From an uncultured Kiritimatiellota bacterium (GTDB lineage Bacteria > Verrucomicrobiota > Kiritimatiellia > RFP12 > DVOR01): DNA of 64,000 nucleotides. Shown here in pieces: positions 1 through 64,000 of this stretch (positions within the stretch are counted from its first letter, which is position 1; each line of letters begins with the position of its first letter). A model generated the notes under the pieces. That model had not been told where the DNA came from. It did not search any database and saw nothing but the letters and a program-made list of their open reading frames with translations. The stretch covers positions 1 to 64,000 of the forward strand of contig CALXMT010000002.1 in NCBI GenBank assembly GCA_944389545.1. The letters are read 5' to 3'. A program made the position numbers and the translations under genes.

Positions 1-51
1 CGGGTCAAAAAATACTTCAAGGATGAAAATGTCGCCTATGCAGCAGAGTGA
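1..51 (+). CDS. 3' end of an unidentified protein (partial)
   Basis: The first 48 bases read through in frame 1 as a short charged and aromatic stretch (RVKKYFKDENVAYAAE) that ends in TGA at 49-51. It looks like the end of a real protein that starts outside the window, but 16 residues are too few to name a family. The following 150 bases are AT-richer and show no gene. Confidence 0.35.
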   Translation, partial: RVKKYFKDENVAYAAE

Positions 52-199
52 AAAACATTTTCATGTCTAATCAATAGTAGTCTGTTTCTGTCTATAACTA
101 GTTACGACAACAATTCTCACGCAGCGCAGTGTCCTTTGCTCGAAAGGGGGCCTATAGGGAGCGATTTGTGGTGTTGGGGTTGTGGGGTGGCAGGAGAGA

Positions 200-239
200 A
201 AGAAAAAGAGAAGCGGCGGGCCGAAAGGTCCGCCGCTTC
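200..239 (-). terminator. Rho-independent terminator of gyrA
   Basis: A ten-base stem, GAAGCGGCGG at 210-219 pairing with CCGCCGCTTC at 230-239, is followed on the minus strand by a T-rich tract (complement of AGAAAAAGA at 201-209). It begins about 20 bases after the gyrA stop, as expected for its terminator. Confidence 0.85.
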
Positions 240-259
240 TGTGATTGCCCGAGATGGGC

Positions 260-2884
<2,625 letters not shown>

Positions 2885-2926
2885 GTCCGAAAATCCTTTT
2901 CCGAAAATCCTTTCAAGAATTCTGAT

Positions 2927-2937
2927 AGTATACCATA
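2927..2937 (-). promoter_or_regulatory. gyrA promoter -10 (extended)
   Basis: Read on the minus strand, ATGGTATACT gives a -10 of TATACT with an upstream TG, about 42 bases before the gyrA ATG. The leader contains AAAGGATTTTCGG twice, the second copy acting as the ribosome-binding site. No convincing -35 is visible. Confidence 0.5.
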
Positions 2938-2957
2938 ATTTCCAGGGGGCGGTTTCC

Positions 2958-3060
2958 CACGAAGACACGAAGGGAACGCAAGGGCCTGGGCACTTCACCG
3001 TTCGGCGCATTGCGCCTCACTCCCTATCCCCATCCCTTGCGTTTCTCTCGTTTTCTCGAA
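2958..3060 (+). repeat. Dispersed hairpin module A, copy 1
   Basis: This copy starts with CCACGAAGACACGAAGGG and folds into a long hairpin: ACGCAAGGG (from 2976) pairs with CCCTTGCGT (ending 3042), with an inner GGCGC/GCGCC stem. Four further copies lie at 4690, 6437, 25590 (inverted) and 60596. It is intergenic and non-coding. In this copy the second stem (GGGCAC/GTGCCC elsewhere) is degenerate. Confidence 0.8.
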
Positions 3061-3488
3061 AAATCGCCACAGACAATGTGTCAGAACGAATAGGAGTACT
3101 CAGACGAGGGTGCCACAAGCCTCCAAACTCCCAAACTTCCAATTGCCCCTGTATCCCCGGCACGTCTGCGATGTGCCTTACAGTACGGCGGAGGTTACGC
3201 AGAAAAGAATCACCCTTCTAAGCCTCCAAACGTTCACTTTGTGTCCTTTGTGTGCCTTTGTGTCTTTTCGGGTGCCGCGCAGCGATGTGCCACGGCTCTG
3301 CCGGTCGCCCGCAGGGGCGCTCTCTGTTCACTGTTTTCTATTCTCTCTTCTCTGTTCTGAGGCGGCAAGGCCGCCTCAGAACAATTTTCCCTTCCCCGCG
3401 TGGCCGCGGTTTGCTACCCTAAGAGATATGCGGCAGGCCTTTCCCGGGACACGCCCGGGGCGCGCCGCACACACCCCACGCTTTTGCC
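3061..3488. other. Gene-free spacer between gyrA and the methyltransferase
   Basis: I see no gene here. The stretch holds fragments of the dispersed intergenic elements: a CTCTGTTC-rich module at about 3325-3360, then an inverted GAGGCGGC/GCCGCCTC pair at about 3359-3380. The methyltransferase start codon follows at 3489. No clear promoter could be chosen. Confidence 0.5.
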
Positions 3489-4682
3489 ATGACTGACGAT
3501 TCCGACACCCTTCCCGAAGCTTTGGCCGATGAAATCCGCCGCCGCGTCTTTGCACCCGGCCTCATCCGTCTCACCCAGACCCTCACCCGTCAGGGTCAGC
3601 CTTTCCGCATCTCCATCCGCCCCGTTCGCATCAAGGGGCAGGACCTCTGGCAGGCCGAGATGCGCGATGGCACCCAATCCAAGACCCGCAACCTCACCGA
3701 GCCCGCCGCCCGCAAGGGACTGGAGGACATCCTGGCGCAGACCGGCAAGCGCGAGCTTCACCTCGTCACCACGGAGGGCGACCTCCACGTTCGCATCGGG
3801 AAACGCGGCACCCCGCTCGTCTCCCGCGGCAAACCCAAGGCCGCGCCGGCCGCGGTCGTCCCCGCCGGCAACGACCGCACCAAGCGCCAGCCGCTCACGA
3901 ACTTCGACTCCGCGCCGCTCCTTCGCGTCCTCGGCATCGCTGCGGCGGACGGCACCATCCGCGCCTCCATGCGCGGCAAGTATGATCAAGTCAACGCCCT
4001 GTTGCGCGCCTTGGAGCCGATCTTGCCGGAGACCCCGCCGGCGAGCTTCTCCATCGTCGACTGCGGGTGCGGCAAGGCCTATCTCACCCTCGCCCTTCAC
4101 GCCTATCTCACCCAGGCCAAGCAGTGGCCCAAGGTCACGACCCTCGGCATCGACCGCAACCAAGGTGTTGTCGAAAGCGCTCGTGCCATGGTTCAGGCGC
4201 TTCGTCTTGAGGGCGAGGTCGACTTCCAGTGCGCCGACATCAAGGACGCCCAGTGGCCCCAGACGCCCGACCTTGTCATGAGTCTCCACGCCTGCGACAC
4301 CGCCACTGACGATGCGCTCATCATGGCCGTTCGCACCAAGGCCCAGCGCATCCTCTGCGTCCCCTGCTGCCAGCACGAGTTGCACCACGCCCTTGTCGGC
4401 GGCGGCCCCATGCGAGCGCTTTTGCGTCATGGCATTCTGCGCGAACGCCTCGCCGACCTCCTCACCGACACCTTCCGCGCGCAGGTCCTTCGCATCTGCG
4501 GTTACCGCACCGCCGTCATGGAGTTCGTCTCCCAGGAGGCCACCGGGCGCAACATCCTCATTCGTGCCCAGCGCGGTCTCCGCCCGGGCCTTGGAGAAGC
4601 CATCGCCGAATACCGGGCGCTGAAGGAGTTCTGGGGCGTCTCGCCTTACATCGCCCAGGCGCTGCCGCCCGAAGAGGCGTGA
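3489..4682 (+). CDS. SAM-dependent methyltransferase (Methyltransf_32 / METTL25-like)
   Basis: A 397-aa class I methyltransferase. Residues 1-170 are a poorly characterised N-terminal part. SAM motif I is IVDCGCGKAYLTLALH at about 189-204. An SLHACDTATD motif at 265-274 and VPCCQHEL at 291-298 are the hallmarks of the Methyltransf_32 group, which includes eukaryotic METTL25/RRNAD1 proteins. Bacterial members are widespread but their substrate is not established; RNA or protein are both possible. The gene stands alone on the plus strand between minus-strand genes, with mobile repeat elements on both sides. The start ATG at 3489 agrees with the first conserved residues. Family confident, substrate unknown. 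Confidence 0.8.
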   Translation: MTDDSDTLPEALADEIRRRVFAPGLIRLTQTLTRQGQPFRISIRPVRIKGQDLWQAEMRDGTQSKTRNLTEPAARKGLEDILAQTGKRELHLVTTEGDLHVRIGKRGTPLVSRGKPKAAPAAVVPAGNDRTKRQPLTNFDSAPLLRVLGIAAADGTIRASMRGKYDQVNALLRALEPILPETPPASFSIVDCGCGKAYLTLALHAYLTQAKQWPKVTTLGIDRNQGVVESARAMVQALRLEGEVDFQCADIKDAQWPQTPDLVMSLHACDTATDDALIMAVRTKAQRILCVPCCQHELHHALVGGGPMRALLRHGILRERLADLLTDTFRAQVLRICGYRTAVMEFVSQEATGRNILIRAQRGLRPGLGEAIAEYRALKEFWGVSPYIAQALPPEEA

Positions 4683-4689
4683 CGTTTCT

Positions 4690-4791
4690 CCACAAAGACA
4701 CAAAGGGACGCAAGGGCCTAGGCACTTCACCGTTCGGCGCGTTGCGCCTTACTACCGTGCCTATCCCTTGCGTCTCTATCGTCTTTCTGGA
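4690..4791 (+). repeat. Dispersed hairpin module A, copy 2
   Basis: It begins with CCACAAAGACACAAAGGGA immediately after the methyltransferase stop. The outer stem ACGCAAGGG/CCCTTGCGT spans 4708-4773, and the inner stem is GGCGC/GCGCC. Its position suggests it may act as, or be tolerated as, a 3'-end structure. Confidence 0.8.
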
Positions 4792-4819
4792 AAATTGACA
4801 CGACTGAACAACAACGGCC

Positions 4820-5160
4820 AATACTGTCCGGGGAAAATAGGGAACCGCAAAGACGCAAATCTTGCAGGAAAGGTGTGGCGCTAACGCCGGGCGCACGGTT
4901 GTGCGCCCTCCCGCGCCCCACTTTCCTGCGCCAAAAGGGATGAGGAAGTTTGGACGCTTGGAGGCTTAGAAGTTTAGTCTTGTCGGTGGGGCTTCGCCCC
5001 ACTCCCTTGTTTCTCTCCTTCAAGCGCGAAGACGATGGGCGGGAGGGAGCGATCAGCGGGCGTTTAGCCCGCAAAGCGACCGGCGTTAGCCCATCTGGCT
5101 TCGCGAGCACTGGCGTTTTCGCGGGAAAAGAAGGCTTGCCGATTTCTCCGGACAGTATTG
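4820..5160. mobile_element. MITE-like element with terminal inverted repeats and a 10-bp target-site repeat
   Basis: The left end AATACTGTCCGGGGAAAA (4820-4837) is inverted at the right end as CTCCGGACAGTATT (5146-5159). AACAACGGCC is present directly before the element (4810-4819) and again at 5161-5170, a perfect 10-bp direct repeat as left by a transposition. The 341-bp interior has no plausible coding frame but several short inverted repeats (for example GTGGGGCTTCGCCCCAC). It would need a transposase in trans. This is the best-preserved member of a family found throughout the window. Confidence 0.75.
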
Positions 5161-5164
5161 AACA

Positions 5165-5198
5165 ACGGCCCCTGCTTTTGGCGGGGGCCGTTTTGTTT
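5165..5198 (+). terminator. Rho-independent terminator
   Basis: ACGGCCCC (5165-5172) pairs with GGGGCCGT (5184-5191), followed by TTTTGTTT. It is strongest on the plus strand, so it would end transcription from the methyltransferase. The left side of the stem is also part of the 10-bp repeat flanking the neighbouring element, so that element seems to have inserted just before an existing terminator. Confidence 0.7.
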
Positions 5199-5217
5199 GT
5201 GGTGGGAAAACCTTCGA

Positions 5218-6057
5218 TTAAGGCTCCAGAGGCGCGGGGGGCAAATCGGTGTGGAGCGCGACCAGGGAGATGCCGTAGCGGTTGGCCAGCTCCACGACGC
5301 GGGGGCGATTGATCATCACCAGACGATGCGCCTGGAAGGCAACCGCAGAGACCCCGCACTTGTGGCAGAGGCGCACCGTGTGCTCCCCGAAGACGGGGAT
5401 GTCGAAGCGCATATCGTGGCCGGCCTTGGCCACCTTCACCATCACCGCGCCCTTGCCGCCGAGTTTTGCGCCGCGGCGCACGGTGGCGTTCGTGCCCTCA
5501 AAGGCCTCGACGGCCAAGACCATGCCTTCCTTCACCAGAATCGTTTGGCCGATGTCCAGACCGCAGACACCCATCGCGGCCTCGTGGCCGAAGCGGATGT
5601 CCTGTTCTTCGCGGGCATCCGGCGCACGCGCCGTGAGGATCCCCTCGCCGGGGATGTGTTCCCCCATGAAGCATGAGGACGGAATCACGCGCACGCCACG
5701 CGCCTCCACCTCTTGGATGATGCGTCCGAAGATGGAGTGGGCGTTCTTGATGGGAAGTTCGGAAAGGATACGGCGTGTCAAGGCATCGAAGCGCGTCCGG
5801 AAGAGCGCCAACGGCGTGATTTGCCCCACCAGGAGCATATGGCGTACGCCGCAACGTTCCAGCCAATCCAACGCATGGCCCAATTCACCTGCGCCGAAGA
5901 CGACAGATTCATCCGCCGCGCGGAGCACCCGCCGCTCCACCATGCCACGCACGCCGATGACGACGATGCGCCGCACGCCGGCCGCGCGGGCACCGGCCAA
6001 GGCACACGCGGGGTAATCCCCGCGCCCGGCCAAAATCACCAAAGAATCCGGAACCAT
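5218..6057 (-). CDS. lpxI: UDP-2,3-diacylglucosamine pyrophosphatase LpxI
   Basis: A 279-aa protein matching the LpxI (former DUF1009) family along its whole length. LpxI cleaves UDP-2,3-diacylglucosamine to lipid X and UMP in lipid A synthesis, replacing LpxH in several phyla. Visible family features are the N-terminal AGRGDYP glycine motif, GVRHMLLVGQI near residue 75, IIQEVEARGVRVIPSS, then GLDIGQTILVKEG and AVEAFEGTNATVRRG, followed by GKGAVMVKVAKAGHDMRFDIPV. The start is ATG 6057, preceded by AGGGCAGGGG; a longer TTG start would overlap the preceding gene. It is downstream of an FtsB-like gene with 13 bp between them, probably one transcript. This implies a lipid A outer membrane. Confidence 0.92.
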   Translation of the reverse strand: MVPDSLVILAGRGDYPACALAGARAAGVRRIVVIGVRGMVERRVLRAADESVVFGAGELGHALDWLERCGVRHMLLVGQITPLALFRTRFDALTRRILSELPIKNAHSIFGRIIQEVEARGVRVIPSSCFMGEHIPGEGILTARAPDAREEQDIRFGHEAAMGVCGLDIGQTILVKEGMVLAVEAFEGTNATVRRGAKLGGKGAVMVKVAKAGHDMRFDIPVFGEHTVRLCHKCGVSAVAFQAHRLVMINRPRVVELANRYGISLVALHTDLPPAPLEP

Positions 6058-6070
6058 CGGGCCCCTGCCC

Positions 6071-6355
6071 TTAGTCCTCAAAGATCACCAGCACTTCGCC
6101 ATCCGCCACCCGGCGGTTCGCGCGAGCCAGCTGCTCCACGTAGTAAGGCGAACGCTCCAGACGGTCAATGGAACGCTTCGTCTCCTCAATTTGACGCTTC
6201 AATTCGTCGGACTCCGCACGCAATGCCGCGCGCTGCGCACGGGTATCCTGCCACTGGTGATAAGTCGGCAACAGACAACGCACTGCCACCAGCAGGCTTA
6301 CGCCCGCAACAATCGCCATAAAGGCAAACGCCATTCGCCTCAGTAAATCCTGCAT
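6071..6355 (-). CDS. Septum formation initiator family protein (FtsB/DivIC-like)
   Basis: A 94-aa small bitopic protein. Residues 8-30 are a transmembrane segment with a short cytoplasmic N-terminus, followed by a coiled coil (RAESDELKRQIEETKRSIDRLERS) and a short acidic tail. The layout and the PYYVEQLARAN segment are typical of FtsB/DivIC proteins, which bridge FtsL and FtsQ in the divisome. Sequence conservation in this family is low, so the call rests on architecture and size. The ATG at 6355 has AAGGAG eight bases upstream. It precedes lpxI on the same strand. Confidence 0.75.
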   Translation of the reverse strand: MQDLLRRMAFAFMAIVAGVSLLVAVRCLLPTYHQWQDTRAQRAALRAESDELKRQIEETKRSIDRLERSPYYVEQLARANRRVADGEVLVIFED

Positions 6356-6374
6356 GTCCCGCTCCTTTGTATTT

Positions 6375-6383
6375 ATAATATCA
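6375..6383 (-). promoter_or_regulatory. Promoter -10 of the FtsB-like gene
   Basis: On the minus strand this reads TGATATTAT, an extended -10 (TGA + TATTAT) about 20 bases before the start codon. Confidence 0.45.
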
Positions 6384-6436
6384 CAATCCTTTTCTTCGCT
6401 TCAACGCCTTTTCCCGAAAATCGGCCGAAGAGGGGA

Positions 6437-6701
6437 GTTTCCACGAAGACACGAATGGAACGCAAGGGCCTGGGCACTTCACCGTTCGGCCTTACGGCCT
6501 CTCTACCGTGCCCATCCCTTGCGTTTCTTCAGTTTCTTGAAAGTGTCCCGGCTTCGCGATAGGACGACTAGGATGGTTGATGTCGTTCTGCATGGCGGCT
6601 TTGCCTGTCGTGCGCTTAGGTCGGTTGGAAGAGATTTTGGCGTCCCAGCTTTCCTGTAAGCGTTGCGTCTTTGCGGTCCTCTTCTTTTACCGGACAGTAT
6701 T
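6437..6701. repeat. Composite intergenic element with hairpin module A, copy 3
   Basis: The left part is module A (TTTCCACGAAGACACGAA, stem ACGCAAGGG/CCCTTGCGT). Here the inner stem is GGCC-TTAC-GGCC instead of GGCGC-GTT-GCGCC, so the pairing is kept although the bases changed. The right part ends with GCGTCTTTGCGGTCC and the terminal repeat GGACAGTATT (6692-6701). No left terminal repeat is recognisable, so the copy is chimeric or eroded. Confidence 0.7.
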
Positions 6702-6737
6702 GAGGTAGTATTGCACTTTCGGGGGAAGTGGGGCGGT

Positions 6738-6747
6738 GTGGTATAAT
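6738..6747 (+). promoter_or_regulatory. Extended -10 promoter, near-leaderless
   Basis: GTGGTATAAT contains a perfect -10 (TATAAT, 6742-6747) with an upstream TGTGG. The start codon at 6755 lies only 7 bases downstream, so the transcript would begin at or almost at the ATG. Confidence 0.7.
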
Positions 6748-6754
6748 GCAGGGC

Positions 6755-8521
6755 ATGAAACGGTTTCTTGGATGGTGCGCGCGGCATGCGTGGGTCGTGG
6801 CGATGGGTGCGGCGTTCTTCGCAATCTCGGCGATGACGCCGCTGTTGGCGGACGACTACTTGAACATCGAGATCTTTTATCGGGAGGCGCCGTTGGCGCC
6901 GGGACAGTTCCCGACGTGGGGGACCTACCTGGGCGTGCCCGACTTCTGGGGCCATCTCCTGCGGACGACGTGGGAGCACTGGGCGGGGCTGAGCACGTGC
7001 GTCTCCGACAACACGGGGCGTTTTCTGGCGGCTTTTTTGCTTCGCTTCGTGACACCAATGCCGCATTGGTTCTTCGTGCTGCTGAATGTCACAATGTGGC
7101 TGCTCTTCACGTGGTTGGCGTGGCGGGTGACGGGGCTGTCACGGCGTTGGTGGCCGGCGGTGGCAGCGGCGCTGGTGGTCTTTTCGTTGTCCACCGAAGC
7201 TTGCTTTTGGGTGGCGGGTGTGTGCAACTATGTGTGGCCGGCGACGTTGTTGTTGGCCCTGACGGTGCTCTTTCTGCGGCCAAGGTTGGGGGAGTCGGTC
7301 TTTGCGTGGCGCAATGCGTGGATGGCGGTGTTGTTGCCGTTGGGCTTTGTGGCGGCGGGCGGACATGAGCTCTTCGCCATCCCGATTTGCCTTGGGCTGA
7401 CGGTCTATTGGTTGCGGGAAATCGTGCGGGGACGTTTCGCAATCAACGGTCGTCTGTTGCTGACGGTTGGTTTCGGGATGGGCGCGCTGGCGGTGGTCTT
7501 CTCGCCGGCGATCATGGGGCGGGCGAAAGAGGCTTGGCGATTTTCGACGGGGTTTGATGGGGTGTGGATTTTCCCCTTGCGGTGGGGGATTGCCTTCTGT
7601 CGGAGTTGCGGAGAGAATCCGCTGTTAATTGGGGTCGTGGTGTTGGCGGCGGTGGCGCTGCTGACGCGGCGGGTGCGGCTGTCGGCGCGGGCATGGTGGC
7701 TGACGATTTTCTGTTTCTTCGCAGCCGTGACGACGGTTGTTTTGACGGATGGGGCGGGCCGTAACGGATGGGTGCTGACGGTGTTTGGAACGCTTGCGGC
7801 GGGGGCGATGGCGCCCTCGGTGAGGTGGGGCCGCGTGCGGGCGTGGGTGACGCCCGTCTTGGCGGCGTTGGCTGTGATGACCTTCGCGGTGACGACCGTG
7901 ATGTTGGTGCGGAAGAATCGTGAGGCCGAGGCGCTGACGGCGGATTGGCTGGCAAGTTCGGATGGTGTGACGCGGATGTTGACGACAAAGGCCCCAATGG
8001 GGCTGGTGTGGTTTGACCGATCGTGGCCCCTGTGGATCCTGCTGGAGTGGGGGAGCGGAGGCACCTACAACAACGATTCCTTGGCGCGATTCCTGGGCGG
8101 GGAACGGTGGCAGACGCTGGATGAGCAGGTCTGGGAGAATCTCTATCTTCGTGATTTGGTTTGTCGGCCCGAGAATCGTTTGCCGAACTGCGCAGGGGAG
8201 TGGTATGCGCACCCGACGCTGGATTTCTTGGTTTTGCCGATGCCGCAGGAGGGGCCCGTGGCGTGTTGGCGGGTGCTCGCCAAGCCAACCTATCGGGATG
8301 TGCCGCCCTTCACGTTGTGGGACCGCCTGTATACGAAGTTTATCGACCGTAGTGAGTGGGGGACCTTCTCGGGCGTCGCGCCGGGCCATGAGATGGTGAT
8401 GAATCGTGAACTTTTCGGGTACGTGCTGGAGACGACGCATGGGCGCTACATTGTTTTATGGCACAATCACCATATCCCGCGCGAAAAGCTGGTTTCTATC
8501 GAGGTGAGGGCCGATGAATAA
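6755..8521 (+). CDS. Polytopic membrane protein, DUF6056-like (paralog 1)
   Basis: A 588-aa protein with about ten hydrophobic segments between residues 15 and 390, then a soluble C-terminal region of about 190 residues. After the first transmembrane helix comes an LLADDYLN motif and, near residue 85, SDNTGRFLAAFLLRF. An acidic pair in the first loop plus an NxGR motif resembles DUF6056 and GT-C type integral membrane enzymes, in which such aspartates bind a lipid-linked sugar donor. That function is inference. The start ATG 6755 lies 7 bases after the -10 and has no clear ribosome-binding site. The next gene is a paralog of the same length and order of motifs. Confidence 0.6.
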   Translation: MKRFLGWCARHAWVVAMGAAFFAISAMTPLLADDYLNIEIFYREAPLAPGQFPTWGTYLGVPDFWGHLLRTTWEHWAGLSTCVSDNTGRFLAAFLLRFVTPMPHWFFVLLNVTMWLLFTWLAWRVTGLSRRWWPAVAAALVVFSLSTEACFWVAGVCNYVWPATLLLALTVLFLRPRLGESVFAWRNAWMAVLLPLGFVAAGGHELFAIPICLGLTVYWLREIVRGRFAINGRLLLTVGFGMGALAVVFSPAIMGRAKEAWRFSTGFDGVWIFPLRWGIAFCRSCGENPLLIGVVVLAAVALLTRRVRLSARAWWLTIFCFFAAVTTVVLTDGAGRNGWVLTVFGTLAAGAMAPSVRWGRVRAWVTPVLAALAVMTFAVTTVMLVRKNREAEALTADWLASSDGVTRMLTTKAPMGLVWFDRSWPLWILLEWGSGGTYNNDSLARFLGGERWQTLDEQVWENLYLRDLVCRPENRLPNCAGEWYAHPTLDFLVLPMPQEGPVACWRVLAKPTYRDVPPFTLWDRLYTKFIDRSEWGTFSGVAPGHEMVMNRELFGYVLETTHGRYIVLWHNHHIPREKLVSIEVRADE

Positions 8522-10283
8522 GCGGTGGATGTGGGCGACGGTCGTCTGGGCGGCGGTTTTCGCCCTGACGGCGTTGACGCCGTTGTTGGCGGATGATTTC
8601 CCGAATCTGCGCGGGTTTTACCGGCTCAGTCCGCTGGCGCCGGGGCAGTTTCCCACGTGGGAAACCTTCGTGGGCGTGCCGGACTTCTGGGAGAATCTCT
8701 TCCGTCTGACGTGGGAGCATTGGAGTGGGGCGGGGGCGAGCCTGGTGGACAACACGGGGCGCTTCGCGGCGGCCTTCCTGTTGCGGTTTCTGGTGGGGAT
8801 GCCGCACTGGCTCTTCGCGGCGCTGAACGCGACGGTGTGGGTGTGGCTGACGTGGTGCGTGTGGCGGTTGGGCGGTCGGTCGCGTCGGTGGTTGGGCGCA
8901 ACGGCGGCGGCGATGCTCGTCTTCGCGCTGAATTGGGACGCGTGCCTGTGGGTCTCCGGTGCGTGCAACTACTTGTGGCCGATGGCGTGGACGTTGGCGC
9001 TGGCGTTGCTCTTCCTCCGGCCAAGGCTGGGGGAGTCGGTCTTTGTGTGGCGCAACGTGTGGATGGTTTCGTTGTTGCCGCTGGGCTTCCTGGCGGCGGG
9101 TGGGCATGAGCTGATTGACTTGCCAATCTGCCTGACGTTGACGGTCTATTGGTTGCGGGAGATGGCGCGGGGGCGCTTTACAATCAATGGGCGGCTGCTG
9201 CTGACGGTCGGCTTCGGGCTGGGCGCGTTGGCGGTGGTCTTCGCCCCCGCGGCGTTGGGGCGTGCCGGAAACCTGCGCAATTTCTTCCCGGAGGGACAGG
9301 TGTTGGTGCCGGCGGCACGGGCGATGATGGCCGCGGCGCGATGCGCGGTGGCGAATCCGCTCCTGGTCGCGATGGCGGGGGTGACGGTTGTCGCGCTGGT
9401 GTGGCGCCGGCGCCTGGCGCTCAACGAACGTGCGTGGTGGACGCTGTTGGCGGGGTGGCTGACCGTGGCGCTGACGGGGCTGTTGAGCGATGGCCGTGCG
9501 CGTGCCGCGTGGCCGGCCGCCGTGGCGGGGTTGCTGATGGTGCAGACGGCGTTGCCGGCGGTGCGGCGCGTGCCGTGGGGACGTTGGCGCGGGCGGTTGA
9601 CCGCGACCTTGGTGGCGTTGGCGGCGCTGACCGTGGCAACGACCGGTGTTATGACGGCATTGCGGACGGCGGAGCTCCGGCGTGTCATCGCCGCGTGGCG
9701 GGCGAATCCGGACTGCGTCATGCGGGAACCGACGGTGCGCGTGTGGCGGCCGTTGGCGTGGTTCGACCGCACGTGGTTGCCGAGTTTCTTCCTGGAGTGG
9801 GGCGGCGGTGAGGAGAGTTGCAACACGCCCGCCGTCGCGTGGTTCTACGGAAAGCCGTTTTGTCTGTTGTTGGACGCGGACACGTGGGCATTACTTTACG
9901 AGCGGGACACCTTCACCGAGCCGAGGAATCGCCAGGCGTGCCCGGGGGAGTGGTACGCACGGGCGGACGCGGACCTGCTGGTCGCGCCGTTGCCGAAGGG
10001 GACGAGTCTGCGGCCCGGGACGACGTTGCTCGTGATTCCCACGTATCGGGATGCGCCGGCACCCCTCTCGCCGCTCGAGGTGATCCGTTCGCGAATTCTG
10101 CGGCGCGGGTGGGCGGAATTCTCTGAGATCTCACCGGAGCAGGAGTTGGCCTCGGGTTATCGACTGTGGGGGTTTGTGCTGGGGACGCCGCACGGGGATT
10201 ACGTGGTGGCACGGCACAACCGCGCCATCTCACGCGAGAAGATTGCCGAGCTTCGGATAGAGGTCCAGCCTCCGCGTCAGTGA
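8514..10283 (+). CDS. Polytopic membrane protein, DUF6056-like (paralog 2)
   Basis: A 589-aa tandem paralog of the preceding protein. It shares LLADDFPN after helix 1, the APGQFPTW loop, DNTGRFAAAFLLRF, the LRPRLGESVFVWRN segment and the C-terminal ISREKIAELRIE end. Its ATG overlaps the stop of the first copy (ATGAATAA), so the two are translationally coupled. Its own 3' end overlaps the convergent mutY stop by 7 bases. Two adjacent copies suggest a heterodimer or two substrate variants. Function as for paralog 1 is inferred from topology only. Confidence 0.6.
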   Translation: MNKRWMWATVVWAAVFALTALTPLLADDFPNLRGFYRLSPLAPGQFPTWETFVGVPDFWENLFRLTWEHWSGAGASLVDNTGRFAAAFLLRFLVGMPHWLFAALNATVWVWLTWCVWRLGGRSRRWLGATAAAMLVFALNWDACLWVSGACNYLWPMAWTLALALLFLRPRLGESVFVWRNVWMVSLLPLGFLAAGGHELIDLPICLTLTVYWLREMARGRFTINGRLLLTVGFGLGALAVVFAPAALGRAGNLRNFFPEGQVLVPAARAMMAAARCAVANPLLVAMAGVTVVALVWRRRLALNERAWWTLLAGWLTVALTGLLSDGRARAAWPAAVAGLLMVQTALPAVRRVPWGRWRGRLTATLVALAALTVATTGVMTALRTAELRRVIAAWRANPDCVMREPTVRVWRPLAWFDRTWLPSFFLEWGGGEESCNTPAVAWFYGKPFCLLLDADTWALLYERDTFTEPRNRQACPGEWYARADADLLVAPLPKGTSLRPGTTLLVIPTYRDAPAPLSPLEVIRSRILRRGWAEFSEISPEQELASGYRLWGFVLGTPHGDYVVARHNRAISREKIAELRIEVQPPRQ

Positions 10284-11293
10284 GCGGGTGTGGACGCCGC
10301 GTGGGCGGCGAGGATTTTGCGCGCGGCGGTGGTGAGGGGCAGGGCCGCGGGGTCGTCGGCCCAGCAGAAGCCCTCGGGCAGGGCGGGGCTGTCAGGCAAG
10401 GGCTTGGCGGCGCGGATCTCGAGGGTCAGGCGGAAGTGGGTGAAGGTCTGGCGGTAGAGGCCCAGACGGCGGGTCCGCTTGGGTTTGGGGAAGGGGAGCG
10501 CATCGGGGTCGGGGAGTTCCCAGAAGCCGGCGAGGAGGCGGTCGCCCGGGTGCTTGGCGAGGAGCAGACGGCCCCGGGCATCGCGGAGGAGGAGGGCGGC
10601 GCCGGTGCGTTCGGGCAGAGCCTTGGCAGGGGGCGGCGCGGGGAAGTCGGCCTGGCGGCCCTGTTCGGCGGCTTGGCAGGTGGGGCGCAGGGGGCAATCC
10701 TCGCAACGGGGATTGCGCGGGGTGCAGACCTGTGCGCCGAGGTCCATCATGGCTTGGTTGAAGGCGGCGGGGGCGCCGCTCGCGGCGATGTGCGGGGTGA
10801 GCCAGTCGGCGAGGGCGCGGCGGGGGGCTGGCTTATGGAAGTCGCCATCGAGGAGGTTGCGGCGGGCGAAGACGCGGGCCACGTTACCGTCGACCACGGG
10901 CACGGGGAGGCCGAAGCAGATGCTGGCGATGGCGGCGGCGGTGTAGTCGCCCACGCCGGGGAGGGCGCGGAGGCCTTCGACGGTGCGAGGGAGGGTGCCG
11001 CCGTGTTCGGCCATGAGGAGTTGCGCGGCCTTGCGAAGGTTGCGGACGCGGGTGTAGTAACCCAGCCCCTCCCAAGCCTTGAGGAGCGGCTCATCCTCGG
11101 CGGCGGCGAGGGCGGGGATGTCCGGGAAGGCGGCGAGGAAGCGGGTGAAGTAGGGGCGGACCGTCTCGACCTGCGTCTGCTGGAGCATGATTTCGCTGAC
11201 CCAGACGGCGTAGGGGTCGGGATGGCCGCGCCACGGCATGGGACGCTCGCGCGAGCGGTACCACGCGAGAAGGTCGGAAACCCAGGGTTCCAT
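10277..11293 (-). CDS. mutY: A/G-specific adenine glycosylase
   Basis: A 338-aa base-excision repair enzyme that removes adenine mispaired with 8-oxoguanine. Visible are the catalytic glutamate E34 in WVSEIMLQQTQV, the helix-hairpin-helix LPGVGDYTAAAI (111-122) with catalytic aspartate D135 (VVDGNVARV), and the 4Fe-4S loop C190-X6-C197-X2-C200-X5-C206. A C-terminal NUDIX-like domain, which recognises 8-oxoG, follows from about residue 225. The length is typical. The start lies 2 bases after the nitroreductase stop, making this the last gene of the minus-strand run from queF. Confidence 0.95.
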   Translation of the reverse strand: MEPWVSDLLAWYRSRERPMPWRGHPDPYAVWVSEIMLQQTQVETVRPYFTRFLAAFPDIPALAAAEDEPLLKAWEGLGYYTRVRNLRKAAQLLMAEHGGTLPRTVEGLRALPGVGDYTAAAIASICFGLPVPVVDGNVARVFARRNLLDGDFHKPAPRRALADWLTPHIAASGAPAAFNQAMMDLGAQVCTPRNPRCEDCPLRPTCQAAEQGRQADFPAPPPAKALPERTGAALLLRDARGRLLLAKHPGDRLLAGFWELPDPDALPFPKPKRTRRLGLYRQTFTHFRLTLEIRAAKPLPDSPALPEGFCWADDPAALPLTTAARKILAAHAASTPAH

Positions 11294-11295
11294 CG

Positions 11296-11802
11296 TCAGA
11301 GGTAACGCACCTTGTCCGCGTCGAAGCGGGTGCGCGGCTCGGGACGTTCGGCGGGGTAACCCGCGGCGACGGCGGAGACGGGGATGAGCGTGGGCGGCAG
11401 GCCGAAACGGGAGGAGACGGCCGCGATGCGCTCGGCGTTGGGGTGGATGCCCAGCCAGACCGCACCGAGGCCCTGGGCGTGGAGGCCCAGGAGCAGGTTC
11501 TCGATGGAGGCGGAGACGTCTTGCAGGAGGTAAGAGAGCTGGCCGCGGTTGGCCGCCGTCAGGTCGCCGCAGGCGATGAAGCCGAGTGGGGCGTGGCGGA
11601 GCATCTGGCCGTAGGGCAGGCAGTCGGCCAGGGCGTCAAGGTCGGCGCGCTTGGTGAGGACGAGCCAGCGCCAGGGGTCGCAGTGCATGGCGCTGGGGGC
11701 GGCCATGGCGGCCTGGAGGGCGGCGTCCACGACGGTGCGGGGCACGGGGGCGTCGGCGTACTTACGGACGCTGCGACGGGCAAGGAGGTCTTGGAGGGTC
11801 AT
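11296..11802 (-). CDS. Nitroreductase family flavoprotein
   Basis: A 168-aa FMN-dependent oxidoreductase fold. The N-terminus LLARRSVRKYADAPV is the classic FMN-phosphate-binding motif, followed by AAPSAMHCDPWRWLVL and the central GLHAQGLGAVWLG segment. Members reduce nitroaromatics, quinones or flavins; the natural substrate cannot be read from the sequence. AAGGAG precedes the ATG at 11802. It lies 10 bases after pheS and 2 bases before mutY, so it is co-transcribed. Confidence 0.88.
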   Translation of the reverse strand: MTLQDLLARRSVRKYADAPVPRTVVDAALQAAMAAPSAMHCDPWRWLVLTKRADLDALADCLPYGQMLRHAPLGFIACGDLTAANRGQLSYLLQDVSASIENLLLGLHAQGLGAVWLGIHPNAERIAAVSSRFGLPPTLIPVSAVAAGYPAERPEPRTRFDADKVRYL

Positions 11803-11812
11803 GGCGGCTCCT

Positions 11813-12829
11813 TCAGCGCATCTGAGAGAGGAAACGGACGTCGTTCTCGTAGAGGTAGCGGATGTCGGGGATGCCGTACTTGATCATGGCGATGCGCTCG
11901 ATACCCATGCCGAAGGCGTAGCCGTAGACCTGGTCGGGGTCGTAGCCCACGTGCTCGTAAACGCGGGGGTCGACCATGCCGGCGCCGGCGATTTCAATCC
12001 AGCCGGAATTCTTGCAGACGCGGCAGCCCTTGCCTTTGCAGACGTGGCAGGTGAAGTCGACCTCCACGCTGGGCTCGGTGAAGGGGAAGAAGTGCGGACG
12101 GAAGCGGACGCCGACGCCGGCCCCCATCATCTCGCGGGCGAAGTAGGCCAGGATGCTCTTGAGGTCGGCCAGCGAGACGGGCTTGGTATCGACGTAGAGG
12201 CCCTCGATCTGGTGGAAGTTGGCCGAGTGGGTGGCGTCCATGGTGTCGCGGCGGTAGCAACGGCCGGGGCAGACGATGCGGACGGGGGGCGGGTTGGCCA
12301 GCATGGTGCGGGTCTGGACGGAGCTGGTCTGGGTGCGCAGGAGCAACTCGGGATCAAACCAGAAGGTGTCGCTGGGGTCCATCGAGGGATGGTGCGGGGC
12401 GGTGTTGAGCGCCGTGAAGTTGTTGAACTTCGTCTCGATGTCCGGGCCGTCGGCGACGGTGAAGCCCAAGCGGTGGAAGATGTCCGAGGCCTCTTCGATG
12501 ACCCTGCTGACGGGGTGGATGACACCCTCGGCGCGCCAGCGGCCCGGGAGCGTGACGTCAAAGGCGGCGGTGGGCTCGGCGGCGGCCTGCGCGGCGGTCG
12601 TCTTCTCGGCGAGGGCCTGCTCGAAGGCGGCGCGCCAGGCGCCGAGCTCCTTGCCGAAGGCGGGGCGGTCGGCCGGCGGCACGTCCTTCATTTGCTTGAC
12701 AAGGCCGGGGATGAGGCCGTTGCGGCCGAGATATTTCACGCGCAGGGCGTCGAGCGCGGCGGTTTCGGTGGCGGCGGCGACGGCCGCGAGGGAGGCCGCG
12801 TGTTCCTGTTGCAATTCCTGAAGGGTCAT
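11813..12829 (-). CDS. pheS: Phenylalanyl-tRNA synthetase alpha subunit
   Basis: A 338-aa class II synthetase catalytic subunit. It has an N-terminal coiled-coil region (1-90), motif 2 around RCYRRDTMDATHSANFHQIEG, the GVRFRPHFFPFTEPSVEVD block, and motif 3 GIERIAMIKYGIPDIR near the end. A CHVCKGKGCRVC cluster precedes the WIEIAGAGMVDP motif. The beta subunit gene pheT is not in the window, which is unusual since pheS and pheT are normally adjacent. The gene has its own -10 in the 48-bp gap after the preceding lipoprotein gene. Confidence 0.96.
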   Translation of the reverse strand: MTLQELQQEHAASLAAVAAATETAALDALRVKYLGRNGLIPGLVKQMKDVPPADRPAFGKELGAWRAAFEQALAEKTTAAQAAAEPTAAFDVTLPGRWRAEGVIHPVSRVIEEASDIFHRLGFTVADGPDIETKFNNFTALNTAPHHPSMDPSDTFWFDPELLLRTQTSSVQTRTMLANPPPVRIVCPGRCYRRDTMDATHSANFHQIEGLYVDTKPVSLADLKSILAYFAREMMGAGVGVRFRPHFFPFTEPSVEVDFTCHVCKGKGCRVCKNSGWIEIAGAGMVDPRVYEHVGYDPDQVYGYAFGMGIERIAMIKYGIPDIRYLYENDVRFLSQMR

Positions 12830-12859
12830 GATGGCGTGTTCCTTGAAAAAGTCTGCGAT

Positions 12860-12868
12860 ATTCTATCA
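12860..12868 (-). promoter_or_regulatory. Internal promoter -10 before pheS
   Basis: The minus strand reads TGATAGAAT, an extended -10 (TGA + TAGAAT), about 30 bases before the pheS ATG and within the 48-bp gap after the upstream gene. Confidence 0.45.
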
Positions 12869-12877
12869 CATCCGCGC

Positions 12878-14590
12878 TCAACGGCGGCGCACCCGGTAGT
12901 GCTTTTCCATGCCGTAGGGGAAATTGTGGGGGAGATAGTTGCGTACGCGTTCGTTGACGAGGGAGAAATCTTTGGCGTAGTGCAGGAGCACCCAGGGGCA
13001 ATCTTCCAGCACGATGTCCTGCACGCCTTCCCAACAACGCGAGACAACGGCGGGGTCGTGCGAGGAGACGGCGAGGTCGTAGAGGCGGTCGACCTCGGCA
13101 TTGACGTAGTTGGAGCGGTTGGGGCCGGGGGACTGGTTGCGCGAGATGAAGAGTTGCATGAAGGTCTCGAGGTCGGGGTAGTCGCCGACCCATCCCATGA
13201 GGAAGAGCTGGGCCTTGCGCAGGCGGATCTTCTCCAGCAGGGCTTGCCAGGTGTTGACGGAGAGCTCGAGCTTGATGCCGATGCGGGCGTAGAAGGAGGC
13301 CAGGAGTTCCATCGACTCGGTGGTGTCCTGCGTGGCGTTGCCGACCTCCACGGTGAGGGTGAGGGGCTTGCCCGTCTTGGGGTCGATGCCGCCGGGATAA
13401 CCGGCCTCGGCGAGGAGGCGGCGGGCCTTCTCCAGGTCGTAGGCGTAGGGGAAGGGCGCCTGGCGGGCATCGGGCAGGTGGCGCGGGGCGACGGTGTTCA
13501 GCGCCTCGACGCGGCCGCGGTAGTAGCGCTCCCACGCTTCGGTGTCAAAGGCCGCGTTGAGGGCTTGTCGGAGCTTTCGGTTGCCGCCCAGCACGGGGTC
13601 GTCCATGTTGACGCCGAGGTAGTAGACCTTCAGGGTGGGGGAGGTGAAGAGGCGGATGCCGCGCGCCTGAAGCTCCGGCGAGAGCCCCATGTCGGGGTCG
13701 ATGGCGATGTCCATGTTGTTGCGGTCGATCTGCTCCAGGAAGTCCAACTGACCCGTGAGCAACATCAGCCATTGCGTTGAGGCGTCCTTCACGATGAGAT
13801 AACGGATCGTCTCGAAGGGCACTTCGTCGGCGTTGAAGTCCACGCCTTGCCAACCGTACCACTCCGGGTTGCGGTCGAAGACCATCTCGTAGTTGCGGCG
13901 CCACTCGCGCAGTTTGTAGGGGCCGGCGCCCACGGGGTGGTCGGTGAGGCCGCGCTGGCCATAGTACGCCACGGCTTCGGGCGGCACGGGCGCCATGTAG
14001 CACATCGTCAGGAACCAGAGAAACTGATTGCTGGGGGTCTTGAGTTCCACGCGCAGGGTGCGGTCGTCCAACGCCCGCATACCCTCCACCTCGATGGTGT
14101 AATCGGTGGAGTCCGTGCCGGAGGAGGCCTCGGCGAACGCGGTCATGCCCTTGATGTTCTTGACGAGCCACTCGCCGGAGCCGCCCACGTTGCGGTCGGC
14201 CAGGCGCTTCCAGCCGTAGACGAAGTCCTGCGCCTTGACTTGGCGCCGCGCCCCGCCGAAGCAGGGGTCGTCCACGTAGTAGGCTTCGCGCAGGTGGAAG
14301 GTGTAGACCAGACCGTCCTCGCTGACCTCCCAGCGCTCTGCGGCGCCGTCTTTCAATTTGTAGGGACGCGCCGTGTAGTCATACTCCACGAGCGGCTGGA
14401 AGATGAGCGACATCGCGCTGTTCACGCTCGTGTCCGAGCCGTGCGCGGGGTCGAGGGTGTTGATGGAGGGCTGCGCCCGGCGGAAGGTCAGGTCGACCTC
14501 GCCGCCGTCCGTCGCATCGCCGCCGCACCCGGCGCCAAGAAACGCCAGGGCCGCCGCGCACGCCGCGCCCAACCACCGCCGCCGGGTCAT
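12878..14590 (-). CDS. Peptide/oligopeptide ABC transporter substrate-binding lipoprotein (family 5)
   Basis: A 570-aa extracytoplasmic solute-binding protein of the OppA/DppA type (SBP_bac_5). The N-terminus MTRRRWLG is followed by a hydrophobic stretch and a lipobox, LGAGC, at about residue 20. The family pattern LDPAHGSDTSVNSAMSLIFQ, then GLVYTFHLREAYYV and the GAGPYKLREW motif, is clear. The start ATG 14590 overlaps the queC stop (ATGA); a longer frame upstream is only the queC shadow. No permease or ATPase genes are adjacent, so it would serve an unlinked transporter. Co-transcription with queF and queC is unexplained. Confidence 0.88.
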   Translation of the reverse strand: MTRRRWLGAACAAALAFLGAGCGGDATDGGEVDLTFRRAQPSINTLDPAHGSDTSVNSAMSLIFQPLVEYDYTARPYKLKDGAAERWEVSEDGLVYTFHLREAYYVDDPCFGGARRQVKAQDFVYGWKRLADRNVGGSGEWLVKNIKGMTAFAEASSGTDSTDYTIEVEGMRALDDRTLRVELKTPSNQFLWFLTMCYMAPVPPEAVAYYGQRGLTDHPVGAGPYKLREWRRNYEMVFDRNPEWYGWQGVDFNADEVPFETIRYLIVKDASTQWLMLLTGQLDFLEQIDRNNMDIAIDPDMGLSPELQARGIRLFTSPTLKVYYLGVNMDDPVLGGNRKLRQALNAAFDTEAWERYYRGRVEALNTVAPRHLPDARQAPFPYAYDLEKARRLLAEAGYPGGIDPKTGKPLTLTVEVGNATQDTTESMELLASFYARIGIKLELSVNTWQALLEKIRLRKAQLFLMGWVGDYPDLETFMQLFISRNQSPGPNRSNYVNAEVDRLYDLAVSSHDPAVVSRCWEGVQDIVLEDCPWVLLHYAKDFSLVNERVRNYLPHNFPYGMEKHYRVRRR

Positions 14591-15249
14591 TGCGCGTCCT
14601 TGGTGCGGAGATAGGCCTCGAGCCCCGCCGCGCGGAGTTTGCAGGCCGGGCACTTGCCGCAGCCGTCGCCGGGGATGCCTTCGTAGCACGTCAGCGTCCG
14701 CGTCCGCACGAAGTCGAGCCGCCCGAGCTTGTCGGCCAGCGCCCACTCCTGCTCTTTGGTGAGGTGTTGGAGCGGGGCGAGGATACGGAAGGGCCAATCC
14801 ATCGCCAAGCGGAGGGTCTGCTCCATGGACTTGACGAAGGCCTCGCGGCAGTCCGGGTAGCCGCTGTAGTCGGCCTCGGAGACGCCGATGGTGAGGTCAT
14901 GGATGCCCAGGCCTTTGGCGTAGATGGCGGCGGTGAGAAGGAAGAGGGCGTTGCGCCCGTCCACGAAGGTGTTGGGGCAGGTCGCGCCCGCCTCTTTGCC
15001 GATGGGCGTGGTCGTGTCCATCAACGCGTTGTGCGTGATGTCCTTGTACCAGTCGACCGTGATGGTCTTGTGCGAGGCCACGCCCAGTTCCTTGGCGAGA
15101 CCTTCGGCGAGCTCCACTTCCAGCTTGTGGCGTTGGCCGTAAGCGAAGGTGACGGTGTGGACGTTGGCCGCGCCGCGTTCGGCGATGGCCTGAAGCAGGC
15201 AGGTGGTACTGTCCTGCCCGCCGGAGAAAACAACGAGGGTCGGTTCCAT
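14587..15249 (-). CDS. queC: 7-cyano-7-deazaguanine synthase
   Basis: A 220-aa enzyme that converts 7-carboxy-7-deazaguanine, ATP and ammonia to preQ0 in queuosine biosynthesis. The PP-loop SGGQDS is at residues 9-14, and a zinc site is formed by CYEGIPGDGCGKCPAC near the C-terminus. VDGRNALFLLTAA and VSEADYSGYPDCR are family blocks. The length is typical. ATGA overlaps link it to queF upstream and to the lipoprotein gene downstream. queD and queE are not present here. Confidence 0.96.
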   Translation of the reverse strand: MEPTLVVFSGGQDSTTCLLQAIAERGAANVHTVTFAYGQRHKLEVELAEGLAKELGVASHKTITVDWYKDITHNALMDTTTPIGKEAGATCPNTFVDGRNALFLLTAAIYAKGLGIHDLTIGVSEADYSGYPDCREAFVKSMEQTLRLAMDWPFRILAPLQHLTKEQEWALADKLGRLDFVRTRTLTCYEGIPGDGCGKCPACKLRAAGLEAYLRTKDAQ

Positions 15250-16310
15250 CAGCGGTTGTCCACGCGCTCGGGGTTCAGGTCATGCATCAGGAGGCGCTGG
15301 CGCGCGAACTCCTCCCAGCGGGTCGTGGGCTTGCCGTAATTCGCGTAGGGGTCGATGGAGAGTCCGCCGCGCGGCAGGAACTTGCCCCAGACCTCGATGT
15401 AGCGGGGGGCGAGCAACTTCACCAGGTCCTTCAAGATGGTGTTCACGCAGTCTTCATGGAAGGCGCCGTGGTTGCGGAAGCTGAAGAGGTAAAGCTTTAG
15501 GCTCTTGCTCTCCACCATCTTGCGGTCGGGGATGTAGCTGATGTAGATTGTGGCGAAGTCGGGCTGGCCCGTGATGGGGCAGAGGGAGGTGAACTCCGGG
15601 CAGTTGAACTTCACGAAGAAGTCGTTCTCCAGGTGGCGATTGTCGAAGGCCTCCAGGAGCGCCGGGGTGTATTGGTCCGTGTAGACGGTGGTCTTTGCTC
15701 CGAGCAGGGTCAGGCCGCGCGTGGGCGGGCCCATCTCGGGCTGGGGCGGACGGGGCGCGTCGCGCCGGTCCTCGCGGCGGTCGTCCCGACGGTCCTCGCG
15801 ACGATTGTCGCGGAAATCACGGCGGTCGTTGCGGTCGCGACGGTCGCGGTTGCGGCGATTGTCCCAACGGTCGTCGCGGCGAGGTTGCTCTTGGCCACGC
15901 GGAGGCTCTTGGCGCGGTTGCACGTTTTCGGGCGGGGGCACCTCCTCAGGCAGGACCGGCACCTCCGGTTGCGGCTCTTCGCGGGGAAGTTCCGCCTCGA
16001 CCTGCGGCGGGGGCAACATCTCGGTGGGCTCCATCGGCGCGGGCGGTTCCGGGACCGGCTCAACGGACGGAGGCTCGGTATACACGAGCTTCGGTTGCGG
16101 CGCCGGCATCGACTCCTGCGCAATCGGCGCGGGTTGAGCCTCAACGGGCGCGGACGCCATCTCAATGGGCTGAGCCGCGGGCTGGGCCTCGGGCGGGGTG
16201 GGGGAAGGGGGGAGTTGCGGTTCGGGCGGGGTGGGCTTGCGCGCTTGGCCTCTGCGCGGCATTTTGTTGCGCGGTTTTGCGACCTTTCGTCCGGGTGGTT
16301 GTGCGTTCAT
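15249..16310 (-). CDS. queF: NADPH-dependent preQ0 reductase QueF with a long disordered N-terminal extension
   Basis: A 353-aa protein. Residues 197-353 are a normal short-type QueF (preQ0 to preQ1). The nucleophile is C244 in the [10 protein letters not shown] motif, the NADPH/substrate motif ESKS is at 267-270, and FHED follows at about 284-287. Residues 1-196 are unusual: about 130 residues rich in Pro/Glu/Ala, then about 45 residues made almost only of Arg, Asp and Asn (repeats such as [11 protein letters not shown]). The ATG at 16310 is preceded by GAGGAAC, and the frame is continuous, so the extension seems real. An RD-rich tail of this kind could bind RNA or drive condensation, but that is inference. 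Confidence 0.93.
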
Positions 16311-16356
16311 CTAAAGCGGGTTCCTCAAAGTGTTCACTTAGATCTTAAATACCGCC

Positions 16357-16365
16357 ATTTTACCA
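16357..16365 (-). promoter_or_regulatory. Promoter -10 of the queF-queC operon
   Basis: The minus strand reads TGGTAAAAT, an extended -10 giving a leader of about 40 bases. I looked for a preQ1-I riboswitch in this leader and did not recognise one. Confidence 0.5.
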
Positions 16366-16405
16366 AAAAGCGGCCTTTCCGTTTGCGTTCCCACAGGCTT
16401 CGGTC

Positions 16406-16775
16406 GTGTCCGGGGAAAACAGGAACCGCAAAGACGCAATGGAGTCGCGAAACGCCCGGGCTCCATCGGTCGCTCTGCGGCTTCGCCGCTGACCGCGCCC
16501 GCCGCCCTCCGTTTCGCGCCTTGCCAATTAGGAGGGATGCAGGAGGTGGGGCGAAACCCCTCCGTAAAAAACCATGCAGGCACAAAGCGTCAAACTTTTC
16601 ATACAGTCTTCCAAACCTTCAAGCTTCTAAACTTCCCATTCTTCCTTTTGAGCGCCCCTTCAGGGGCGCAATAGCGTGGAAATCCCAAGGGCGGCGCGAC
16701 CAACGGGAGCGATGGAGCCCGCAGGGTTTCCACGCAAGATCGTCTTCGCGGAAAAACGCTCCTCGCACAGCGGTG
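16406..16775. repeat. Composite intergenic element (modules B and C)
   Basis: The left end GTGTCCGGGGAAAACAGG is a degenerate terminal repeat. Module B follows (GGGCTCCATCGGTCGCTCTG, then GCGGCTTCGCCGC, to GTTTCGCGCCTT at about 16524). Module C runs from about 16648 to 16757, with GCGTGGAAATCCC pairing with GGGTTTCCACGC, and ends GTCTTCGCGGAAAAA. The right terminal repeat is decayed. It fills most of the gap between queF and the glycosyltransferase; the rest of the gap holds no gene. Confidence 0.7.
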
Positions 16776-16778
16776 ATG

Positions 16779-18869
16779 TTAACCGTCGGCGAGGGCGCGG
16801 GCGATGGAGGGCCAGGCAAAGCGGTCGCGGGCGGCGTCAAAGAGGGGGGCGAAACGGGCTTCGCGGTCTGCGGGGGACATCGCGGCGAAACGGCGCAGGG
16901 CATCGGCGATGGCTTCGGCGGAGACGTCGACCCAGAAGTCGCCGAGTTCGGGCCAGGGCGCACCCTTCGTACTGATGACGGGCGTGCGGCACCAGAGGGC
17001 CTCGGCCACAACGATGCCGAAGTTTTCGCTGCGCGAGGGGAGCACCAGGCAGGCGGCGGACTTGAGGGCACGCGCCTTGTCCACACCGTAAAGGGGTCCG
17101 ATGACTTCGATGTTTGAGCCGCTCGGCGGATCCGCGCCATCCGCCGGACCGGCGATGAGGAGGCGCCAGTCCGGACCCAGGTCGGCAAGCCGCCACGCTT
17201 CGGCCAGCAGGTCGAGTCCTTTGAGTGGATGGAGGCGACCCAGATAGAGGAAGGTCTGCGAGCGGGGCTGTTCGGGGATGGAATCGAGCAAGGCGCCGTC
17301 CACGCCGTTGGGGATGACGCGGATGGGCGGACAGTCGGGCCCCAATGCATCGCGCATCCACCTGGCCTCGGTCTCGGCGGTGGCGTGGAGCCAGGCGGCG
17401 CTCCGCAAGGCGCGGCGGTCGAAGCAGTGCCAGGCAAGGGCCTTGCGCAGACGGCCATAGGTGCGGCGCACGGGGTCCAAGCATCCTTGCGGCGCGGTGG
17501 CGTAGGGCACGGCATAGAATCGGGCGAGGAGCGCCGCCCACCAGACAGGAAAGGTCCAGAGCGAATAAATCCGCACGGTTGAGGCCAAGCGTATCAAATG
17601 CGGCAGAGCGCGGAACAACGCCCAAGAGAAATAGAGGCAGTGGGGCCGGGAACGCGGGAAGACCCACACCGTCGCACCTGCACGGCGGCAGTCGCGCACC
17701 AACGGATGTTCCGCTTGGCCGCCGAGAAAGGCCAACGTCACGCGGAAGCCGGACTGGGCCTGAGCCAAGACCGTGGCGGCAACGAGCTCGGAAAGGCCTC
17801 CGCCATCGGCCCAGCACCCCGCGACGACATGGAGGATTCTGCGCGGCGGATCATAGGGCACGGGGTGGGCCAGATGGTCGAGGAACTTACGGGCGCAGAT
17901 GGCGGGGGCGGTCGCGGTCAAGGGGACGGGGTCGGACCGGAGGCCGGGGGCATCGACCATTGCTTGGGCGAGGTCTGCGACATCCTCGGGCGGGACGATG
18001 AAGCCGTTGCGGCCGGGGCGGATGAGCGGCTCGGCGGCACCGCAGGTCTGCGTGGCGATGAGGGTGAGACCGGCGCGGGCATATTCGGCGATGGCCATGC
18101 CCCAACCGTCGAAACGGCTCGGCAGGATGCCGCAGTCGCAGTCAGCCAGTGCCTCAGGGATGCGTTCGGGCGGGCAGACGCCGAAGCGTTCCACACGCGG
18201 CAGGCCCTCGAAGGCCGCTTCCAACGGCCCCGCGCCGATGACGCGCAAGGTGGCGTCCGGCAGGTGTGGGGCGGCTTCGGCCCAGGCCTGCGCCAGAATA
18301 TCGACGGCCTTGCGGTGGGAGAAGGCACCCGCAAAGACGAAACGAAAGCCCGTGTGCGGTCGCGGCGTGGCAGGCGTCAACGCGCCGGGGGTGACGTAGG
18401 CCAATTCGGCGACCTTGTCGCGCCGCACGCCCCAGCCGCGCACCAAATCGTCCACTGCGCCGGGGCCCAGTCCGAAGGCCGCGACGGCGGAACGATTGAC
18501 GTGCCGCGCGAAGAGGCGACGCAAGGGCCAGGAACGTGCGCGGCCTTGGCTCTTCTCCGCGATGAGGCACCACGGCACGTTGTGCGCCTCGCAGAAGCGC
18601 ACGTTTTCCCAGTAGACCTTTTCGGCGTAGCCGGTGAGAATAATCAAGCGCTCGGCATAGTCCGGGATGGCGGCGAGCGCCTCGCGCAAGGTGGCAATGC
18701 GTCGTTCCTGCGGGGGCAACGTCTCCGGCTCCTGCCACCCCAGTGCCGCGCGGTAGGCATCGTAATGGCCGAAGTAACAGACCTCCACATCGCATCCTGC
18801 CGCGCGGAGCGCGTCAATCCACGCCCGCTGATGGAGATTCGGAAAGATTGTCCAGTAGACCAGCTTCAC
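16779..18869 (-). CDS. Fusion of two GT4-type glycosyltransferase domains
   Basis: A 696-aa protein made of two complete GT-B units. The first (about 1-350) has FRFVFAGAFSHRKAVDILAQ, a nucleotide-binding RVIGAGP block, and PSRFDGWGMAIAEYARAG. The second (about 365-696) has TFLYLGRLHPLKGLDLLAEA, LLIAGPADG and PSRSENFGIVVAEALWC. Both have the ExF/GxxxxEA signature of family GT4, with SRFDGWGMAIAE and SRSENFGIVVAE. It probably transfers two successive sugars in glycan or lipopolysaccharide assembly. The start is taken as GTG 18869, placed just after the tRNA-Cys terminator; the frame runs on through the tRNA gene, which cannot be coding. Confidence 0.8.
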   Translation of the reverse strand: MKLVYWTIFPNLHQRAWIDALRAAGCDVEVCYFGHYDAYRAALGWQEPETLPPQERRIATLREALAAIPDYAERLIILTGYAEKVYWENVRFCEAHNVPWCLIAEKSQGRARSWPLRRLFARHVNRSAVAAFGLGPGAVDDLVRGWGVRRDKVAELAYVTPGALTPATPRPHTGFRFVFAGAFSHRKAVDILAQAWAEAAPHLPDATLRVIGAGPLEAAFEGLPRVERFGVCPPERIPEALADCDCGILPSRFDGWGMAIAEYARAGLTLIATQTCGAAEPLIRPGRNGFIVPPEDVADLAQAMVDAPGLRSDPVPLTATAPAICARKFLDHLAHPVPYDPPRRILHVVAGCWADGGGLSELVAATVLAQAQSGFRVTLAFLGGQAEHPLVRDCRRAGATVWVFPRSRPHCLYFSWALFRALPHLIRLASTVRIYSLWTFPVWWAALLARFYAVPYATAPQGCLDPVRRTYGRLRKALAWHCFDRRALRSAAWLHATAETEARWMRDALGPDCPPIRVIPNGVDGALLDSIPEQPRSQTFLYLGRLHPLKGLDLLAEAWRLADLGPDWRLLIAGPADGADPPSGSNIEVIGPLYGVDKARALKSAACLVLPSRSENFGIVVAEALWCRTPVISTKGAPWPELGDFWVDVSAEAIADALRRFAAMSPADREARFAPLFDAARDRFAWPSIARALADG

Positions 18870-18882
18870 GCGTATACAATAA

Positions 18883-18907
18883 CAAAAAAGCGACCCTTGC
18901 GGGTCGC
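18883..18907 (-). terminator. Rho-independent terminator of tRNA-Cys
   Basis: GCGACCC/GGGTCGC (18890-18896 with 18901-18907) and a four-base loop, followed on the minus strand by six Ts. The T-rich tract runs directly into TTATTGTATAC, the likely promoter -10 region of the glycosyltransferase. Confidence 0.85.
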
Positions 18908-18914
18908 GGGAAAA

Positions 18915-18988
18915 TGGAGGCGCGAATCGGAGTCGAACCGGTCTAAAAGGATTTGCAGTCCTCTGCCTAGCCGCTTGGCTATCGCGCC
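18915..18988 (-). tRNA. tRNA-Cys (anticodon GCA)
   Basis: The minus strand gives GGCGCGA paired with TCGCGCC as a seven-base acceptor stem, a D arm with AGCGGCTA, an anticodon arm GAGGA-CTGCAAA-TCCTT with anticodon GCA, a TTCGACT T-loop, and an encoded CCA end (18917-18915). One mismatch is seen in the T stem. It is 74 nt without introns. Confidence 0.93.
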
Positions 18989-19002
18989 GTAAAATCAGGT
19001 AT

Positions 19003-19032
19003 AAGATAGCACAATCTGTTTCCTCTTTGCAA
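19003..19032 (-). promoter_or_regulatory. tRNA-Cys promoter
   Basis: On the minus strand, TTGCAA (19032-19027) and TATCTT (19008-19003) are separated by 18 bases and lie about 15 bases before the tRNA 5' end. Confidence 0.45.
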
Positions 19033-19089
19033 GCACTATTTTTCAGAAAAGGTGAAAAGGGCGGTAAAGAGCTCTTTTGGGGGTAATTC

Positions 19090-19390
19090 TTCAGGAAAGT
19101 TTCACCGCGAAGACGCAAGGGGGGCGCGAACCGCTTCGGGCTCCATCGGTCGCTCTGCGGCTTCGCCGCTGACCGCGCCCGCCGCCCTCCGTTTCGCGCC
19201 TTAAAGAAGGAAAGTAGGGGAGTGGGGCGGAGCCCCACCAACAAAGATAAACTTCCATTTCCCTTTTGAGCGCCCCATCAGGGGCGCGATAGCGTGGAAA
19301 TCCCAAGGGCGGCGCGACCAACGGGAGCGATGGAGCCCGCAGGGTTTCCACGCAAGACCGTCTTCGCGGAAAGACTCCCCTAGCAGTATT
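19090..19390. repeat. Composite intergenic element (modules B and C)
   Basis: It starts near TTCAGGAAAGTTTCACCGCG, carries module B (19136-19202) and module C (19265-19375), and ends in a decayed terminal repeat AGCAGTATT (19382-19390) two bases before the trmL stop codon. It accounts for the whole gap between tRNA-Cys and trmL. Confidence 0.7.
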
Positions 19391-19392
19391 GG

Positions 19393-19842
19393 TTAGGCGG
19401 AGAAGCGGCGGAAGGCTTCGTAGGCGGCGATGGCGACGGAGTTGGCGAGGTTGATGGAACGAGCGTGTGGGCCGGGCATGGGGATTTGGGCGAGGTCATC
19501 GGCGTAGCGCGTGTAGTAGTCCGGAGGGAGGCCGGAGGATTCGCAACCGAAGACAAGCGCGCCGGCGGGGGAGAGGGGCGTCTCGTAGAGGGAACGCCGG
19601 GCCTTGGTGCTGAGGAAGCAGAGGGAATCGGGGCGGCGGTCGGCGAGGTAGTCGTCGAAGCTGTCGTAGAGGGAGAGGTCGAGGTGGGGCCAGTAGTCGA
19701 GGCCGGCGCGGCGGATGTGGCGTTCGTCAAGGGCGAAGCCGAGGGGCCGGATGAGGATGAGGGGCCAGCCGAGGCCGACGCAAAGGCGGCCGATGGCGCC
19801 GGTGTTGTGAGGAATCTCAGGATGGAGGAGCACGATGTCCAC
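19393..19842 (-). CDS. trmL: tRNA (cytidine/uridine-34 2'-O)-methyltransferase TrmL
   Basis: A 149-aa SPOUT methyltransferase, the usual TrmL size. It has the N-terminal VDIVLLHPEIPHNTGAIGR block, FGCESSGLPP (motif 2, SAM knot) near residue 100, and the C-terminal SINLANSVAIAAYEAFR motif 3. TrmL methylates the wobble base ribose of tRNA-Leu. The start is GTG 19842, two bases after the stop of the upstream gene, with AAAGGA in front; the longer open frame above it is only a shadow of the AsmA-like gene. Confidence 0.92.
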   Translation of the reverse strand: MDIVLLHPEIPHNTGAIGRLCVGLGWPLILIRPLGFALDERHIRRAGLDYWPHLDLSLYDSFDDYLADRRPDSLCFLSTKARRSLYETPLSPAGALVFGCESSGLPPDYYTRYADDLAQIPMPGPHARSINLANSVAIAAYEAFRRFSA

Positions 19843-19844
19843 GG

Positions 19845-21962
19845 TCAGTCCTTTTCGTCCGGGGCGCGGTCGAAGAAGCGTCCAATGAAGGTGACGATGA
19901 CCCATTCCGGGGCGGCGATGGGGCCGGAGACATGGACACGCCACAGGAAGCGGTTGACGGGGACGGTGGCCCACCGGGTGAGGCGGCCCATGAAGGAGTC
20001 TTCCTTGAAGTTGCCGGCGGTGACCTCGGCGTCAAGGTTGTCGTTGGGGAGGTCGTAGGTGGCGGGGCCTTCGATGGAGAGGAGGTCGCCATCCAGGGAG
20101 AAGTCGGGGATATTGAAGATGCCGCCATCGGTGGTGCCGACGAGGCGGGCGGAGGAGGAGTCGGTGACGGAGGCGATGCCGGGGACGTGGTCGGCGAGGA
20201 GGTCGGTGAGGCCGGCGAAGAGGGGAAGTCGCTGAATCAGTCCGCCATCGACGGTGAGGTTGTATTCCGCCTGGAGGGATTTCGGGAAGGTGTCGTCAAG
20301 GCGTCCGCGGAGATCGACGAAGCCGGTGACGACGCATTTGGAGAGCGCGTCCTGCCCATAGGGGCCGAGGAGGTCGGCGAGGGAGGCGTCTTCGAGGTGG
20401 ATGGCGGCGGAGAGGGTGGAGGGCGTGTCATCGTCAGGGATGGTGAAGGAGAGGGCGCCGTTGGCGGTGCCGCCTCTGGGAAGGGTGACGTCAAGCTCGT
20501 TGAAGGAGAGGACGCCGTTGCGCATGGAGAGGTTGGTGGAGGCCGAGGCGACGTTGAGCTTGTCGATGCGCACGCCTTGGGGGGCGGCGATGTGGCCTTG
20601 GAGGAAGATGGTGCCGGGGGTGGTCTCGTCGTAGTAGGGGAAGTGGCCGGAGAGGTCGACGGAGGGCGGGACTTCGGCCTCGAGGGAGGGGATGGTCGCG
20701 GACTCCGGGAGTTCCAGGAAGGTGATGAACTCCTCGGGGGAGAGACCGTTGCTCTGGACGGAGAAGGAGAGTTTGTTGGCGGGGGCATCAATGCGGAAGT
20801 CGCAGGTCGCGACGGCGCGGCCATCGCGACGCAGGATGAGGGGGCTGATCTCGGCCTTGGTGTACCAGATGCTATGGCACGAGATGGCGCCGCTGGCCTC
20901 GTCGAAGGGGACGCCGAGGTAGGTGCCACCCTGGGGCGCGATGAGATTGGCGCGGAGGTCGAAGATGTCGTCGTAGACGTTGAAGCCGATGGTGAAGGCG
21001 CAGTCGCCCCAGGCGGGGCCGTTGAGCGTGGCGTTGGAGGTGTAGTCCTCGATGATGGGAAGGTCGATGGCGCGCCAGAGGCCGTTGAGGTTGTCGTGGT
21101 AGATGAAGCCGCGGATGGAGGCTTTGGCCAGGGCGTTGGGGAGGTCCAGGAGGACATCTGCCTCGGCGAGTTGGCGGCCGGAGCCGTCGACATCGGCGCG
21201 AATGCCATTGATTCGGACGACTCCCTCGCCGGAGGTGAGGAGACCCTCGATGACGCGTGCGCGCATCTCCAAGATGTCCGGGTCGACGAGGCGAATCGGT
21301 AGGTTCTTGAGGTCCGGGAGAGGGATTTGGGAGAGGTCCGGGAAGGGCGGGCGGAGCTCGGGGGGCGGGAGCTCGCGCTCGATGACACGGTTGGGGTCGT
21401 AGCGGATTTGCGCGACGTAGAGCGCGTCGACGGAGAGGCTCTCCAAGAGGCCCGGGAGGTTGATGAGGGAGCCATCGCGGAGTTTGGCGAAGGCTTGGTC
21501 GAAGCGGGCGAGGACGTAGCCGTCTTCGGCGCAGACGGTGAGCGCTTTGGCCGTCAGGCCGTCGCCGGAATCGGCGGAGAGGTGCTCAAGGGTAACGGTG
21601 CCGAACTCGGGGTCGAGATAGAGCGTGTCCAAGGAGAGCCCTTCAATGCGGTCGGCGAACTCGGCGAAGGAGAAGAAGCGCAGGTCCACCGCACAGCGTT
21701 CGGCGCTGGCGAGGACGTGGCCGTCCGGCTCGCAGAGCAGGGGACGCTCCAAGACGAACCCCTCGCTCAGACGATAGGAGACGCGCTCGACGGTGAGGCG
21801 CCCGGTTTCCGCCGGCACGGCGCTGTCGAGGAGGGGTTGCACCCAGGTGCCGGGGACGCCATAGGCCGCCAGGCACAGCAAGAGGAAGAGGGAGGCGAGG
21901 ACATAGCCAGCCACCCGCAAGATGGTGTGGGAGTGTTTCAGAAGTTTGGTGCGCCAGGCCAT
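19845..21962 (-). CDS. AsmA-like inner-membrane-anchored envelope protein
   Basis: A 705-aa protein with an N-terminal transmembrane anchor (about residues 15-36), then a long beta-rich extracytoplasmic region. The alternating hydrophobic pattern, the repeated LRGRLDD / VDLSGHFPYYD segments and the C-terminal VPVNRFLWRVHVSGPIAAPEW resemble the AsmA/DUF3971/TamB-like bridge proteins that move lipids between membranes. Homology is a judgement from pattern, not a motif match. It overlaps closely with trmL (2 bp gap) and follows a secreted protein gene, in the metXW-cysE operon. Confidence 0.6.
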   Translation of the reverse strand: MAWRTKLLKHSHTILRVAGYVLASLFLLLCLAAYGVPGTWVQPLLDSAVPAETGRLTVERVSYRLSEGFVLERPLLCEPDGHVLASAERCAVDLRFFSFAEFADRIEGLSLDTLYLDPEFGTVTLEHLSADSGDGLTAKALTVCAEDGYVLARFDQAFAKLRDGSLINLPGLLESLSVDALYVAQIRYDPNRVIERELPPPELRPPFPDLSQIPLPDLKNLPIRLVDPDILEMRARVIEGLLTSGEGVVRINGIRADVDGSGRQLAEADVLLDLPNALAKASIRGFIYHDNLNGLWRAIDLPIIEDYTSNATLNGPAWGDCAFTIGFNVYDDIFDLRANLIAPQGGTYLGVPFDEASGAISCHSIWYTKAEISPLILRRDGRAVATCDFRIDAPANKLSFSVQSNGLSPEEFITFLELPESATIPSLEAEVPPSVDLSGHFPYYDETTPGTIFLQGHIAAPQGVRIDKLNVASASTNLSMRNGVLSFNELDVTLPRGGTANGALSFTIPDDDTPSTLSAAIHLEDASLADLLGPYGQDALSKCVVTGFVDLRGRLDDTFPKSLQAEYNLTVDGGLIQRLPLFAGLTDLLADHVPGIASVTDSSSARLVGTTDGGIFNIPDFSLDGDLLSIEGPATYDLPNDNLDAEVTAGNFKEDSFMGRLTRWATVPVNRFLWRVHVSGPIAAPEWVIVTFIGRFFDRAPDEKD

Positions 21963-21968
21963 GGGGGC

Positions 21969-22601
21969 TTACTTCCCGGCGGGGGCCGCGGGTTCCGGAG
22001 GCAGGGGGCCGGGCCCGACGCGGAAGGAGGCGGAAATCTCGTTCGAGCCCCTGGCGGTCTTCGTCTCGGTGAGGGTCCAGCGGGGCTTCTCGCCTTCCAC
22101 GCGGACGAGTTTGGCCTTCGCGCTCTCGGCGATGATGAACCAGTCGCCGGCGTCGGCCACGAGGGCGGGGCGACCGCCCCACACCTTGGCCGTGCAGGGG
22201 GGCAGGGCGGCCTCCTTGAGCAGGTTGAAGGTGACGGTGGTCTCGGGGAGGACGCCGGAGGGGATGGCCGTGACGGTGAGGGTCTGGACGGGGGCGGGAT
22301 TGGCCGCGGTCTGGGGCGCCTGGGAGAGGGTGATGCGCGTGCTCACCCAGTCGTTCGGATGGGCGGCGCCGTCCTGCGAGAAGGAGAGGCGCTCCTCGCC
22401 CTCCTGCACCTCGATGGCCTTGCCCCAAGTCTCGGGCGTGAGGGCCTGCCAAGAGAGACCGGAGGCCTGTTCGGTGAGGCTGGGGGAGAGGCAGGCGAAG
22501 ACGACCTCGTTGGGCAGGGTAGGCACCTGCGTGACGTCCGGCGCGGCGGCGTGCGCGGCGGCGGCCAGGGTGAGGCAAAGCAAACAGGCAAAGGGACGCA
22601 T
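21969..22601 (-). CDS. Secreted protein of unknown function
   Basis: A 210-aa protein with a signal peptide (MRPFACLLCLTLAAAAHA, cleavage probably after AHA). The mature part has no domain I recognise; it is rich in beta-type segments and ends in a Pro/Ala-rich tail. The ATG at 22601 follows an AAGGAGG site. It lies between cysE and the AsmA-like gene with 1-6 bp gaps, so it is translated as part of the same operon. Its position next to an AsmA-like protein hints at an envelope role. Confidence 0.7.
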   Translation of the reverse strand: MRPFACLLCLTLAAAAHAAAPDVTQVPTLPNEVVFACLSPSLTEQASGLSWQALTPETWGKAIEVQEGEERLSFSQDGAAHPNDWVSTRITLSQAPQTAANPAPVQTLTVTAIPSGVLPETTVTFNLLKEAALPPCTAKVWGGRPALVADAGDWFIIAESAKAKLVRVEGEKPRWTLTETKTARGSNEISASFRVGPGPLPPEPAAPAGK

Positions 22602-22602
22602 A

Positions 22603-23484
22603 TCAACCCTCCTTATAGAAGACGCGGGAGCCGGGCGGGACGGAGTGGGCGAGCCAGACGTTGCCCCCGATGATGGAGCCCTTCCCGATGACGGTGTCGC
22701 CGCCCAGAATGGTGGCGTTGGCGTAGATGATGACGTCGTCCTCGACGTTCGGGTGGCGCTTGATGCCCTTGACGAGGTGCCCCTCGCTGTCCTTCTGGAA
22801 GGAGCGAGCGCCGAGGGTGACGCCCTGATAGAGCTTGACGTTGCGGCCAATGACGCAGGTTTCGCCGATGACCACGCCGGTGCCGTGGTCGATGAAGAAG
22901 CCGCGGCCGATGGTCGCGCCGGGGTGGATGTCGATGCCCGTGCGGCTGTGGGCGTATTCGCTCATCACGCGCGGGAGCAGGTGGACGTCCTCTTCGTAGA
23001 GCACGTGTGCGATGCGGTGGGTGGCCACGGCCATGATGCCGGGATAGGCCATCACGATCTCCATGTTCGAGTGGGCCGCGGGGTCGCCCTCGTAGGCGGC
23101 CAACACATCGTCCTGCAGGAGCGAGCGAATCTCGGGCAACTTCCCGAAGAGCGTCCGCACGACCTCGCGCGCGCGGCCCTCGCAGTCGAAGTCCGCCGGG
23201 CGGGAGTGCTCCAGCACGCGATAGGCCTCGATGCGGGCGATTTGGTCGGTCAGCCCCTCGGCGATGGCGCGCAGACGGGTGCGCATGCCCTCCATGTCCT
23301 CGTGGTCGATGGGCTCATAGGAGAGGCACCCCGGGAAGAGTGCGGAGAGGAGCGCGCGCAGGGTCGCCACCATGGCGCGGCGACCGGGCAGATTGACGCC
23401 GCGGCGCGTGTTCATCGCCGGGCAGTTGCGGCAGACCAGCCGCCCCGCCAGGGCGTCCACCAAGGCTTCGGTCTCAGCGTCCAC
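22603..23484 (-). CDS. cysE: Serine O-acetyltransferase
   Basis: A 293-aa protein that makes O-acetylserine for cysteine synthesis. It has an N-terminal helical domain (to about 160) and a left-handed beta-helix with hexapeptide repeats. The catalytic region is SRTGIDIHPGATIGRGFFID followed by HGTGVVIGETCVIG, and KRHPNVEDDVIIYANATILG. This is the long N-terminal (EpsC-like) form. Its start overlaps the end of metXW by 11 bases. Together they form a cysteine/methionine acetylation pair. Confidence 0.93.
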   Translation of the reverse strand: MDAETEALVDALAGRLVCRNCPAMNTRRGVNLPGRRAMVATLRALLSALFPGCLSYEPIDHEDMEGMRTRLRAIAEGLTDQIARIEAYRVLEHSRPADFDCEGRAREVVRTLFGKLPEIRSLLQDDVLAAYEGDPAAHSNMEIVMAYPGIMAVATHRIAHVLYEEDVHLLPRVMSEYAHSRTGIDIHPGATIGRGFFIDHGTGVVIGETCVIGRNVKLYQGVTLGARSFQKDSEGHLVKGIKRHPNVEDDVIIYANATILGGDTVIGKGSIIGGNVWLAHSVPPGSRVFYKEG

Positions 23485-25288
23485 CGGTTTCCTCCTTGTC
23501 GTTCGTCGCGTCGGTCAGGCGCAGGATCACACCGCCCGCGCCCAGGTTCTTCATCCCCAGGAGCGTCAGCAACTTGCCGAGCCACGAGGCCGAGTGGCAA
23601 GAGAGCAACGTCGCCTTGAGGTTGTATTTCCGGCTGAAGTCGTAGAAATCCTTCAGCGTGCAGTTGTGGATGTTGGGCGTGTCGTACCAGTCGAAGGGGA
23701 ACTCCTTGGTGCGCGGCATGCGGCCCAGGAAGAAGAGTTGCGAGCGCATCCCGATGTAACCGAAGTTCGGGAAGGCGATAAGCGCCCAATCGGCCACGCG
23801 CAGGAGCTGCTTCATCATCAAGTCCGGCCGCCGCAACACCTGGATGGTGTGCGAGATGACGGCGACGTCGAAGAGGTGGTCGGGCATGTCGCGCAGGTGC
23901 GTGTCGATGTTGGTCATCACCACGTTCACACCCTTGTGGAGGGCTTGGACAATCTTGTCCAGGTCGCGCTCCAGGCCCACGCCCCAAGCGCGTTGGTGGG
24001 TGGCCAGGTGCTTGAGGAGCGTTCCGTCGCCGCAGCCGATGTCCAGCACGCGTGCGCCTTCGGGGATCTGCCGGGCGAAGTCTTTGTAGAATTTCGCCTG
24101 GTCGGGGTCGAGGGTCGAAGGGTCGCGCGTCTCGGTGGCCGTGAGGAAGGCCTGGATGACCGTCTTCAGCTCGTCGATCTGCGTGAGGAAGGCATCGTGC
24201 CCCATCTTGCCGTCCAGCCGGCAATAGGAGATGTCGCGGTGCTCCTTCAGGCAGGCCCGCACGAAATGTTCCGCCTGCTCCTTCGAGAAGAGCCAGTCCC
24301 CGCGCAGACTGATCATCAACACCTTGGCCTTGATGCGCCGGATGGCCGCCTCCAGAGAACCGAAGGTCTCTTCGGGGTCATAGGCGTCCAGCGCGCGCGT
24401 GATCTGCAGATAACTGTTCGCGTCGAAACGGCGCACGAACTTCTGCCCCTGGTATTCCAGGTAAGACTCGATCTGGAAATAGGTACGGAAGTCCTGGCGC
24501 ATGCGGGAATGGAAGTCCTGCCCCTGCTGGAGCCACTCCTCCCGCTTCTCGCGACCGAACTTCTCGTCCATCCCCGCTTGCGAGAGATAGGTGATGTGGG
24601 CCAGACGGCGCGCGCTCGCCAGGCCGGCCACGGGGCGCGCGCCACCGTAATACTCGCCGTGGCGCCAATTCGGGTCCTGGATGATGGCCTGGCGCGCCAC
24701 GATATCGAAGGCCAAGGCCTGCGTGTTCAGCGAGGCCGCCGTCGCCACCAAGACGCAGCGACCCATGTCGTCCGGGTGGCGAATGGCCCACTCCAACGCC
24801 AACATGCCGCCGAAGCTGCCGCCCACCACCGCCGCCAGGCGCGTGAAGCCCAACTGACGCGTCAGCGCGCGGAAGACGTCCACGATGTCGCCCATCGTGA
24901 TTTCGGGGAAGGTGGAGCCATAAGGCTCGCCCGTCTCCGGGTTGATCGAACTCGGGCCCGTTGTGCCGGCGCACCCGCCCAAGATATTGGCGCAAAGCAC
25001 GCAGAAGCGGTCCGTGTCGATGCCCCGTCCCGGGCCGACCATGCCGTCCCACCAGCCGCTGGGGCGGTCCTTCTCCGGGTTTTCCTCCGGACGCCAACCC
25101 GCCACGTGCGCGTCACCCGTCAGCGCATGACAGATAAAGACCACGTTTGAGCCGTCCGGTGCCGGCGTCCCCACCATCTCATAGCGCACGTCAATGGCCG
25201 GGAGCGTTCCCCCGCGCTCCAATTTCCACCCGCCCTCAGGCGGATTCAGCCTGATGTCCTGCGGTTCAACTTTTCCAATTGTGCTCAA
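23474..25288 (-). CDS. metXW: Homoserine O-acetyltransferase MetX fused to MetW
   Basis: A 604-aa fusion. Residues 1-385 are MetX: the alpha/beta hydrolase nucleophile S158 in GGSFGGMLALEW, D331 in SLRGDWLF and H364 in GKMGHDAFL form the triad, with the family block NILGGCAGTTGPSS. Residues 395-604 are MetW, a methyltransferase-fold protein with VLDIGCGDG (414-422) and HTIQVLRRPD. MetX makes O-acetylhomoserine, and in several proteobacteria MetW is needed for MetX activity. The two are usually separate adjacent genes, so this is a natural fusion of partners. The start is TTG 25288. Confidence 0.93.
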   Translation of the reverse strand: MSTIGKVEPQDIRLNPPEGGWKLERGGTLPAIDVRYEMVGTPAPDGSNVVFICHALTGDAHVAGWRPEENPEKDRPSGWWDGMVGPGRGIDTDRFCVLCANILGGCAGTTGPSSINPETGEPYGSTFPEITMGDIVDVFRALTRQLGFTRLAAVVGGSFGGMLALEWAIRHPDDMGRCVLVATAASLNTQALAFDIVARQAIIQDPNWRHGEYYGGARPVAGLASARRLAHITYLSQAGMDEKFGREKREEWLQQGQDFHSRMRQDFRTYFQIESYLEYQGQKFVRRFDANSYLQITRALDAYDPEETFGSLEAAIRRIKAKVLMISLRGDWLFSKEQAEHFVRACLKEHRDISYCRLDGKMGHDAFLTQIDELKTVIQAFLTATETRDPSTLDPDQAKFYKDFARQIPEGARVLDIGCGDGTLLKHLATHQRAWGVGLERDLDKIVQALHKGVNVVMTNIDTHLRDMPDHLFDVAVISHTIQVLRRPDLMMKQLLRVADWALIAFPNFGYIGMRSQLFFLGRMPRTKEFPFDWYDTPNIHNCTLKDFYDFSRKYNLKATLLSCHSASWLGKLLTLLGMKNLGAGGVILRLTDATNDKEETGGR

Positions 25289-25315
25289 TGTCTACCTATC
25301 CTTTCGATTTCCGTT

Positions 25316-25325
25316 AGTCTACCAC
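25316..25325 (-). promoter_or_regulatory. Promoter -10 of the metXW-cysE operon
   Basis: On the minus strand, TGTGGTAGACT is an extended -10 very like the TGTGGTATAAT boxes elsewhere in the window. It is 27 bases before the TTG start, so this transcript has a short leader. Confidence 0.5.
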
Positions 25326-25361
25326 AATCCCCCCACCCACGTCTCAATTTCGTGTTTTTCT

Positions 25362-25712
25362 AATATTGTCCGGGGAAGTTTTTCCGCAAAGACGGTCTTG
25401 CGTGGAAACCCTGCGGGCTCCATCGGGCGCTCTGCGGCTTCGCCGCTGACCGCGACCGCCGCCCTCCGTTTCGCGCTTTGTCAGGTAAGAAAGTAGTAAG
25501 GATGTGGGGCAGTGCTCCACCAAGAACACTAATCAGCCAATCAGCGGGGCGGCAACGCCACCCATTGTCCTACTGCGAAGCTGGAGACTTTCCGAGAAAA
25601 CATGAAAACGCAAGGGATGGGCACGGTAGTGAGGCGCAACGCGCCGAACGGTGAAGTGCCCAGGCCCTTGCGTTCCCTTTGTGTCTTCGTGGAAACTTCC
25701 CCGGAGAGTATT
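25362..25712. mobile_element. MITE-like element, modules B and A
   Basis: The left end AATATTGTCCGGGGAAGTTT and the right end AACTTCCCCGGAGAGTATT (to 25712) are inverted repeats. Inside are a fragment of module C, then B (25421-25482), then an inverted module A (25590-25697). About 351 bp with no coding frame. The right end abuts the promoter of the acetyltransferase, so the insertion may influence it. Confidence 0.7.
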
Positions 25713-25734
25713 GATTCTTGCGTACTCGGAATTG

Positions 25735-25743
25735 TGATAAAAT
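25735..25743 (+). promoter_or_regulatory. Promoter -10 of the acetyltransferase
   Basis: TGATAAAAT is an extended -10. It covers an in-frame ATG at 25742, so translation must begin further on, at 25787. Confidence 0.5.
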
Positions 25744-25786
25744 GAAGACAACTGATTCTGAATTGGAAGGTTTAAGGAAAGTCACA

Positions 25787-26371
25787 ATGACTGAATGGGA
25801 AAAACTTCAAGCCGGGTTGGTTTATAACGACTTTGACCCCGATCTGTTCCAACGGCGAGTCGTTGCAAAGAAATTGTTCCGCCAATACAACAAAACAGCG
25901 GATGACGAAATAGCGCTCCGGCATGACTTAATGCAAAAGTTGTTTAAGCATGTGGGACGTGACGTGTGGATTGAACCGGATTTTCGTTGTGAATTTGGGA
26001 AGAACATTACGATCGAAGACAATGTCTATATCAATTTTGGGTGTGTGATTTTGGACTGTGCAGAAGTCAGCATCGGGGCGAATTCTTTGCTCGGTCCAAA
26101 CATTGGGATTTATGCCGTAAATCACGCCCTTGATGCAGAGGATCGCTGTCAAGGCGCCTGTCATGGCAAACCTGTTCACATTGGACGAAGGGTGTGGCTT
26201 GGAGGCGATGTGAAGATCCTTGAAGGCGTCACGATTGGCGATGACACTGTCATTGGGGCGGGAAGTATAGTCACAAAGGATATCCCAAGCGGCGTAATTG
26301 CGGTGGGCAATCCTTGTCGTGTAGTCCGTCAACTGACAGACGCGGATAAAACAGGCTACTCTAAGTCATAA
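25787..26371 (+). CDS. Maltose/galactoside-type O-acetyltransferase
   Basis: A 194-aa hexapeptide-repeat acetyltransferase (NodL/LacA/Maa group). The N-terminal MTEWEKLQAGLVYNDFD is the Mac domain. The left-handed beta-helix runs from about residue 70 and includes NVYINFGCVILD, the catalytic histidine in AVNHALDAEDR, and IGRRVWLGGDVKILEGVTIG, ending GNPCRVVRQL. The start is ATG 25787 with AAGGAAAG upstream, since an earlier ATG lies inside the promoter. GC content is clearly lower than in its neighbours, which suggests horizontal gain. Acceptor sugar unknown. Confidence 0.88.
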   Translation: MTEWEKLQAGLVYNDFDPDLFQRRVVAKKLFRQYNKTADDEIALRHDLMQKLFKHVGRDVWIEPDFRCEFGKNITIEDNVYINFGCVILDCAEVSIGANSLLGPNIGIYAVNHALDAEDRCQGACHGKPVHIGRRVWLGGDVKILEGVTIGDDTVIGAGSIVTKDIPSGVIAVGNPCRVVRQLTDADKTGYSKS

Positions 26372-26378
26372 AGGAAGC

Positions 26379-26417
26379 AGACAAGGGGTGGCGGATGCCG
26401 TCCCTTGTCTTGTTTTG
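26379..26417 (+). terminator. Rho-independent terminator of the acetyltransferase
   Basis: AGACAAGGG (26379-26387) pairs with CCCTTGTCT (26402-26410), followed by TGTTTTG. It begins 8 bases after the stop codon. Confidence 0.88.
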
Positions 26418-26486
26418 CGGTCCCATTTTCCCCGAAACGCTGACAGCTTCCCAAAGGGCGGCTCTAGGAGGTTTTTAGAGCCGCTC

Positions 26487-26610
26487 TTAAGGGTCTTTTT
26501 GAGACCCTATAGTGGTCCGAGGTCAACCACTATAGTGGTCGAGGGTGAGACCCTATAGTGGTCGGGGGCGAGACCCTATAGTGGTCCATGGCCGACCCTT
26601 ATAGGGTTCC
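26487..26610. repeat. Array of 23-bp CTATAG-centred repeats, array 1
   Basis: CTATAG cores begin at 26507, 26530, 26553 and 26576, with a decayed fifth (TTATAG) at 26599: an exact 23-bp period. Each core sits in a palindrome of the type GACC-CTATAGT-GGTC or CCACTATAGTGG. The array begins with CTTAAGGGT at 26486. It lies in the gap between the convergent acetyltransferase and murC-murB genes. Bases 26501-26541 occur identically, inverted, at 56995-57035. There are no spacers, so it is not a CRISPR. Function unknown; iteron-like protein sites or a structured RNA are possible. Confidence 0.85.
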
Positions 26611-26714
26611 GGAAAGGCCCTTTTGAGGGGTCTTTGAAAGGGTGTCTGGGGGCGTCTGCGAACCCTCTTTTTCCGTGAAATCGCCAACCTTCCATGGCCA
26701 CAAAAAGCATGACA

Positions 26715-26740
26715 AGGGGCCACCGGTGTCGGTGGCCCCT
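26715..26740 (-). terminator. Hairpin terminator of murC-murB
   Basis: GGGGCCACCG and CGGTGGCCCC (26716-26739) form a ten-base stem with a four-base loop. On the minus strand it is followed by a weak T-rich tract (TTGTCATGCTTTTTG). It is 24 bases after the gene. Confidence 0.65.
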
Positions 26741-26763
26741 TATAGATTATGGTATACAGTCGG

Positions 26764-29118
26764 TCAGAAGCCTTGGACTTCTGGGGTGGAGGGATGGCCG
26801 GTGGCGGCGTCAAGGGCGAAGCGCATGCGCTGCATGAGAGCCAGAAGGTCGGAGGCGGTGCAATTTTCGCCGGCGGCGAGGACGTTGGCGTGTTGGGGGG
26901 CGACGTAAGCGCCGCCGATGCACCACTGCTTGGCGCCGAGGCGATCGAGAATGGCGCCGGCGGGTCCCTCGGGCGGGTTGCGGAAGAGGGAGCCGCAGCA
27001 GCGGAGTCCGGCGAGGTCGGTGCGTTTGGCGGCGAAGGCGGCGCGGCGCTCCTTGACGGTGGCAGGGTCGGTGGGGTCGAGGCGGAAGGTGACGGCGATG
27101 ACGGTGAGGCCGGCCAAGCCTCGGACGGAACGGTAGCCGGCGGTGAAGGCGTGGGCGGGAATGTGGCGGAGCTGGCCGTCGGAAAGGACGCCGCGGACCT
27201 CGATGACGCGTTCCCAGAGGGCGTGGCCGTGGGCGCCGGCGTTCATGCGGGCCCATCCGCCGACGGTGCCGGGGATGCCTTGCATGAATTCGAGGCCGGA
27301 GAGTCCGTCGGCTTCGAGTTTGGCGAGGAGGGCGGGGCCCATGAGGCCGGCACCGGCGGTGACGGTGTTGCCGTCGCGCACGTAGCCTTCGAAGGCGGGG
27401 CCGCGGAGCATGCAGAGCACGCCGCGGAGGCCAAGGTCGGAGAACCAGGAGTCGGAGCCGCCTCCGTGGATGTGGATGGGGATGCCGCGCCGGGCGCAGA
27501 GGGTGTGGAGGGCGGAGAGTGCGGGGATGGAGCGGGGGATGGCCAGGAGGTCGGCCACGCCGCCGGTGCGATAGAGCGTGTGCAACGCGAGGGGCTCATC
27601 CACGCGGAAGTCGACTTCGTCCTTGAGGAGCTCGACAAGGCACTCTTGGGGCGATTGGGGAGCCGGTGCCGCGACGGCGGTGCCGGTGGAGGGTGAAGGC
27701 AGGGCATCACGCAGGGTGTAGCCCAAGCGCTCGACATCGCCGGCGCCGACGGCAAGGAAGAGGTCACCCGGCTCCGCGGTTTTCAGGAGATAGTGGGCGA
27801 TTTCGTCGGCGTTGCGGGCAAGGAGGAGACGGCGGTCGGGATTGTGCGCGCGGATGGCGGCATACAGTTCGTTGCTCTCGCAACCGGCGGAACGGTCTTC
27901 GCTGGCGGCGTAGACGGGCATGAGGATGAGCTCATCCACGTCCTCGAAGGCGGGGACAAATTCGGGAAGGAGCTTTTTGGTGCGGGAGTAGCGGTGCGGC
28001 TGGAAGACCACGCGCATCCGTTTGGGTTTTTGGAGGCGGGCGATGGAGAGCATCGCCTGGATTTCGGTGGGGTGGTGGGCGTAGTCGACGACCACACGGA
28101 TAGGCGCGGTCTGCGGGGTGAGCCATTGGAAACGGCGCTTGGGCAGTTCGGCGCAGGCTTGCGAAAGTGCGTTGGCGAGGGCAGAGGCATTCATGCCCAA
28201 GAGCATGCAGGCGGCCATGGCGCCAAGCGCGTTCGCGATGTTGTGTCGGCCGGGAATGGGGAGGGTGACCTCCGCCAGGTGATTCGATCCATGCAGGAGG
28301 GAGAAGCGGGACTCTTCGGCGGTGCACCGGATGTTCTCGGCGCGGAGCATGGCATCCTGGGAAAAGCCATAGGAAAGGATGGGGCCGTGGTAACGCGCGG
28401 CAACGCGCATGGCCCAAGGGGAGTCGGCGCAGACGGCGACGCCTTCGCGGGTGTTGTCGACAACGGCGGCGAAGCAACGCTCCAACTCTTCGGAGGAGGA
28501 GAAGTGGTCGAGGTGGTCGAGCTCGATGTTGGTGATGAGGGTGACGGCGGGGTGCTCGTAGGCCAGGGTGCCATCGCTCTCGTCCGCCTCGGCAACGGCG
28601 ATTTGGTCGGGCGGGAGTTTCCCCACGAGGTCGCCATGGCGGGGGCCGGCGTTGGTGAGGAGGCGCTGGGTGTAGCCGCCCAAGCACCAGAGGGGTTTCT
28701 GCCCGATGCACTGGAGGAGTCGCGTGGTGAAACAGGCGGAGGTGGTCTTGCCGTGGGTGCCGCAGACGGCGATGGAGCGCAGGCCGCTCACCCAGCCGGC
28801 CAGACATTCGCCGCGCGAGAGGATGGGGATGCCGCCGGCTTTGGCGAGGGCGAGCTCGGGTTCGTCGGGGCGGATGGCGGCGCTGTACACGAGCACGTCG
28901 CACTCGGACAGGTGGGCGGGGTCGTGGCCTTGGCGGATGGTGATGCCGTTGCGGGCGAAGAAGCGGCCGAGGGTGGGCGGCACGTGGAGGTCGCACCCGG
29001 AGACAGTCCAGCCGCGGAGGTGGAGCATCCAGGCGATGCCGGCGGCGCCCACGCCGCAGATGCCCATGATGTGGACGCGGCCCGGGGGAAGGGTGAAGAG
29101 GTTGAGCGGGGTCTCCAT
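26764..29118 (-). CDS. murCB: MurC-MurB fusion (UDP-MurNAc--L-Ala ligase / UDP-MurNAc dehydrogenase)
   Basis: A 784-aa fusion of two consecutive peptidoglycan precursor enzymes. MurC is residues 1 to about 475: GICGVGAAGIAW (UDP binding), ATP loop GTHGKTT (120-126), EADESDGTL, and DYAHHPTEI. A Pro/Ala-rich linker (about 476-493) leads to MurB (about 494-784): the FAD-binding region, GIPGTVGGWARMNAGAHG (614-631), and the catalytic serine motif CGSLFRNP (S710). MurB makes UDP-MurNAc, which MurC then uses, so the order is the reverse of the pathway but allows channelling. AAAGGA precedes the ATG. It follows yicC and a small gene. Confidence 0.94.
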   Translation of the reverse strand: METPLNLFTLPPGRVHIMGICGVGAAGIAWMLHLRGWTVSGCDLHVPPTLGRFFARNGITIRQGHDPAHLSECDVLVYSAAIRPDEPELALAKAGGIPILSRGECLAGWVSGLRSIAVCGTHGKTTSACFTTRLLQCIGQKPLWCLGGYTQRLLTNAGPRHGDLVGKLPPDQIAVAEADESDGTLAYEHPAVTLITNIELDHLDHFSSSEELERCFAAVVDNTREGVAVCADSPWAMRVAARYHGPILSYGFSQDAMLRAENIRCTAEESRFSLLHGSNHLAEVTLPIPGRHNIANALGAMAACMLLGMNASALANALSQACAELPKRRFQWLTPQTAPIRVVVDYAHHPTEIQAMLSIARLQKPKRMRVVFQPHRYSRTKKLLPEFVPAFEDVDELILMPVYAASEDRSAGCESNELYAAIRAHNPDRRLLLARNADEIAHYLLKTAEPGDLFLAVGAGDVERLGYTLRDALPSPSTGTAVAAPAPQSPQECLVELLKDEVDFRVDEPLALHTLYRTGGVADLLAIPRSIPALSALHTLCARRGIPIHIHGGGSDSWFSDLGLRGVLCMLRGPAFEGYVRDGNTVTAGAGLMGPALLAKLEADGLSGLEFMQGIPGTVGGWARMNAGAHGHALWERVIEVRGVLSDGQLRHIPAHAFTAGYRSVRGLAGLTVIAVTFRLDPTDPATVKERRAAFAAKRTDLAGLRCCGSLFRNPPEGPAGAILDRLGAKQWCIGGAYVAPQHANVLAAGENCTASDLLALMQRMRFALDAATGHPSTPEVQGF

Positions 29119-29138
29119 CGTGTCGTCCTTTCGGGGTC

Positions 29139-29450
29139 TTACGGCCCCACCAACAATTCAATCAAGAAGGGCCCATGGCCGGCGGCGCAGACCTCCCGCG
29201 CTCGAGCCAAGGTCGCCTCAAGGGCCTCCGGACGGATGCGCGCCCCGCGGATGCGGTAGCAGGGGGCCAGGTCGACCAGGCAGGGATTGGCGAAGGTGAG
29301 GGGCAGGGGCACGCCGTCGGCGAAACCGTCGTTGCGCACCAGGAGGATGTGGGGTGCGTGGTCGAGCGCCGCGCGGTTCAGCCGCGCGTGAAAGCCCTCG
29401 GCCAAGAGGTCGGCCGGGGTCAGCTCCACCACTGTCACGGGGTCATTCAA
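29139..29450 (-). CDS. Small protein of unknown function between yicC and murC-murB
   Basis: A 103-aa protein. The start is uncertain: TTG 29450, overlapping the yicC stop, or GTG just inside. Residues 35-103 (ILLVRNDGFADG, then LVDLAPCYRIRGARI, ending GPFLIELLV) resemble in rhythm the last part of the thiamine-diphosphate domain of decarboxylases of the sulfopyruvate type, but the fragment is too short to hold that fold, so I would not assign it. Coding potential is supported by its placement with 20 bp or less on both sides in an operon. Confidence 0.5.
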   Translation of the reverse strand: MNDPVTVVELTPADLLAEGFHARLNRAALDHAPHILLVRNDGFADGVPLPLTFANPCLVDLAPCYRIRGARIRPEALEATLARAREVCAAGHGPFLIELLVGP

Positions 29451-30309
29451 GGTTCTGCACCTGTTCGCGGAAGGTTTCCAAAAGGGTCTTGAAGGCGATC
29501 ACCAAGCGGGGAATCTCCGAGCCTGCGCACTTCGAGCCGATGGTGTTGGCCTCGCGGTTCAGCTCTTGGCAGAGGAAGTCGAGGGGACGGCCGCAGGGCT
29601 CCTTGCCTTCCAGCAGACGGTCGGCGTGGGTGAAGTGCGAGGCCAGGCGGGTCAGCTCCTCGGAGATGTCGCACCGGTCGGCGAAGAGGGCCACCTCGCG
29701 CTCCAGAGTGGCGGCGTCCAGCGCGGTGCCGTCCGGGAGGAGCTCGGCGATGCGTTTGCGGAGGGTGTCGCGCCAGAGCGGCGGCAGGGTGGGGGCCAGG
29801 GCGGCGATTTGGGCATGGAGGTCGCGGAGGCCCTGCAGACGCTTATGCAAGTCAGTGGCGATGCGCCCGCCCTCGGCCTCGCGCATTTCGCAAACCTTGT
29901 CGAGTGCGGCTTGGGCGGCCTTCGCCACCGTTTCCCAGACGGCGTCGGTCGGCTCGGGGGGCGGCGTTTCGGTTTCGGCCGCCGCCAACGCGGCGAGGTC
30001 GGAGACCGTGGGTTCGCCCTTGAGTCCCAAACGTTTGGCCGTGTCACAGACCGTCCGGAAACGGGTCTCCAACGCCGCCGCGGCATCCGCGTCGGAAAGG
30101 GGACGCACGTTCACCGAGCACTTCAACGCGCCGCGCACGATCCCCGTGCGGAAGAGTCCCTGCAAACGTGCCTCGAAGCTCAGCCACTCCTTCGGCAGCC
30201 AGAGCGTGGCGTCAAACTGTTTACGGTTGACGGTGGAAAGCTCAACCGTCACGGCGAAGCCCGCGCCCGTGGCCTCGCCCCGTCCAAATCCCGTCATCGA
30301 TTTCACCAT
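29443..30309 (-). CDS. YicC/YloC family endoribonuclease
   Basis: A 288-aa protein that starts with the family signature MVKSMTGFGRGEA and ends with the C-terminal DUF1732 block HFTHADRLLEGKEPCGRPLD, then FLCQELNREANTIGSKC. YicC of E. coli is an RNase involved in small-RNA turnover. Family assignment is very secure; the substrate is not. The ATG at 30309 lies 9 bases after a -10 box and lacks a ribosome-binding site. It is the first gene of a transcript with the small protein and murC-murB. Confidence 0.92.
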   Translation of the reverse strand: MVKSMTGFGRGEATGAGFAVTVELSTVNRKQFDATLWLPKEWLSFEARLQGLFRTGIVRGALKCSVNVRPLSDADAAAALETRFRTVCDTAKRLGLKGEPTVSDLAALAAAETETPPPEPTDAVWETVAKAAQAALDKVCEMREAEGGRIATDLHKRLQGLRDLHAQIAALAPTLPPLWRDTLRKRIAELLPDGTALDAATLEREVALFADRCDISEELTRLASHFTHADRLLEGKEPCGRPLDFLCQELNREANTIGSKCAGSEIPRLVIAFKTLLETFREQVQNLE

Positions 30310-30318
30310 AATGCCCCC

Positions 30319-30327
30319 ATTTTACCA
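30319..30327 (-). promoter_or_regulatory. yicC promoter -10, near-leaderless
   Basis: The minus strand reads TGGTAAAAT, and the start codon follows after 9 bases. Confidence 0.55.
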
Positions 30328-30365
30328 TATTCTCGTTTATGCGCAAACCAGAGCGATAGTTCCCC

Positions 30366-30678
30366 AATACTGTCCGGGGAAAATTGGGACCGCAAAGACG
30401 CGAGGGGAGGCGCGAACCGCTTCGGGCTCCATCGGTCGCTCTGCGGCTTCGCCGCTGACCGCGACCGCCGCCCTCCGTTTCGCGCCTTGCCGTTTTTCCG
30501 GGAACTCCATTTGTCGCCAGCAGGGGCGTTCCGTTCTCCGTTCTCCGGGGCGGCGCAAGCCGCCTCTTTGGCGCGATAGCGTGGGAATCCCAAGGGCGGC
30601 GTGACCAAAGGGAACGACGGAGCCCGCAGGGTTCCCACGCAAGACCGTCTTCGCGGAAAAACTTTCCAGGACAGTATT
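30366..30678. mobile_element. MITE-like element, modules B and C
   Basis: AATACTGTCCGGGGAAAA (30366) and its inverse TTTCCAGGACAGTATT (to 30678) bound a 313-bp element; even the four flanking bases CCCC/GGGG are inverted. It contains module B (to 30488), a CCGTTCTCCG-rich module D (30525-30560) and module C (30570-30660). No coding frame. Confidence 0.75.
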
Positions 30679-30691
30679 GGGGCGTCCACGT

Positions 30692-31330
30692 TTAGTCGTT
30701 GTCTTGCGGGAAGCCGGGCAGGAAGGGCTGCATCTCCGGGGCTTTGGGCGTTTGGGGCTTGGTGGCGGTCTTTTTGGGTTTGGAAGACTTTTTACGTTTG
30801 GAAGGCTTAGGATTGCGACTCTTTTCTTCCATTTTCTTGATTTGCCGCAAAATACCCTCTTGTAAGCGCCCGAAACCCTCTTCTAAAGAAACGCTTTCGT
30901 GGCGGATTGTGTGCTTGTACCTGGCGCGAGGCACCACGCCCAACGAATCGATGAGCGCTTCCAACTCTGCTTCCCCGAAGTGTTTGCGCCAGCGGCAATA
31001 GACCGTCGGGTCGCAGGGGAGTTCCATCTTGTAGTGGGTAGCCCCGGAGAGGAACTGATACATCGGCATCTCACTCCATGCGTGCGGGGCGTCTTCGGGG
31101 AGATGGCCGGTCTTGTAGTTGAAGATGGCAAGGGAGACAGCCAAGCGCGTGGGGAGCGGCGCATCCTTGGGTTGGCCAATCTGGGCGAACCGCTCGGCGA
31201 CCCGGCGCTCCACCAGTTCCCAGTCAACGGCCTGCATCCATGCCAAGTCCTTGCAGTCCGGCGGGATAAGCGCTTCTATGGGGATGCCTTTTTCAGAAGG
31301 CGGGGTGAAGGCTAAATCGATGGAGTTCAT
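30692..31330 (-). CDS. Transposase-derived DUF772 protein without a DDE domain
   Basis: A 212-aa protein. Residues 55-135 match the DUF772 N-terminal domain of IS5/IS1182-type transposases, with MYQFLSGATHYKMELPCDPT followed by VYCRWRKHFGEAELEALIDS. Normally this leads into a DDE catalytic domain of about 250 residues. Here the chain instead runs through a short helix and a lysine-rich tail (SKRKKSSKPKKTATKP) and stops. No transposase continuation lies downstream; the gene is followed directly by a MITE-like element. It may be a truncated remnant or a standalone DNA-binding protein. The start ATG 31330 lacks a clear ribosome-binding site. Confidence 0.7.
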   Translation of the reverse strand: MNSIDLAFTPPSEKGIPIEALIPPDCKDLAWMQAVDWELVERRVAERFAQIGQPKDAPLPTRLAVSLAIFNYKTGHLPEDAPHAWSEMPMYQFLSGATHYKMELPCDPTVYCRWRKHFGEAELEALIDSLGVVPRARYKHTIRHESVSLEEGFGRLQEGILRQIKKMEEKSRNPKPSKRKKSSKPKKTATKPQTPKAPEMQPFLPGFPQDND

Positions 31331-31348
31331 GAGTCTATTTTTGTTGAC

Positions 31349-31705
31349 TCAGGGGCGTGTGCGGGAGAGGCGGACGCCGGCGACGACACCGGGGAGGGCG
31401 TGGGGCTTGCGGAGGGTGACGCGGACGGCGCGGATGCGGGGATCGCAGGCGAAGGCAGCTTCGGCGGCAAGCTGGGCGGCGCGCTCGATCATGCGGCAAC
31501 GGGCGGCGATGAGGGCCGTACGGACGCGTTCGGCAACGGCGACATAGTCGACGGTGTCGGCGAGGGCATCAGTACGCGTGGCGGGGAGTTCATCGCAGGT
31601 GAGCTCGAGGTCGAGGAAGAGTTCTTGGGGGAAGGTCCGCTCATGCGGCAGGTCACCCAGGATGCACTCCAGGCGCAGGCCTTCAAGGAGAATGGTGTCG
31701 TTCAT
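31349..31705 (-). CDS. folB: Dihydroneopterin aldolase
   Basis: A 118-aa enzyme of folate synthesis. It has ILLEGLRLECILGDLPHE at the start, the conserved catalytic Glu/Tyr region VDYVAVAERVRTAL near residue 53, and the C-terminal VRVTLRKPHALPG motif. The length is typical. I prefer ATG 31705; another in-frame ATG at 31717 overlaps the pilD stop (ATGA) but would place the ribosome-binding site too close. Seventh gene in the operon from pncC. Confidence 0.9.
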   Translation of the reverse strand: MNDTILLEGLRLECILGDLPHERTFPQELFLDLELTCDELPATRTDALADTVDYVAVAERVRTALIAARCRMIERAAQLAAEAAFACDPRIRAVRVTLRKPHALPGVVAGVRLSRTRP

Positions 31706-31713
31706 GGGATGAA

Positions 31714-32787
31714 TCATTCCTTCCCGGACTCTTCGGGGAGTTCTTCGAGGTCTTCGTCTTGGGCGGCGCGGCGGATGGCACGGATGCGGTAGATGAGCCA
31801 ACCGCAGGAGAGGAGGAGGAGGGGGAAGAGGGCGCCGAGGAAGGCGGTGCGGTGGGTGAAGGCCCAGGCGTGGGCGGCGAAGAGTCCGTCCACCAGGAGG
31901 TTGCCCCAGAAGAGCCAGAGGAGGGCGGCGGCGCCAAGGGCGGGGCCGAAGGGGATGGCGAAGGGTGCGCCGTCGTCGTCCGCGGCGGTACGGCGGAACT
32001 TGGCGACGGCGATGGCGACAAGGCCCATGGCCAGGCCGATGAAGGCGGCGAACATGAGGATGAAGAGGGCGCCGCGCCATCCGAAGATTGCGCCAAAGAG
32101 CATGAGCCACTTGACGTCGCCAAAGCCGAAGGCGTCCTGCAGGAAGATGCGTTCGCCGAGCCAGGCGATGGCGAAACCCGCACCGAAGCCGGCGGCGGCA
32201 CCGCCCAGGGAGGCGAGGAGCGCGGGCCACCAGGAGGGAGCGTGGTGGAGGATGGGGAAGGCGGCGGAGACGGCCAAGGCGATGAGGGTGCCGCCCAGGG
32301 AGATGCGATCGAGGAGGATGCGGTGGTCGATGTCGATCATGACGTCGACAACGACGGAGGCGACGAAGATCCAGTAGAAGAGGATGAGGGCGGGGACTTG
32401 GCCGGGGATGGCGTTGAGGAGGAGGGCGTGGGGGTTGGCCCACATCTGGAAGACGAGGAGAAAGAGAAGGGCGGTGACGGCCTCGATGACGGGGTAGCGG
32501 ACGGAGATGGGGGCCTTGCAGTTGGCGCAGCGTCCGCGGAGAATCAGCCAGGAGAGGACGGGAATGTTGAGGTACCACGGGATGGTCTTGCCGCAGGAGA
32601 AGCAGTGGGAGCGGGGGCGGCTGACGGATTGCCCGAGGGGAATGCGATAGATGCAGACGTTGAGGAAGCTGCCGATGATGGCGCCGAGGCAGAGCACGAA
32701 GACGAGAGCGAGGCGAACCAGGCTGATGGCGTCCGCCTCTGGCAAGAGACGATACCAGTCGATGAGGGGTGCGAACCACTCACTCAT
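31714..32787 (-). CDS. pilD: Prepilin peptidase / N-methyltransferase (PilD-type)
   Basis: A 357-aa integral membrane aspartic protease that cleaves and N-methylates type IV pilin and type II secretion pseudopilin leaders. The N-terminal methyltransferase part has GSFLNVCIYRIP and a zinc site C62-X2-C65 and C87-X2-C90. The protease part (A24) has D154 in the first aspartate motif and D224 in GFGDVK. About eight transmembrane segments are visible. A charged tail with EDEDLEELPEESG is unusual. Its start overlaps the aroE stop. Pilin genes are not in the window. Confidence 0.93.
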   Translation of the reverse strand: MSEWFAPLIDWYRLLPEADAISLVRLALVFVLCLGAIIGSFLNVCIYRIPLGQSVSRPRSHCFSCGKTIPWYLNIPVLSWLILRGRCANCKAPISVRYPVIEAVTALLFLLVFQMWANPHALLLNAIPGQVPALILFYWIFVASVVVDVMIDIDHRILLDRISLGGTLIALAVSAAFPILHHAPSWWPALLASLGGAAAGFGAGFAIAWLGERIFLQDAFGFGDVKWLMLFGAIFGWRGALFILMFAAFIGLAMGLVAIAVAKFRRTAADDDGAPFAIPFGPALGAAALLWLFWGNLLVDGLFAAHAWAFTHRTAFLGALFPLLLLSCGWLIYRIRAIRRAAQDEDLEELPEESGKE

Positions 32788-33610
32788 GTTGGGCCAACCC
32801 TTCCTCGACGGCGCGGAGCATGGCTGCGCGGTCGGCCTCGATGCCGGTCCAGTAGGTGAAGGAGAGGGCGCCTTGTTCGACGAGCATGCGGACGCCGTTG
32901 GCGCAGGGGATGCCGAGCGTGCAGGCCTCCCTCATGGTGGGGGTGACGGGGTCGCCGGGGGGGATGACGATGTCGTAAAGGCATTGGCCGGGGCGCATCT
33001 CGTCGGCACGGACGGCGGGCTCGGGGAAGATGGCCAGGCCGCTGGGGGAGCACTGGGCGATGAGGTCGGCATCGCGGATTTGGGCGCGGTCGATGACGGC
33101 GGCTTCACGGCCGGAGCCGCGGATTTCCTCGGCGAGGGCCTCGGCGCGGTCGCGGTCGATGTCCAGAAGGCCGACCTGTGCGCCGGCGTGGGCCAGGGTG
33201 ATGGCGACGGCGCGGCCGGCGCCGCCGCAACCGACGACGGCGACGCGGCGCCCCGCGGGGTCAAAGCCGAGGGTGGCCTTGGCGGCGGCGAGGAAGCCGG
33301 GGCCATCGGTGTTGTGGCCGGAGAGCTTGCCGCCCTCCTCAAAACGGACGGTGTTCACGGCGCCGAGGCGCTGGGCCTCGGGCGTGAGGGCGTCCATCAT
33401 GGGGAGGGCGAGCTGCTTGTGGGGGATGGTGAGGTTGACGCCGCTGAAGCCCTCCGCGGAGAGGGCCTTCAGCGCGTCGCCCAACATCTCGGGCGGGACG
33501 TCCAGGCGCGTGTATTCGCCGTCGAAGCCGATGCTTCGGAAACTCGCCATGTGCATGACGGGCGAGAAGCTGTGATTGATGGGATGGCCAAGGACGGCGA
33601 AACGGCGCAT
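32780..33610 (-). CDS. aroE: Shikimate dehydrogenase
   Basis: A 276-aa enzyme that reduces 3-dehydroshikimate with NADPH. The substrate motif is LGHPINHSFSPVMH at the N-terminus, the catalytic Lys lies in NLTIPHKQ, the GHNTDGPGF motif follows, and the cofactor motif is VVGCGGAGRAVA. The length is normal. Start ATG 33610, 3 bases after the ilvH stop and preceded by GGAG. Part of an amino-acid operon. Confidence 0.95.
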   Translation of the reverse strand: MRRFAVLGHPINHSFSPVMHMASFRSIGFDGEYTRLDVPPEMLGDALKALSAEGFSGVNLTIPHKQLALPMMDALTPEAQRLGAVNTVRFEEGGKLSGHNTDGPGFLAAAKATLGFDPAGRRVAVVGCGGAGRAVAITLAHAGAQVGLLDIDRDRAEALAEEIRGSGREAAVIDRAQIRDADLIAQCSPSGLAIFPEPAVRADEMRPGQCLYDIVIPPGDPVTPTMREACTLGIPCANGVRMLVEQGALSFTYWTGIEADRAAMLRAVEEGLAQHE

Positions 33611-33613
33611 GGG

Positions 33614-34090
33614 TCACTCCTGAATCATGGCGACGGAGCCGGAGCGGGAGATGTCGAGCACGTCGAAGGGGTGGACGAGGGTGAGGAACTGCTCCACCTG
33701 CATCTGCGAACCGATCATCTGGATGGTGAGGGCATCGGGCTGGACGCCGACGACCTTGGCGCCGAAGAGCATGGCGACCTCGATGACGGGGGCGCGGCCG
33801 GTGGCGCGGGTGCTCACCTTGAGGAGGATGGCCTCGCGGTCGATGTGCTGCTTGGAGGTCACGTCGTCCACGCGGAAGACGTTGATCTGCTTGGCGAGCT
33901 GGGCGACGACCTGGGCGATGACGGCCTCGGACCCGGGGATGACGATGGTCATCTTGGAGATGGTGGGGTCGTTGGAGGGGCCGACGTTGAGGGTCTCGAT
34001 GTTGTAGCCGCGGCCGGTGATGAGGCCGACGATGCGGGCGAGCACGCCGGGACGGTTCTCGACCAGGACGTTGATGATGTGCTTCTGCAT
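33614..34090 (-). CDS. ilvH: Acetolactate synthase small (regulatory) subunit
   Basis: A 158-aa protein with an N-terminal ACT domain (HIINVLVENRPGVLARIVGL, then GRGYNIETLNVGPSNDP) that binds valine for feedback control, and the C-terminal ALS_ss_C part. Length and motifs match the IlvH type. It directly follows ilvB with 10 bases between. Confidence 0.95.
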   Translation of the reverse strand: MQKHIINVLVENRPGVLARIVGLITGRGYNIETLNVGPSNDPTISKMTIVIPGSEAVIAQVVAQLAKQINVFRVDDVTSKQHIDREAILLKVSTRATGRAPVIEVAMLFGAKVVGVQPDALTIQMIGSQMQVEQFLTLVHPFDVLDISRSGSVAMIQE

Positions 34091-34100
34091 GGCGGGCTCC

Positions 34101-35858
34101 TTAGTCGCGTTCCAGGATCATGTCGGAGAGCGCGGCGCCGGGGGCGACCATGGGCAGGACGTTCTCGTCCTCGGCCACGATGCACTCGATGAGCCACGCC
34201 TTGTCGTCCGCGAAGGCGCGCTTGAGGGCCTCTTCGGTCTCGGCGAGGGATTTGGCGCGAACGGCCTCGAGGCCATACGCCTTGGCGACGCCAACGAAGT
34301 CAGGCAGGTAGCGGGGCTCCTCGGGCTCGGGGATACGCTCGTTGTCGGGGCGGCCTTCCTGCGAGAGGATGGTGGCGGAATGGCGATGGCCGTAGAAGAG
34401 GTCCTGCCACTGGCGCACCATGCCCAGGCGGGCGTTGTTGAGGACGACGAACTTCACCGGGAGGCGGTGCTCCACGGCCACGACCAGCTCCTGGATGTTC
34501 ATCTGGAAGCCGCCGTCGCCGTTGACGGAGACAACGAGGGCATCGGGGCGGCCGAGCTGCGCGCCCACGGCGCTGGGGACGCCGAAGCCCATCGTGCCCA
34601 TGCCGCCGGAGGAGATGAAGGCGCGGGGCTCGGTGTGGCGGAAGAACTGCGCGGCCCACATCTGGTTCTGACCGACGTCGGTGGTGAGGACGGTGGGGCG
34701 ACCGGTGGCGCGGGCGGCGCGGTCGATGGCCTCGATCACGGCCTGCGGCTGGAGCTTGCCGTCCTTGCGCGGATGGTAGACGGCGGGTTTGGCCTCGCGC
34801 CACTTGGCGATCTGCGCCAGCCAGTCGGAGCGGTCGGTCTTCTCCAGTTGCGGCAGGAGGAGCTCGAGGGTCTGCTTGAGGTCGCCGCAGACGGGGATGT
34901 GGGTGTGGACGTTCTTGCCGATGGCCGAGGCGTCGACGTCGATGTGGGCGATTTTGGCGCCCTGGGCGAAGTCGGCGATGCGGCCGGTGACGCGGTCATC
35001 GAAACGCGCGCCGGCGGCGATGACGAGGTCGGCCTGCTGGATGGCGTTGTTCGCGGCCACGGAGCCGTGCATGCCCACCATCCACAGCGAGAGCGGGGAG
35101 GTTTCGGGGAAGGCGCCCAGGCCCATGAGGGTGGTGCAGACGGGGATGTCGTAGGTTTCGGCGATGGAGCGCAGGAGCGCGCAGGAGCCGGAGATGATGG
35201 CGCCGCCGCCGATGTAGAGCACGGGACGGTGGGCCTTGTTGATGGCGTCGGCCAGGCGGGCGACCTGCGCGGGCGGCGGCTGGATGGTGGGGTGGTAGGC
35301 CCGCACCGAGATGTCCTGCACGTCGGGCTGCAGGGTGATGGCCTGCTGGATGTCCTTGGGGATGTCGACGAGGACGGGGCCGGGCTTGCCGGTGGAGGCG
35401 ATGAAGAAGGCCTCGGAGATGACGCGCGGGATCTCGTCCACCGAGCGCACCAGGTAGTTGTGCTTGGTGACGCTGCGGGTGATGCCCGTGTTGTCCGCCT
35501 CCTGGAAGGCGTCCGTGCCGATGAGGCCGCTGCTCACCTGGCCGGCGATGACGACCAGCGGCACGCCGTCCATCATGGCGGTGGCCAGGCCGGTGACGGT
35601 GTTGGTGGCGCCGGGGCCGGAGGTGACGATGGCGCACCCCACGCGACCCGTGGCGCGGGCGTAGCCGTCGGCCATGTGGATGCCGCCCTGCTCATGGCGC
35701 GGGAGCACCACGCGCAACGGCGAACCGTAAAGCTTGTCGAAGAGGTCGATGGCCGAGCCGCCCGGATACCCGAAGACGACCTCGACGCCGTTGTTGAGGA
35801 GGCCGTCGATGACGCATTGCGCGCCGGTGCGGCCTTGCGGAGGCTGATAAGGGGTCAT
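34101..35858 (-). CDS. ilvB: Acetolactate synthase large (catalytic) subunit
   Basis: A 585-aa ThDP-dependent enzyme for the first step of branched-chain amino acid synthesis. It has the FGYPGGSAIDLFDKL motif with catalytic Glu in PRHEQGG, GRVGCAIVTSGPGATN, the quinone-FAD region, and the ThDP Mg motif GDGGFQMNIQEL with the NNARLGMVRQWQ helix. ATG 35858 follows AAAGGAG; the frame is open upstream but only for 21 unsupported residues. Operon order is pncC-ilvE-ilvB-ilvH-aroE-pilD-folB. Confidence 0.96.
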   Translation of the reverse strand: MTPYQPPQGRTGAQCVIDGLLNNGVEVVFGYPGGSAIDLFDKLYGSPLRVVLPRHEQGGIHMADGYARATGRVGCAIVTSGPGATNTVTGLATAMMDGVPLVVIAGQVSSGLIGTDAFQEADNTGITRSVTKHNYLVRSVDEIPRVISEAFFIASTGKPGPVLVDIPKDIQQAITLQPDVQDISVRAYHPTIQPPPAQVARLADAINKAHRPVLYIGGGAIISGSCALLRSIAETYDIPVCTTLMGLGAFPETSPLSLWMVGMHGSVAANNAIQQADLVIAAGARFDDRVTGRIADFAQGAKIAHIDVDASAIGKNVHTHIPVCGDLKQTLELLLPQLEKTDRSDWLAQIAKWREAKPAVYHPRKDGKLQPQAVIEAIDRAARATGRPTVLTTDVGQNQMWAAQFFRHTEPRAFISSGGMGTMGFGVPSAVGAQLGRPDALVVSVNGDGGFQMNIQELVVAVEHRLPVKFVVLNNARLGMVRQWQDLFYGHRHSATILSQEGRPDNERIPEPEEPRYLPDFVGVAKAYGLEAVRAKSLAETEEALKRAFADDKAWLIECIVAEDENVLPMVAPGAALSDMILERD

Positions 35859-35880
35859 GCCTGTGGGGTCTCCTTTCGGT

Positions 35881-36897
35881 TTACTTGATTTCGCGGCACC
35901 AGCCGTGGACGTCCGGCGCACGGCCGAACTGGATGTCCTGCACGGCGTTGTGCAGCTTCAGCAGGTTGGGCCCGCACTCGGTCTCGGAGCCCACGCGGAT
36001 GACGTCGTCGCCGCGCACGACTTCATAGACGGGCGTCACGACCACGGCCGTGCCGCAGGCGCCGATTTCGGCGAACTCGCGCAGCTCCTCGTAAGGCACC
36101 GTGCGCACTTCCACCGTGTGGCCCATGTCCTTGGCCAACTGCTGGAGCGAGAGGTTCGTCACGGAGGGCAGGACGGACGACGACTTGACGGTGACGTAGG
36201 TGCCGTCCTTCTTGAAGCCCAGAAAGTTGGAGGTCGCGAACTCCTCCACGTGCGTGTGCGTCTTGCTGTCCAGGTAGAGCTCAACGGGGAAGCCCATATG
36301 GTGGGCCTTCTCGTGGGCGTAGAGGCTGGCGGCGTAGTTGCCGCCCACCTTCACGTCGCCCATGCCCTGGGGCGCGGCGCGGTCATACTCATCGAAGATG
36401 ATGGCGCGGACGGGCTTGATGCCGCCCTTGTAGTAGTCGCCCATCGGCATCACCATCATGAGGAAGTCATACTCATGCGCCGGCGCCACGCCGATCTGCG
36501 GGCCCGTGCCGATGAGCAAGGGGCGCACGTACATCGAGCAGCCCGTGCCGTAGGGCGGCACGTAGTCGATGTTGTCCTTCACCACGCGGTCGAGTGCGTC
36601 CAGGAACATCTCCGTGGGCACGGGCGGCATCACGGTGCGCACCGCGGTGCGCTGCATGCGCTCGGCGTTGGCCTCGGGGCGGAACGCCACCACCTTGCCG
36701 TCCTTCTGGCGGAAGACCTTGAGGCCCTCGAAGGCCTCCTGACCGTAATGCAGGCAGCCCGCGGCGATGGACATCGTGATGGTGTCGCCCTGGACGAGCG
36801 TCCCCTTGTCCCACGCCCCGTCCTTCCAGTGGTAACGGATGTGGCTGCGCGTGGGCATATACGCGAAACCAAGGCTCGACCAATCAATCTCTTGCAT
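35881..36897 (-). CDS. ilvE: Branched-chain amino acid aminotransferase
   Basis: A 338-aa fold-type IV PLP enzyme of the larger (class II, ~340-360 aa) type. The PLP lysine is K183 in GDVKVGGNYAAS. Other markers are YGQEAFEGLKVFR, YVRPLLIGTGPQIGV, and HVEEFATSNFLGF. It catalyses the last step for Ile, Leu and Val. It starts 2 bases after the pncC stop. Confidence 0.95.
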   Translation of the reverse strand: MQEIDWSSLGFAYMPTRSHIRYHWKDGAWDKGTLVQGDTITMSIAAGCLHYGQEAFEGLKVFRQKDGKVVAFRPEANAERMQRTAVRTVMPPVPTEMFLDALDRVVKDNIDYVPPYGTGCSMYVRPLLIGTGPQIGVAPAHEYDFLMMVMPMGDYYKGGIKPVRAIIFDEYDRAAPQGMGDVKVGGNYAASLYAHEKAHHMGFPVELYLDSKTHTHVEEFATSNFLGFKKDGTYVTVKSSSVLPSVTNLSLQQLAKDMGHTVEVRTVPYEELREFAEIGACGTAVVVTPVYEVVRGDDVIRVGSETECGPNLLKLHNAVQDIQFGRAPDVHGWCREIK

Positions 36898-36899
36898 GG

Positions 36900-37412
36900 T
36901 TACTCTCTCACTTTCTCAAGGCACGCCAGTGCCGATTCCAATGCTTTGTGGACCGTCTGGGCGCGCACCGCGTCACGGTCCCCCGCGAAATGGTTCTCAA
37001 AGGCCTCCGCGAGGCCATCCCCCCATGCCACGCCCACGTAGACCAGCCCCACGGGCTTGTCCGGCGTGGCCCCGCCCGGCCCCGCGATTCCCGTCGCCGA
37101 GACGGCGATGTCCGCACCGAGCGCTTGCCGCGCCCCCAGCGCCATCTGCCGCGCGCAGTCTGCGCTCACCGCGCCTACGCTCGCCAACGTCACCGGGGAG
37201 ACGCCCAGGAGCGCCTCTTTCACCCCGTTTTGATAGCTGATCACTCCGCCTTGAAAGACGTCGCTCGACCCGGCCACCGCCGTCAGCGTCGCGCCAATCA
37301 GGCCGCCGGTGCAGGATTCCGCCGTCGCCAAACGCACCCCCGCTCGCCGGCAAGCCTCAATCAGTCTGCCCGCGAGCGCCCGGTTTTCCCGTTCGGTTTC
37401 GCACGTATCCAT
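36900..37412 (-). CDS. pncC: Nicotinamide-nucleotide amidase (CinA C-terminal domain)
   Basis: A 170-aa standalone CinA C-domain protein, which deamidates NMN to nicotinate mononucleotide. ATAESCTGGLIGATLTAVAG, then VISYQNGVKEALLGV and SATGIAGPGGATPDKPVGLV, are all family hallmarks. The full-length CinA N-domain is absent, as in E. coli PncC. The ATG at 37412 lies 9 bases after a -10 box. First gene of the ilv-aro operon. Confidence 0.94.
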   Translation of the reverse strand: MDTCETERENRALAGRLIEACRRAGVRLATAESCTGGLIGATLTAVAGSSDVFQGGVISYQNGVKEALLGVSPVTLASVGAVSADCARQMALGARQALGADIAVSATGIAGPGGATPDKPVGLVYVGVAWGDGLAEAFENHFAGDRDAVRAQTVHKALESALACLEKVRE

Positions 37413-37421
37413 ATCCCTTTA

Positions 37422-37430
37422 TTTATACCA
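37422..37430 (-). promoter_or_regulatory. Promoter -10 of the pncC-ilv-aro operon, near-leaderless
   Basis: The minus strand reads TGGTATAAA, 9 bases before the pncC ATG; AAAGGG lies in the gap between them. Confidence 0.6.
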
Positions 37431-37460
37431 TAAAATGGGAGAAACGCCAAACCTTGGCGT

Positions 37461-38018
37461 TCACTTGTCGAGTTTCTTGATCACGCGGGCGGGATTGCCC
37501 ACGGCGATGACGTTGGCCGGCAGGCTCTTGGTGACCACGCTTCCGGCGCCGACAATCGTGTTGTCCCCGATGCGCACCCCGGGCAGAACCGTCACGTGGC
37601 CGCCCAACCACACGTTGTTGCCGATGATGATGGGCTCCGCGCGCTCCATGTCCGTCGCGCGGGCATCGGGGTCGGTGGGATGGATGGCCGTATAGAAGTG
37701 GCACCCGGGGCCCGCCAGCACGTGCTCACCGAAGAGAATCGGCGCGCAGTCCAGCATCACGCAGTCATAGTTCAGGAAGCATTTCGGCCCCAACTGGATG
37801 TTGCGGCCATAGTCGCAGTGGAAGGGTTGCATCACCCAGGCGCCCTCGCCCACCGTACCGAAGAGGTCGTTCATCAGCTTCCAACGGCGTTTGTCGTCCG
37901 TGGGGCGCAAGGCGTTGAAGTCCGCGCAAATCGTCTGCGCCCGCAGACGCTCCGGTTCCAAGCTCGCCGGGTTGTACCACTCCCCGGACACCATCTTCGA
38001 AAAGGTCTCTTCGTCCAT
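37461..38018 (-). CDS. Maltose/galactoside-type O-acetyltransferase
   Basis: A 185-aa hexapeptide acetyltransferase of the same family as the one at 25.8 kb but GC-rich like the core genome. It has an N-terminal Mac domain (KMVSGEWYNPASLE), the beta-helix from NIQLGPKCFLNYDCVMLD, catalytic His in FYTAIHPTDPDARA, and NNVWLGGHVTVLPGVRIG, ending GNPARVIKKL. The ATG at 38018 is 10 bases after a perfect TATAAT and has no ribosome-binding site. It may acetylate a cell-surface sugar; substrate not known. Confidence 0.9.
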   Translation of the reverse strand: MDEETFSKMVSGEWYNPASLEPERLRAQTICADFNALRPTDDKRRWKLMNDLFGTVGEGAWVMQPFHCDYGRNIQLGPKCFLNYDCVMLDCAPILFGEHVLAGPGCHFYTAIHPTDPDARATDMERAEPIIIGNNVWLGGHVTVLPGVRIGDNTIVGAGSVVTKSLPANVIAVGNPARVIKKLDK

Positions 38019-38028
38019 AGCGCCGCAC

Positions 38029-38039
38029 ATTATACCACA
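38029..38039 (-). promoter_or_regulatory. Promoter -10 of the acetyltransferase, near-leaderless
   Basis: The minus strand reads TGTGGTATAAT, identical in 11 bases to the boxes at 6737 and 38361; the start codon is 10 bases on. Confidence 0.7.
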
Positions 38040-38065
38040 TCCATTCTTAAACACACGGTCAGTCA

Positions 38066-38210
38066 CAGTAGTGTCCGGGGAAAATGGGGACCGCAAAGAC
38101 GCAAGGGGAGGCGCGAACCGTTTCGGGCTCCATCGGTCGCTCTGCGGCTTCGCCGCTGACCGCGCCCGCCGCCCTCCGTTTCGCGCCTTGTCGTTTTCTT
38201 GGAAAGTATT
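38066..38210. repeat. Shortened intergenic element (module B)
   Basis: The left terminal repeat AGTGTCCGGGGAAAATGGGG and then module B (38125-38188) are followed by a decayed right end, GGAAAGTATT (38201-38210). About 145 bp, so this is a short form of the family. Confidence 0.65.
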
Positions 38211-38360
38211 TTGGCAACGCTGTAGGACTATAGGACCATTAGGACGGCGACTAACACCTCCAGTATAGCGACTTATCCGTCGCGCGCTTGTCGCGTGTTC
38301 CGTTCTCCGTTCTCCGTTTTCCGTTCTCCGGGGCGGCACACGCCGCCCCTCCTTAGCGGG
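38211..38360. other. Spacer with short tandem CCGTTCTCCG repeats
   Basis: No gene. It contains a lone ACTATAGGACC (like the CTATAG arrays) at about 38228 and module D, four runs of TTCCG or TCTCCG at 38299-38331, followed by a GGGCGGC/GCCGCCC hairpin (38331-38348). Confidence 0.5.
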
Positions 38361-38371
38361 TGTGGTATAAT
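38361..38371 (+). promoter_or_regulatory. epmA promoter -10, near-leaderless
   Basis: TGTGGTATAAT is 10 bases before the epmA ATG (38382). Confidence 0.7.
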
Positions 38372-38381
38372 GCACGGCCCT

Positions 38382-39239
38382 ATGAACGAGACCTTTGACT
38401 GGGAACGGTTGCAGGGGCGTGCACGGGTGTTGCGCGTCATCCGTGATTTTTTTGAGGCGCGGGGCTTCTTGGAGGTGGAGACGCCGGTGCGTATCCCGGC
38501 GCCGGCCAACGAGGCATTCTTGGAGCCGCCGCCCTCGGGCGACCATTGGCTGCGCACTTCGCCGGAACTGCACATGAAGCGTTTGCTGGCGGCGGGGTCG
38601 GGGCCGATCTTCCAGATGGGGCCTTGCTTCCGCGCGAATGAGCGAGGGCGTCGGCACAACCCGGAGTTCACCCTCTTGGAATGGTACCGCCCGAACGCGG
38701 GCATTGCGTCGCTCTACGACGACGTTGAGGCGTTGGTCTCTGCGGTCTTGGGCCGCACGGTCAAGGCGCGGCGCATCGCCGTGGCGGACATCTACCGCGA
38801 GGTGGCGGGATGGGATCCGCTGGAGGCGTGGGACGAAGACCGTTTCGACGAGGACATGGCTCTGAAGATTGAGCCGGCCCTGCCGCGCGATGGCCTGACC
38901 TATCTGACGGACTATCCCGCGCCCGCGGCGGCGTTGGCCCGGTTGAACCCCGCCGACTCGCGCGTGGCCGAGCGCTTTGAGGCCTACCTCGGCGGACTGG
39001 AAATCGCCAATGGCTACGGCGAGTTGACCGACGCCGCCGAGCAACGTCGGCGTTTCGAGGCGACCATCGCCATGCGCCGTGAGCGCGGTTTGCCGACCTA
39101 TCCGTTGGACGAGCCCTTCCTGGCGGCGTTGCCGGACCTGCCGCCCACGGCCGGCATCGCCTTGGGTGTGGATCGGTTGGCGATGATTGCCGCCGGCGCG
39201 ACGGACATTGCGCAGGTGCGGCCCTTCTGCGACCGCTGA
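38382..39239 (+). CDS. epmA: EF-P--(R)-beta-lysine ligase EpmA (GenX/PoxA)
   Basis: A 285-aa class II lysyl-tRNA synthetase paralog without the anticodon-binding domain. It has motif 1 near RDFFEARGFLEVETPV, motif 2 around FQMGPCFRANERGRRHNPEF followed by TLLEWYR, and motif 3 PTAGIALGVDRLAMIAAG. EpmA attaches beta-lysine to a lysine of elongation factor P, helping translation of polyproline stretches; the many Pro-rich proteins in this window fit that need, though EpmB and EF-P are not seen here. The start lies 10 bases after TATAAT with no ribosome-binding site. Confidence 0.92.
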   Translation: MNETFDWERLQGRARVLRVIRDFFEARGFLEVETPVRIPAPANEAFLEPPPSGDHWLRTSPELHMKRLLAAGSGPIFQMGPCFRANERGRRHNPEFTLLEWYRPNAGIASLYDDVEALVSAVLGRTVKARRIAVADIYREVAGWDPLEAWDEDRFDEDMALKIEPALPRDGLTYLTDYPAPAAALARLNPADSRVAERFEAYLGGLEIANGYGELTDAAEQRRRFEATIAMRRERGLPTYPLDEPFLAALPDLPPTAGIALGVDRLAMIAAGATDIAQVRPFCDR

Positions 39240-39273
39240 GCAACATTGGGGAGAGAGGAAAGGAAGTAAGATT

Positions 39274-42135
39274 ATGGCCGACGAAATCGTCATCACTGGG
39301 GCGCGTCAGAACAACCTGAAGAACATCGATGTGCGCATCCCGCGCAATTCGCTGACCGTCATCACGGGTCTTTCGGGCTCGGGCAAGAGCTCGCTGGCCT
39401 TCGACACGCTCTACGCCGAGGGCCAGCGCCGCTACGTCGAGAGCCTCTCGGCCTACGCGCGCCAGTTCTTGGATCAGTTGCAGAAGCCCGACGTGGAGCG
39501 CATCGAGGGCCTTTCGCCGGCCATTTCCATCGAGCAACGCGCCAGCGGCAGCAACCCGCGCTCTATCGTCGCCACCGTGACCGAGACGCACGACTACCTG
39601 CGTCTCTTGTGGGGCAACATCGCCCATGCCCACTGCCCGAAGTGCGGCAAGGAGGTCCACCCCCAGAGCGCTGAACAGATTGTTGACCGCCTCTTGCAGT
39701 TGCCCGAGGGAACGAAGCTTGTCCTTTTGGCGCCGATTGTGCGGGGCCGCAAGGGCCGCCACGAGGAGGTGCGCGAGCTGATGGTGCGCCAGGGCTACGT
39801 CCGCGCCCGGGTGGACGGCCAGATGGTGGACGTGGAGAACGAGTGGCCCGACCTGGACAAGAAGTGTCCTCACCGCATCGACGCCGTGATCGACCGCGTC
39901 GTCATCAAGGACGGTCTGCGGAGCCGCCTGACCGACAGCGTGGAACAGGCCCTGCGCGTGGCCGATGGCCTGGTGGAGGCGCAGGTGATGGGCGGCGAGA
40001 GCACGCTTTATTCCGAGAAGAACGCCTGCGCCGACTGCGGCATCTCCTTCGAGGCGCTCAAGCCGCGTTCCTTCTCTTTCAACTCCCCCTACGGCGCGTG
40101 CCCCACCTGCTCGGGCCTTGGCGCCCTGATGGTCTTCGACGAGAACCTGGTGGTGCCCGACAAGACCAAGCCCCTGCGCGAGGCCATTGTGGGTTGGCGC
40201 CGCGGCGGCCACCACCTGCTGATGTACTACAATTGGCTCCTTGCCGCTTTCGCGGAGTATTGCGGCGTGGACCTCGACACGCCCTTCGATAAGCTCCCGC
40301 GTAAGTTCCGCGATGAGCTCATGAACGGCACGGGCGACCGCAACGTCCAGCTGGCCTACGTCATCAAGGGCGTCCTCAACCACACCGACAAGCCCTTTGA
40401 GGGCGTCCTCCCCAACCTGCGCCGCCGTTACGCCGAGTGCGACAACGACGAGACGCGCGAGACGCTCAGTCAGTTCCTCGCGCCGCGCCGGTGTCCGGAC
40501 TGCGCCGGGGCGCGTCTGCGGCCCGAAAGCCGCGTGGCCACCGTCGGTGGACGCACCCTCCCCGACGTGATGCACCTGCCCGCGCGCGATGCGCTCGCCT
40601 TCTTCAACGCCCTGGCCGAGGGCGGCCCCAGTCCCTTGGTGCCTCAACCCTTGGCCGAGCACGAACGCACCGTGGCGGGGGAAATCCTGCGCGAAATCCG
40701 CAAACGTATCGCCTTTTTGGTCGACGTCGGACTGGACTACCTTTCCCTTGACCGCGAGAGCTCCACGCTCTCCGGCGGCGAGATGCAACGTATCCGCTTG
40801 GCCTCGCAGATTGGCTCTGGCCTTGTGGGCGTGCTCTACGTGCTTGACGAGCCGACCATTGGCCTTCATCCGCGCGACAACGAGCGCCTCATCGATATGC
40901 TCCACCGTCTGCAGCGCCGCGGCAACACGGTTGTTGTGGTGGAGCATGATGAGGAGATGATCCGCCGCGCTGATTACATCGTCGACATCGGTCCCGGCGC
41001 GGGTTCGCAGGGCGGCCAGGTTGTCTACCAAGGCCCCGCCAAGGGTCTCCTCAAGTGCAAGACCTCGCTCACGGCGGACTATCTCACCGGCCGTAAGTCT
41101 GTCCCCGTCCCCGAACGCCACGCGCCCGGCAAGGCCTGGTTGACCCTGGAAGGCTGCACGCAGAACAACCTGTGCGACCTCACCGTGCGTCTGCCGCTCG
41201 GCTGCTTCGTCTGCGTCACCGGCGTCTCGGGTTCGGGCAAGTCCACCCTTGTGGACGACATCCTCAAGCGTGCCCTGGCCCACCACTTCCATGGCGCGCG
41301 CGAGACCCCCGGCGCCCACCGCCGCATCCTCGGCCTTCGCAATCTCGACAAGATGATCGAGATCGATCAGTCGCCCATCGGCCGTACGCCTCGTTCCAAC
41401 CCCGTCACCTACACCGGTTGCTTCACCGCTATCCGCGAACTCTTCGCCCAGACCCCCGCCGCCAAGATGCGCGGCTATAAACCCGGCCGTTTCTCCTTCA
41501 ACGTCAAGGGCGGTCGCTGCGAAGTCTGCCAGGGCGATGGCATGAAGCGCCTGGAGATGCACTTCCTGCCCGATGTCTACGTTCCCTGCGAACAGTGCGG
41601 CGGCGCCCGCTACAACCGCGAGACCCTCGAGGTGCGCTACAAAGGCAAGACCATCGCCGACGTGCTGGACATGACCGTCTCCGAGGCCCTCGCCTTCTTC
41701 GGCCCCATCCCCGCCATCGCCAACAAACTTGCCACCATCGAGGAGGTCGGCCTGGGCTACATCAAGCTCGGACAATCCGCCACCACCCTCTCCGGCGGCG
41801 AGGCCCAGCGCATCAAGCTTGCCGCCGAACTCTCCAAGCGCGCCACCGGCAAGACCCTCTACATCCTCGACGAGCCCACCACCGGCCTCCACTTTGCCGA
41901 CGTCCACAAACTCCTCTCCCTCCTCCTCCGCCTCCGCGACCAAGGCAACACCGTCGTCGTCATCGAGCACAACCTCGACGTCATCAAATCCGCCGACTGG
42001 ATCCTCGACCTCGGCCCCGAAGGCGGCGACCGCGGTGGCACCCTCGTCGCCCAAGGCACCCCCGAAGACGTCGCCCAAGTCCCGGAATCCTACACCGGCC
42101 GCTTCCTCGCCCCCCTCCTCCAAAACAATAAATGA
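39274..42135 (+). CDS. uvrA: UvrABC excinuclease subunit A
   Basis: A 953-aa damage-recognition ATPase of nucleotide excision repair. Two ABC modules: P-loop 1 GLSGSGKSS (32-40) with signature LSGGEMQRIRLA, and P-loop 2 GVSGSGKST with LSGGEAQRIKLA. Zinc modules are formed by CPKC, CADC, CPTC, CPDC and by CEVC, CEQC. The start is ATG 39274 behind GAAAGGAAG. It lies 34 bp downstream of epmA and ends the plus-strand group. The last third of the gene uses almost only C-ending codons. Confidence 0.97.
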   Translation: MADEIVITGARQNNLKNIDVRIPRNSLTVITGLSGSGKSSLAFDTLYAEGQRRYVESLSAYARQFLDQLQKPDVERIEGLSPAISIEQRASGSNPRSIVATVTETHDYLRLLWGNIAHAHCPKCGKEVHPQSAEQIVDRLLQLPEGTKLVLLAPIVRGRKGRHEEVRELMVRQGYVRARVDGQMVDVENEWPDLDKKCPHRIDAVIDRVVIKDGLRSRLTDSVEQALRVADGLVEAQVMGGESTLYSEKNACADCGISFEALKPRSFSFNSPYGACPTCSGLGALMVFDENLVVPDKTKPLREAIVGWRRGGHHLLMYYNWLLAAFAEYCGVDLDTPFDKLPRKFRDELMNGTGDRNVQLAYVIKGVLNHTDKPFEGVLPNLRRRYAECDNDETRETLSQFLAPRRCPDCAGARLRPESRVATVGGRTLPDVMHLPARDALAFFNALAEGGPSPLVPQPLAEHERTVAGEILREIRKRIAFLVDVGLDYLSLDRESSTLSGGEMQRIRLASQIGSGLVGVLYVLDEPTIGLHPRDNERLIDMLHRLQRRGNTVVVVEHDEEMIRRADYIVDIGPGAGSQGGQVVYQGPAKGLLKCKTSLTADYLTGRKSVPVPERHAPGKAWLTLEGCTQNNLCDLTVRLPLGCFVCVTGVSGSGKSTLVDDILKRALAHHFHGARETPGAHRRILGLRNLDKMIEIDQSPIGRTPRSNPVTYTGCFTAIRELFAQTPAAKMRGYKPGRFSFNVKGGRCEVCQGDGMKRLEMHFLPDVYVPCEQCGGARYNRETLEVRYKGKTIADVLDMTVSEALAFFGPIPAIANKLATIEEVGLGYIKLGQSATTLSGGEAQRIKLAAELSKRATGKTLYILDEPTTGLHFADVHKLLSLLLRLRDQGNTVVVIEHNLDVIKSADWILDLGPEGGDRGGTLVAQGTPEDVAQVPESYTGRFLAPLLQNNK

Positions 42136-42396
42136 AAGTTTAGAGGTTTAAAGACTTGGCGGCTGACCGTGGAAGGTTTGGCGCGTTGGGCCTGCATGGG
42201 CTTTCTCGCTGGGCCTCCGCCCCCATCCTTTCGGTTTGTCCGGGCTCCATCGGTCGTCCTGTACCTTCGCCGCTGACCGCGCTCTCCGCCCAGCGGAGGC
42301 GGGATGGTCTTCTTCTCTTTCTTCGTGGCAGGTCCTTTTAAAAGTGCGAAAACACACCATACTCTTCCCAAAAGAACCGGATTGAATCAAAGATAC
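42136..42396. other. Gene-free spacer after uvrA with a decayed repeat
   Basis: No gene seen. A degenerate copy of module B (GGGCTCCATCGGTCGTCCTG onward, 42241-42305) is present. No clear uvrA terminator was found. Confidence 0.5.
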
Positions 42397-42424
42397 TTGA
42401 CAAAATGGGGGGGGGTGGTATGTT
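42397..42424 (+). promoter_or_regulatory. Promoter with a nine-G tract in the spacer (candidate phase-variable switch)
   Basis: A consensus -35 TTGACA (42397-42402) and a -10 TATGTT (42419-42424) with an extended TGG are separated by 16 bases, nine of which are a continuous G run (42407-42415). Loss or gain of a G by slippage would change the spacer to 15 or 17 bases. About 200 bases of untranslated leader follow before the first gene. The elements are seen; phase variation is inference. Confidence 0.6.
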
Positions 42425-42633
42425 AATTAGCGTTCATGGTTTCAAGTGGACGTTTGCCTTCGGGTGCTCACAATAGGAGCGAGGGCGTCTAGGTCGGGCT
42501 TGGGAGATTTCCCCGCTTGCCCGACGGCGCCTTGACTTCTGGCAAGAACATCCGGGTTTGTCTGAACGAGGAAGGGCGTGCAGTTCTTCCCGATCTCCGC
42601 CAGGCACGGCAAGTAACGAAGGAGAGACGCGTC

Positions 42634-43974
42634 ATGAAACACACCTTGGCCTTGTTGGCCGTTGCCTGTGCGGCTTGCGTGCCGCAGGGACTCTTTGCGT
42701 CTTATCTGACAATCCCCAAAGAGCTCAAGCTCTCTGAAGAGGCTCTGTCGGCGATTGCCAAGCGGAGCTATGAGAGCGATCGAGGTTCCGCGGCGGTGTT
42801 TTGTCGCTTGGAGGGGCAGGGCGAACCCCATGAGGAGGCACTCTCGGAGCCCTATCGTATGCCGCGCGATGGGGAAATTGAGGTTGATGAGACGTTCTGT
42901 TTGCAGTCGACCCATCCGCAGGCGACATTCAAAATCGATGTCAATCCGGTGGCCGGGAGGGACAAGGAACTCTGGGTAAAGTTGGGGGGATTCACGATCA
43001 ACTTCGCGATTGACACGGGTTTAGGCGCGGCGGCGGCATTGCCAGGCTGGGCTGGGCTTGCCGGGAAAGCGGCGCAATATGGGAAATTGTTGGGGTATGA
43101 CTTTTTCGCCGATTGGTGGGCGGGGAAGGCGAATCAAGCGTTGCTGGAGTGGTATGCGAAGAATCCGGATTTCACTTTTGCGGAGGCGAAAATCGGGGAT
43201 GCTTATCACCCCGGCGAGCGGATTTATCGCTGGGCGGATGGGTCATCGCTTTCCTATGAAACCTTCGATGTCGCGCCCGCGATCCGGCCTTTCGTCGAGG
43301 GCGATCTCGCGCTTCTCACCTGTATCGTCATGAACACCGCCGACCAGGAGCGAACGGTTCTCCTGTCCGTTCGCTTGCCAGGTGATTCCTCTGTGGATCG
43401 TAAGGTGAGATTGCCCGCGAAGGGTGCCTGCAAGCTGTCGTTCTACACGTTGGAATGTGAGACCGATGAGGACGAGCACGGTAAAATCATCGTCTCTGTC
43501 GCCCAAGACGAGCAGGAGAAGATGAAGGAGGTCATCCCCAGACAGAACTGGCGTTGGGACACCTTGCGGCAGGGGACTCAGCTCCAAGGCGGAGAGATTG
43601 CCCTCTTCCTCAACACCTTCCAACCGAGCGCGCGTGTGCGGGAGGATGGGGACGCGTGCTTGGGAATCGCCAAATTGTACGAGGTCGGCGAGGCGATTGA
43701 GCAGTCGCAGGAAGAGGCGGTGCGGTGGTACCGCCGTGCGGCGAACCTGGGAAACACGGAGGCCAAGCGCAAGGTGACTGAGCTGACGGGTGAGCGCAAG
43801 CAACTCTCCGAAGCTGCGCTCCTTGGTGACGCGGAGGCCCAGTATGCGCTGGGGATGATTTATCTGGAAGGGCGCGGGGGGGCCAAGAACCTTGTGTTCG
43901 CGCGGCACTGGTTGACCAAGGCCGCGGAACAGGGCCATGCCGGCGCCAAGCAGGCACTTGAGACACTGCGATGA
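42634..43974 (+). CDS. Secreted Sel1-repeat protein (cluster gene 1)
   Basis: A 446-aa protein with a signal peptide (MKHTLALLAVACAACVPQG, then LFAS). Residues 130-165 are a glycine/alanine-rich hydrophobic stretch that may insert in or contact membrane. The C-terminal 110 residues hold Sel1-like repeats (ACLGIAKLYEVGEAI, EEAVRWYRRAANLGN, AQYALGMIYLEGRGG, WLTKAAEQGHAGAKQA). Sel1 repeats are protein-protein interaction units common in secreted and envelope proteins. GAAGGAGAG lies before the ATG. It opens the nine-gene operon, and its stop overlaps the next start (ATGA). Confidence 0.82.
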   Translation: MKHTLALLAVACAACVPQGLFASYLTIPKELKLSEEALSAIAKRSYESDRGSAAVFCRLEGQGEPHEEALSEPYRMPRDGEIEVDETFCLQSTHPQATFKIDVNPVAGRDKELWVKLGGFTINFAIDTGLGAAAALPGWAGLAGKAAQYGKLLGYDFFADWWAGKANQALLEWYAKNPDFTFAEAKIGDAYHPGERIYRWADGSSLSYETFDVAPAIRPFVEGDLALLTCIVMNTADQERTVLLSVRLPGDSSVDRKVRLPAKGACKLSFYTLECETDEDEHGKIIVSVAQDEQEKMKEVIPRQNWRWDTLRQGTQLQGGEIALFLNTFQPSARVREDGDACLGIAKLYEVGEAIEQSQEEAVRWYRRAANLGNTEAKRKVTELTGERKQLSEAALLGDAEAQYALGMIYLEGRGGAKNLVFARHWLTKAAEQGHAGAKQALETLR

Positions 43975-45452
43975 GCATACGCATGAAAGGAATTCTTACC
44001 ATGAGATTGAAGGTGTTGGCCGTGATGGCCTTGATGACATCCGCACTGTTCGCGAATTCGGAGTTGGACGAATTGCTCAAGAAGGCCAACGAAGGCGATG
44101 CGTGGTCGCAATATCAGGTTGGACGTGCCTATTATAAGAATAATATTGGCGCCGGGACGAATTACGCCAAGGCAGCGGAGTGGTTTGAGAAGGCTGCGTT
44201 GCAGGGTATCAAAGAGGCGCAGTTCTCTCTTGGCGTGTGCTGTGAGCGTGGCTATGGCAGGGAGCAGTCTTATAGCGATGCCGTTTATTGGTATCGTCGG
44301 GCGGCGGAACAAGGAGTCCCTGCGGCACAGTTTAACCTTGGCCTTCTCTATCAAAGAGGGGAGGGTGTGTCGCAGTCCGCGCAGGACGCCGCCAAGTGGA
44401 TCGCTAAGGCTGCGGCGCAGGGGTACTTGAATGCGCAAATCGATTTGGCGTGGCGCTATGCCGAAGGGAATGGTGTGTCACGCTCTTTGACAACGGCGAT
44501 TGAGTGGCGACGAACCGCCAACCGTAACGAGGAGATAGACGGGAGTGGAATGTTGTTGGCAGGGTTGCTCCAGCTTGGGTGCATGCTTGAGACTCAGCAT
44601 CATCCAGGGTGGGGTTCTCTTTCTAGTGAAGACGAGACACGTTTTCTCAAAGCTGCGGTTGTTCGTTATCCGGAAGACCTCTTCAGGACCAACAATTATT
44701 GGTGGCGTTACCAATCGGAGGACAAGTGGTTTTGCAGCGATGGCTTCCGGGCCGAGGTGTTTCAGGCCGCGGAGGATAGCCCACTCTTGATGGACATCCT
44801 CGTGCAGGCGTTCAGGCTGGAAATGAAGGTATGGCGTGATGGTCGGCCAAAGCCGAAGGTTTCCTATTGGGGGCCGAAGACGATTGGGGAGAAGATGCGA
44901 GGCGAGCCGCTTTTTACTTGGGCGGTATGGTCGTTGCGGGACGTCAAAGAGGCGGTCAACGCCCCGCTCTCTAAGCAGGCCTTGCTGAATCTGTTGGCGT
45001 CCTTGGACAAAATCGACCCGTTGTTGGGCATGGACTTGCTGAACCAAAAGGATGCCTCCGGCACCTTGCCGCTCTACTTGGCCATTCAGTTGCGGGAGAA
45101 CGACGTGGCGGAGGCGATGATACGGCTTTATGGAGGTTTTGCGATAAAGAAGTTGCGTGGGCGGGACCCTACGGGGAAGATCAAACCCTCCGGCGAGAAT
45201 CCCAATCAGGAGGCTTTTGACGTCAGCGTGATGGATTGCGCGGTACTGGCGGACAATGCGGAAATCATCCGTCTGCTGGTCACCCGATTCTCGTGGCCTC
45301 TCAAGGAAGAGTCTCTTTGGGGCGGGAATGCGAAGGATTCCCCGTTGAGCAAGGCGGAGTATTATGGTTGTCAAGAGGCCAAGCGCGCATTGATGGAGCT
45401 GAACGCCGGCAACACGCAGGCCACATCGAGCGGGGAAGGGATCTGGGAATGA
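43971..45452 (+). CDS. Secreted Sel1 and ankyrin-like protein (cluster gene 2)
   Basis: A 493-aa protein. The N-terminus MSIRMKGILTMRLKVLAV leads into a signal peptide ending SALFA. Three to four Sel1 repeats follow (residues 45-190; EWFEKAALQGIKEAQFSLGV, YWYRRAAEQGVPAAQFNLGL and AAKWIAKAAAQGYLNAQIDL). The C-terminal half has ankyrin-like units (LNQKDASGTLPLYLAIQ and MDCAVLADNAEIIRLLV) and is paralogous to the next gene. A second in-frame ATG at 44001 is possible, but the next gene has the same MSVRMKR start, which favours 43971. Confidence 0.82.
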   Translation: MSIRMKGILTMRLKVLAVMALMTSALFANSELDELLKKANEGDAWSQYQVGRAYYKNNIGAGTNYAKAAEWFEKAALQGIKEAQFSLGVCCERGYGREQSYSDAVYWYRRAAEQGVPAAQFNLGLLYQRGEGVSQSAQDAAKWIAKAAAQGYLNAQIDLAWRYAEGNGVSRSLTTAIEWRRTANRNEEIDGSGMLLAGLLQLGCMLETQHHPGWGSLSSEDETRFLKAAVVRYPEDLFRTNNYWWRYQSEDKWFCSDGFRAEVFQAAEDSPLLMDILVQAFRLEMKVWRDGRPKPKVSYWGPKTIGEKMRGEPLFTWAVWSLRDVKEAVNAPLSKQALLNLLASLDKIDPLLGMDLLNQKDASGTLPLYLAIQLRENDVAEAMIRLYGGFAIKKLRGRDPTGKIKPSGENPNQEAFDVSVMDCAVLADNAEIIRLLVTRFSWPLKEESLWGGNAKDSPLSKAEYYGCQEAKRALMELNAGNTQATSSGEGIWE

Positions 45453-46507
45453 GCGTGCGTATGAAAAGGCTTCTTCGCGTAGCGTTGGTGGGGTTGTTGT
45501 CCGCTTTGCCGGTCGCCCCCGGGTGGGCGACGCCGCTCACCGATTGCATCGACCGGGGGCGGCGCGCCGTCTTGGGAAACGACTTCAGCGCGGTAAGTGA
45601 GACGGAGCAGGCCGCGTATCTCCTCGCCTGTTACAAGGTGGATCCCGGTCGTTTCAAGCGAGAGCTTTCCAAGAAGGAACGGAAGCGCCTAAACAAGCAG
45701 GACGGAACGTTGATTGAGGACAATCCCGCTTTTGTGTTTGACCTCGGGCTTTTCACGTTCGTGGAGAGCTTGACTACGTGGAGCAAGACGGAGGCGGAGA
45801 TCAGGGAGGAGATCCGTGTGCGGGCTGAGGCGCTTGGTTGGATCCTGTGCGAGGTCTGTAGCGCGACGGAGAATGTGGGCGATACAAAGAACCCGGACTG
45901 GAGGACACGGGTTTCGGCTTTTTGGCGTCAAGGACAATCCGTCCGAGCGGGTGTGCCCATGCCGGGCGAGGACGACGCGGAGCCGTTCTTGACGTGGGCG
46001 ATTTGGAACCTGCGCGAATCCCCGTCCAACCGCCCCCTCTCGGAGGAGACCTTGGCCATTGTCATTGGGGCCATCAAAAAGAAGAATGCCGACGTTGCGA
46101 AACGGTTATGCAACCAACGGGATCGGCATGGGACGCTTCCCCTGTTCCTTGCCATCCAAGAGGGGCACAATCAAGTGGCCAAAGCCATCGTTCAAGTTTA
46201 TGGGCCGGAGGACCTGAAGGCTTTGCGGGGGAACGTGTTCGCGGGTGATGACGGGATGCGGGTCATGGACTGCGCGGTGCTTGCCGACAACGCGGAGATG
46301 GTGGAGTATCTGATTCGCAGTGGATGGGACATCAGTGATGAGCGCACCTGGGGAGGCCCGTGCGACCCGAATGGACGTCGCCTATCCCCCCTCATAAAGG
46401 CCGAGGCCAACGGCAAGCGTAAGGCTAGCCAAAAGCTGCAAGAGATCGAATTGTCTCGTGAACGTCAAAAAGAGAAGCAGGAGAAAGGGATATGGAGGCA
46501 GTTATGA
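45449..46507 (+). CDS. Secreted ankyrin-like protein, paralog of cluster gene 2 (cluster gene 3)
   Basis: A 352-aa protein with signal peptide MSVRMKRLLRVALVGL, cleavage near GWA. It shares with gene 2 the order AEPFLTWAIWNLRES, then CNQRDRHGTLPLFLAIQEGH and VMDCAVLADNAEMVEYLI, ending DERTWGGP. It has no Sel1 repeats. Two ankyrin-type repeats are likely. The gene overlaps its neighbours by ATGA on both sides. Function unknown; a duplication of the gene 2 C-terminal half is the simplest origin. Confidence 0.8.
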   Translation: MSVRMKRLLRVALVGLLSALPVAPGWATPLTDCIDRGRRAVLGNDFSAVSETEQAAYLLACYKVDPGRFKRELSKKERKRLNKQDGTLIEDNPAFVFDLGLFTFVESLTTWSKTEAEIREEIRVRAEALGWILCEVCSATENVGDTKNPDWRTRVSAFWRQGQSVRAGVPMPGEDDAEPFLTWAIWNLRESPSNRPLSEETLAIVIGAIKKKNADVAKRLCNQRDRHGTLPLFLAIQEGHNQVAKAIVQVYGPEDLKALRGNVFAGDDGMRVMDCAVLADNAEMVEYLIRSGWDISDERTWGGPCDPNGRRLSPLIKAEANGKRKASQKLQEIELSRERQKEKQEKGIWRQL

Positions 46508-49080
46508 ATGCATTGAAGGCGTCGCGATGGATGATTGCCGCGTTTCTGAGCGTCGGCTTGGGGTTTGCGCCGCTTGTCGGCGCCGCTGAGACAAAAGTTA
46601 CCGACGGATTGACCTTCGAGGCAAAGCGCGATGGGACCTACAAGTTGATCGACATCGATCGTACCCGGCGTTATTCCGTTATTGATTTGACTGAGGAGGC
46701 CTTGCGGGAGAGTTGCGGAGAGGGCATCATCGTCTCGGAGCTTTCAACCGAAGAGAAAGCGGTCAACGTTGGCGAGGACAAAGAGGATCTTTATCTGTTC
46801 GGCAAAGTGTTCGTGAAGCGCTTGGTCCTGCCTGGCTCCATTGAGAAGGTCGAGACGGTTAGCTTCACGGACATCAAAGGGCTGGAGGTCATCGAGTTCT
46901 CTGGGAGGGTTCCCTCCTTCGAAGAAGAGAAGGGGTGGTTCTTTTACGAGGACGACTGGCGCAACAAGTTGCAATATGTCGTCTTTCACGACGAGGTTGC
47001 ACCCGAGAGGCTGAACTCCGTACTCTCCGGCGTGCCGATCATCGAGTTCGCGCCGACGGCTCGCTTCGAGGGGGAGTTGCTGGACAAGAACTCGGGCCGC
47101 GCCAAAGGCCTCTTGGCCAAAGCTGGGGCGCTTACGCGTCTGGTGGTGCCATATAGCCTCGCCGTCCGGCTGGATATCCCGTGGCGCACCTACATCGCAC
47201 GCTCGCCGTTGGCCGACAAAGAGGTGGTCTCGCAGCCCAGCGCCAACGAATCCGGCGCGGATGGGACGGACGGCAGTGCGGTCTGTCTGTTGAACTGCGA
47301 CGAAGACGGGGAGATTTCGGACGCTGTGACGGATATCCGCCTGGACGCGTTGCAGGGAAGTGTCGAGGAGCGCATTTATCTGCCCACGCTCTTTCGCCGC
47401 TTTGTCGATCCCTACGTTGATCTTAGCCGTTATGAGGGGCGGTTGTGGCTCAAGCGTGACACTGTGCAGTTTTATCCGGACATCACGCAACGGATCGCGG
47501 ACACGCGGAAGGCGGACCAACTCTTCCCCACGATTTTCAAGTATGCCCAGGTCACCGCAACCTCGCCTTATCAGGGGTTGACCCTGCGCGCTGTCGCCGT
47601 CAATGAACTGGGCGAGAAGATCGGTAAAGAAATCGGTTCTGACGATCCGACGCTGCATGGTCTTGCCTACAATACTTCCCTGTCCTTGGAGATGGGAAAA
47701 CGCTTCGTGCTTTTCACCACGATGGCGTTGCCGACCGGGCAACACGTGCCGGTCTTTATTGATGGGGGGCGAAACGAGGCGGAGCTCTTTTTCCGCACCC
47801 CGGAGCAAAAGCCGTGGTTCCTTTCCGCTCTCTGTTGGATGGTGGGCATCATGTTGGGCTTGGCCTTCGTGATTGGGGCCATCTTGGTGTTGTTCCGGGA
47901 CTCTTGGCTGGACCGTGTCGTCGCGCGGCCCTTTTTGGAGGCGCCGTGGTGGAAGCAGGCGCTCTTTGCGCTGAGCCTTCTTTTGTTGGTGTTGGGCGCG
48001 CACGGCGTGCTGGCGAACTTGGTCCAGGTCTATCTCTGGGCGCCCGTCGTCCAATACGTCAACAACTCGTTCATCTCCTCCTTGGTCATCTCCATCACTA
48101 CGACCTTGCTACAGATGGGGCTTGGGTTACTCAAGGGCATTTCCATCCAGCCTTTCGGCATTGGTGTGGACTTGGAGCATGTCATCGAGCCGTGCACGGA
48201 TTTGTTGGCGCGCGTGGGATGGGTCAGCTGGATTTCCACCGGCGTGCTTGCCTTCTTGCGTGTGCTGAGTGAGATGTTGCGAGAGTTTGGGACGGTACTG
48301 TGGGTGTTCACCGGCGCGTTGGTGACGATGCTTGCCCTGCCGTTTAACGCTTGGCAACGGCTTCAGGCGCGTTGGCCTTGGTTCCGCGCCGCGGTCGGCA
48401 CGCTCTTCTTCCTAACGTTGGGGTTGCCGGTCTTCCTTGCGTGTTGCTCGTGGCTCTCCTTGCAGCTGATGACGCACGCGGGGAACACCTTCAACGATGC
48501 GTTGGCCACCTTCAAGTGCTTGGTGGACGCCTTTTCGTTCCAGGCCTTCCTGTCGCTGGATGGCATCCAATCGCTCACGATGTTGCTCACCGATGCCATG
48601 ACGGAGTTGACCGCGGCGGCGATCACATATGTCATGACCAAGGTCTTCGACTGCTTCTTGGTCCCGATTGGGCTGTTGTGGCTGAGTTTGCGCGTCCTGA
48701 AGAAGTTCGGCGTTGTCAAAGACCTGAACTTGCGGACGTTCCTTGAGAAGGATCGCTTCCAAAAGCGCTTTCTGCCCGAGCGTGAGGCGAAGGAACCGGC
48801 GTTGCCGGCCGTGGACGCCGCCGTACCCCTACCTGCGCCGGACACCGCCATCGATTCCGGCACGGCGCCAAAGCCTGTCGCGGAACCTGTACCTGCTTCT
48901 GATGTCGCCGTCAACTCTGGCTCAGCGGCAAAGCCTGTCGCGGAACCTGTACCTGCTTCTGATGCCGCCGTCGACCCTGGTTCGGAAGCAAAACCTGTTG
49001 CGGGACCTGCATCGGTGCCGACGGAGCCGACTCCTGGATGTCACAGCCCAAAAGAGGAGAACAATCATGTCAAAGCATGA
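46504..49080 (+). CDS. Large polytopic envelope protein (cluster gene 4)
   Basis: An 858-aa protein with an N-terminal signal (AAFLSVGLGFAPLVGAAET) and an extracytoplasmic region to about residue 440. That region includes a leucine-rich-like part (KRLVLPGSIEKVETVSFTDI and GLEVIEFSGRVP, as in BspA-type LRR_5). About eight hydrophobic segments follow between 445 and 745, then a soluble tail of about 110 residues. The tail has three copies of a 20-residue unit containing KPVAEPVPASD. No family recognised for the membrane part. ATGA overlap with gene 3; gene 5 starts inside its last 14 bases. Confidence 0.75.
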   Translation: MNALKASRWMIAAFLSVGLGFAPLVGAAETKVTDGLTFEAKRDGTYKLIDIDRTRRYSVIDLTEEALRESCGEGIIVSELSTEEKAVNVGEDKEDLYLFGKVFVKRLVLPGSIEKVETVSFTDIKGLEVIEFSGRVPSFEEEKGWFFYEDDWRNKLQYVVFHDEVAPERLNSVLSGVPIIEFAPTARFEGELLDKNSGRAKGLLAKAGALTRLVVPYSLAVRLDIPWRTYIARSPLADKEVVSQPSANESGADGTDGSAVCLLNCDEDGEISDAVTDIRLDALQGSVEERIYLPTLFRRFVDPYVDLSRYEGRLWLKRDTVQFYPDITQRIADTRKADQLFPTIFKYAQVTATSPYQGLTLRAVAVNELGEKIGKEIGSDDPTLHGLAYNTSLSLEMGKRFVLFTTMALPTGQHVPVFIDGGRNEAELFFRTPEQKPWFLSALCWMVGIMLGLAFVIGAILVLFRDSWLDRVVARPFLEAPWWKQALFALSLLLLVLGAHGVLANLVQVYLWAPVVQYVNNSFISSLVISITTTLLQMGLGLLKGISIQPFGIGVDLEHVIEPCTDLLARVGWVSWISTGVLAFLRVLSEMLREFGTVLWVFTGALVTMLALPFNAWQRLQARWPWFRAAVGTLFFLTLGLPVFLACCSWLSLQLMTHAGNTFNDALATFKCLVDAFSFQAFLSLDGIQSLTMLLTDAMTELTAAAITYVMTKVFDCFLVPIGLLWLSLRVLKKFGVVKDLNLRTFLEKDRFQKRFLPEREAKEPALPAVDAAVPLPAPDTAIDSGTAPKPVAEPVPASDVAVNSGSAAKPVAEPVPASDAAVDPGSEAKPVAGPASVPTEPTPGCHSPKEENNHVKA

Positions 49081-50542
49081 TAAGAGAAAGTTGGTACGTA
49101 AGTGTTCGAAAGTGTGGCGGGATTACGGGCGTTTTCTGTCCGTCTTGGGGTGCGTCTCCTTGGTGGTTCTGGGCGCCCTTGGCCTCTGGGTTTTGAGGAG
49201 CGAGCCGAAAGAGATTGAAGAGGTTCCCGTGGAGCTTATCCCGGGCGGGTTGCCCCGTCCGAAGGGGGCCGCGCCGGTCTATGATGCCGAGAAAGCCGCG
49301 GACCATGCCGCAATCTTTCTGTTGCGCTTCCAGCGCTACAACGACTTCCGAAAGATTGATATGACCAATCAGGCGTTCGCGAATGCCTTCCTCCGGACGG
49401 ACATGGCAAAGTCGGAACTCAGCAACAAGGCGGTCTTGGAGGATCTCGCCTGGGCGTGGGCACGGTATCCAGGCCGAGAGGCGAAGCAGGCGAACCCAGA
49501 CAGCGCCGGCTACTATTGGTGGTTCTATCGGCATACCGCGGGAGGGCGGACCAACTTCCTCTTGCTCGCCGAGCCCGCAACCGGACTCCGGGCTGACCCA
49601 TGGCTCTTTGCCTATGGCAATGAAATGGCGTTGCTGAATGGCCTCCGTAAGGAGTTGCTCCGCCCCCTCTCTGAAGAAGATGCCGAGGCGGTCATCCGCA
49701 TGCTTAACACGACAGAGGACAATCGGTTGGGGACGGCGTTGGTTGACTTCCTCGCCCCGAAGTATGCACGCCCGAAGAAGCAAGCGCCCATTGAGGCAAC
49801 CCTCGCACAGAAGACCCTGCGAGCCTTCCAGCGGGACTTGCTGAATGCCGAACGTGCAAATGCCGGGAAGCCCTTGACGGTGGAGCAGGTCGATGCCTGT
49901 TGGGAGCGGAACCTGCCGAAGGGCAAGGAGGGGGAGATCATGCGCGAAAAGGCAGTCTTCACTTTCACCGGGTCTGGATCGTTTGCCCGGTTGCATCTGG
50001 CGTTGAGGCGCGAGGACGGGAAGAGTTACGCCGTGCTCAGCTCCATCTCCCTGGAACCCGATGGGGAGCCGGTGGAAGGGGGCCGCAACCATATCCTGGA
50101 GACGGTCAATCACGCGTTTCCCGTACGAGGCGAACCTGTCGCCTCAAAGGAGGTGGCTCAGGCGCTTCAAGCGGGCGGGGAACAAGAGTTTGAGGCGGTC
50201 TGGGAGGTCGTCCGTGCGATTTGCCAAGAGCCGGCCTTCGCCAATCAGTGGCCGGCCTCGAACGTCATCCGTCTTCGCCTTCGCCAGCAGGGAATGGGGC
50301 AGGCGCTTGAGGACAAGTCTTGGGTGCTCTATCCGAACGATGCGGGCGTGATTTACCTTTGCCGCTTCCCAGTGGCCAACATGGATTCCGAGTCCGCGGT
50401 CGGCGTGAAGGCCGATTTGGTTGCGCCCCTATTGGCGCCGAAGTGCACTCCCGTCAAGCCGACAGAAGCCACTTCGGGCTCTGTCCCGCTCGCCATTGAC
50501 GTGGCGAATTGGGAAGACAGTCAACCTTTGTCTCGCAATTGA
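49067..50542 (+). CDS. Membrane-anchored extracytoplasmic protein (cluster gene 5)
   Basis: A 491-aa protein with a basic N-terminus, a single transmembrane anchor at about 25-45 (FLSVLGCVSLVVLGALGLWV) and a large soluble part. Residue blocks such as RPLSEEDAEAVIRMLNTTED echo the ankyrin-like paralogs of genes 2 and 3 weakly. No known domain. AGAGGAGA before ATG 49067. The bitopic layout would suit a linker between the transporter and the secreted proteins, but that is inference. Confidence 0.7.
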   Translation: MSKHDKRKLVRKCSKVWRDYGRFLSVLGCVSLVVLGALGLWVLRSEPKEIEEVPVELIPGGLPRPKGAAPVYDAEKAADHAAIFLLRFQRYNDFRKIDMTNQAFANAFLRTDMAKSELSNKAVLEDLAWAWARYPGREAKQANPDSAGYYWWFYRHTAGGRTNFLLLAEPATGLRADPWLFAYGNEMALLNGLRKELLRPLSEEDAEAVIRMLNTTEDNRLGTALVDFLAPKYARPKKQAPIEATLAQKTLRAFQRDLLNAERANAGKPLTVEQVDACWERNLPKGKEGEIMREKAVFTFTGSGSFARLHLALRREDGKSYAVLSSISLEPDGEPVEGGRNHILETVNHAFPVRGEPVASKEVAQALQAGGEQEFEAVWEVVRAICQEPAFANQWPASNVIRLRLRQQGMGQALEDKSWVLYPNDAGVIYLCRFPVANMDSESAVGVKADLVAPLLAPKCTPVKPTEATSGSVPLAIDVANWEDSQPLSRN

Positions 50543-50574
50543 GAACCACTCCTACAATCAAGAAAGGATCGAGT

Positions 50575-52455
50575 ATGAAAAGCACTTTCTTAGCATGGGT
50601 TTGCGGCCTCATCGGGGCCGTTGGCATCAGTTTGCCGGCATACGCGGACGGCACATTTGTCCCCTCCGGCACCTGGCCGAAACGTACTGCAGACATTGAT
50701 CGGGAAACGCGCCTCCAAGAGTGGAAGGAGTTTTGGACGCCGGGGAAAAAGGTGAGTTACGATGTTTCCTACACGCTGGTCGGCGACTTTAAGGTCGCTG
50801 GGTTGGATGGGTTGCCTGCGAGCATTCGTTATTTGGTCACGGATGCAAATGAAAACCTGCCTTTCACCGTGGGCGTGAATGGGACTCAGACCGCGACAGT
50901 TTTGCCGCTTGCTGCGTCTCTCAAAACGGGACTCTGGCAATGGTTTGGCTATGACGATAATGGGACCTTTCGTATGGGGGCGCAAGCAACACTCGGCGAC
51001 AACAAGATGATGCGTAACGCAATGGGTCGGTACGTTACGCGTGTCGCCGCGCGCGCGGGTTCCTCCCAATACGATGAGTTGCGTGAAAACTACAAGAAAG
51101 AGCATTGGGCGATAACGGCGTGGTTTAGTGAACGTGTCCCTTGGGGAAAACTTCATGAGCAAATGAATGACCTCGACCAAAAACAGAAAGAGGCGTGGAA
51201 CAGTGCTTTCGGAGACTATAAGACCTACTCGGATGGTGACGAGAGTACCGTGTTCATCGACCCGCGTCACGATGCACGATTCGGGCGTGAATTGCGCGAG
51301 GTTCAGTTGTATGGCGAAGTCCAAAACGCGACGCTGAGCTTCGTGGAGGAGTTCGATGGGCGTCTTCTGTTCCTCTACGCTCAACCGAAAGCAAAGACCT
51401 ATTCTGTCCCATTCGTCGAAATCATGGAAGGCCTTTCCATTTACTATGGGGAGAATGGCGAAGAGAAGTTGGACGAGGTTTGCGCTAAAAAGATGAAGGC
51501 CATCCACGACCACTTGAGCCCTCATTCCGAAGCGTCCGTGAATGCGTGGCGCAAACGCGTCGAGAAGCGTCGTACGATTTGTCGGAACCGTTCAGAGCTC
51601 ATTCGGTCAATCGAGGCCGATTTGCGTGACCGTGGGGTCTATTCCGTCGCGAATCTCTATTGTGAACTTGGCGCTTACCAAGGCAATACTGAAATCTGGG
51701 TGCCCGAGATGACAGATACCGACCGAGAGAGCCTGGAATCCATGTCCGATGTGCTTTTCATCGACGTTAATCGCGGGAACGTCCCCAATGGCCCCGCGCT
51801 TATCTGGGGTGTTGAACGTCTGAAGGAGGGTGGGACCCTGGAGTTCAACGTCAATTGCGAGGGGCGTCACCCCAGTGCTTCGTGGGCGTTTCCCGGTGCC
51901 ATCTTCAACCAATACATGCACCGCGATTGGTTGGATTATGAGTTCTCTGGGGATTCTTCCGTGGTTGTGACCCGCGAGGAGGATGATACGTACAATGGAC
52001 GCGAATGTTACGTGTTGCGTATCGAGAAGGGGAGCAATCAGTTGCGGGAATGGCAGTGGGACGAGAAGACGCACACGGCCAAACCGATCGGCCCTATGCG
52101 TTCCAAGCAGACGAAGTTGGAATTGCGTCCCAAACTCGGGGTCGCCAACCGCCCGACCTTTGAGTGGGCGGGTACCTTCAAGCGCGAGGGCGATGAATTG
52201 TTGAATAAAATCTACATTGACAAAGCGAGCGGGCAGATTCTCTTCTTTCGGATTCCGCTCATTGCGAAAATCGGAAACATGGACAATCTGGTGGTTGGGG
52301 ATGCCGTTGAAGGCTTGAAACTCGCTCCCAATTCCACCGTGGAGGTGGACTTCAGCGTCACCTTGCAGCCGGACGATGGCCGTAACTGGGGGTTCTTGCG
52401 CAAAAAAGTCCAAGAGGAGCACCCGCTCTATTCCACCATGTCGGAGCTGCTGTGA
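50575..52455 (+). CDS. Secreted protein of unknown function (cluster gene 6)
   Basis: A 626-aa protein with a classic signal peptide (MKSTFLAWVCGLIGAVGISL, then PAYA-D). The mature part is rich in Trp, Tyr and charged residues with beta-rich segments. It contains no motif I recognise. AGAAAGGATC before ATG 50575, 32 bases after gene 5. Its C-terminal region (NKIYIDKASGQILFFRIPL, then VEVDFSVTLQP) looks like a beta-sandwich. Confidence 0.7.
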   Translation: MKSTFLAWVCGLIGAVGISLPAYADGTFVPSGTWPKRTADIDRETRLQEWKEFWTPGKKVSYDVSYTLVGDFKVAGLDGLPASIRYLVTDANENLPFTVGVNGTQTATVLPLAASLKTGLWQWFGYDDNGTFRMGAQATLGDNKMMRNAMGRYVTRVAARAGSSQYDELRENYKKEHWAITAWFSERVPWGKLHEQMNDLDQKQKEAWNSAFGDYKTYSDGDESTVFIDPRHDARFGRELREVQLYGEVQNATLSFVEEFDGRLLFLYAQPKAKTYSVPFVEIMEGLSIYYGENGEEKLDEVCAKKMKAIHDHLSPHSEASVNAWRKRVEKRRTICRNRSELIRSIEADLRDRGVYSVANLYCELGAYQGNTEIWVPEMTDTDRESLESMSDVLFIDVNRGNVPNGPALIWGVERLKEGGTLEFNVNCEGRHPSASWAFPGAIFNQYMHRDWLDYEFSGDSSVVVTREEDDTYNGRECYVLRIEKGSNQLREWQWDEKTHTAKPIGPMRSKQTKLELRPKLGVANRPTFEWAGTFKREGDELLNKIYIDKASGQILFFRIPLIAKIGNMDNLVVGDAVEGLKLAPNSTVEVDFSVTLQPDDGRNWGFLRKKVQEEHPLYSTMSELL

Positions 52456-52457
52456 CA

Positions 52458-53606
52458 ATGAGTGCGAGTCTTCGGGAAACGTCTCCATCCGCCCTTGTCC
52501 TTGCGGAGGCAAACCCGAATCGAAAGGGTTTGCTGTCCGCGGGGGACATGGAGTCCCAACTCCCCTCTTATGGGTTTTTGGTCGAGGGGCTTCGCGTGAC
52601 GCCCTCGACTTCCCCATGGGAATGGGTCCGCAGGAGGGTGGCGGGGATATTGTTGATGGCCTTGCCGGAGCGCCCCAACGCCCCGTTGCCGTCATCCGTC
52701 AATTTTGACGCGGGGGACGGCGCGGCCGTGATGCGAGCGATTGCCGAAGCTCGGGAGGGGGGGCGCCTCTGGAACCTCGTGCGCGGGGTACTTGGCGGTG
52801 TGCGACGGAAAGTCTGCGAGTGGGATAGGTCGGCACCTTGGACCCCGATTATCCGGGTTCCGGGTACGTTGCGAATTGGCCCCGGCATCCACATTGTGCG
52901 AGGGAGGAGTGGGCATGGGAAGAGCCTGTTGCTTAGTTTGCTGGCCGGGTATCCGATCCCTGGCGCCCAGATTCAGGCTACTCGGTTTTATGCTTGCCGT
53001 CGAGACCTCTCCGCACATCGCCGCTGGTATCCGTTTCGGAAATCGGGAACCCTTCCCGTTCGCAGAGAACTCTGTAAACTCTATCGCAAGGTTCCTTGCA
53101 TCTTTCTTCCCCAGACACTGCCCATTGTGCCAAAGGGACAGATGACCGTCGCGAGGTTGCTTTCCATCGTTTCGGATGGTATCTGCGCGATTCGCGGGGT
53201 TTCCCGCGCACGTCACGCCAATCTGCGGAAACTGTTGCGTGCCGTTCTTGGCGACAGCGCAAAGTGGCAGGACGATATACTCGCCTTGTTGTACAAGGAC
53301 GTGAACGCGCTCTCCGGCGGCGAACGGCGGCGCGTGGAAGTCATCGCCAGGCTCATCGGCCTGAAGAAGTTGCTCACCCCTGGGTCTGTCTTGATTATGG
53401 ACGAGCCGACAACCGGGCTGGACGAGGAGAACGCCCGGGAGTTTTTTAGGCTGATAGAGACCGTCTGCGATGATTCCGTCACCGTCCTCATCGCCACGCA
53501 CGAGAAGGAGTCCGTTGTCTCGCGTCGGTCGACCATTTTCGTGCGCAGACGGGATTCACGGCGGGGACAGCCGCTCATCTATATTCGGCAACGCGCTGAG
53601 GCTTGA
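52458..53606 (+). CDS. ABC transporter ATPase with N-terminal extension (cluster gene 7)
   Basis: A 382-aa ATPase. Residues 1-135 are an extension not found in standard ATPases. The nucleotide-binding domain has Walker A GRSGHGKS (149-156), Q-loop FLPQT (about 216-220), signature LSGGE (285-289), Walker B VLIMDEP (311-317) and H-loop H348. The D-loop GLDEENA is present, so the domain should be active. The next gene encodes a permease, so the two form a split transporter. Start ATG 52458, or GTG 52452 overlapping the previous stop. Confidence 0.88.
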   Translation: MSASLRETSPSALVLAEANPNRKGLLSAGDMESQLPSYGFLVEGLRVTPSTSPWEWVRRRVAGILLMALPERPNAPLPSSVNFDAGDGAAVMRAIAEAREGGRLWNLVRGVLGGVRRKVCEWDRSAPWTPIIRVPGTLRIGPGIHIVRGRSGHGKSLLLSLLAGYPIPGAQIQATRFYACRRDLSAHRRWYPFRKSGTLPVRRELCKLYRKVPCIFLPQTLPIVPKGQMTVARLLSIVSDGICAIRGVSRARHANLRKLLRAVLGDSAKWQDDILALLYKDVNALSGGERRRVEVIARLIGLKKLLTPGSVLIMDEPTTGLDEENAREFFRLIETVCDDSVTVLIATHEKESVVSRRSTIFVRRRDSRRGQPLIYIRQRAEA

Positions 53607-53621
53607 GACAAGGGGAACGCG

Positions 53622-55328
53622 ATGTTTGGATTGAGATCGTTTGACTTGCGCTTGGATTTGCGCCGGATTTGGGTGACGACCCGATTGAGTGCGTGGGACT
53701 TGATAGTGCCGGTCCTGTTGGCTGGCGCGCTTGTCTTCATCTTTATCTTCCGCGGAACGCCGGAGGACGCTTTTTCGACCTTTATTTTCTTCTCCACGCT
53801 CTATTTCTTTTGGACGGGCCTCTTCGCCACTTGCCAAATCGTCAATGGCGCCATTGAGTCAGGGGAGTGGGCCTATTGGGTGCTTGGGACGCGCCGTGCA
53901 ATCAAGACCTACCTTGTCGCGCAGGTGATTTACCAAGCATTTCTGATGTTGCTTATCACTGTGGCATTTTGCGCGACCTTGCTTCTCCTTTGTTGGGTTG
54001 GGCGCGGTTATTGGACGGATGCGCTTGTGAATCCCTATATTGGACCAGAGACCTATGACGTCATCTGCCCCAAGGAGCTCGCGCTCTTCTTGGGCGACGA
54101 GACGGCCGGGAAACTTGCCGAGACGGAGGCATTGGTTCGCTGGGGCATCCTGGCGCGCTTTGTCCTTTTCCATGGCGTGGGGCTGTTCTGTGCCGGTTTC
54201 GCCGGTATCGTGATTGGACTGATCCTGAGTGGAACCTTCCGCAAGCCGCTCCATTCCATCACCGCGGCAATCTTTATGGTCATGGTGACGATTGTCGTTT
54301 CTTTCACCTCGCTCAATGCGACACGCCTCGATGATGGGCAGGACAATCCGCTTTCCCTTTCCGATCACTCCCGCCCCCCGCTTTTCCTTCCCGTGCTTTA
54401 CGCATGGCAGGAGCACGCCGTGCAGGGCCGCCCGTTCTGGGATATTGTCGCGCCGCCGGTCGAATATCCTGCGCCGCAGCGCTACTTGGAGAATGACCCA
54501 ATCGCGGTTTTGAAGACGGTGGACAGACCTTTGCTCTCGCATTCCTTGGGAGGGCGCGGAATCTTCTCTTGGCTTCACGCCGTCTCTTTCTTCCTGCCGC
54601 AACGTTATTTCTTTAACATCTCCCATGTGACCGTTCCGCGCTATGGCTACCTCTCCAGGGGCGGAGCCTGGGGAGGAATGGCGTGGGGCGGCGGCGATGA
54701 GGGCGCGAATGCGGAGAACGTGACAAAAAATCCCTGCACGCGGCGCGAGGATGGGGTGTATTGTCCTTGCGTGTATTGTCTGCAGCTTGTCCCCCATGCC
54801 TCCTTCAATCCTTTCCGTTTCCTGACAGACGAGGATTGGCGGCGGTTACAGGAAGTGCAGGCACGTCTGGGGTATTATCCCGGCATTCGATATGATTACG
54901 CGCAGATTCATGGGCGCTATAGTAAATGGGACACCCCGAAAAACCGCGCGACCGCCGACGCATTGGCGCCGGATCGGCAAGCCGTCTGTTGGCTGGACGA
55001 CTATGAGCCGAGATGGAAGTCCGGCATGGGCTCCGCCTATAGTTGCATTCCGGACTGCTTCAAGGATTCGGAGACCTACTTTGGCGTTGATTTGGACGAG
55101 CTCGAAGAGGATGACCGGCGGTTGGCTCTGGAGACGCTCGAACGCGTGCGCGCAAGCATCCGCCAGTCTCGGGCGGAGGAATTGGAAATCCTCTACGGCC
55201 TGTGGTGGAAGACGGTAGGGGGAGAGTTCCTCGCACTTCTATGTTCCATGGCGCTTTGGATTGTGATTTATCGCGTTATTTTGCTTCCCATCTTGCCGAT
55301 CCGCACCCAACTTCAGACCTTACGATGA
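53622..55328 (+). CDS. ABC-2/ABCG-like permease with a large extracytoplasmic loop (cluster gene 8)
   Basis: A 568-aa protein. It has an amphipathic start (LDLRLDLRRIWVTTRLSAWD) then five transmembrane helices (about 27-44, 53-75, 103-127, 171-205 and 217-236). A loop of about 295 residues and a final helix near 535-555 follow. A short helix, TM1-TM5 and a large loop before TM6 is the layout of ABCG-type permeases. The loop has Cys-rich NPCTRREDGVYCPCVYCLQL, perhaps disulfide-bonded. Paired with the ATPase 15 bases upstream. Substrate unknown. Confidence 0.75.
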   Translation: MFGLRSFDLRLDLRRIWVTTRLSAWDLIVPVLLAGALVFIFIFRGTPEDAFSTFIFFSTLYFFWTGLFATCQIVNGAIESGEWAYWVLGTRRAIKTYLVAQVIYQAFLMLLITVAFCATLLLLCWVGRGYWTDALVNPYIGPETYDVICPKELALFLGDETAGKLAETEALVRWGILARFVLFHGVGLFCAGFAGIVIGLILSGTFRKPLHSITAAIFMVMVTIVVSFTSLNATRLDDGQDNPLSLSDHSRPPLFLPVLYAWQEHAVQGRPFWDIVAPPVEYPAPQRYLENDPIAVLKTVDRPLLSHSLGGRGIFSWLHAVSFFLPQRYFFNISHVTVPRYGYLSRGGAWGGMAWGGGDEGANAENVTKNPCTRREDGVYCPCVYCLQLVPHASFNPFRFLTDEDWRRLQEVQARLGYYPGIRYDYAQIHGRYSKWDTPKNRATADALAPDRQAVCWLDDYEPRWKSGMGSAYSCIPDCFKDSETYFGVDLDELEEDDRRLALETLERVRASIRQSRAEELEILYGLWWKTVGGEFLALLCSMALWIVIYRVILLPILPIRTQLQTLR

Positions 55329-56524
55329 GGACCCCAATGAAACGTCTGTTCTTGCCCGTCTTTCTGTGCTCCGCTTGTGTGCTGTTCGCGCAAGCCCCAA
55401 AAGACAACACTACGGGACCGTCTTATGAATTCACGCAACGGATGGACTTCTCGTATATCCGGTTCGTGTTCCGCAATGGTGCGGAGTTCACGGATTTGTT
55501 GGGTTCTTCCCTGTCTTATCGCCTTAGGCTCCCGATTTGGCGCGATAATGAGGGGAAGTGGGACTTTGCGGACGTTCAGGATGTTCCTATCGAGAAAAGG
55601 GTGACGGTCAGCCTCTCCCAGGATGACCTTGAACGGGAGTTCCTGGGCACGCTTCTGAAAGATACATTGTTACAACGTGACCTCAACGGCAGGTTCTTGT
55701 CGCCCATGAGTCTGTATCCGACCAACTTGGAACGACCGTGCGTCACGGAAATCCTGCCGGCCCTGCAACGCTATTTGTTGCAAGGGGAACGCTGTTATCC
55801 GCATACGGGCTTTCTGCCTTACGTGCGACGGGGCCCATTCTCAAGCAGCATTGGTGAGCCAACCCTACTCAACGCTTTGGCAGACCCCGGCCGATTCTCG
55901 GTGACAGAGACACCACAGCGTACGATTCGGGTCGAATACAATCCCGAGAGCGGGCGTGCCACTGGTTCCTACACCATTTTTGGACGCTTCGGCAGTTGGT
56001 CGAGCAGCGCGAATTTCACGGTGTTGGACGAGTCGGACGCGATTTGCGCGGAAGTCGACCCCTATCTTGGTCTCTTGACCCAGGCGAGCTTAAAGATCGT
56101 GCTCGAATCTGTCCCAAAAGACGGATCCTTGGTCGCCATGCGCGGCGGGGACTCAGAGTTGTGTGAGATTAAACTTCCGACAGCGCGGTTCTTCATCGAT
56201 TTGCGGTTGCGCCCCGCGGAATCTCCTGGGAAACCTAACCGATATGAGAATTATTTCGTCAGCGATGACGGCGAGAGTTTCGAGCTGAACGCCGCCGAAG
56301 CCGCGGGAAAGATGACCATTCGGCTCTTCCGAAACCTGCGAATCGCTCAAGACCGTGCCACCTTCGAGATTGAGTGCGGTGAACTGACGCCGCGGGGAGA
56401 CGCGTTCGTCGGGAAAGCCAAGGATGGTTCTGAGCTGAGGTTGACGAAGACGGATTCTGGTTGCACGGTTTCGTGGGAACCTGCCAACCTGCGCAAGCCT
56501 ATTCAATTCTCGCGTGCGGACTGA
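55325..56524 (+). CDS. Secreted protein of unknown function (cluster gene 9)
   Basis: A 399-aa protein with a signal peptide (MKRLFLPVFLCSACVLFAQ, counting from the second ATG at 55337). The ATG at 55325 overlaps the permease stop (ATGA). The mature part is beta-rich with repeated FxVxxxDG patterns, no known domain. It closes the operon; no strong terminator was found after it, only weak hairpins. Confidence 0.72.
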   Translation: MRTPMKRLFLPVFLCSACVLFAQAPKDNTTGPSYEFTQRMDFSYIRFVFRNGAEFTDLLGSSLSYRLRLPIWRDNEGKWDFADVQDVPIEKRVTVSLSQDDLEREFLGTLLKDTLLQRDLNGRFLSPMSLYPTNLERPCVTEILPALQRYLLQGERCYPHTGFLPYVRRGPFSSSIGEPTLLNALADPGRFSVTETPQRTIRVEYNPESGRATGSYTIFGRFGSWSSSANFTVLDESDAICAEVDPYLGLLTQASLKIVLESVPKDGSLVAMRGGDSELCEIKLPTARFFIDLRLRPAESPGKPNRYENYFVSDDGESFELNAAEAAGKMTIRLFRNLRIAQDRATFEIECGELTPRGDAFVGKAKDGSELRLTKTDSGCTVSWEPANLRKPIQFSRAD

Positions 56525-56860
56525 GTTCCCCTGTGGTTTCGCATAGATTTTTAAGAAGCGCTTAAAGGGAATTGGAAGTTCGGAGGCTTGGCTTTCTTTG
56601 TAGAGGGGGCACCTCCGCCCTTTATAATCGATAATGAAAAAGAGGACGATAGACACAAAGTGAGGTGGGATGTATGTAGAAAGGTCGGGTCGAATAGGGC
56701 CAAGAAGATAAAAAGTACGTATTATGAGGTAAATTTCGACCCTTTTGCGAAACCAGAAAGAGCGCTCGATTCGGAGAATACTGGGATTAATCTTACTTTG
56801 TCGACTCTTTTTACTTTTTTATCACCGACTTAAAAGCCTTCGCTTCCTTGTTTATGCCTT
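56525..56860. other. AT-rich gene-free spacer after the nine-gene operon
   Basis: A frame of 81 codons (56588-56833) exists but has no ribosome-binding site, low coding character and no recognisable family; I do not call it. The stretch holds GAGGGGGC/GCCCTT at about 56605 as a weak hairpin. Base composition is much lower in GC than neighbours. Confidence 0.5.
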
Positions 56861-56898
56861 AAAAAGATGAGGGCTTCCTCCTTCAAGAGGGAGCCCTC
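56861..56898 (-). terminator. Minus-strand Rho-independent terminator
   Basis: GAGGGCT and AGCCCTC (within 56869-56898) form a stem of about ten bases with one mismatch, followed on the minus strand by ATCTTTTT. There is no minus-strand gene nearby, so it would end a transcript that passes through the 23-bp repeat array at 56951-57055. Confidence 0.65.
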
Positions 56899-56950
56899 AA
56901 AGGTAGTGTTTACCATCCTTTCCAAGCGTCCTCTAAAGGTCCCTTTCTGG

Positions 56951-57055
56951 ACCACTATAGGGTCTCGCTATGGACCACTATAGGGGTCGACCCCCGACCA
57001 CTATAGTGGTTGACCTCGGACCACTATAGGGTCTCGCCTCGAACCCTTAAGGGTC
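56951..57055. repeat. Array of 23-bp CTATAG-centred repeats, array 2
   Basis: CTATAG cores begin at 56955, 56978, 57001 and 57024 (exact 23-bp period), with a fifth centre CTTAAG at 57046. Bases 56995-57035 are the reverse complement of 26501-26541 without mismatch. Outer parts (CTTAAGGGT on one side and GAAAGG on the other) also match, so about 150 bp is homologous to array 1, inverted. Confidence 0.85.
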
Positions 57056-57178
57056 TCGCGAAAGGCCTTTAGGGAGTCTCTCAGAAACCGTCAGTCCTTT
57101 CGGTTGGGGTCGCCTTATTGCTGTTTCTATCTGTGAAACTTTTCATGCAATAAAACGCGTCAAGTCAACGTTCTCCGC

Positions 57179-57208
57179 TTGACGGGGTGGCGTGGGATGG
57201 GATAAACT
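57179..57208 (+). promoter_or_regulatory. Promoter upstream of the 57.4-kb gene
   Basis: TTGACG (57179-57184) and TAAACT (57203-57208) with 18 bases between, about 150 bases before the coding start. Confidence 0.4.
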
Positions 57209-57355
57209 AATCCCGTAAATGGAAAGGGAAACGCAAGTGGCGGTCTATGCACAGAGTTTGACATTCAGCGTTGTGACGATACTTGCAAGGCAGAGGAACG
57301 TCGTCTTTGGAGTGCTTTTTAAGAGTAGTCAGGAAGGGTTGAATAAGTGGGGACG

Positions 57356-58690
57356 ATGAGATTCTTAGGATTGTGTTGTTTGCTCCTGGCTGTTGAGGCT
57401 CGGGGATGGGAGGAGGGCGCGTATCCGATTCTGTTGGCCGCGGAGGATAGGTTTGAGCCTGTCGGCGTGGTGGATCGTTTCGGAACCATCCAATGTGCAC
57501 GAGGCGTCTATGTGTATCCGCCGTCGTTTGCGGATGGCGCCGACTCGGGGTGGGCGATTCGTCGTCGCGACGGTGTGGTCGTTCATGTGGATAAGGTGGG
57601 GAATGAGCGTTTCGAGTTGCCGGAAGCGTGGTTTGACGATGTTCATCCTTGGGCGGTTTATGCGAATATCTCGGAGGGAGAGCTTGTCTGTTTCGTCGAC
57701 GCGTTGGAGTTGCCGAAAGAGGAAGAGCGGCGGTATGTATGCGTGAACAGCCGGGGGGTGCCGAGCCGGGTGTATGAGGGAAACGGGACGGCGTTTTATC
57801 ATGGCCGTGCGGTCGTGAGGCGTGATGGATGGGTCTATTTGTTGGACCATGATTATCGAGAGGTGCCGGTGTGCAGGGATGTGGAGGGGATAACGGTCGG
57901 TGAATTTTGGAATGGGCCTTATGCGGTGCTTGTGCTTCGCCATCCACGCGCGAAGGTTTGGGAGAAGGCAAGAAGAAGAGAGGAGTGGGCTCGGCGGCGA
58001 TCGCAGTTCTCACGGAAGAGGCGCAGCCAAGGCGGGGGTGGTCCGAGAGCGGCGGAGGTGGCATCCATCATCCCCGCCATTGAGGATTGGCCATGGCCAT
58101 ACGATACGGTGCGGATAGTGAACAGGTTTGGCGAGCGTGTGGCGGAGGTTCCGCTTGTGGAGGATGATGGGAACATGTATGCGCTCTTGCGGTGCGTTTC
58201 CTCAAAGGGGTGTTTTGTCCCGGTGTTGGATGTCCAAGGACGTGTCCGCTATCGCTACTATCTCTTTGCGGAGCGCCGCTACTTGGAGGACTTCGCTTGT
58301 GAGCGTATTTTGGGGGATGGGTTTCAGGACGATGCGGCATTTGTCCGGATTGGGGATACGGTCTTTATCTTTGAGGCGGATGGCCGTTTGAGTCGGTTGG
58401 ATGAGGTCTATCTCAGTGGAGAAGAAGGGGCTTCGGATTTCGTTTCAAGCGGGTTTCATTATGGCCATGCTTTGATGCAACGACGCGATGGGAGTCGCGT
58501 TTTCATCGATAAGCATGGTGCCGCAATCAAAGAAGTGCCAGGGGCGTGGGGGAAGATTGAGCCAATCGCAGGTTGCCCGCTTTGGGAAGTCCGTGAATCC
58601 ATGCCGAATAACCGCTGTCGAACACTTTTCTTGGATAGACAGTTGAATGTGATTGAGACCGGGGATTTGCTGGAGCATGACCGTCTTTAG
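57356..58690 (+). CDS. Secreted protein with WG-like repeats
   Basis: A 444-aa protein with a probable short signal (MRFLGLCCLLLAVEARG). Several segments follow the pattern hydrophobic-D/N-x-x-G (VVDRFGTIQ, HVDKVGNERFELP, RIVNRFGERVAEVP, FIDKHGAAIKEVPG), like the WG repeats of secreted bacterial proteins; they recur through the whole length. The start could also be GTG 57347. Its GC content is lower than the core genes. Function unknown. Confidence 0.68.
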   Translation: MRFLGLCCLLLAVEARGWEEGAYPILLAAEDRFEPVGVVDRFGTIQCARGVYVYPPSFADGADSGWAIRRRDGVVVHVDKVGNERFELPEAWFDDVHPWAVYANISEGELVCFVDALELPKEEERRYVCVNSRGVPSRVYEGNGTAFYHGRAVVRRDGWVYLLDHDYREVPVCRDVEGITVGEFWNGPYAVLVLRHPRAKVWEKARRREEWARRRSQFSRKRRSQGGGGPRAAEVASIIPAIEDWPWPYDTVRIVNRFGERVAEVPLVEDDGNMYALLRCVSSKGCFVPVLDVQGRVRYRYYLFAERRYLEDFACERILGDGFQDDAAFVRIGDTVFIFEADGRLSRLDEVYLSGEEGASDFVSSGFHYGHALMQRRDGSRVFIDKHGAAIKEVPGAWGKIEPIAGCPLWEVRESMPNNRCRTLFLDRQLNVIETGDLLEHDRL

Positions 58691-58716
58691 TTGTATTTAC
58701 AAGAAAAGGTGCTTCC

Positions 58717-59313
58717 ATGAGAGCTTTGATGTGCTTGAGTACTGTGGTTTTTCTTATTGGATGCGCGACGCAATCCTCAAAATCGACAGAGGACAACGCT
58801 GCGGCAGTTGATACAGCGCGTCTGATGTCGTCAGACGAAGATGGTGAAGCGAAAAGGGGTCGTCTGGAAAGTTCCCTTTCCGCTTCCAAGGTTTCGGTAG
58901 GGGAGGCATTTTATTTGGAGGAACGGTTTTCAAATGAGGGGAATAGACGGTGTTCGATTTTGTCGACGGGAGTGTACTCGGCTTTAGAGCGATTTTGCGA
59001 AGAATCGGGAGAATGGGAACAGGTGGATATAGATCCAGAGACACTGACATGCGATCCTGGGTCGGGCGTGGCGGGTTTTATCCCATGGACTGAGTGTCCC
59101 ATTGCCAGCGAGTATGAGATTGAAAATCCTTCCATGGAGAGGGCTGAATGGCGTGAGCGGTCTTGTGTCGCATACTTTCCGCTCTTTCCGGGGGAAACGC
59201 TTTTTGTGAGACAAACGCTGTCCATCAATAAACCTGGCCGATATCGGATTTACTATTTTGGTACTTCGTGGACAACCTTACCTTTGCCGATGGAATTTGA
59301 GGTTGTTGAATAG
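58717..59313 (+). CDS. Lipoprotein of unknown function
   Basis: A 198-aa protein with signal and lipobox LIGC (cysteine at 16). The mature part has the pattern VSVGEAFYLEERFSNEG typical of small extracellular beta-sandwich domains of the BsuPI type, and several cysteines that could pair. ATG 58717 lies 26 bases after the previous stop. It probably shares a transcript with its neighbours. Confidence 0.68.
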   Translation: MRALMCLSTVVFLIGCATQSSKSTEDNAAAVDTARLMSSDEDGEAKRGRLESSLSASKVSVGEAFYLEERFSNEGNRRCSILSTGVYSALERFCEESGEWEQVDIDPETLTCDPGSGVAGFIPWTECPIASEYEIENPSMERAEWRERSCVAYFPLFPGETLFVRQTLSINKPGRYRIYYFGTSWTTLPLPMEFEVVE

Positions 59314-59332
59314 TATTAAAAGAGGCGTGGCG

Positions 59333-59677
59333 ATGAAAAAGGCCGTTTGTCCATTGCTCTGTATTCTGCTTGGGCTGTCGCTTGCCGCTTGTCGTTCGCA
59401 GGTAGCCTATCGCGAGTGCCCGAACGAGGCCGCGCTAGGGGAGTCTTTCTTCCTGGCTCGAAATGATTTGTTGCAAGGTACCTTTTATTGTGGGAGTGAT
59501 ACGGCGTGGCACTATTTCGTGGTCAAAAGGCGGGTGATGGGTGTCTCTTTCAGAGAGGGGTTCAGGGCGCCTGCCACAATCGAATTGCCATTTCTCATCA
59601 AAGCATTCAGCGAAGAGGAAACCTTTTGGGTCGCCATTGACGGCTATCAAGATTGGCTGAATGGGTTGGGTGAATGA
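59333..59677 (+). CDS. Small lipoprotein
   Basis: A 114-aa protein with lipobox LAAC (MKKAVCPLLCILLGLSLAAC). The segment ALGESFFLARNDL resembles VGEAFYLEERFSN of the preceding lipoprotein, so the two may be distant relatives. No known domain. 19 bases downstream of it. Confidence 0.65.
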   Translation: MKKAVCPLLCILLGLSLAACRSQVAYRECPNEAALGESFFLARNDLLQGTFYCGSDTAWHYFVVKRRVMGVSFREGFRAPATIELPFLIKAFSEEETFWVAIDGYQDWLNGLGE

Positions 59678-59736
59678 AGGCAGAGTTGTTTGTCTCCATC
59701 TGGGAGCTCTTGGGGTGCAGGGTGGTCGCTTTTTGT

Positions 59737-59742
59737 TACAAT
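59737..59742 (+). promoter_or_regulatory. Promoter -10 of the nucleotidyltransferase gene
   Basis: TACAAT, about 50 bases before the chosen start; it overlaps an earlier in-frame ATG, which argues against that start. Confidence 0.4.
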
Positions 59743-59791
59743 GGCATCTGTTTTGAGAAGCGATGTGTCGGCATTGCAAAGGAGAAGCGAT

Positions 59792-60595
59792 ATGGCGACT
59801 TTCCAAGAAATGATTGGAACGGTGATTCCCGAGAAACTGCGGGAGATTGAGACGCGCGAGCAGGTGAAGATTCTGCATTGCGTGGAATCGGGCAGTCGCG
59901 CGTGGGGATTTGAGTCGCCGGACAGTGACTATGACGTGCGGTTCGTCTATGTGCGCAGGCCGGAGCATTATCTGCGGCTGGACAGGCCGCGGGATGTCAT
60001 CGAATGGCAGTTGGACGAGACGTTGGACATCAATGGCTGGGACTTGCAGAAGGCGTTGCGGTTGTTGCATGGCTCGAACCCCACGCTCTTTGAGTGGGAT
60101 CGGTCGGACATCGTCTATCGGAGCACGCCGGAGTGGGCGGGGATCTCCGCCGCGATGGGACGCTTCTTTTCTCCGAAAGCCGGGATTTATCACTATCTCC
60201 ACACGGCTCGGGGGACCCTGCGCAGTTACTTCAACGGCGAGCGCGTGAAGCTGAAGAAGTATTTCTACGTGCTTCGGCCTATTCTGGCGTGTCGGTGGAT
60301 TCTGGCGCGTCGGACGCCACCGCCCATGCGGTTTGAGGTGTTGGCGGAGGCTTGCCTCGACCGTGCGTTGGAGCCGATTGTGGCGGGATTGTTGCGGCGG
60401 AAGCGCGAGACGCCGGAGCTCGGGACGGGGCCGCGCATCGCCGCGCTCGACGCCTATCTCTTCGCCTCCATCGAGGAACTGGAACGCATTGTGCAGACCT
60501 TGCCGCATGAGGAGAAGGGGACGTGGGAGGCGTTGAACGGGCTCTTTCTGGAAGCGCTCCACCAAAGCTGGGGACAGCCCGGGCTGACGAGCTGA
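59792..60595 (+). CDS. RlaP/YcgL-type nucleotidyltransferase
   Basis: A 267-aa protein of PF10127 type. The motif GSRAWGFESPDSDYDVRFVY (about 34-53) has the GS and the two metal aspartates (D46, D48) of nucleotidyltransferases. Then YLRLDRPRDVIEW and GWDLQKALRLL match the family. RlaP proteins are thought to act in RNA repair; no ligase neighbour supports that here. ATG 59792 has AAAGGAGA just before it. Confidence 0.85.
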   Translation: MATFQEMIGTVIPEKLREIETREQVKILHCVESGSRAWGFESPDSDYDVRFVYVRRPEHYLRLDRPRDVIEWQLDETLDINGWDLQKALRLLHGSNPTLFEWDRSDIVYRSTPEWAGISAAMGRFFSPKAGIYHYLHTARGTLRSYFNGERVKLKKYFYVLRPILACRWILARRTPPPMRFEVLAEACLDRALEPIVAGLLRRKRETPELGTGPRIAALDAYLFASIEELERIVQTLPHEEKGTWEALNGLFLEALHQSWGQPGLTS

Positions 60596-60885
60596 AGTTT
60601 TCCACGAAGACGCCAAAAGAACGCAAGGGCCTGGGCACTTCACCGTTCGGCGCGTTGCGCCTCACTACCGTGTCCATCCCTTGCGTTTCTTCCGTTTTCT
60701 TGAAAGTCCCAGGCTTCGCAGGAGGACTACCAGGACAAGGGGTGGATCTGTCGTCTCGGAGAAGGGGAGGGGTGGTTGTGCCACCCCAGAGAACAGTGAA
60801 CAGAGAACAGAGCGCCCGATAGAGCCCGAGGCGGTTCGCACCCACAGTTGCGTCTCCGCAATCCACCATTTTCCCCGGACTGCAT
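60596..60885. repeat. Composite intergenic element with hairpin module A, copy 5
   Basis: Module A (60598-60707; stem ACGCAAGGG/CCCTTGCGT, inner GGCGC/GCGCC) directly follows the stop codon of the nucleotidyltransferase. It is followed by a module D segment (AGAGAACAGTGAACAGAGAA) and the right terminal sequence TTTTCCCCGGACTGCATT (about 60868-60885). Confidence 0.7.
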
Positions 60886-60967
60886 TGGAGCGAAATGTGT
60901 TTTTACTTGATTTTATCGCGAGAATTTGGGATACTTATGCGTGTTTTTTGGTTTTGAGGGTATTTCG

Positions 60968-62665
60968 ATGTTACGTTGGACTGAGACGTTGCTGAACACG
61001 TTGCGCGAGCCTCCGCAGGACGCCGAGATTGTCAGCCACAAGTTGATGATCCGCGCCGGAATGATGCGCAAGCTGGGCGGCGGGCTCTATGTGTATTTGC
61101 CGCTAGGCATGCGCGCGTTGCGCAAGATTGAGACCATTGTGCGCGAGGAAATGGACCGCGCCGGCGCGCAGGAGACCCTCTTCCCCATCCTTCAGCCCGC
61201 CGAGCTGTGGAAGCAGACGGGGCGTTGGGAGACGATGGGCCCCGGGATGTTCCGCGTGAAGGACCGCAAGGACGCGTGGTATGTCCTCGCGCCGACCGCG
61301 GAGGAGGCCTTCACCGCCCTGGCCAAGAGCGAAATTTCCTCTTACCGTCAGTTGCCCCGCATCATCTATCAGTTGCAGGATAAGTTCCGCGACGAGATTC
61401 GTCCGCGCTTCGGCCTCATCCGCGGCAAAGAGTTCATCATGAAGGACGCCTATAGCTTTGACGCCGACGACGCCGGCGCCGACAAGAGCTATTGGGCGAT
61501 GCACGCGGCCTATGTGCGCATCTTCGAGCGCGTGGGCCTGAAGGCCAAGCCCGTCGAGGCCGACACCGGTGACATCGGCGGCAACTTCTCGCATGAGTTC
61601 ATGGTCTTCGCCGCCAGCGGCGAGGATGGCATCCTGGACTGCCCCGCGTGCGGTTACGCCGCCAACCAGGAGCGAGCCGAGCGCCGTGTGCAGGTCGTGC
61701 CTTACCAGACCGAGGCCGGTGCGCCCGAAGAGGTCGCCACCCCCGGCCAGCACTCCTGCGAAGAGGTCGCCCGTTTCCTGGGTCGCCCCATCGACCAGAT
61801 TGTGAAGAGCCTGGTGCTCCTCGTGGGCGGGAAGCCCGTGATGGTGCTTGTGCCCGGCGACCGCGAGTTGAGCGAGACCAAGCTGCGCCGCCTCTTTGGC
61901 GGGGCCAAGGTGGAGGAGGCCGACGAGGCCACCGTCGCCAAGGTCGCCGGCCCCGTGGGCTCCATCGGACCTGTGGGCGTGGAACTCCCCATCTATGCCG
62001 ACCGTGCGCTTGAGGGCGCCGCGGATATGGTGGTGGGCGCGAACAAGGAAGGTTTTCACCTGGCGCACGTCTCCTTGGCGCGCGACGCGAAGGTCGTTGC
62101 CTACGAAGACCTCGTCACCGTGCGTGAGGGCGATTGTTGCCCCAAGTGCGGCGCGACGCTGACCGTCCGCCGCGGCACCGAGGTCGGTCAGTGCTTCAAG
62201 CTCGGCACGAAGTACTCCGCCGCGATGGGCGCGACCTATCTGGACGAGCAGGGCGTGGCCAAGCCCCTCATCATGGGCTGCTACGGCATCGGCGTTTCGC
62301 GCACGCTTCAGGCCATCGTCGAGCAGAGCAACGACGCCGACGGTATCATCTGGCCCGCCTCCGTCGCCCCCTGCCAGGTCAACCTGTTGATTTTGGACCC
62401 GGACAACGCCGAGGTCGTCGCCCAGGCCGAGGCCCTCGGCAAGGCGCTTGAGGCCCGCGGCATCGACGTCTTCGTGGACGACCGTGCGGAGCGCCCCGGC
62501 GTCAAGTTCAAAGACGCCGACCTCATCGGTTTGCCCGTGCGCGTTGTGGCCGGCGCCAAGAGTCTGGCCAAGGGCGGCTTCGAGATCCGCCGCCGCACCG
62601 AGCGCGACTCCGTGGTCGTCGCCCCCGACAAGGCCATCGAGACCATCGCCGATTTGCTTCGCTGA
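60968..62665 (+). CDS. proS: Prolyl-tRNA synthetase (bacterial type with editing domain)
   Basis: A 565-aa class II synthetase. Motif 1 is near the GMRALRKIETIVREEMDRAG block and motif 2 is RDEIRPRFGLIRGKEFIMKD, with AYSF following. A YbaK-like insertion (about 225-380) removes misacylated alanine, then motif 3 is MGCYGIGVSRTLQAI. A C-terminal anticodon-binding domain ends the chain. ATG 60968 is preceded only by a weak GAGGG site. Confidence 0.96.
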   Translation: MLRWTETLLNTLREPPQDAEIVSHKLMIRAGMMRKLGGGLYVYLPLGMRALRKIETIVREEMDRAGAQETLFPILQPAELWKQTGRWETMGPGMFRVKDRKDAWYVLAPTAEEAFTALAKSEISSYRQLPRIIYQLQDKFRDEIRPRFGLIRGKEFIMKDAYSFDADDAGADKSYWAMHAAYVRIFERVGLKAKPVEADTGDIGGNFSHEFMVFAASGEDGILDCPACGYAANQERAERRVQVVPYQTEAGAPEEVATPGQHSCEEVARFLGRPIDQIVKSLVLLVGGKPVMVLVPGDRELSETKLRRLFGGAKVEEADEATVAKVAGPVGSIGPVGVELPIYADRALEGAADMVVGANKEGFHLAHVSLARDAKVVAYEDLVTVREGDCCPKCGATLTVRRGTEVGQCFKLGTKYSAAMGATYLDEQGVAKPLIMGCYGIGVSRTLQAIVEQSNDADGIIWPASVAPCQVNLLILDPDNAEVVAQAEALGKALEARGIDVFVDDRAERPGVKFKDADLIGLPVRVVAGAKSLAKGGFEIRRRTERDSVVVAPDKAIETIADLLR

Positions 62666-62699
62666 ACCCTTTAGTTTAACCGTCAAAAGGACCCAAAAA

Positions 62700-63047
62700 A
62701 TGAACGACGAACTCCCCACCGAGCGTAAGATCCCTTCCACCAGCACCCGCCGCGACATCTCCATCGCCATCGCCTCCACCCATCATATCCCCCAGACGCT
62801 GGCCTACCAGATCATCGACACCACCTTCGAGGCGCTGTTGGACAACCTGAAGGCCAACGGCCACGTTGAGCTGCGTGGCTTCGGCGTCTTCGAAATCGTC
62901 GAGCGCAAGGGTCGCAAGGGCCGCAACCCCAAGAAGCCCTCCCAGGAGGTCTGGATCCCCAACCGCAAGACCATCAAGTTCAAGGCTTCCCGCCTGCTCC
63001 GCGATGAGCTTGCCGACGCCAACCTTCCCCCTCGCCTGCGCGACTGA
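62700..63047 (+). CDS. HU/IHF-family DNA-binding protein
   Basis: A 115-aa histone-like protein. The N-terminal 15 residues are an extension. The core has RRDISIAIASTHHIPQTLAY, then ANGHVELRGFGVFEIVERKG with the DNA-arm motif GRNPKKP in place of the usual GRNPQTG, and KTIKFKASRLLRDEL. The family is sure, but HU and IHF cannot be separated here. AAAAGGAC precedes the ATG, 34 bases after proS. Confidence 0.9.
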   Translation: MNDELPTERKIPSTSTRRDISIAIASTHHIPQTLAYQIIDTTFEALLDNLKANGHVELRGFGVFEIVERKGRKGRNPKKPSQEVWIPNRKTIKFKASRLLRDELADANLPPRLRD

Positions 63048-63069
63048 TTCCCGGAGCCTTGTCTCCGTG

Positions 63070-63098
63070 CGGCCGCGACGCCCTCCGGGCCGCGGCCG
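63070..63098 (+). other. Strong hairpin between the HU-like gene and hisS
   Basis: CGGCCGCG (63070-63077) pairs with CGCGGCCG (63091-63098), and an inner CCC/GGG adds three pairs. No T tract follows, so it may be an attenuator or an mRNA-stabilising structure rather than a terminator. The hisS ribosome-binding site GGAGG follows about 12 bases later. Confidence 0.5.
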
Positions 63099-63119
63099 TA
63101 TGTATTCTTGGAGGTTTTC

Positions 63120-64000
63120 ATGAGCAACATTTCCTTCGAAGCCCCGCGCGGCATGCGCGACTTCTATCCGGAAGACATGGTGTGGCGCAACCGCGTCTTT
63201 GACGCGTGGCGCGCCGCCGCCGAACGTTTCGGTTTCCAGCCCTACGACGCCTGCGTGGTGGAGTCCTTGGAGCTCCTGCAGCGCAAGAGCGGCGAGGAGG
63301 TTTCCGAGCAGATTTACGCCTTTGACGACAAGTCCGGTCGCCACCTGGCCCTGCGCCCCGAGATGACGCCGACCCTCGCCCGCATGGTCGCCGCCCGTCA
63401 GAGCCGCCTCAATTTCCCCATCAAGTGGTACGCCGTCGCCCAATGCTTCCGCTATGAGCGCATGACCCGCGGCCGCAAGCGCGAGCACTATCAGCTGAAC
63501 ATGGACATCATCGGCTCCGAGGACGTCCTGTGCGAGGCTGAGATCCTGGGCGCCGCCGTCTCCGCGATGCGCGCCATGGGCATGCCCGACGATGCCTGGC
63601 GTATCCACGTCTCCAGCCGCGCCCTCTTGGGCGAATTGCTTGCCCGCAGCGGCATCCCCGCCGAGCAGCACACCTCGGTCTTTGTGGCCCTCGACAAGCG
63701 CGGGAAGATTTCCGACGAGGAAATCGCCCACTTGTTGCGTGAGGCTGGGTTGGACGATACGGCCATCGCCAAGACCTTTGAGCTCCTCGCCGTCACCTCC
63801 CTGGAGGGGGCCGAGGCCCTTGCCGGCGCGGATTCCCCCGCGCTCGCGAACCTGCGCGATCTTTTCGCCCTCGCCGACCGCATGGGCTATGGCGACCTTC
63901 TGCAGTTCGACATTTCCGTCATTCGCGGCCTGTCCTACTACACCGGCATCGTCTTCGAGGCCTTTGACGTTCAGCGCCGTTTCCGCGCCATCTTCGGCGG
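63120..64000 (+). CDS. hisS: Histidyl-tRNA synthetase (5' part, cut by window end)
   Basis: The first 293 codons are present. The start MSNISFEAPRGMRDFYPEDM is typical. Motif 2 is CFRYERMTRGRKREHYQLNM, then DIIG; the histidine motif RGLSYYTGIVFEAF is near the window end. GGAGG lies just before the ATG. The rest lies outside the window. Confidence 0.95.
   Translation, partial: MSNISFEAPRGMRDFYPEDMVWRNRVFDAWRAAAERFGFQPYDACVVESLELLQRKSGEEVSEQIYAFDDKSGRHLALRPEMTPTLARMVAARQSRLNFPIKWYAVAQCFRYERMTRGRKREHYQLNMDIIGSEDVLCEAEILGAAVSAMRAMGMPDDAWRIHVSSRALLGELLARSGIPAEQHTSVFVALDKRGKISDEEIAHLLREAGLDDTAIAKTFELLAVTSLEGAEALAGADSPALANLRDLFALADRMGYGDLLQFDISVIRGLSYYTGIVFEAFDVQRRFRAIFG

Follow-up and report, generated by a model that had tools for sequence, protein, structure and literature searches.

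Type V ABC transporters, the class with the ABCG, ABCA, and Wzm fold, share one ABC ATPase and a six-helix permease that bears a large domain between its fifth and sixth helices (TM5 and TM6). An N-terminal elbow helix and, in the TM5-TM6 segment, re-entrant helices are further traits of the class (PMC8386196). Other described systems join an ABC motor to extracytoplasmic partners. NosDFY pairs a separate ATPase and ABC-2 permease with such proteins, and the type VII systems YbbAP-TesA, LolCDE, and FtsEX, built on four core helices with a periplasmic domain after the first, have dedicated periplasmic partners. In YbbAP-TesA, the ABC motor works with a periplasmic partner (PMC12646458).

Here we describe nine genes, g1 to g9, from a bacterium of the genus Candidatus Spyradenecus, which NCBI taxonomy files under Lentisphaerota. 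They lie within a 64,000-nucleotide stretch of DNA, referred to below as the window. An initial annotation, made by reading the DNA, recognized no described system with this set of genes. Our searches of Pfam, NCBIfam, PADLOC, PHROGs, and PDB sequences likewise matched no characterized system, and we found no description of such a gene set in the literature. Its products most likely form a machine of the ABC-2 type, serving export or envelope assembly, in which the partners are new.

A compact row of nine co-directional genes

Nine plus-strand open reading frames occupy positions 42634-56524, as first annotated. The ATGA overlaps remarked on at that stage were located at four junctions (g1-g2, g2-g3, g3-g4, and g8-g9, each -4 bp); the remaining junctions measure -14 bp (g4-g5), +32 bp (g5-g6), +2 bp (g6-g7), and +15 bp (g7-g8). 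For four genes, we judged the start sites at 46504 (g4), 49067 (g5), 50575 (g6), and 52458 (g7) to be the better ones, that of g4 being backed by the ATGA overlap and a GGAGG site. A promoter-like site upstream of g1 agrees with the consensus at 10 of 12 bases, and an Rfam search of the region returned 0 matches. The features of the locus are as follows.

42147..56828, no strand: exchangeable block (cassette), GC 57.4% versus 65.7% in the left (upstream) flank; unrelated 6.2 kb in its place in sister genome G003
42397..42424, plus strand: predicted promoter-like site 5' of g1, TTGACA-16-TATGTT with TG, top score in a consensus scan
42634..43974, plus strand: g1, signal peptide, unique 330-aa region, two Sel1 repeats (Pfam Sel1, E 5.6e-18)
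43971..45452, plus strand: g2, signal peptide, four Sel1 repeats, ankyrin-like C-terminus (Pfam Sel1, E 2e-25)
45449..46507, plus strand: g3, signal peptide, ankyrin-like C-terminus (Ank_2, E 4.2e-12)
46504..49080, plus strand: g4, BspA-type LRR domain, beta-rich region, ~8 membrane helices
49067..50542, plus strand: g5, one N-terminal anchor and a large extracytoplasmic domain
50575..52455, plus strand: g6, exported protein with a signal peptide-like start, no family match
52458..53606, plus strand: g7, ABC ATPase with intact motifs (ABC_tran, E 1.2e-6)
53622..55328, plus strand: g8, ABC-2/type V-like permease with a ~300-residue TM5-TM6 domain and invariant C372, C381, C383, and C386
55325..56524, plus strand: g9, exported protein, lipoprotein-like start in both relatives

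The repeat proteins carry signal peptides

Sel1 repeats were confirmed in g1 and g2, as was the proposed pair of ankyrin-like paralogs: the C-terminal halves of g2 and g3 are 42% identical over 175 aa, and the two genes are related copies of what is a single gene in the relatives described below. By inspection, g1, g2, and g3 all begin with signal peptides, as does the g2/g3-type relative in genome G008. The suggestion that these are soluble adaptors of the ATPase is therefore not supported, since the signal peptides would put them across the membrane from g7 and make them envelope parts rather than cytosolic adaptors.

Other predictions about the exported products stood. A single N-terminal membrane segment marks g5 as an anchored protein in all three genomes that carry it, while g6 and g9, annotated as secreted, have export-type starts. 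By eye, g6 was suspected to be LolA-like, a candidate that we dropped for lack of Pfam support. PDB sequence searches with profiles of g5, g6, and g8 gave nothing significant.

Gene order is conserved at different chromosomal sites

Two other genomes placed in the same genus, G015 and G008, carry related clusters (C11:27178-38099 and C82:10315-21242, respectively). Each has one g2/g3-type gene followed by g4 to g9 in the order and on the strand seen in the window, with gene spacings of -19 to +60 bp. Local protein identity to these relatives is 45-47% for g4, 29-31% for g5, 30-32% for g6, 44-48% for g7, 41-43% for g8, and 25-34% for g9; searches with single genes gave 46-51% for g4, 29-32% for g5, 30-33% for g6, and 27-28% for g9. 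The three clusters sit at different sites: judging by neighbor-gene products read by eye from the translations, the window cluster adjoins uvrA and proS, that of G008 adjoins ATP synthase genes, and that of G015 adjoins CinA-like and IlvE-like genes. In G015, the g2/g3-type gene (L010 7076-7200) seems to open in a different reading frame: a stretch resembling a signal peptide precedes a run of eight G, suggesting a sequence error or a frameshift.

The full set is patchy in the genus (3 of 17 genomes), and g8 is absent from all the remaining genomes of the genus. Among 388 genomes sampled from the phylum, there was no further g4 relative, and a g8 search of the sampled genomes found, beyond the genus, only one distant g7-g8 pair. 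The first gene lies outside the conserved set: apart from its Sel1 repeats, a common feature of the genus, no part of it has relatives there. The order of genes 4 to 9, which the initial annotation had singled out for comparison across genomes, is thus kept in three genomes of one genus. As a unit, the nine-gene set held for g3 to g9, whose order is conserved, but not for g1, which is missing from the relatives. The minimal conserved unit is the g7-g8 pair, and the genus-level core is g3-g9.

These data also bear on whether the genes are chance neighbors, that is, unrelated lineage-specific genes collected in an island. The missing g1 and the fast divergence of g5, g6, and g9 fit such a history, but three genomes have the g3-g9 order and its tight spacing in common at different sites. 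Because that order is conserved in three diverged genomes, we regard chance grouping as excluded for practical purposes and give it almost no probability.

The nine genes are replaced as one block in a sister genome

Sister genome G003 matches the DNA flanking the cluster at 94-98% identity. It keeps uvrA on one side; on the other side is a 434-bp element, with proS later. Between window positions 42146 and 56829, G003 instead holds an unrelated 6.2 kb (L112, G003:C7, about 7590-13763, versus window 42147-56828) whose products include a TIR-TPR-RCC1 protein and an SPFH zinc-ribbon protein; the SPFH gene was found in no other genome of the genus. Since exactly 42147-56828 is replaced, g1 to g9 behave as one exchangeable cassette. 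This whole-block presence or replacement is independent evidence that the nine genes travel together, and the uvrA-proS interval is a variable slot. No integrase was seen at the exchanged block. A phage or plasmid origin was considered and found unsupported, as viral contigs and phage genomes held no relatives and plasmids none above chance.

Several further features were observed. A second, smaller exchanged segment adjoins the cassette (window 57263-58714 versus L112 about 4470-7159), with one 447-aa gene in the window and three other genes in G003. A dispersed repeat with a 23-bp period (GGACCACTATAGGG...) occurs at ~40 places in the genome, among them window positions 56949-57031 and 26505-26587; one copy stands just past the right cassette border, and the repeat has a strong predicted fold (z -5.1 over 56820-57262). 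An RlaP-type nucleotidyltransferase (PF10127, E 9e-86) is encoded at window positions 59690-60595, after the variable region and before proS.

The content of the slot in G003 raises the question of a strain-variable cassette for defense or inter-bacterial conflict, in which the ABC machine would act at the envelope by sensing or expelling a toxin, phage component, or peptide. The TIR-TPR and SPFH-zinc-ribbon genes in the same chromosomal slot, the patchy presence of the cluster, its low GC content, and its LRR, ankyrin, and Sel1 repeats are all consistent with this idea. Against it, PADLOC returned generic ATPase similarity for g7 and one weak PtuA match for g2, with no system-defining anti-phage gene matched among g1-g9; the block has no nuclease, toxin, or immunity gene; and the searches of viral, phage, and plasmid sequences speak the same way. 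We therefore consider a defense role improbable.

An intact ABC ATPase is paired with a type V-like permease

The assignment of g7 as an ABC ATPase was upheld: its Walker A (GRSGHGKS), signature (LSGGERRR), Walker B (LIMDEPTTGLD), and H-loop (IATH) motifs are intact, and the motifs are conserved in the five g7-type proteins, which places g7 in the ABC ATPase superfamily. The 135-residue extension attributed to this protein proved not to be conserved. Its open frame reaches ~130 residues upstream of the core, the first ~90 being open only in this genome, and the relatives start ~30-60 residues before the core.

By hydropathy, g8 has 5+1 membrane helices in the proteins of the window, G015, G008, and L087, with one extra weak peak in the loop of the G015 protein. 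Between helices 5 and 6 lie 270-300 residues in the genus and ~110 in the distant relative. The Cys-rich loop of 295 residues noted at the outset corresponds to ~300 residues with 7 Cys, of which C372, C381, C383, and C386 are invariant in the three genomes; an invariant PQRYFFN motif falls within a helix predicted in the TM5-TM6 segment. Six helices, the last two of them separated by a large domain, are the layout of type V transporters.

Fold comparisons point the same way, with qualifications. The AlphaFold model of g8 is of low confidence (mean pLDDT 56). In a Foldseek search with this model, ABCG25, ABCG16, ABCG1, and NosY rank first, and the first 25 of 42 matches are ABC transporters, mostly ABCG or NosY; the probability reaches 1.00, but the best E value is 0.19 with a TMq of about 0.27. 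A helix at residues 9-20 and helices at 309-322/326-334, modeled with low to middling confidence, suggest that g8 may have the elbow and re-entrant helices of the class. At the level of sequence, g8 has no Pfam match, and comparison of its profile with three ABC-2 sets of related genomes gave none either; its distant relative matches PF12679 weakly (E 0.008).

The original description of a split ABCG-like transporter is thus sustained by layout and fold, but not by an ABC-2 sequence profile or by a fused ABCG chain. In all five genomes, ATPase and permease are separate genes, unlike ABCG and as in Wzm-Wzt, so the term ABCG-like describes the layout correctly but does not denote membership. Compared with type V transporters generally, this locus adds a ~300-residue Cys-bearing loop and unique envelope partners to a permease without an ABC-2 sequence match. 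It differs from NosDFY in that the cluster has no nitrous oxide reductase gene and no partner that matches NosD in sequence.

The same comparisons bear on mechanotransmission, in which ATP use by g7-g8 would only move the outer domain and drive partner proteins, without substrate transport, with envelope remodeling, enzyme activation, or cofactor delivery as outputs, as in FtsEX, LolCDE, or NosDFY. Many dedicated extracytoplasmic partners accompany the single ATPase and permease, NosY is among the best fold matches of g8, the best ATPase matches of g7 include LolD and FtsE, and YbbAP-TesA offers a precedent. However, g8 differs from type VII, which has four core helices and a domain after the first, in having six helices and its loop between the fifth and sixth; the ATPase matches of g7 are unspecific; and no partner enzyme is recognizable in the cluster. 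On balance, purely mechanical work seems rather unlikely.

An LRR domain is fused to a polytopic membrane protein

The large protein g4 has, as first described, an LRR-type N-terminus and a polytopic C-terminus. Sequence matches of the N-terminus to the BspA-type LRR group are weak, but its fold matches PDB 4oju and 4gt6 (prob 1.00 and 0.99, E 8e-5 to 9e-4), which identifies the BspA-type LRR fold. The likeness to BspA-type LRR surface proteins lies in this domain; here, by contrast, it is fused to a membrane domain of ~8 helices (TM scan) that belongs to no known family. Past residue 240, the g4 model is too poor for the membrane domain to be compared.

A distant g7-g8 pair has flanking proteins of similar layout

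In two genomes of another class, G196 and G221, relatives of g7 and g8 are adjacent (hmmsearch E 2e-32 and 3e-33). They stand in a row of an anchored protein (193 aa), an exported protein (489 aa), the ATPase (349 aa), the permease (358 aa), and a second exported protein (364 aa). In the distant permease, the Cys motif is absent and the loop is mostly missing, while GEW.YWVLG.RR and PQRYFFN are retained. In layout and position, the proteins flanking the pair are like g5, g6, and g9, but they have no significant sequence similarity to them, which limits any claim of a broad system; identification of the anchored and exported neighbors as homologs of g5 and g9 was rejected on these grounds. The best of the flanking comparisons, g6 with the 489-aa protein (Z 3.7 over 60 shuffles), is suggestive only. 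Upstream of the distant cluster (L086 15295-17670) are a small FtsK/SpoIIIE-type ATPase and a Sel1-repeat zinc-ribbon protein.

A proposed ABC-driven envelope machine

Taken as a whole, the cluster is best explained as one transcription unit, g1-g9, within an exchanged cassette that encodes an ATP-driven envelope machine, a combined reading that we consider probable. That the machine is an ABC-driven envelope machine is, for its part, very likely. The conserved order, the overlapping co-directional genes, the intact ATPase, the six-helix permease, the whole-block replacement in G003, and the distant g7-g8 pair, likewise accompanied by an anchored protein and two exported ones, all argue for it. 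Counted against it are the weak g8 model, the lack of an ABC-2 profile match, the restriction of the full set to three genomes, and the distant-lineage neighbors, which are not significantly similar in sequence; in addition, no finding in the cluster points to a substrate, and an outer-membrane exit part was not found. Of the export or surface-assembly machine first proposed, the ABC-driven envelope machine is thus favored, but the adaptor role of the repeat proteins is unsupported.

Beyond the intact ATPase and six-helix permease, we infer the steps of a mechanism from the anatomy of the proteins. Two copies each of g7 and g8 would assemble in the inner membrane as a transporter of type V (ABC-2), whose ATP cycle may move a hydrophobic or chain-like substrate outward or pull it from the membrane; we lean slightly toward such export or extraction over pure mechanical work. 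The large g8 loop could serve as a docking place and pass the substrate to the extracytoplasmic partners g6, anchored g5, and lipoprotein-like g9. A second membrane platform, g4, would display the LRR recognition domain, with the Sel1/ankyrin proteins g1-g3 as putative scaffolds on the outer side of its membrane. That these parts amount to a new kind of machine, combining a two-gene ABC-2 motor, an outer Cys cluster (metal-binding or disulfide-bonded), an LRR polytopic protein, and Sel1/ankyrin scaffolds in a hot-spot cassette, is a more doubtful proposition, and we consider it unlikely.

The gene set is apparently undescribed, and its exported partner proteins occur almost nowhere else. The window genome (G000) and G003 form a natural presence/absence pair, with precisely this block as their difference at the locus. 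Should the partners bind g8, they would represent a new accessory architecture for type V ABC transporters and give several orphan protein families of a poorly known lineage their first working context.
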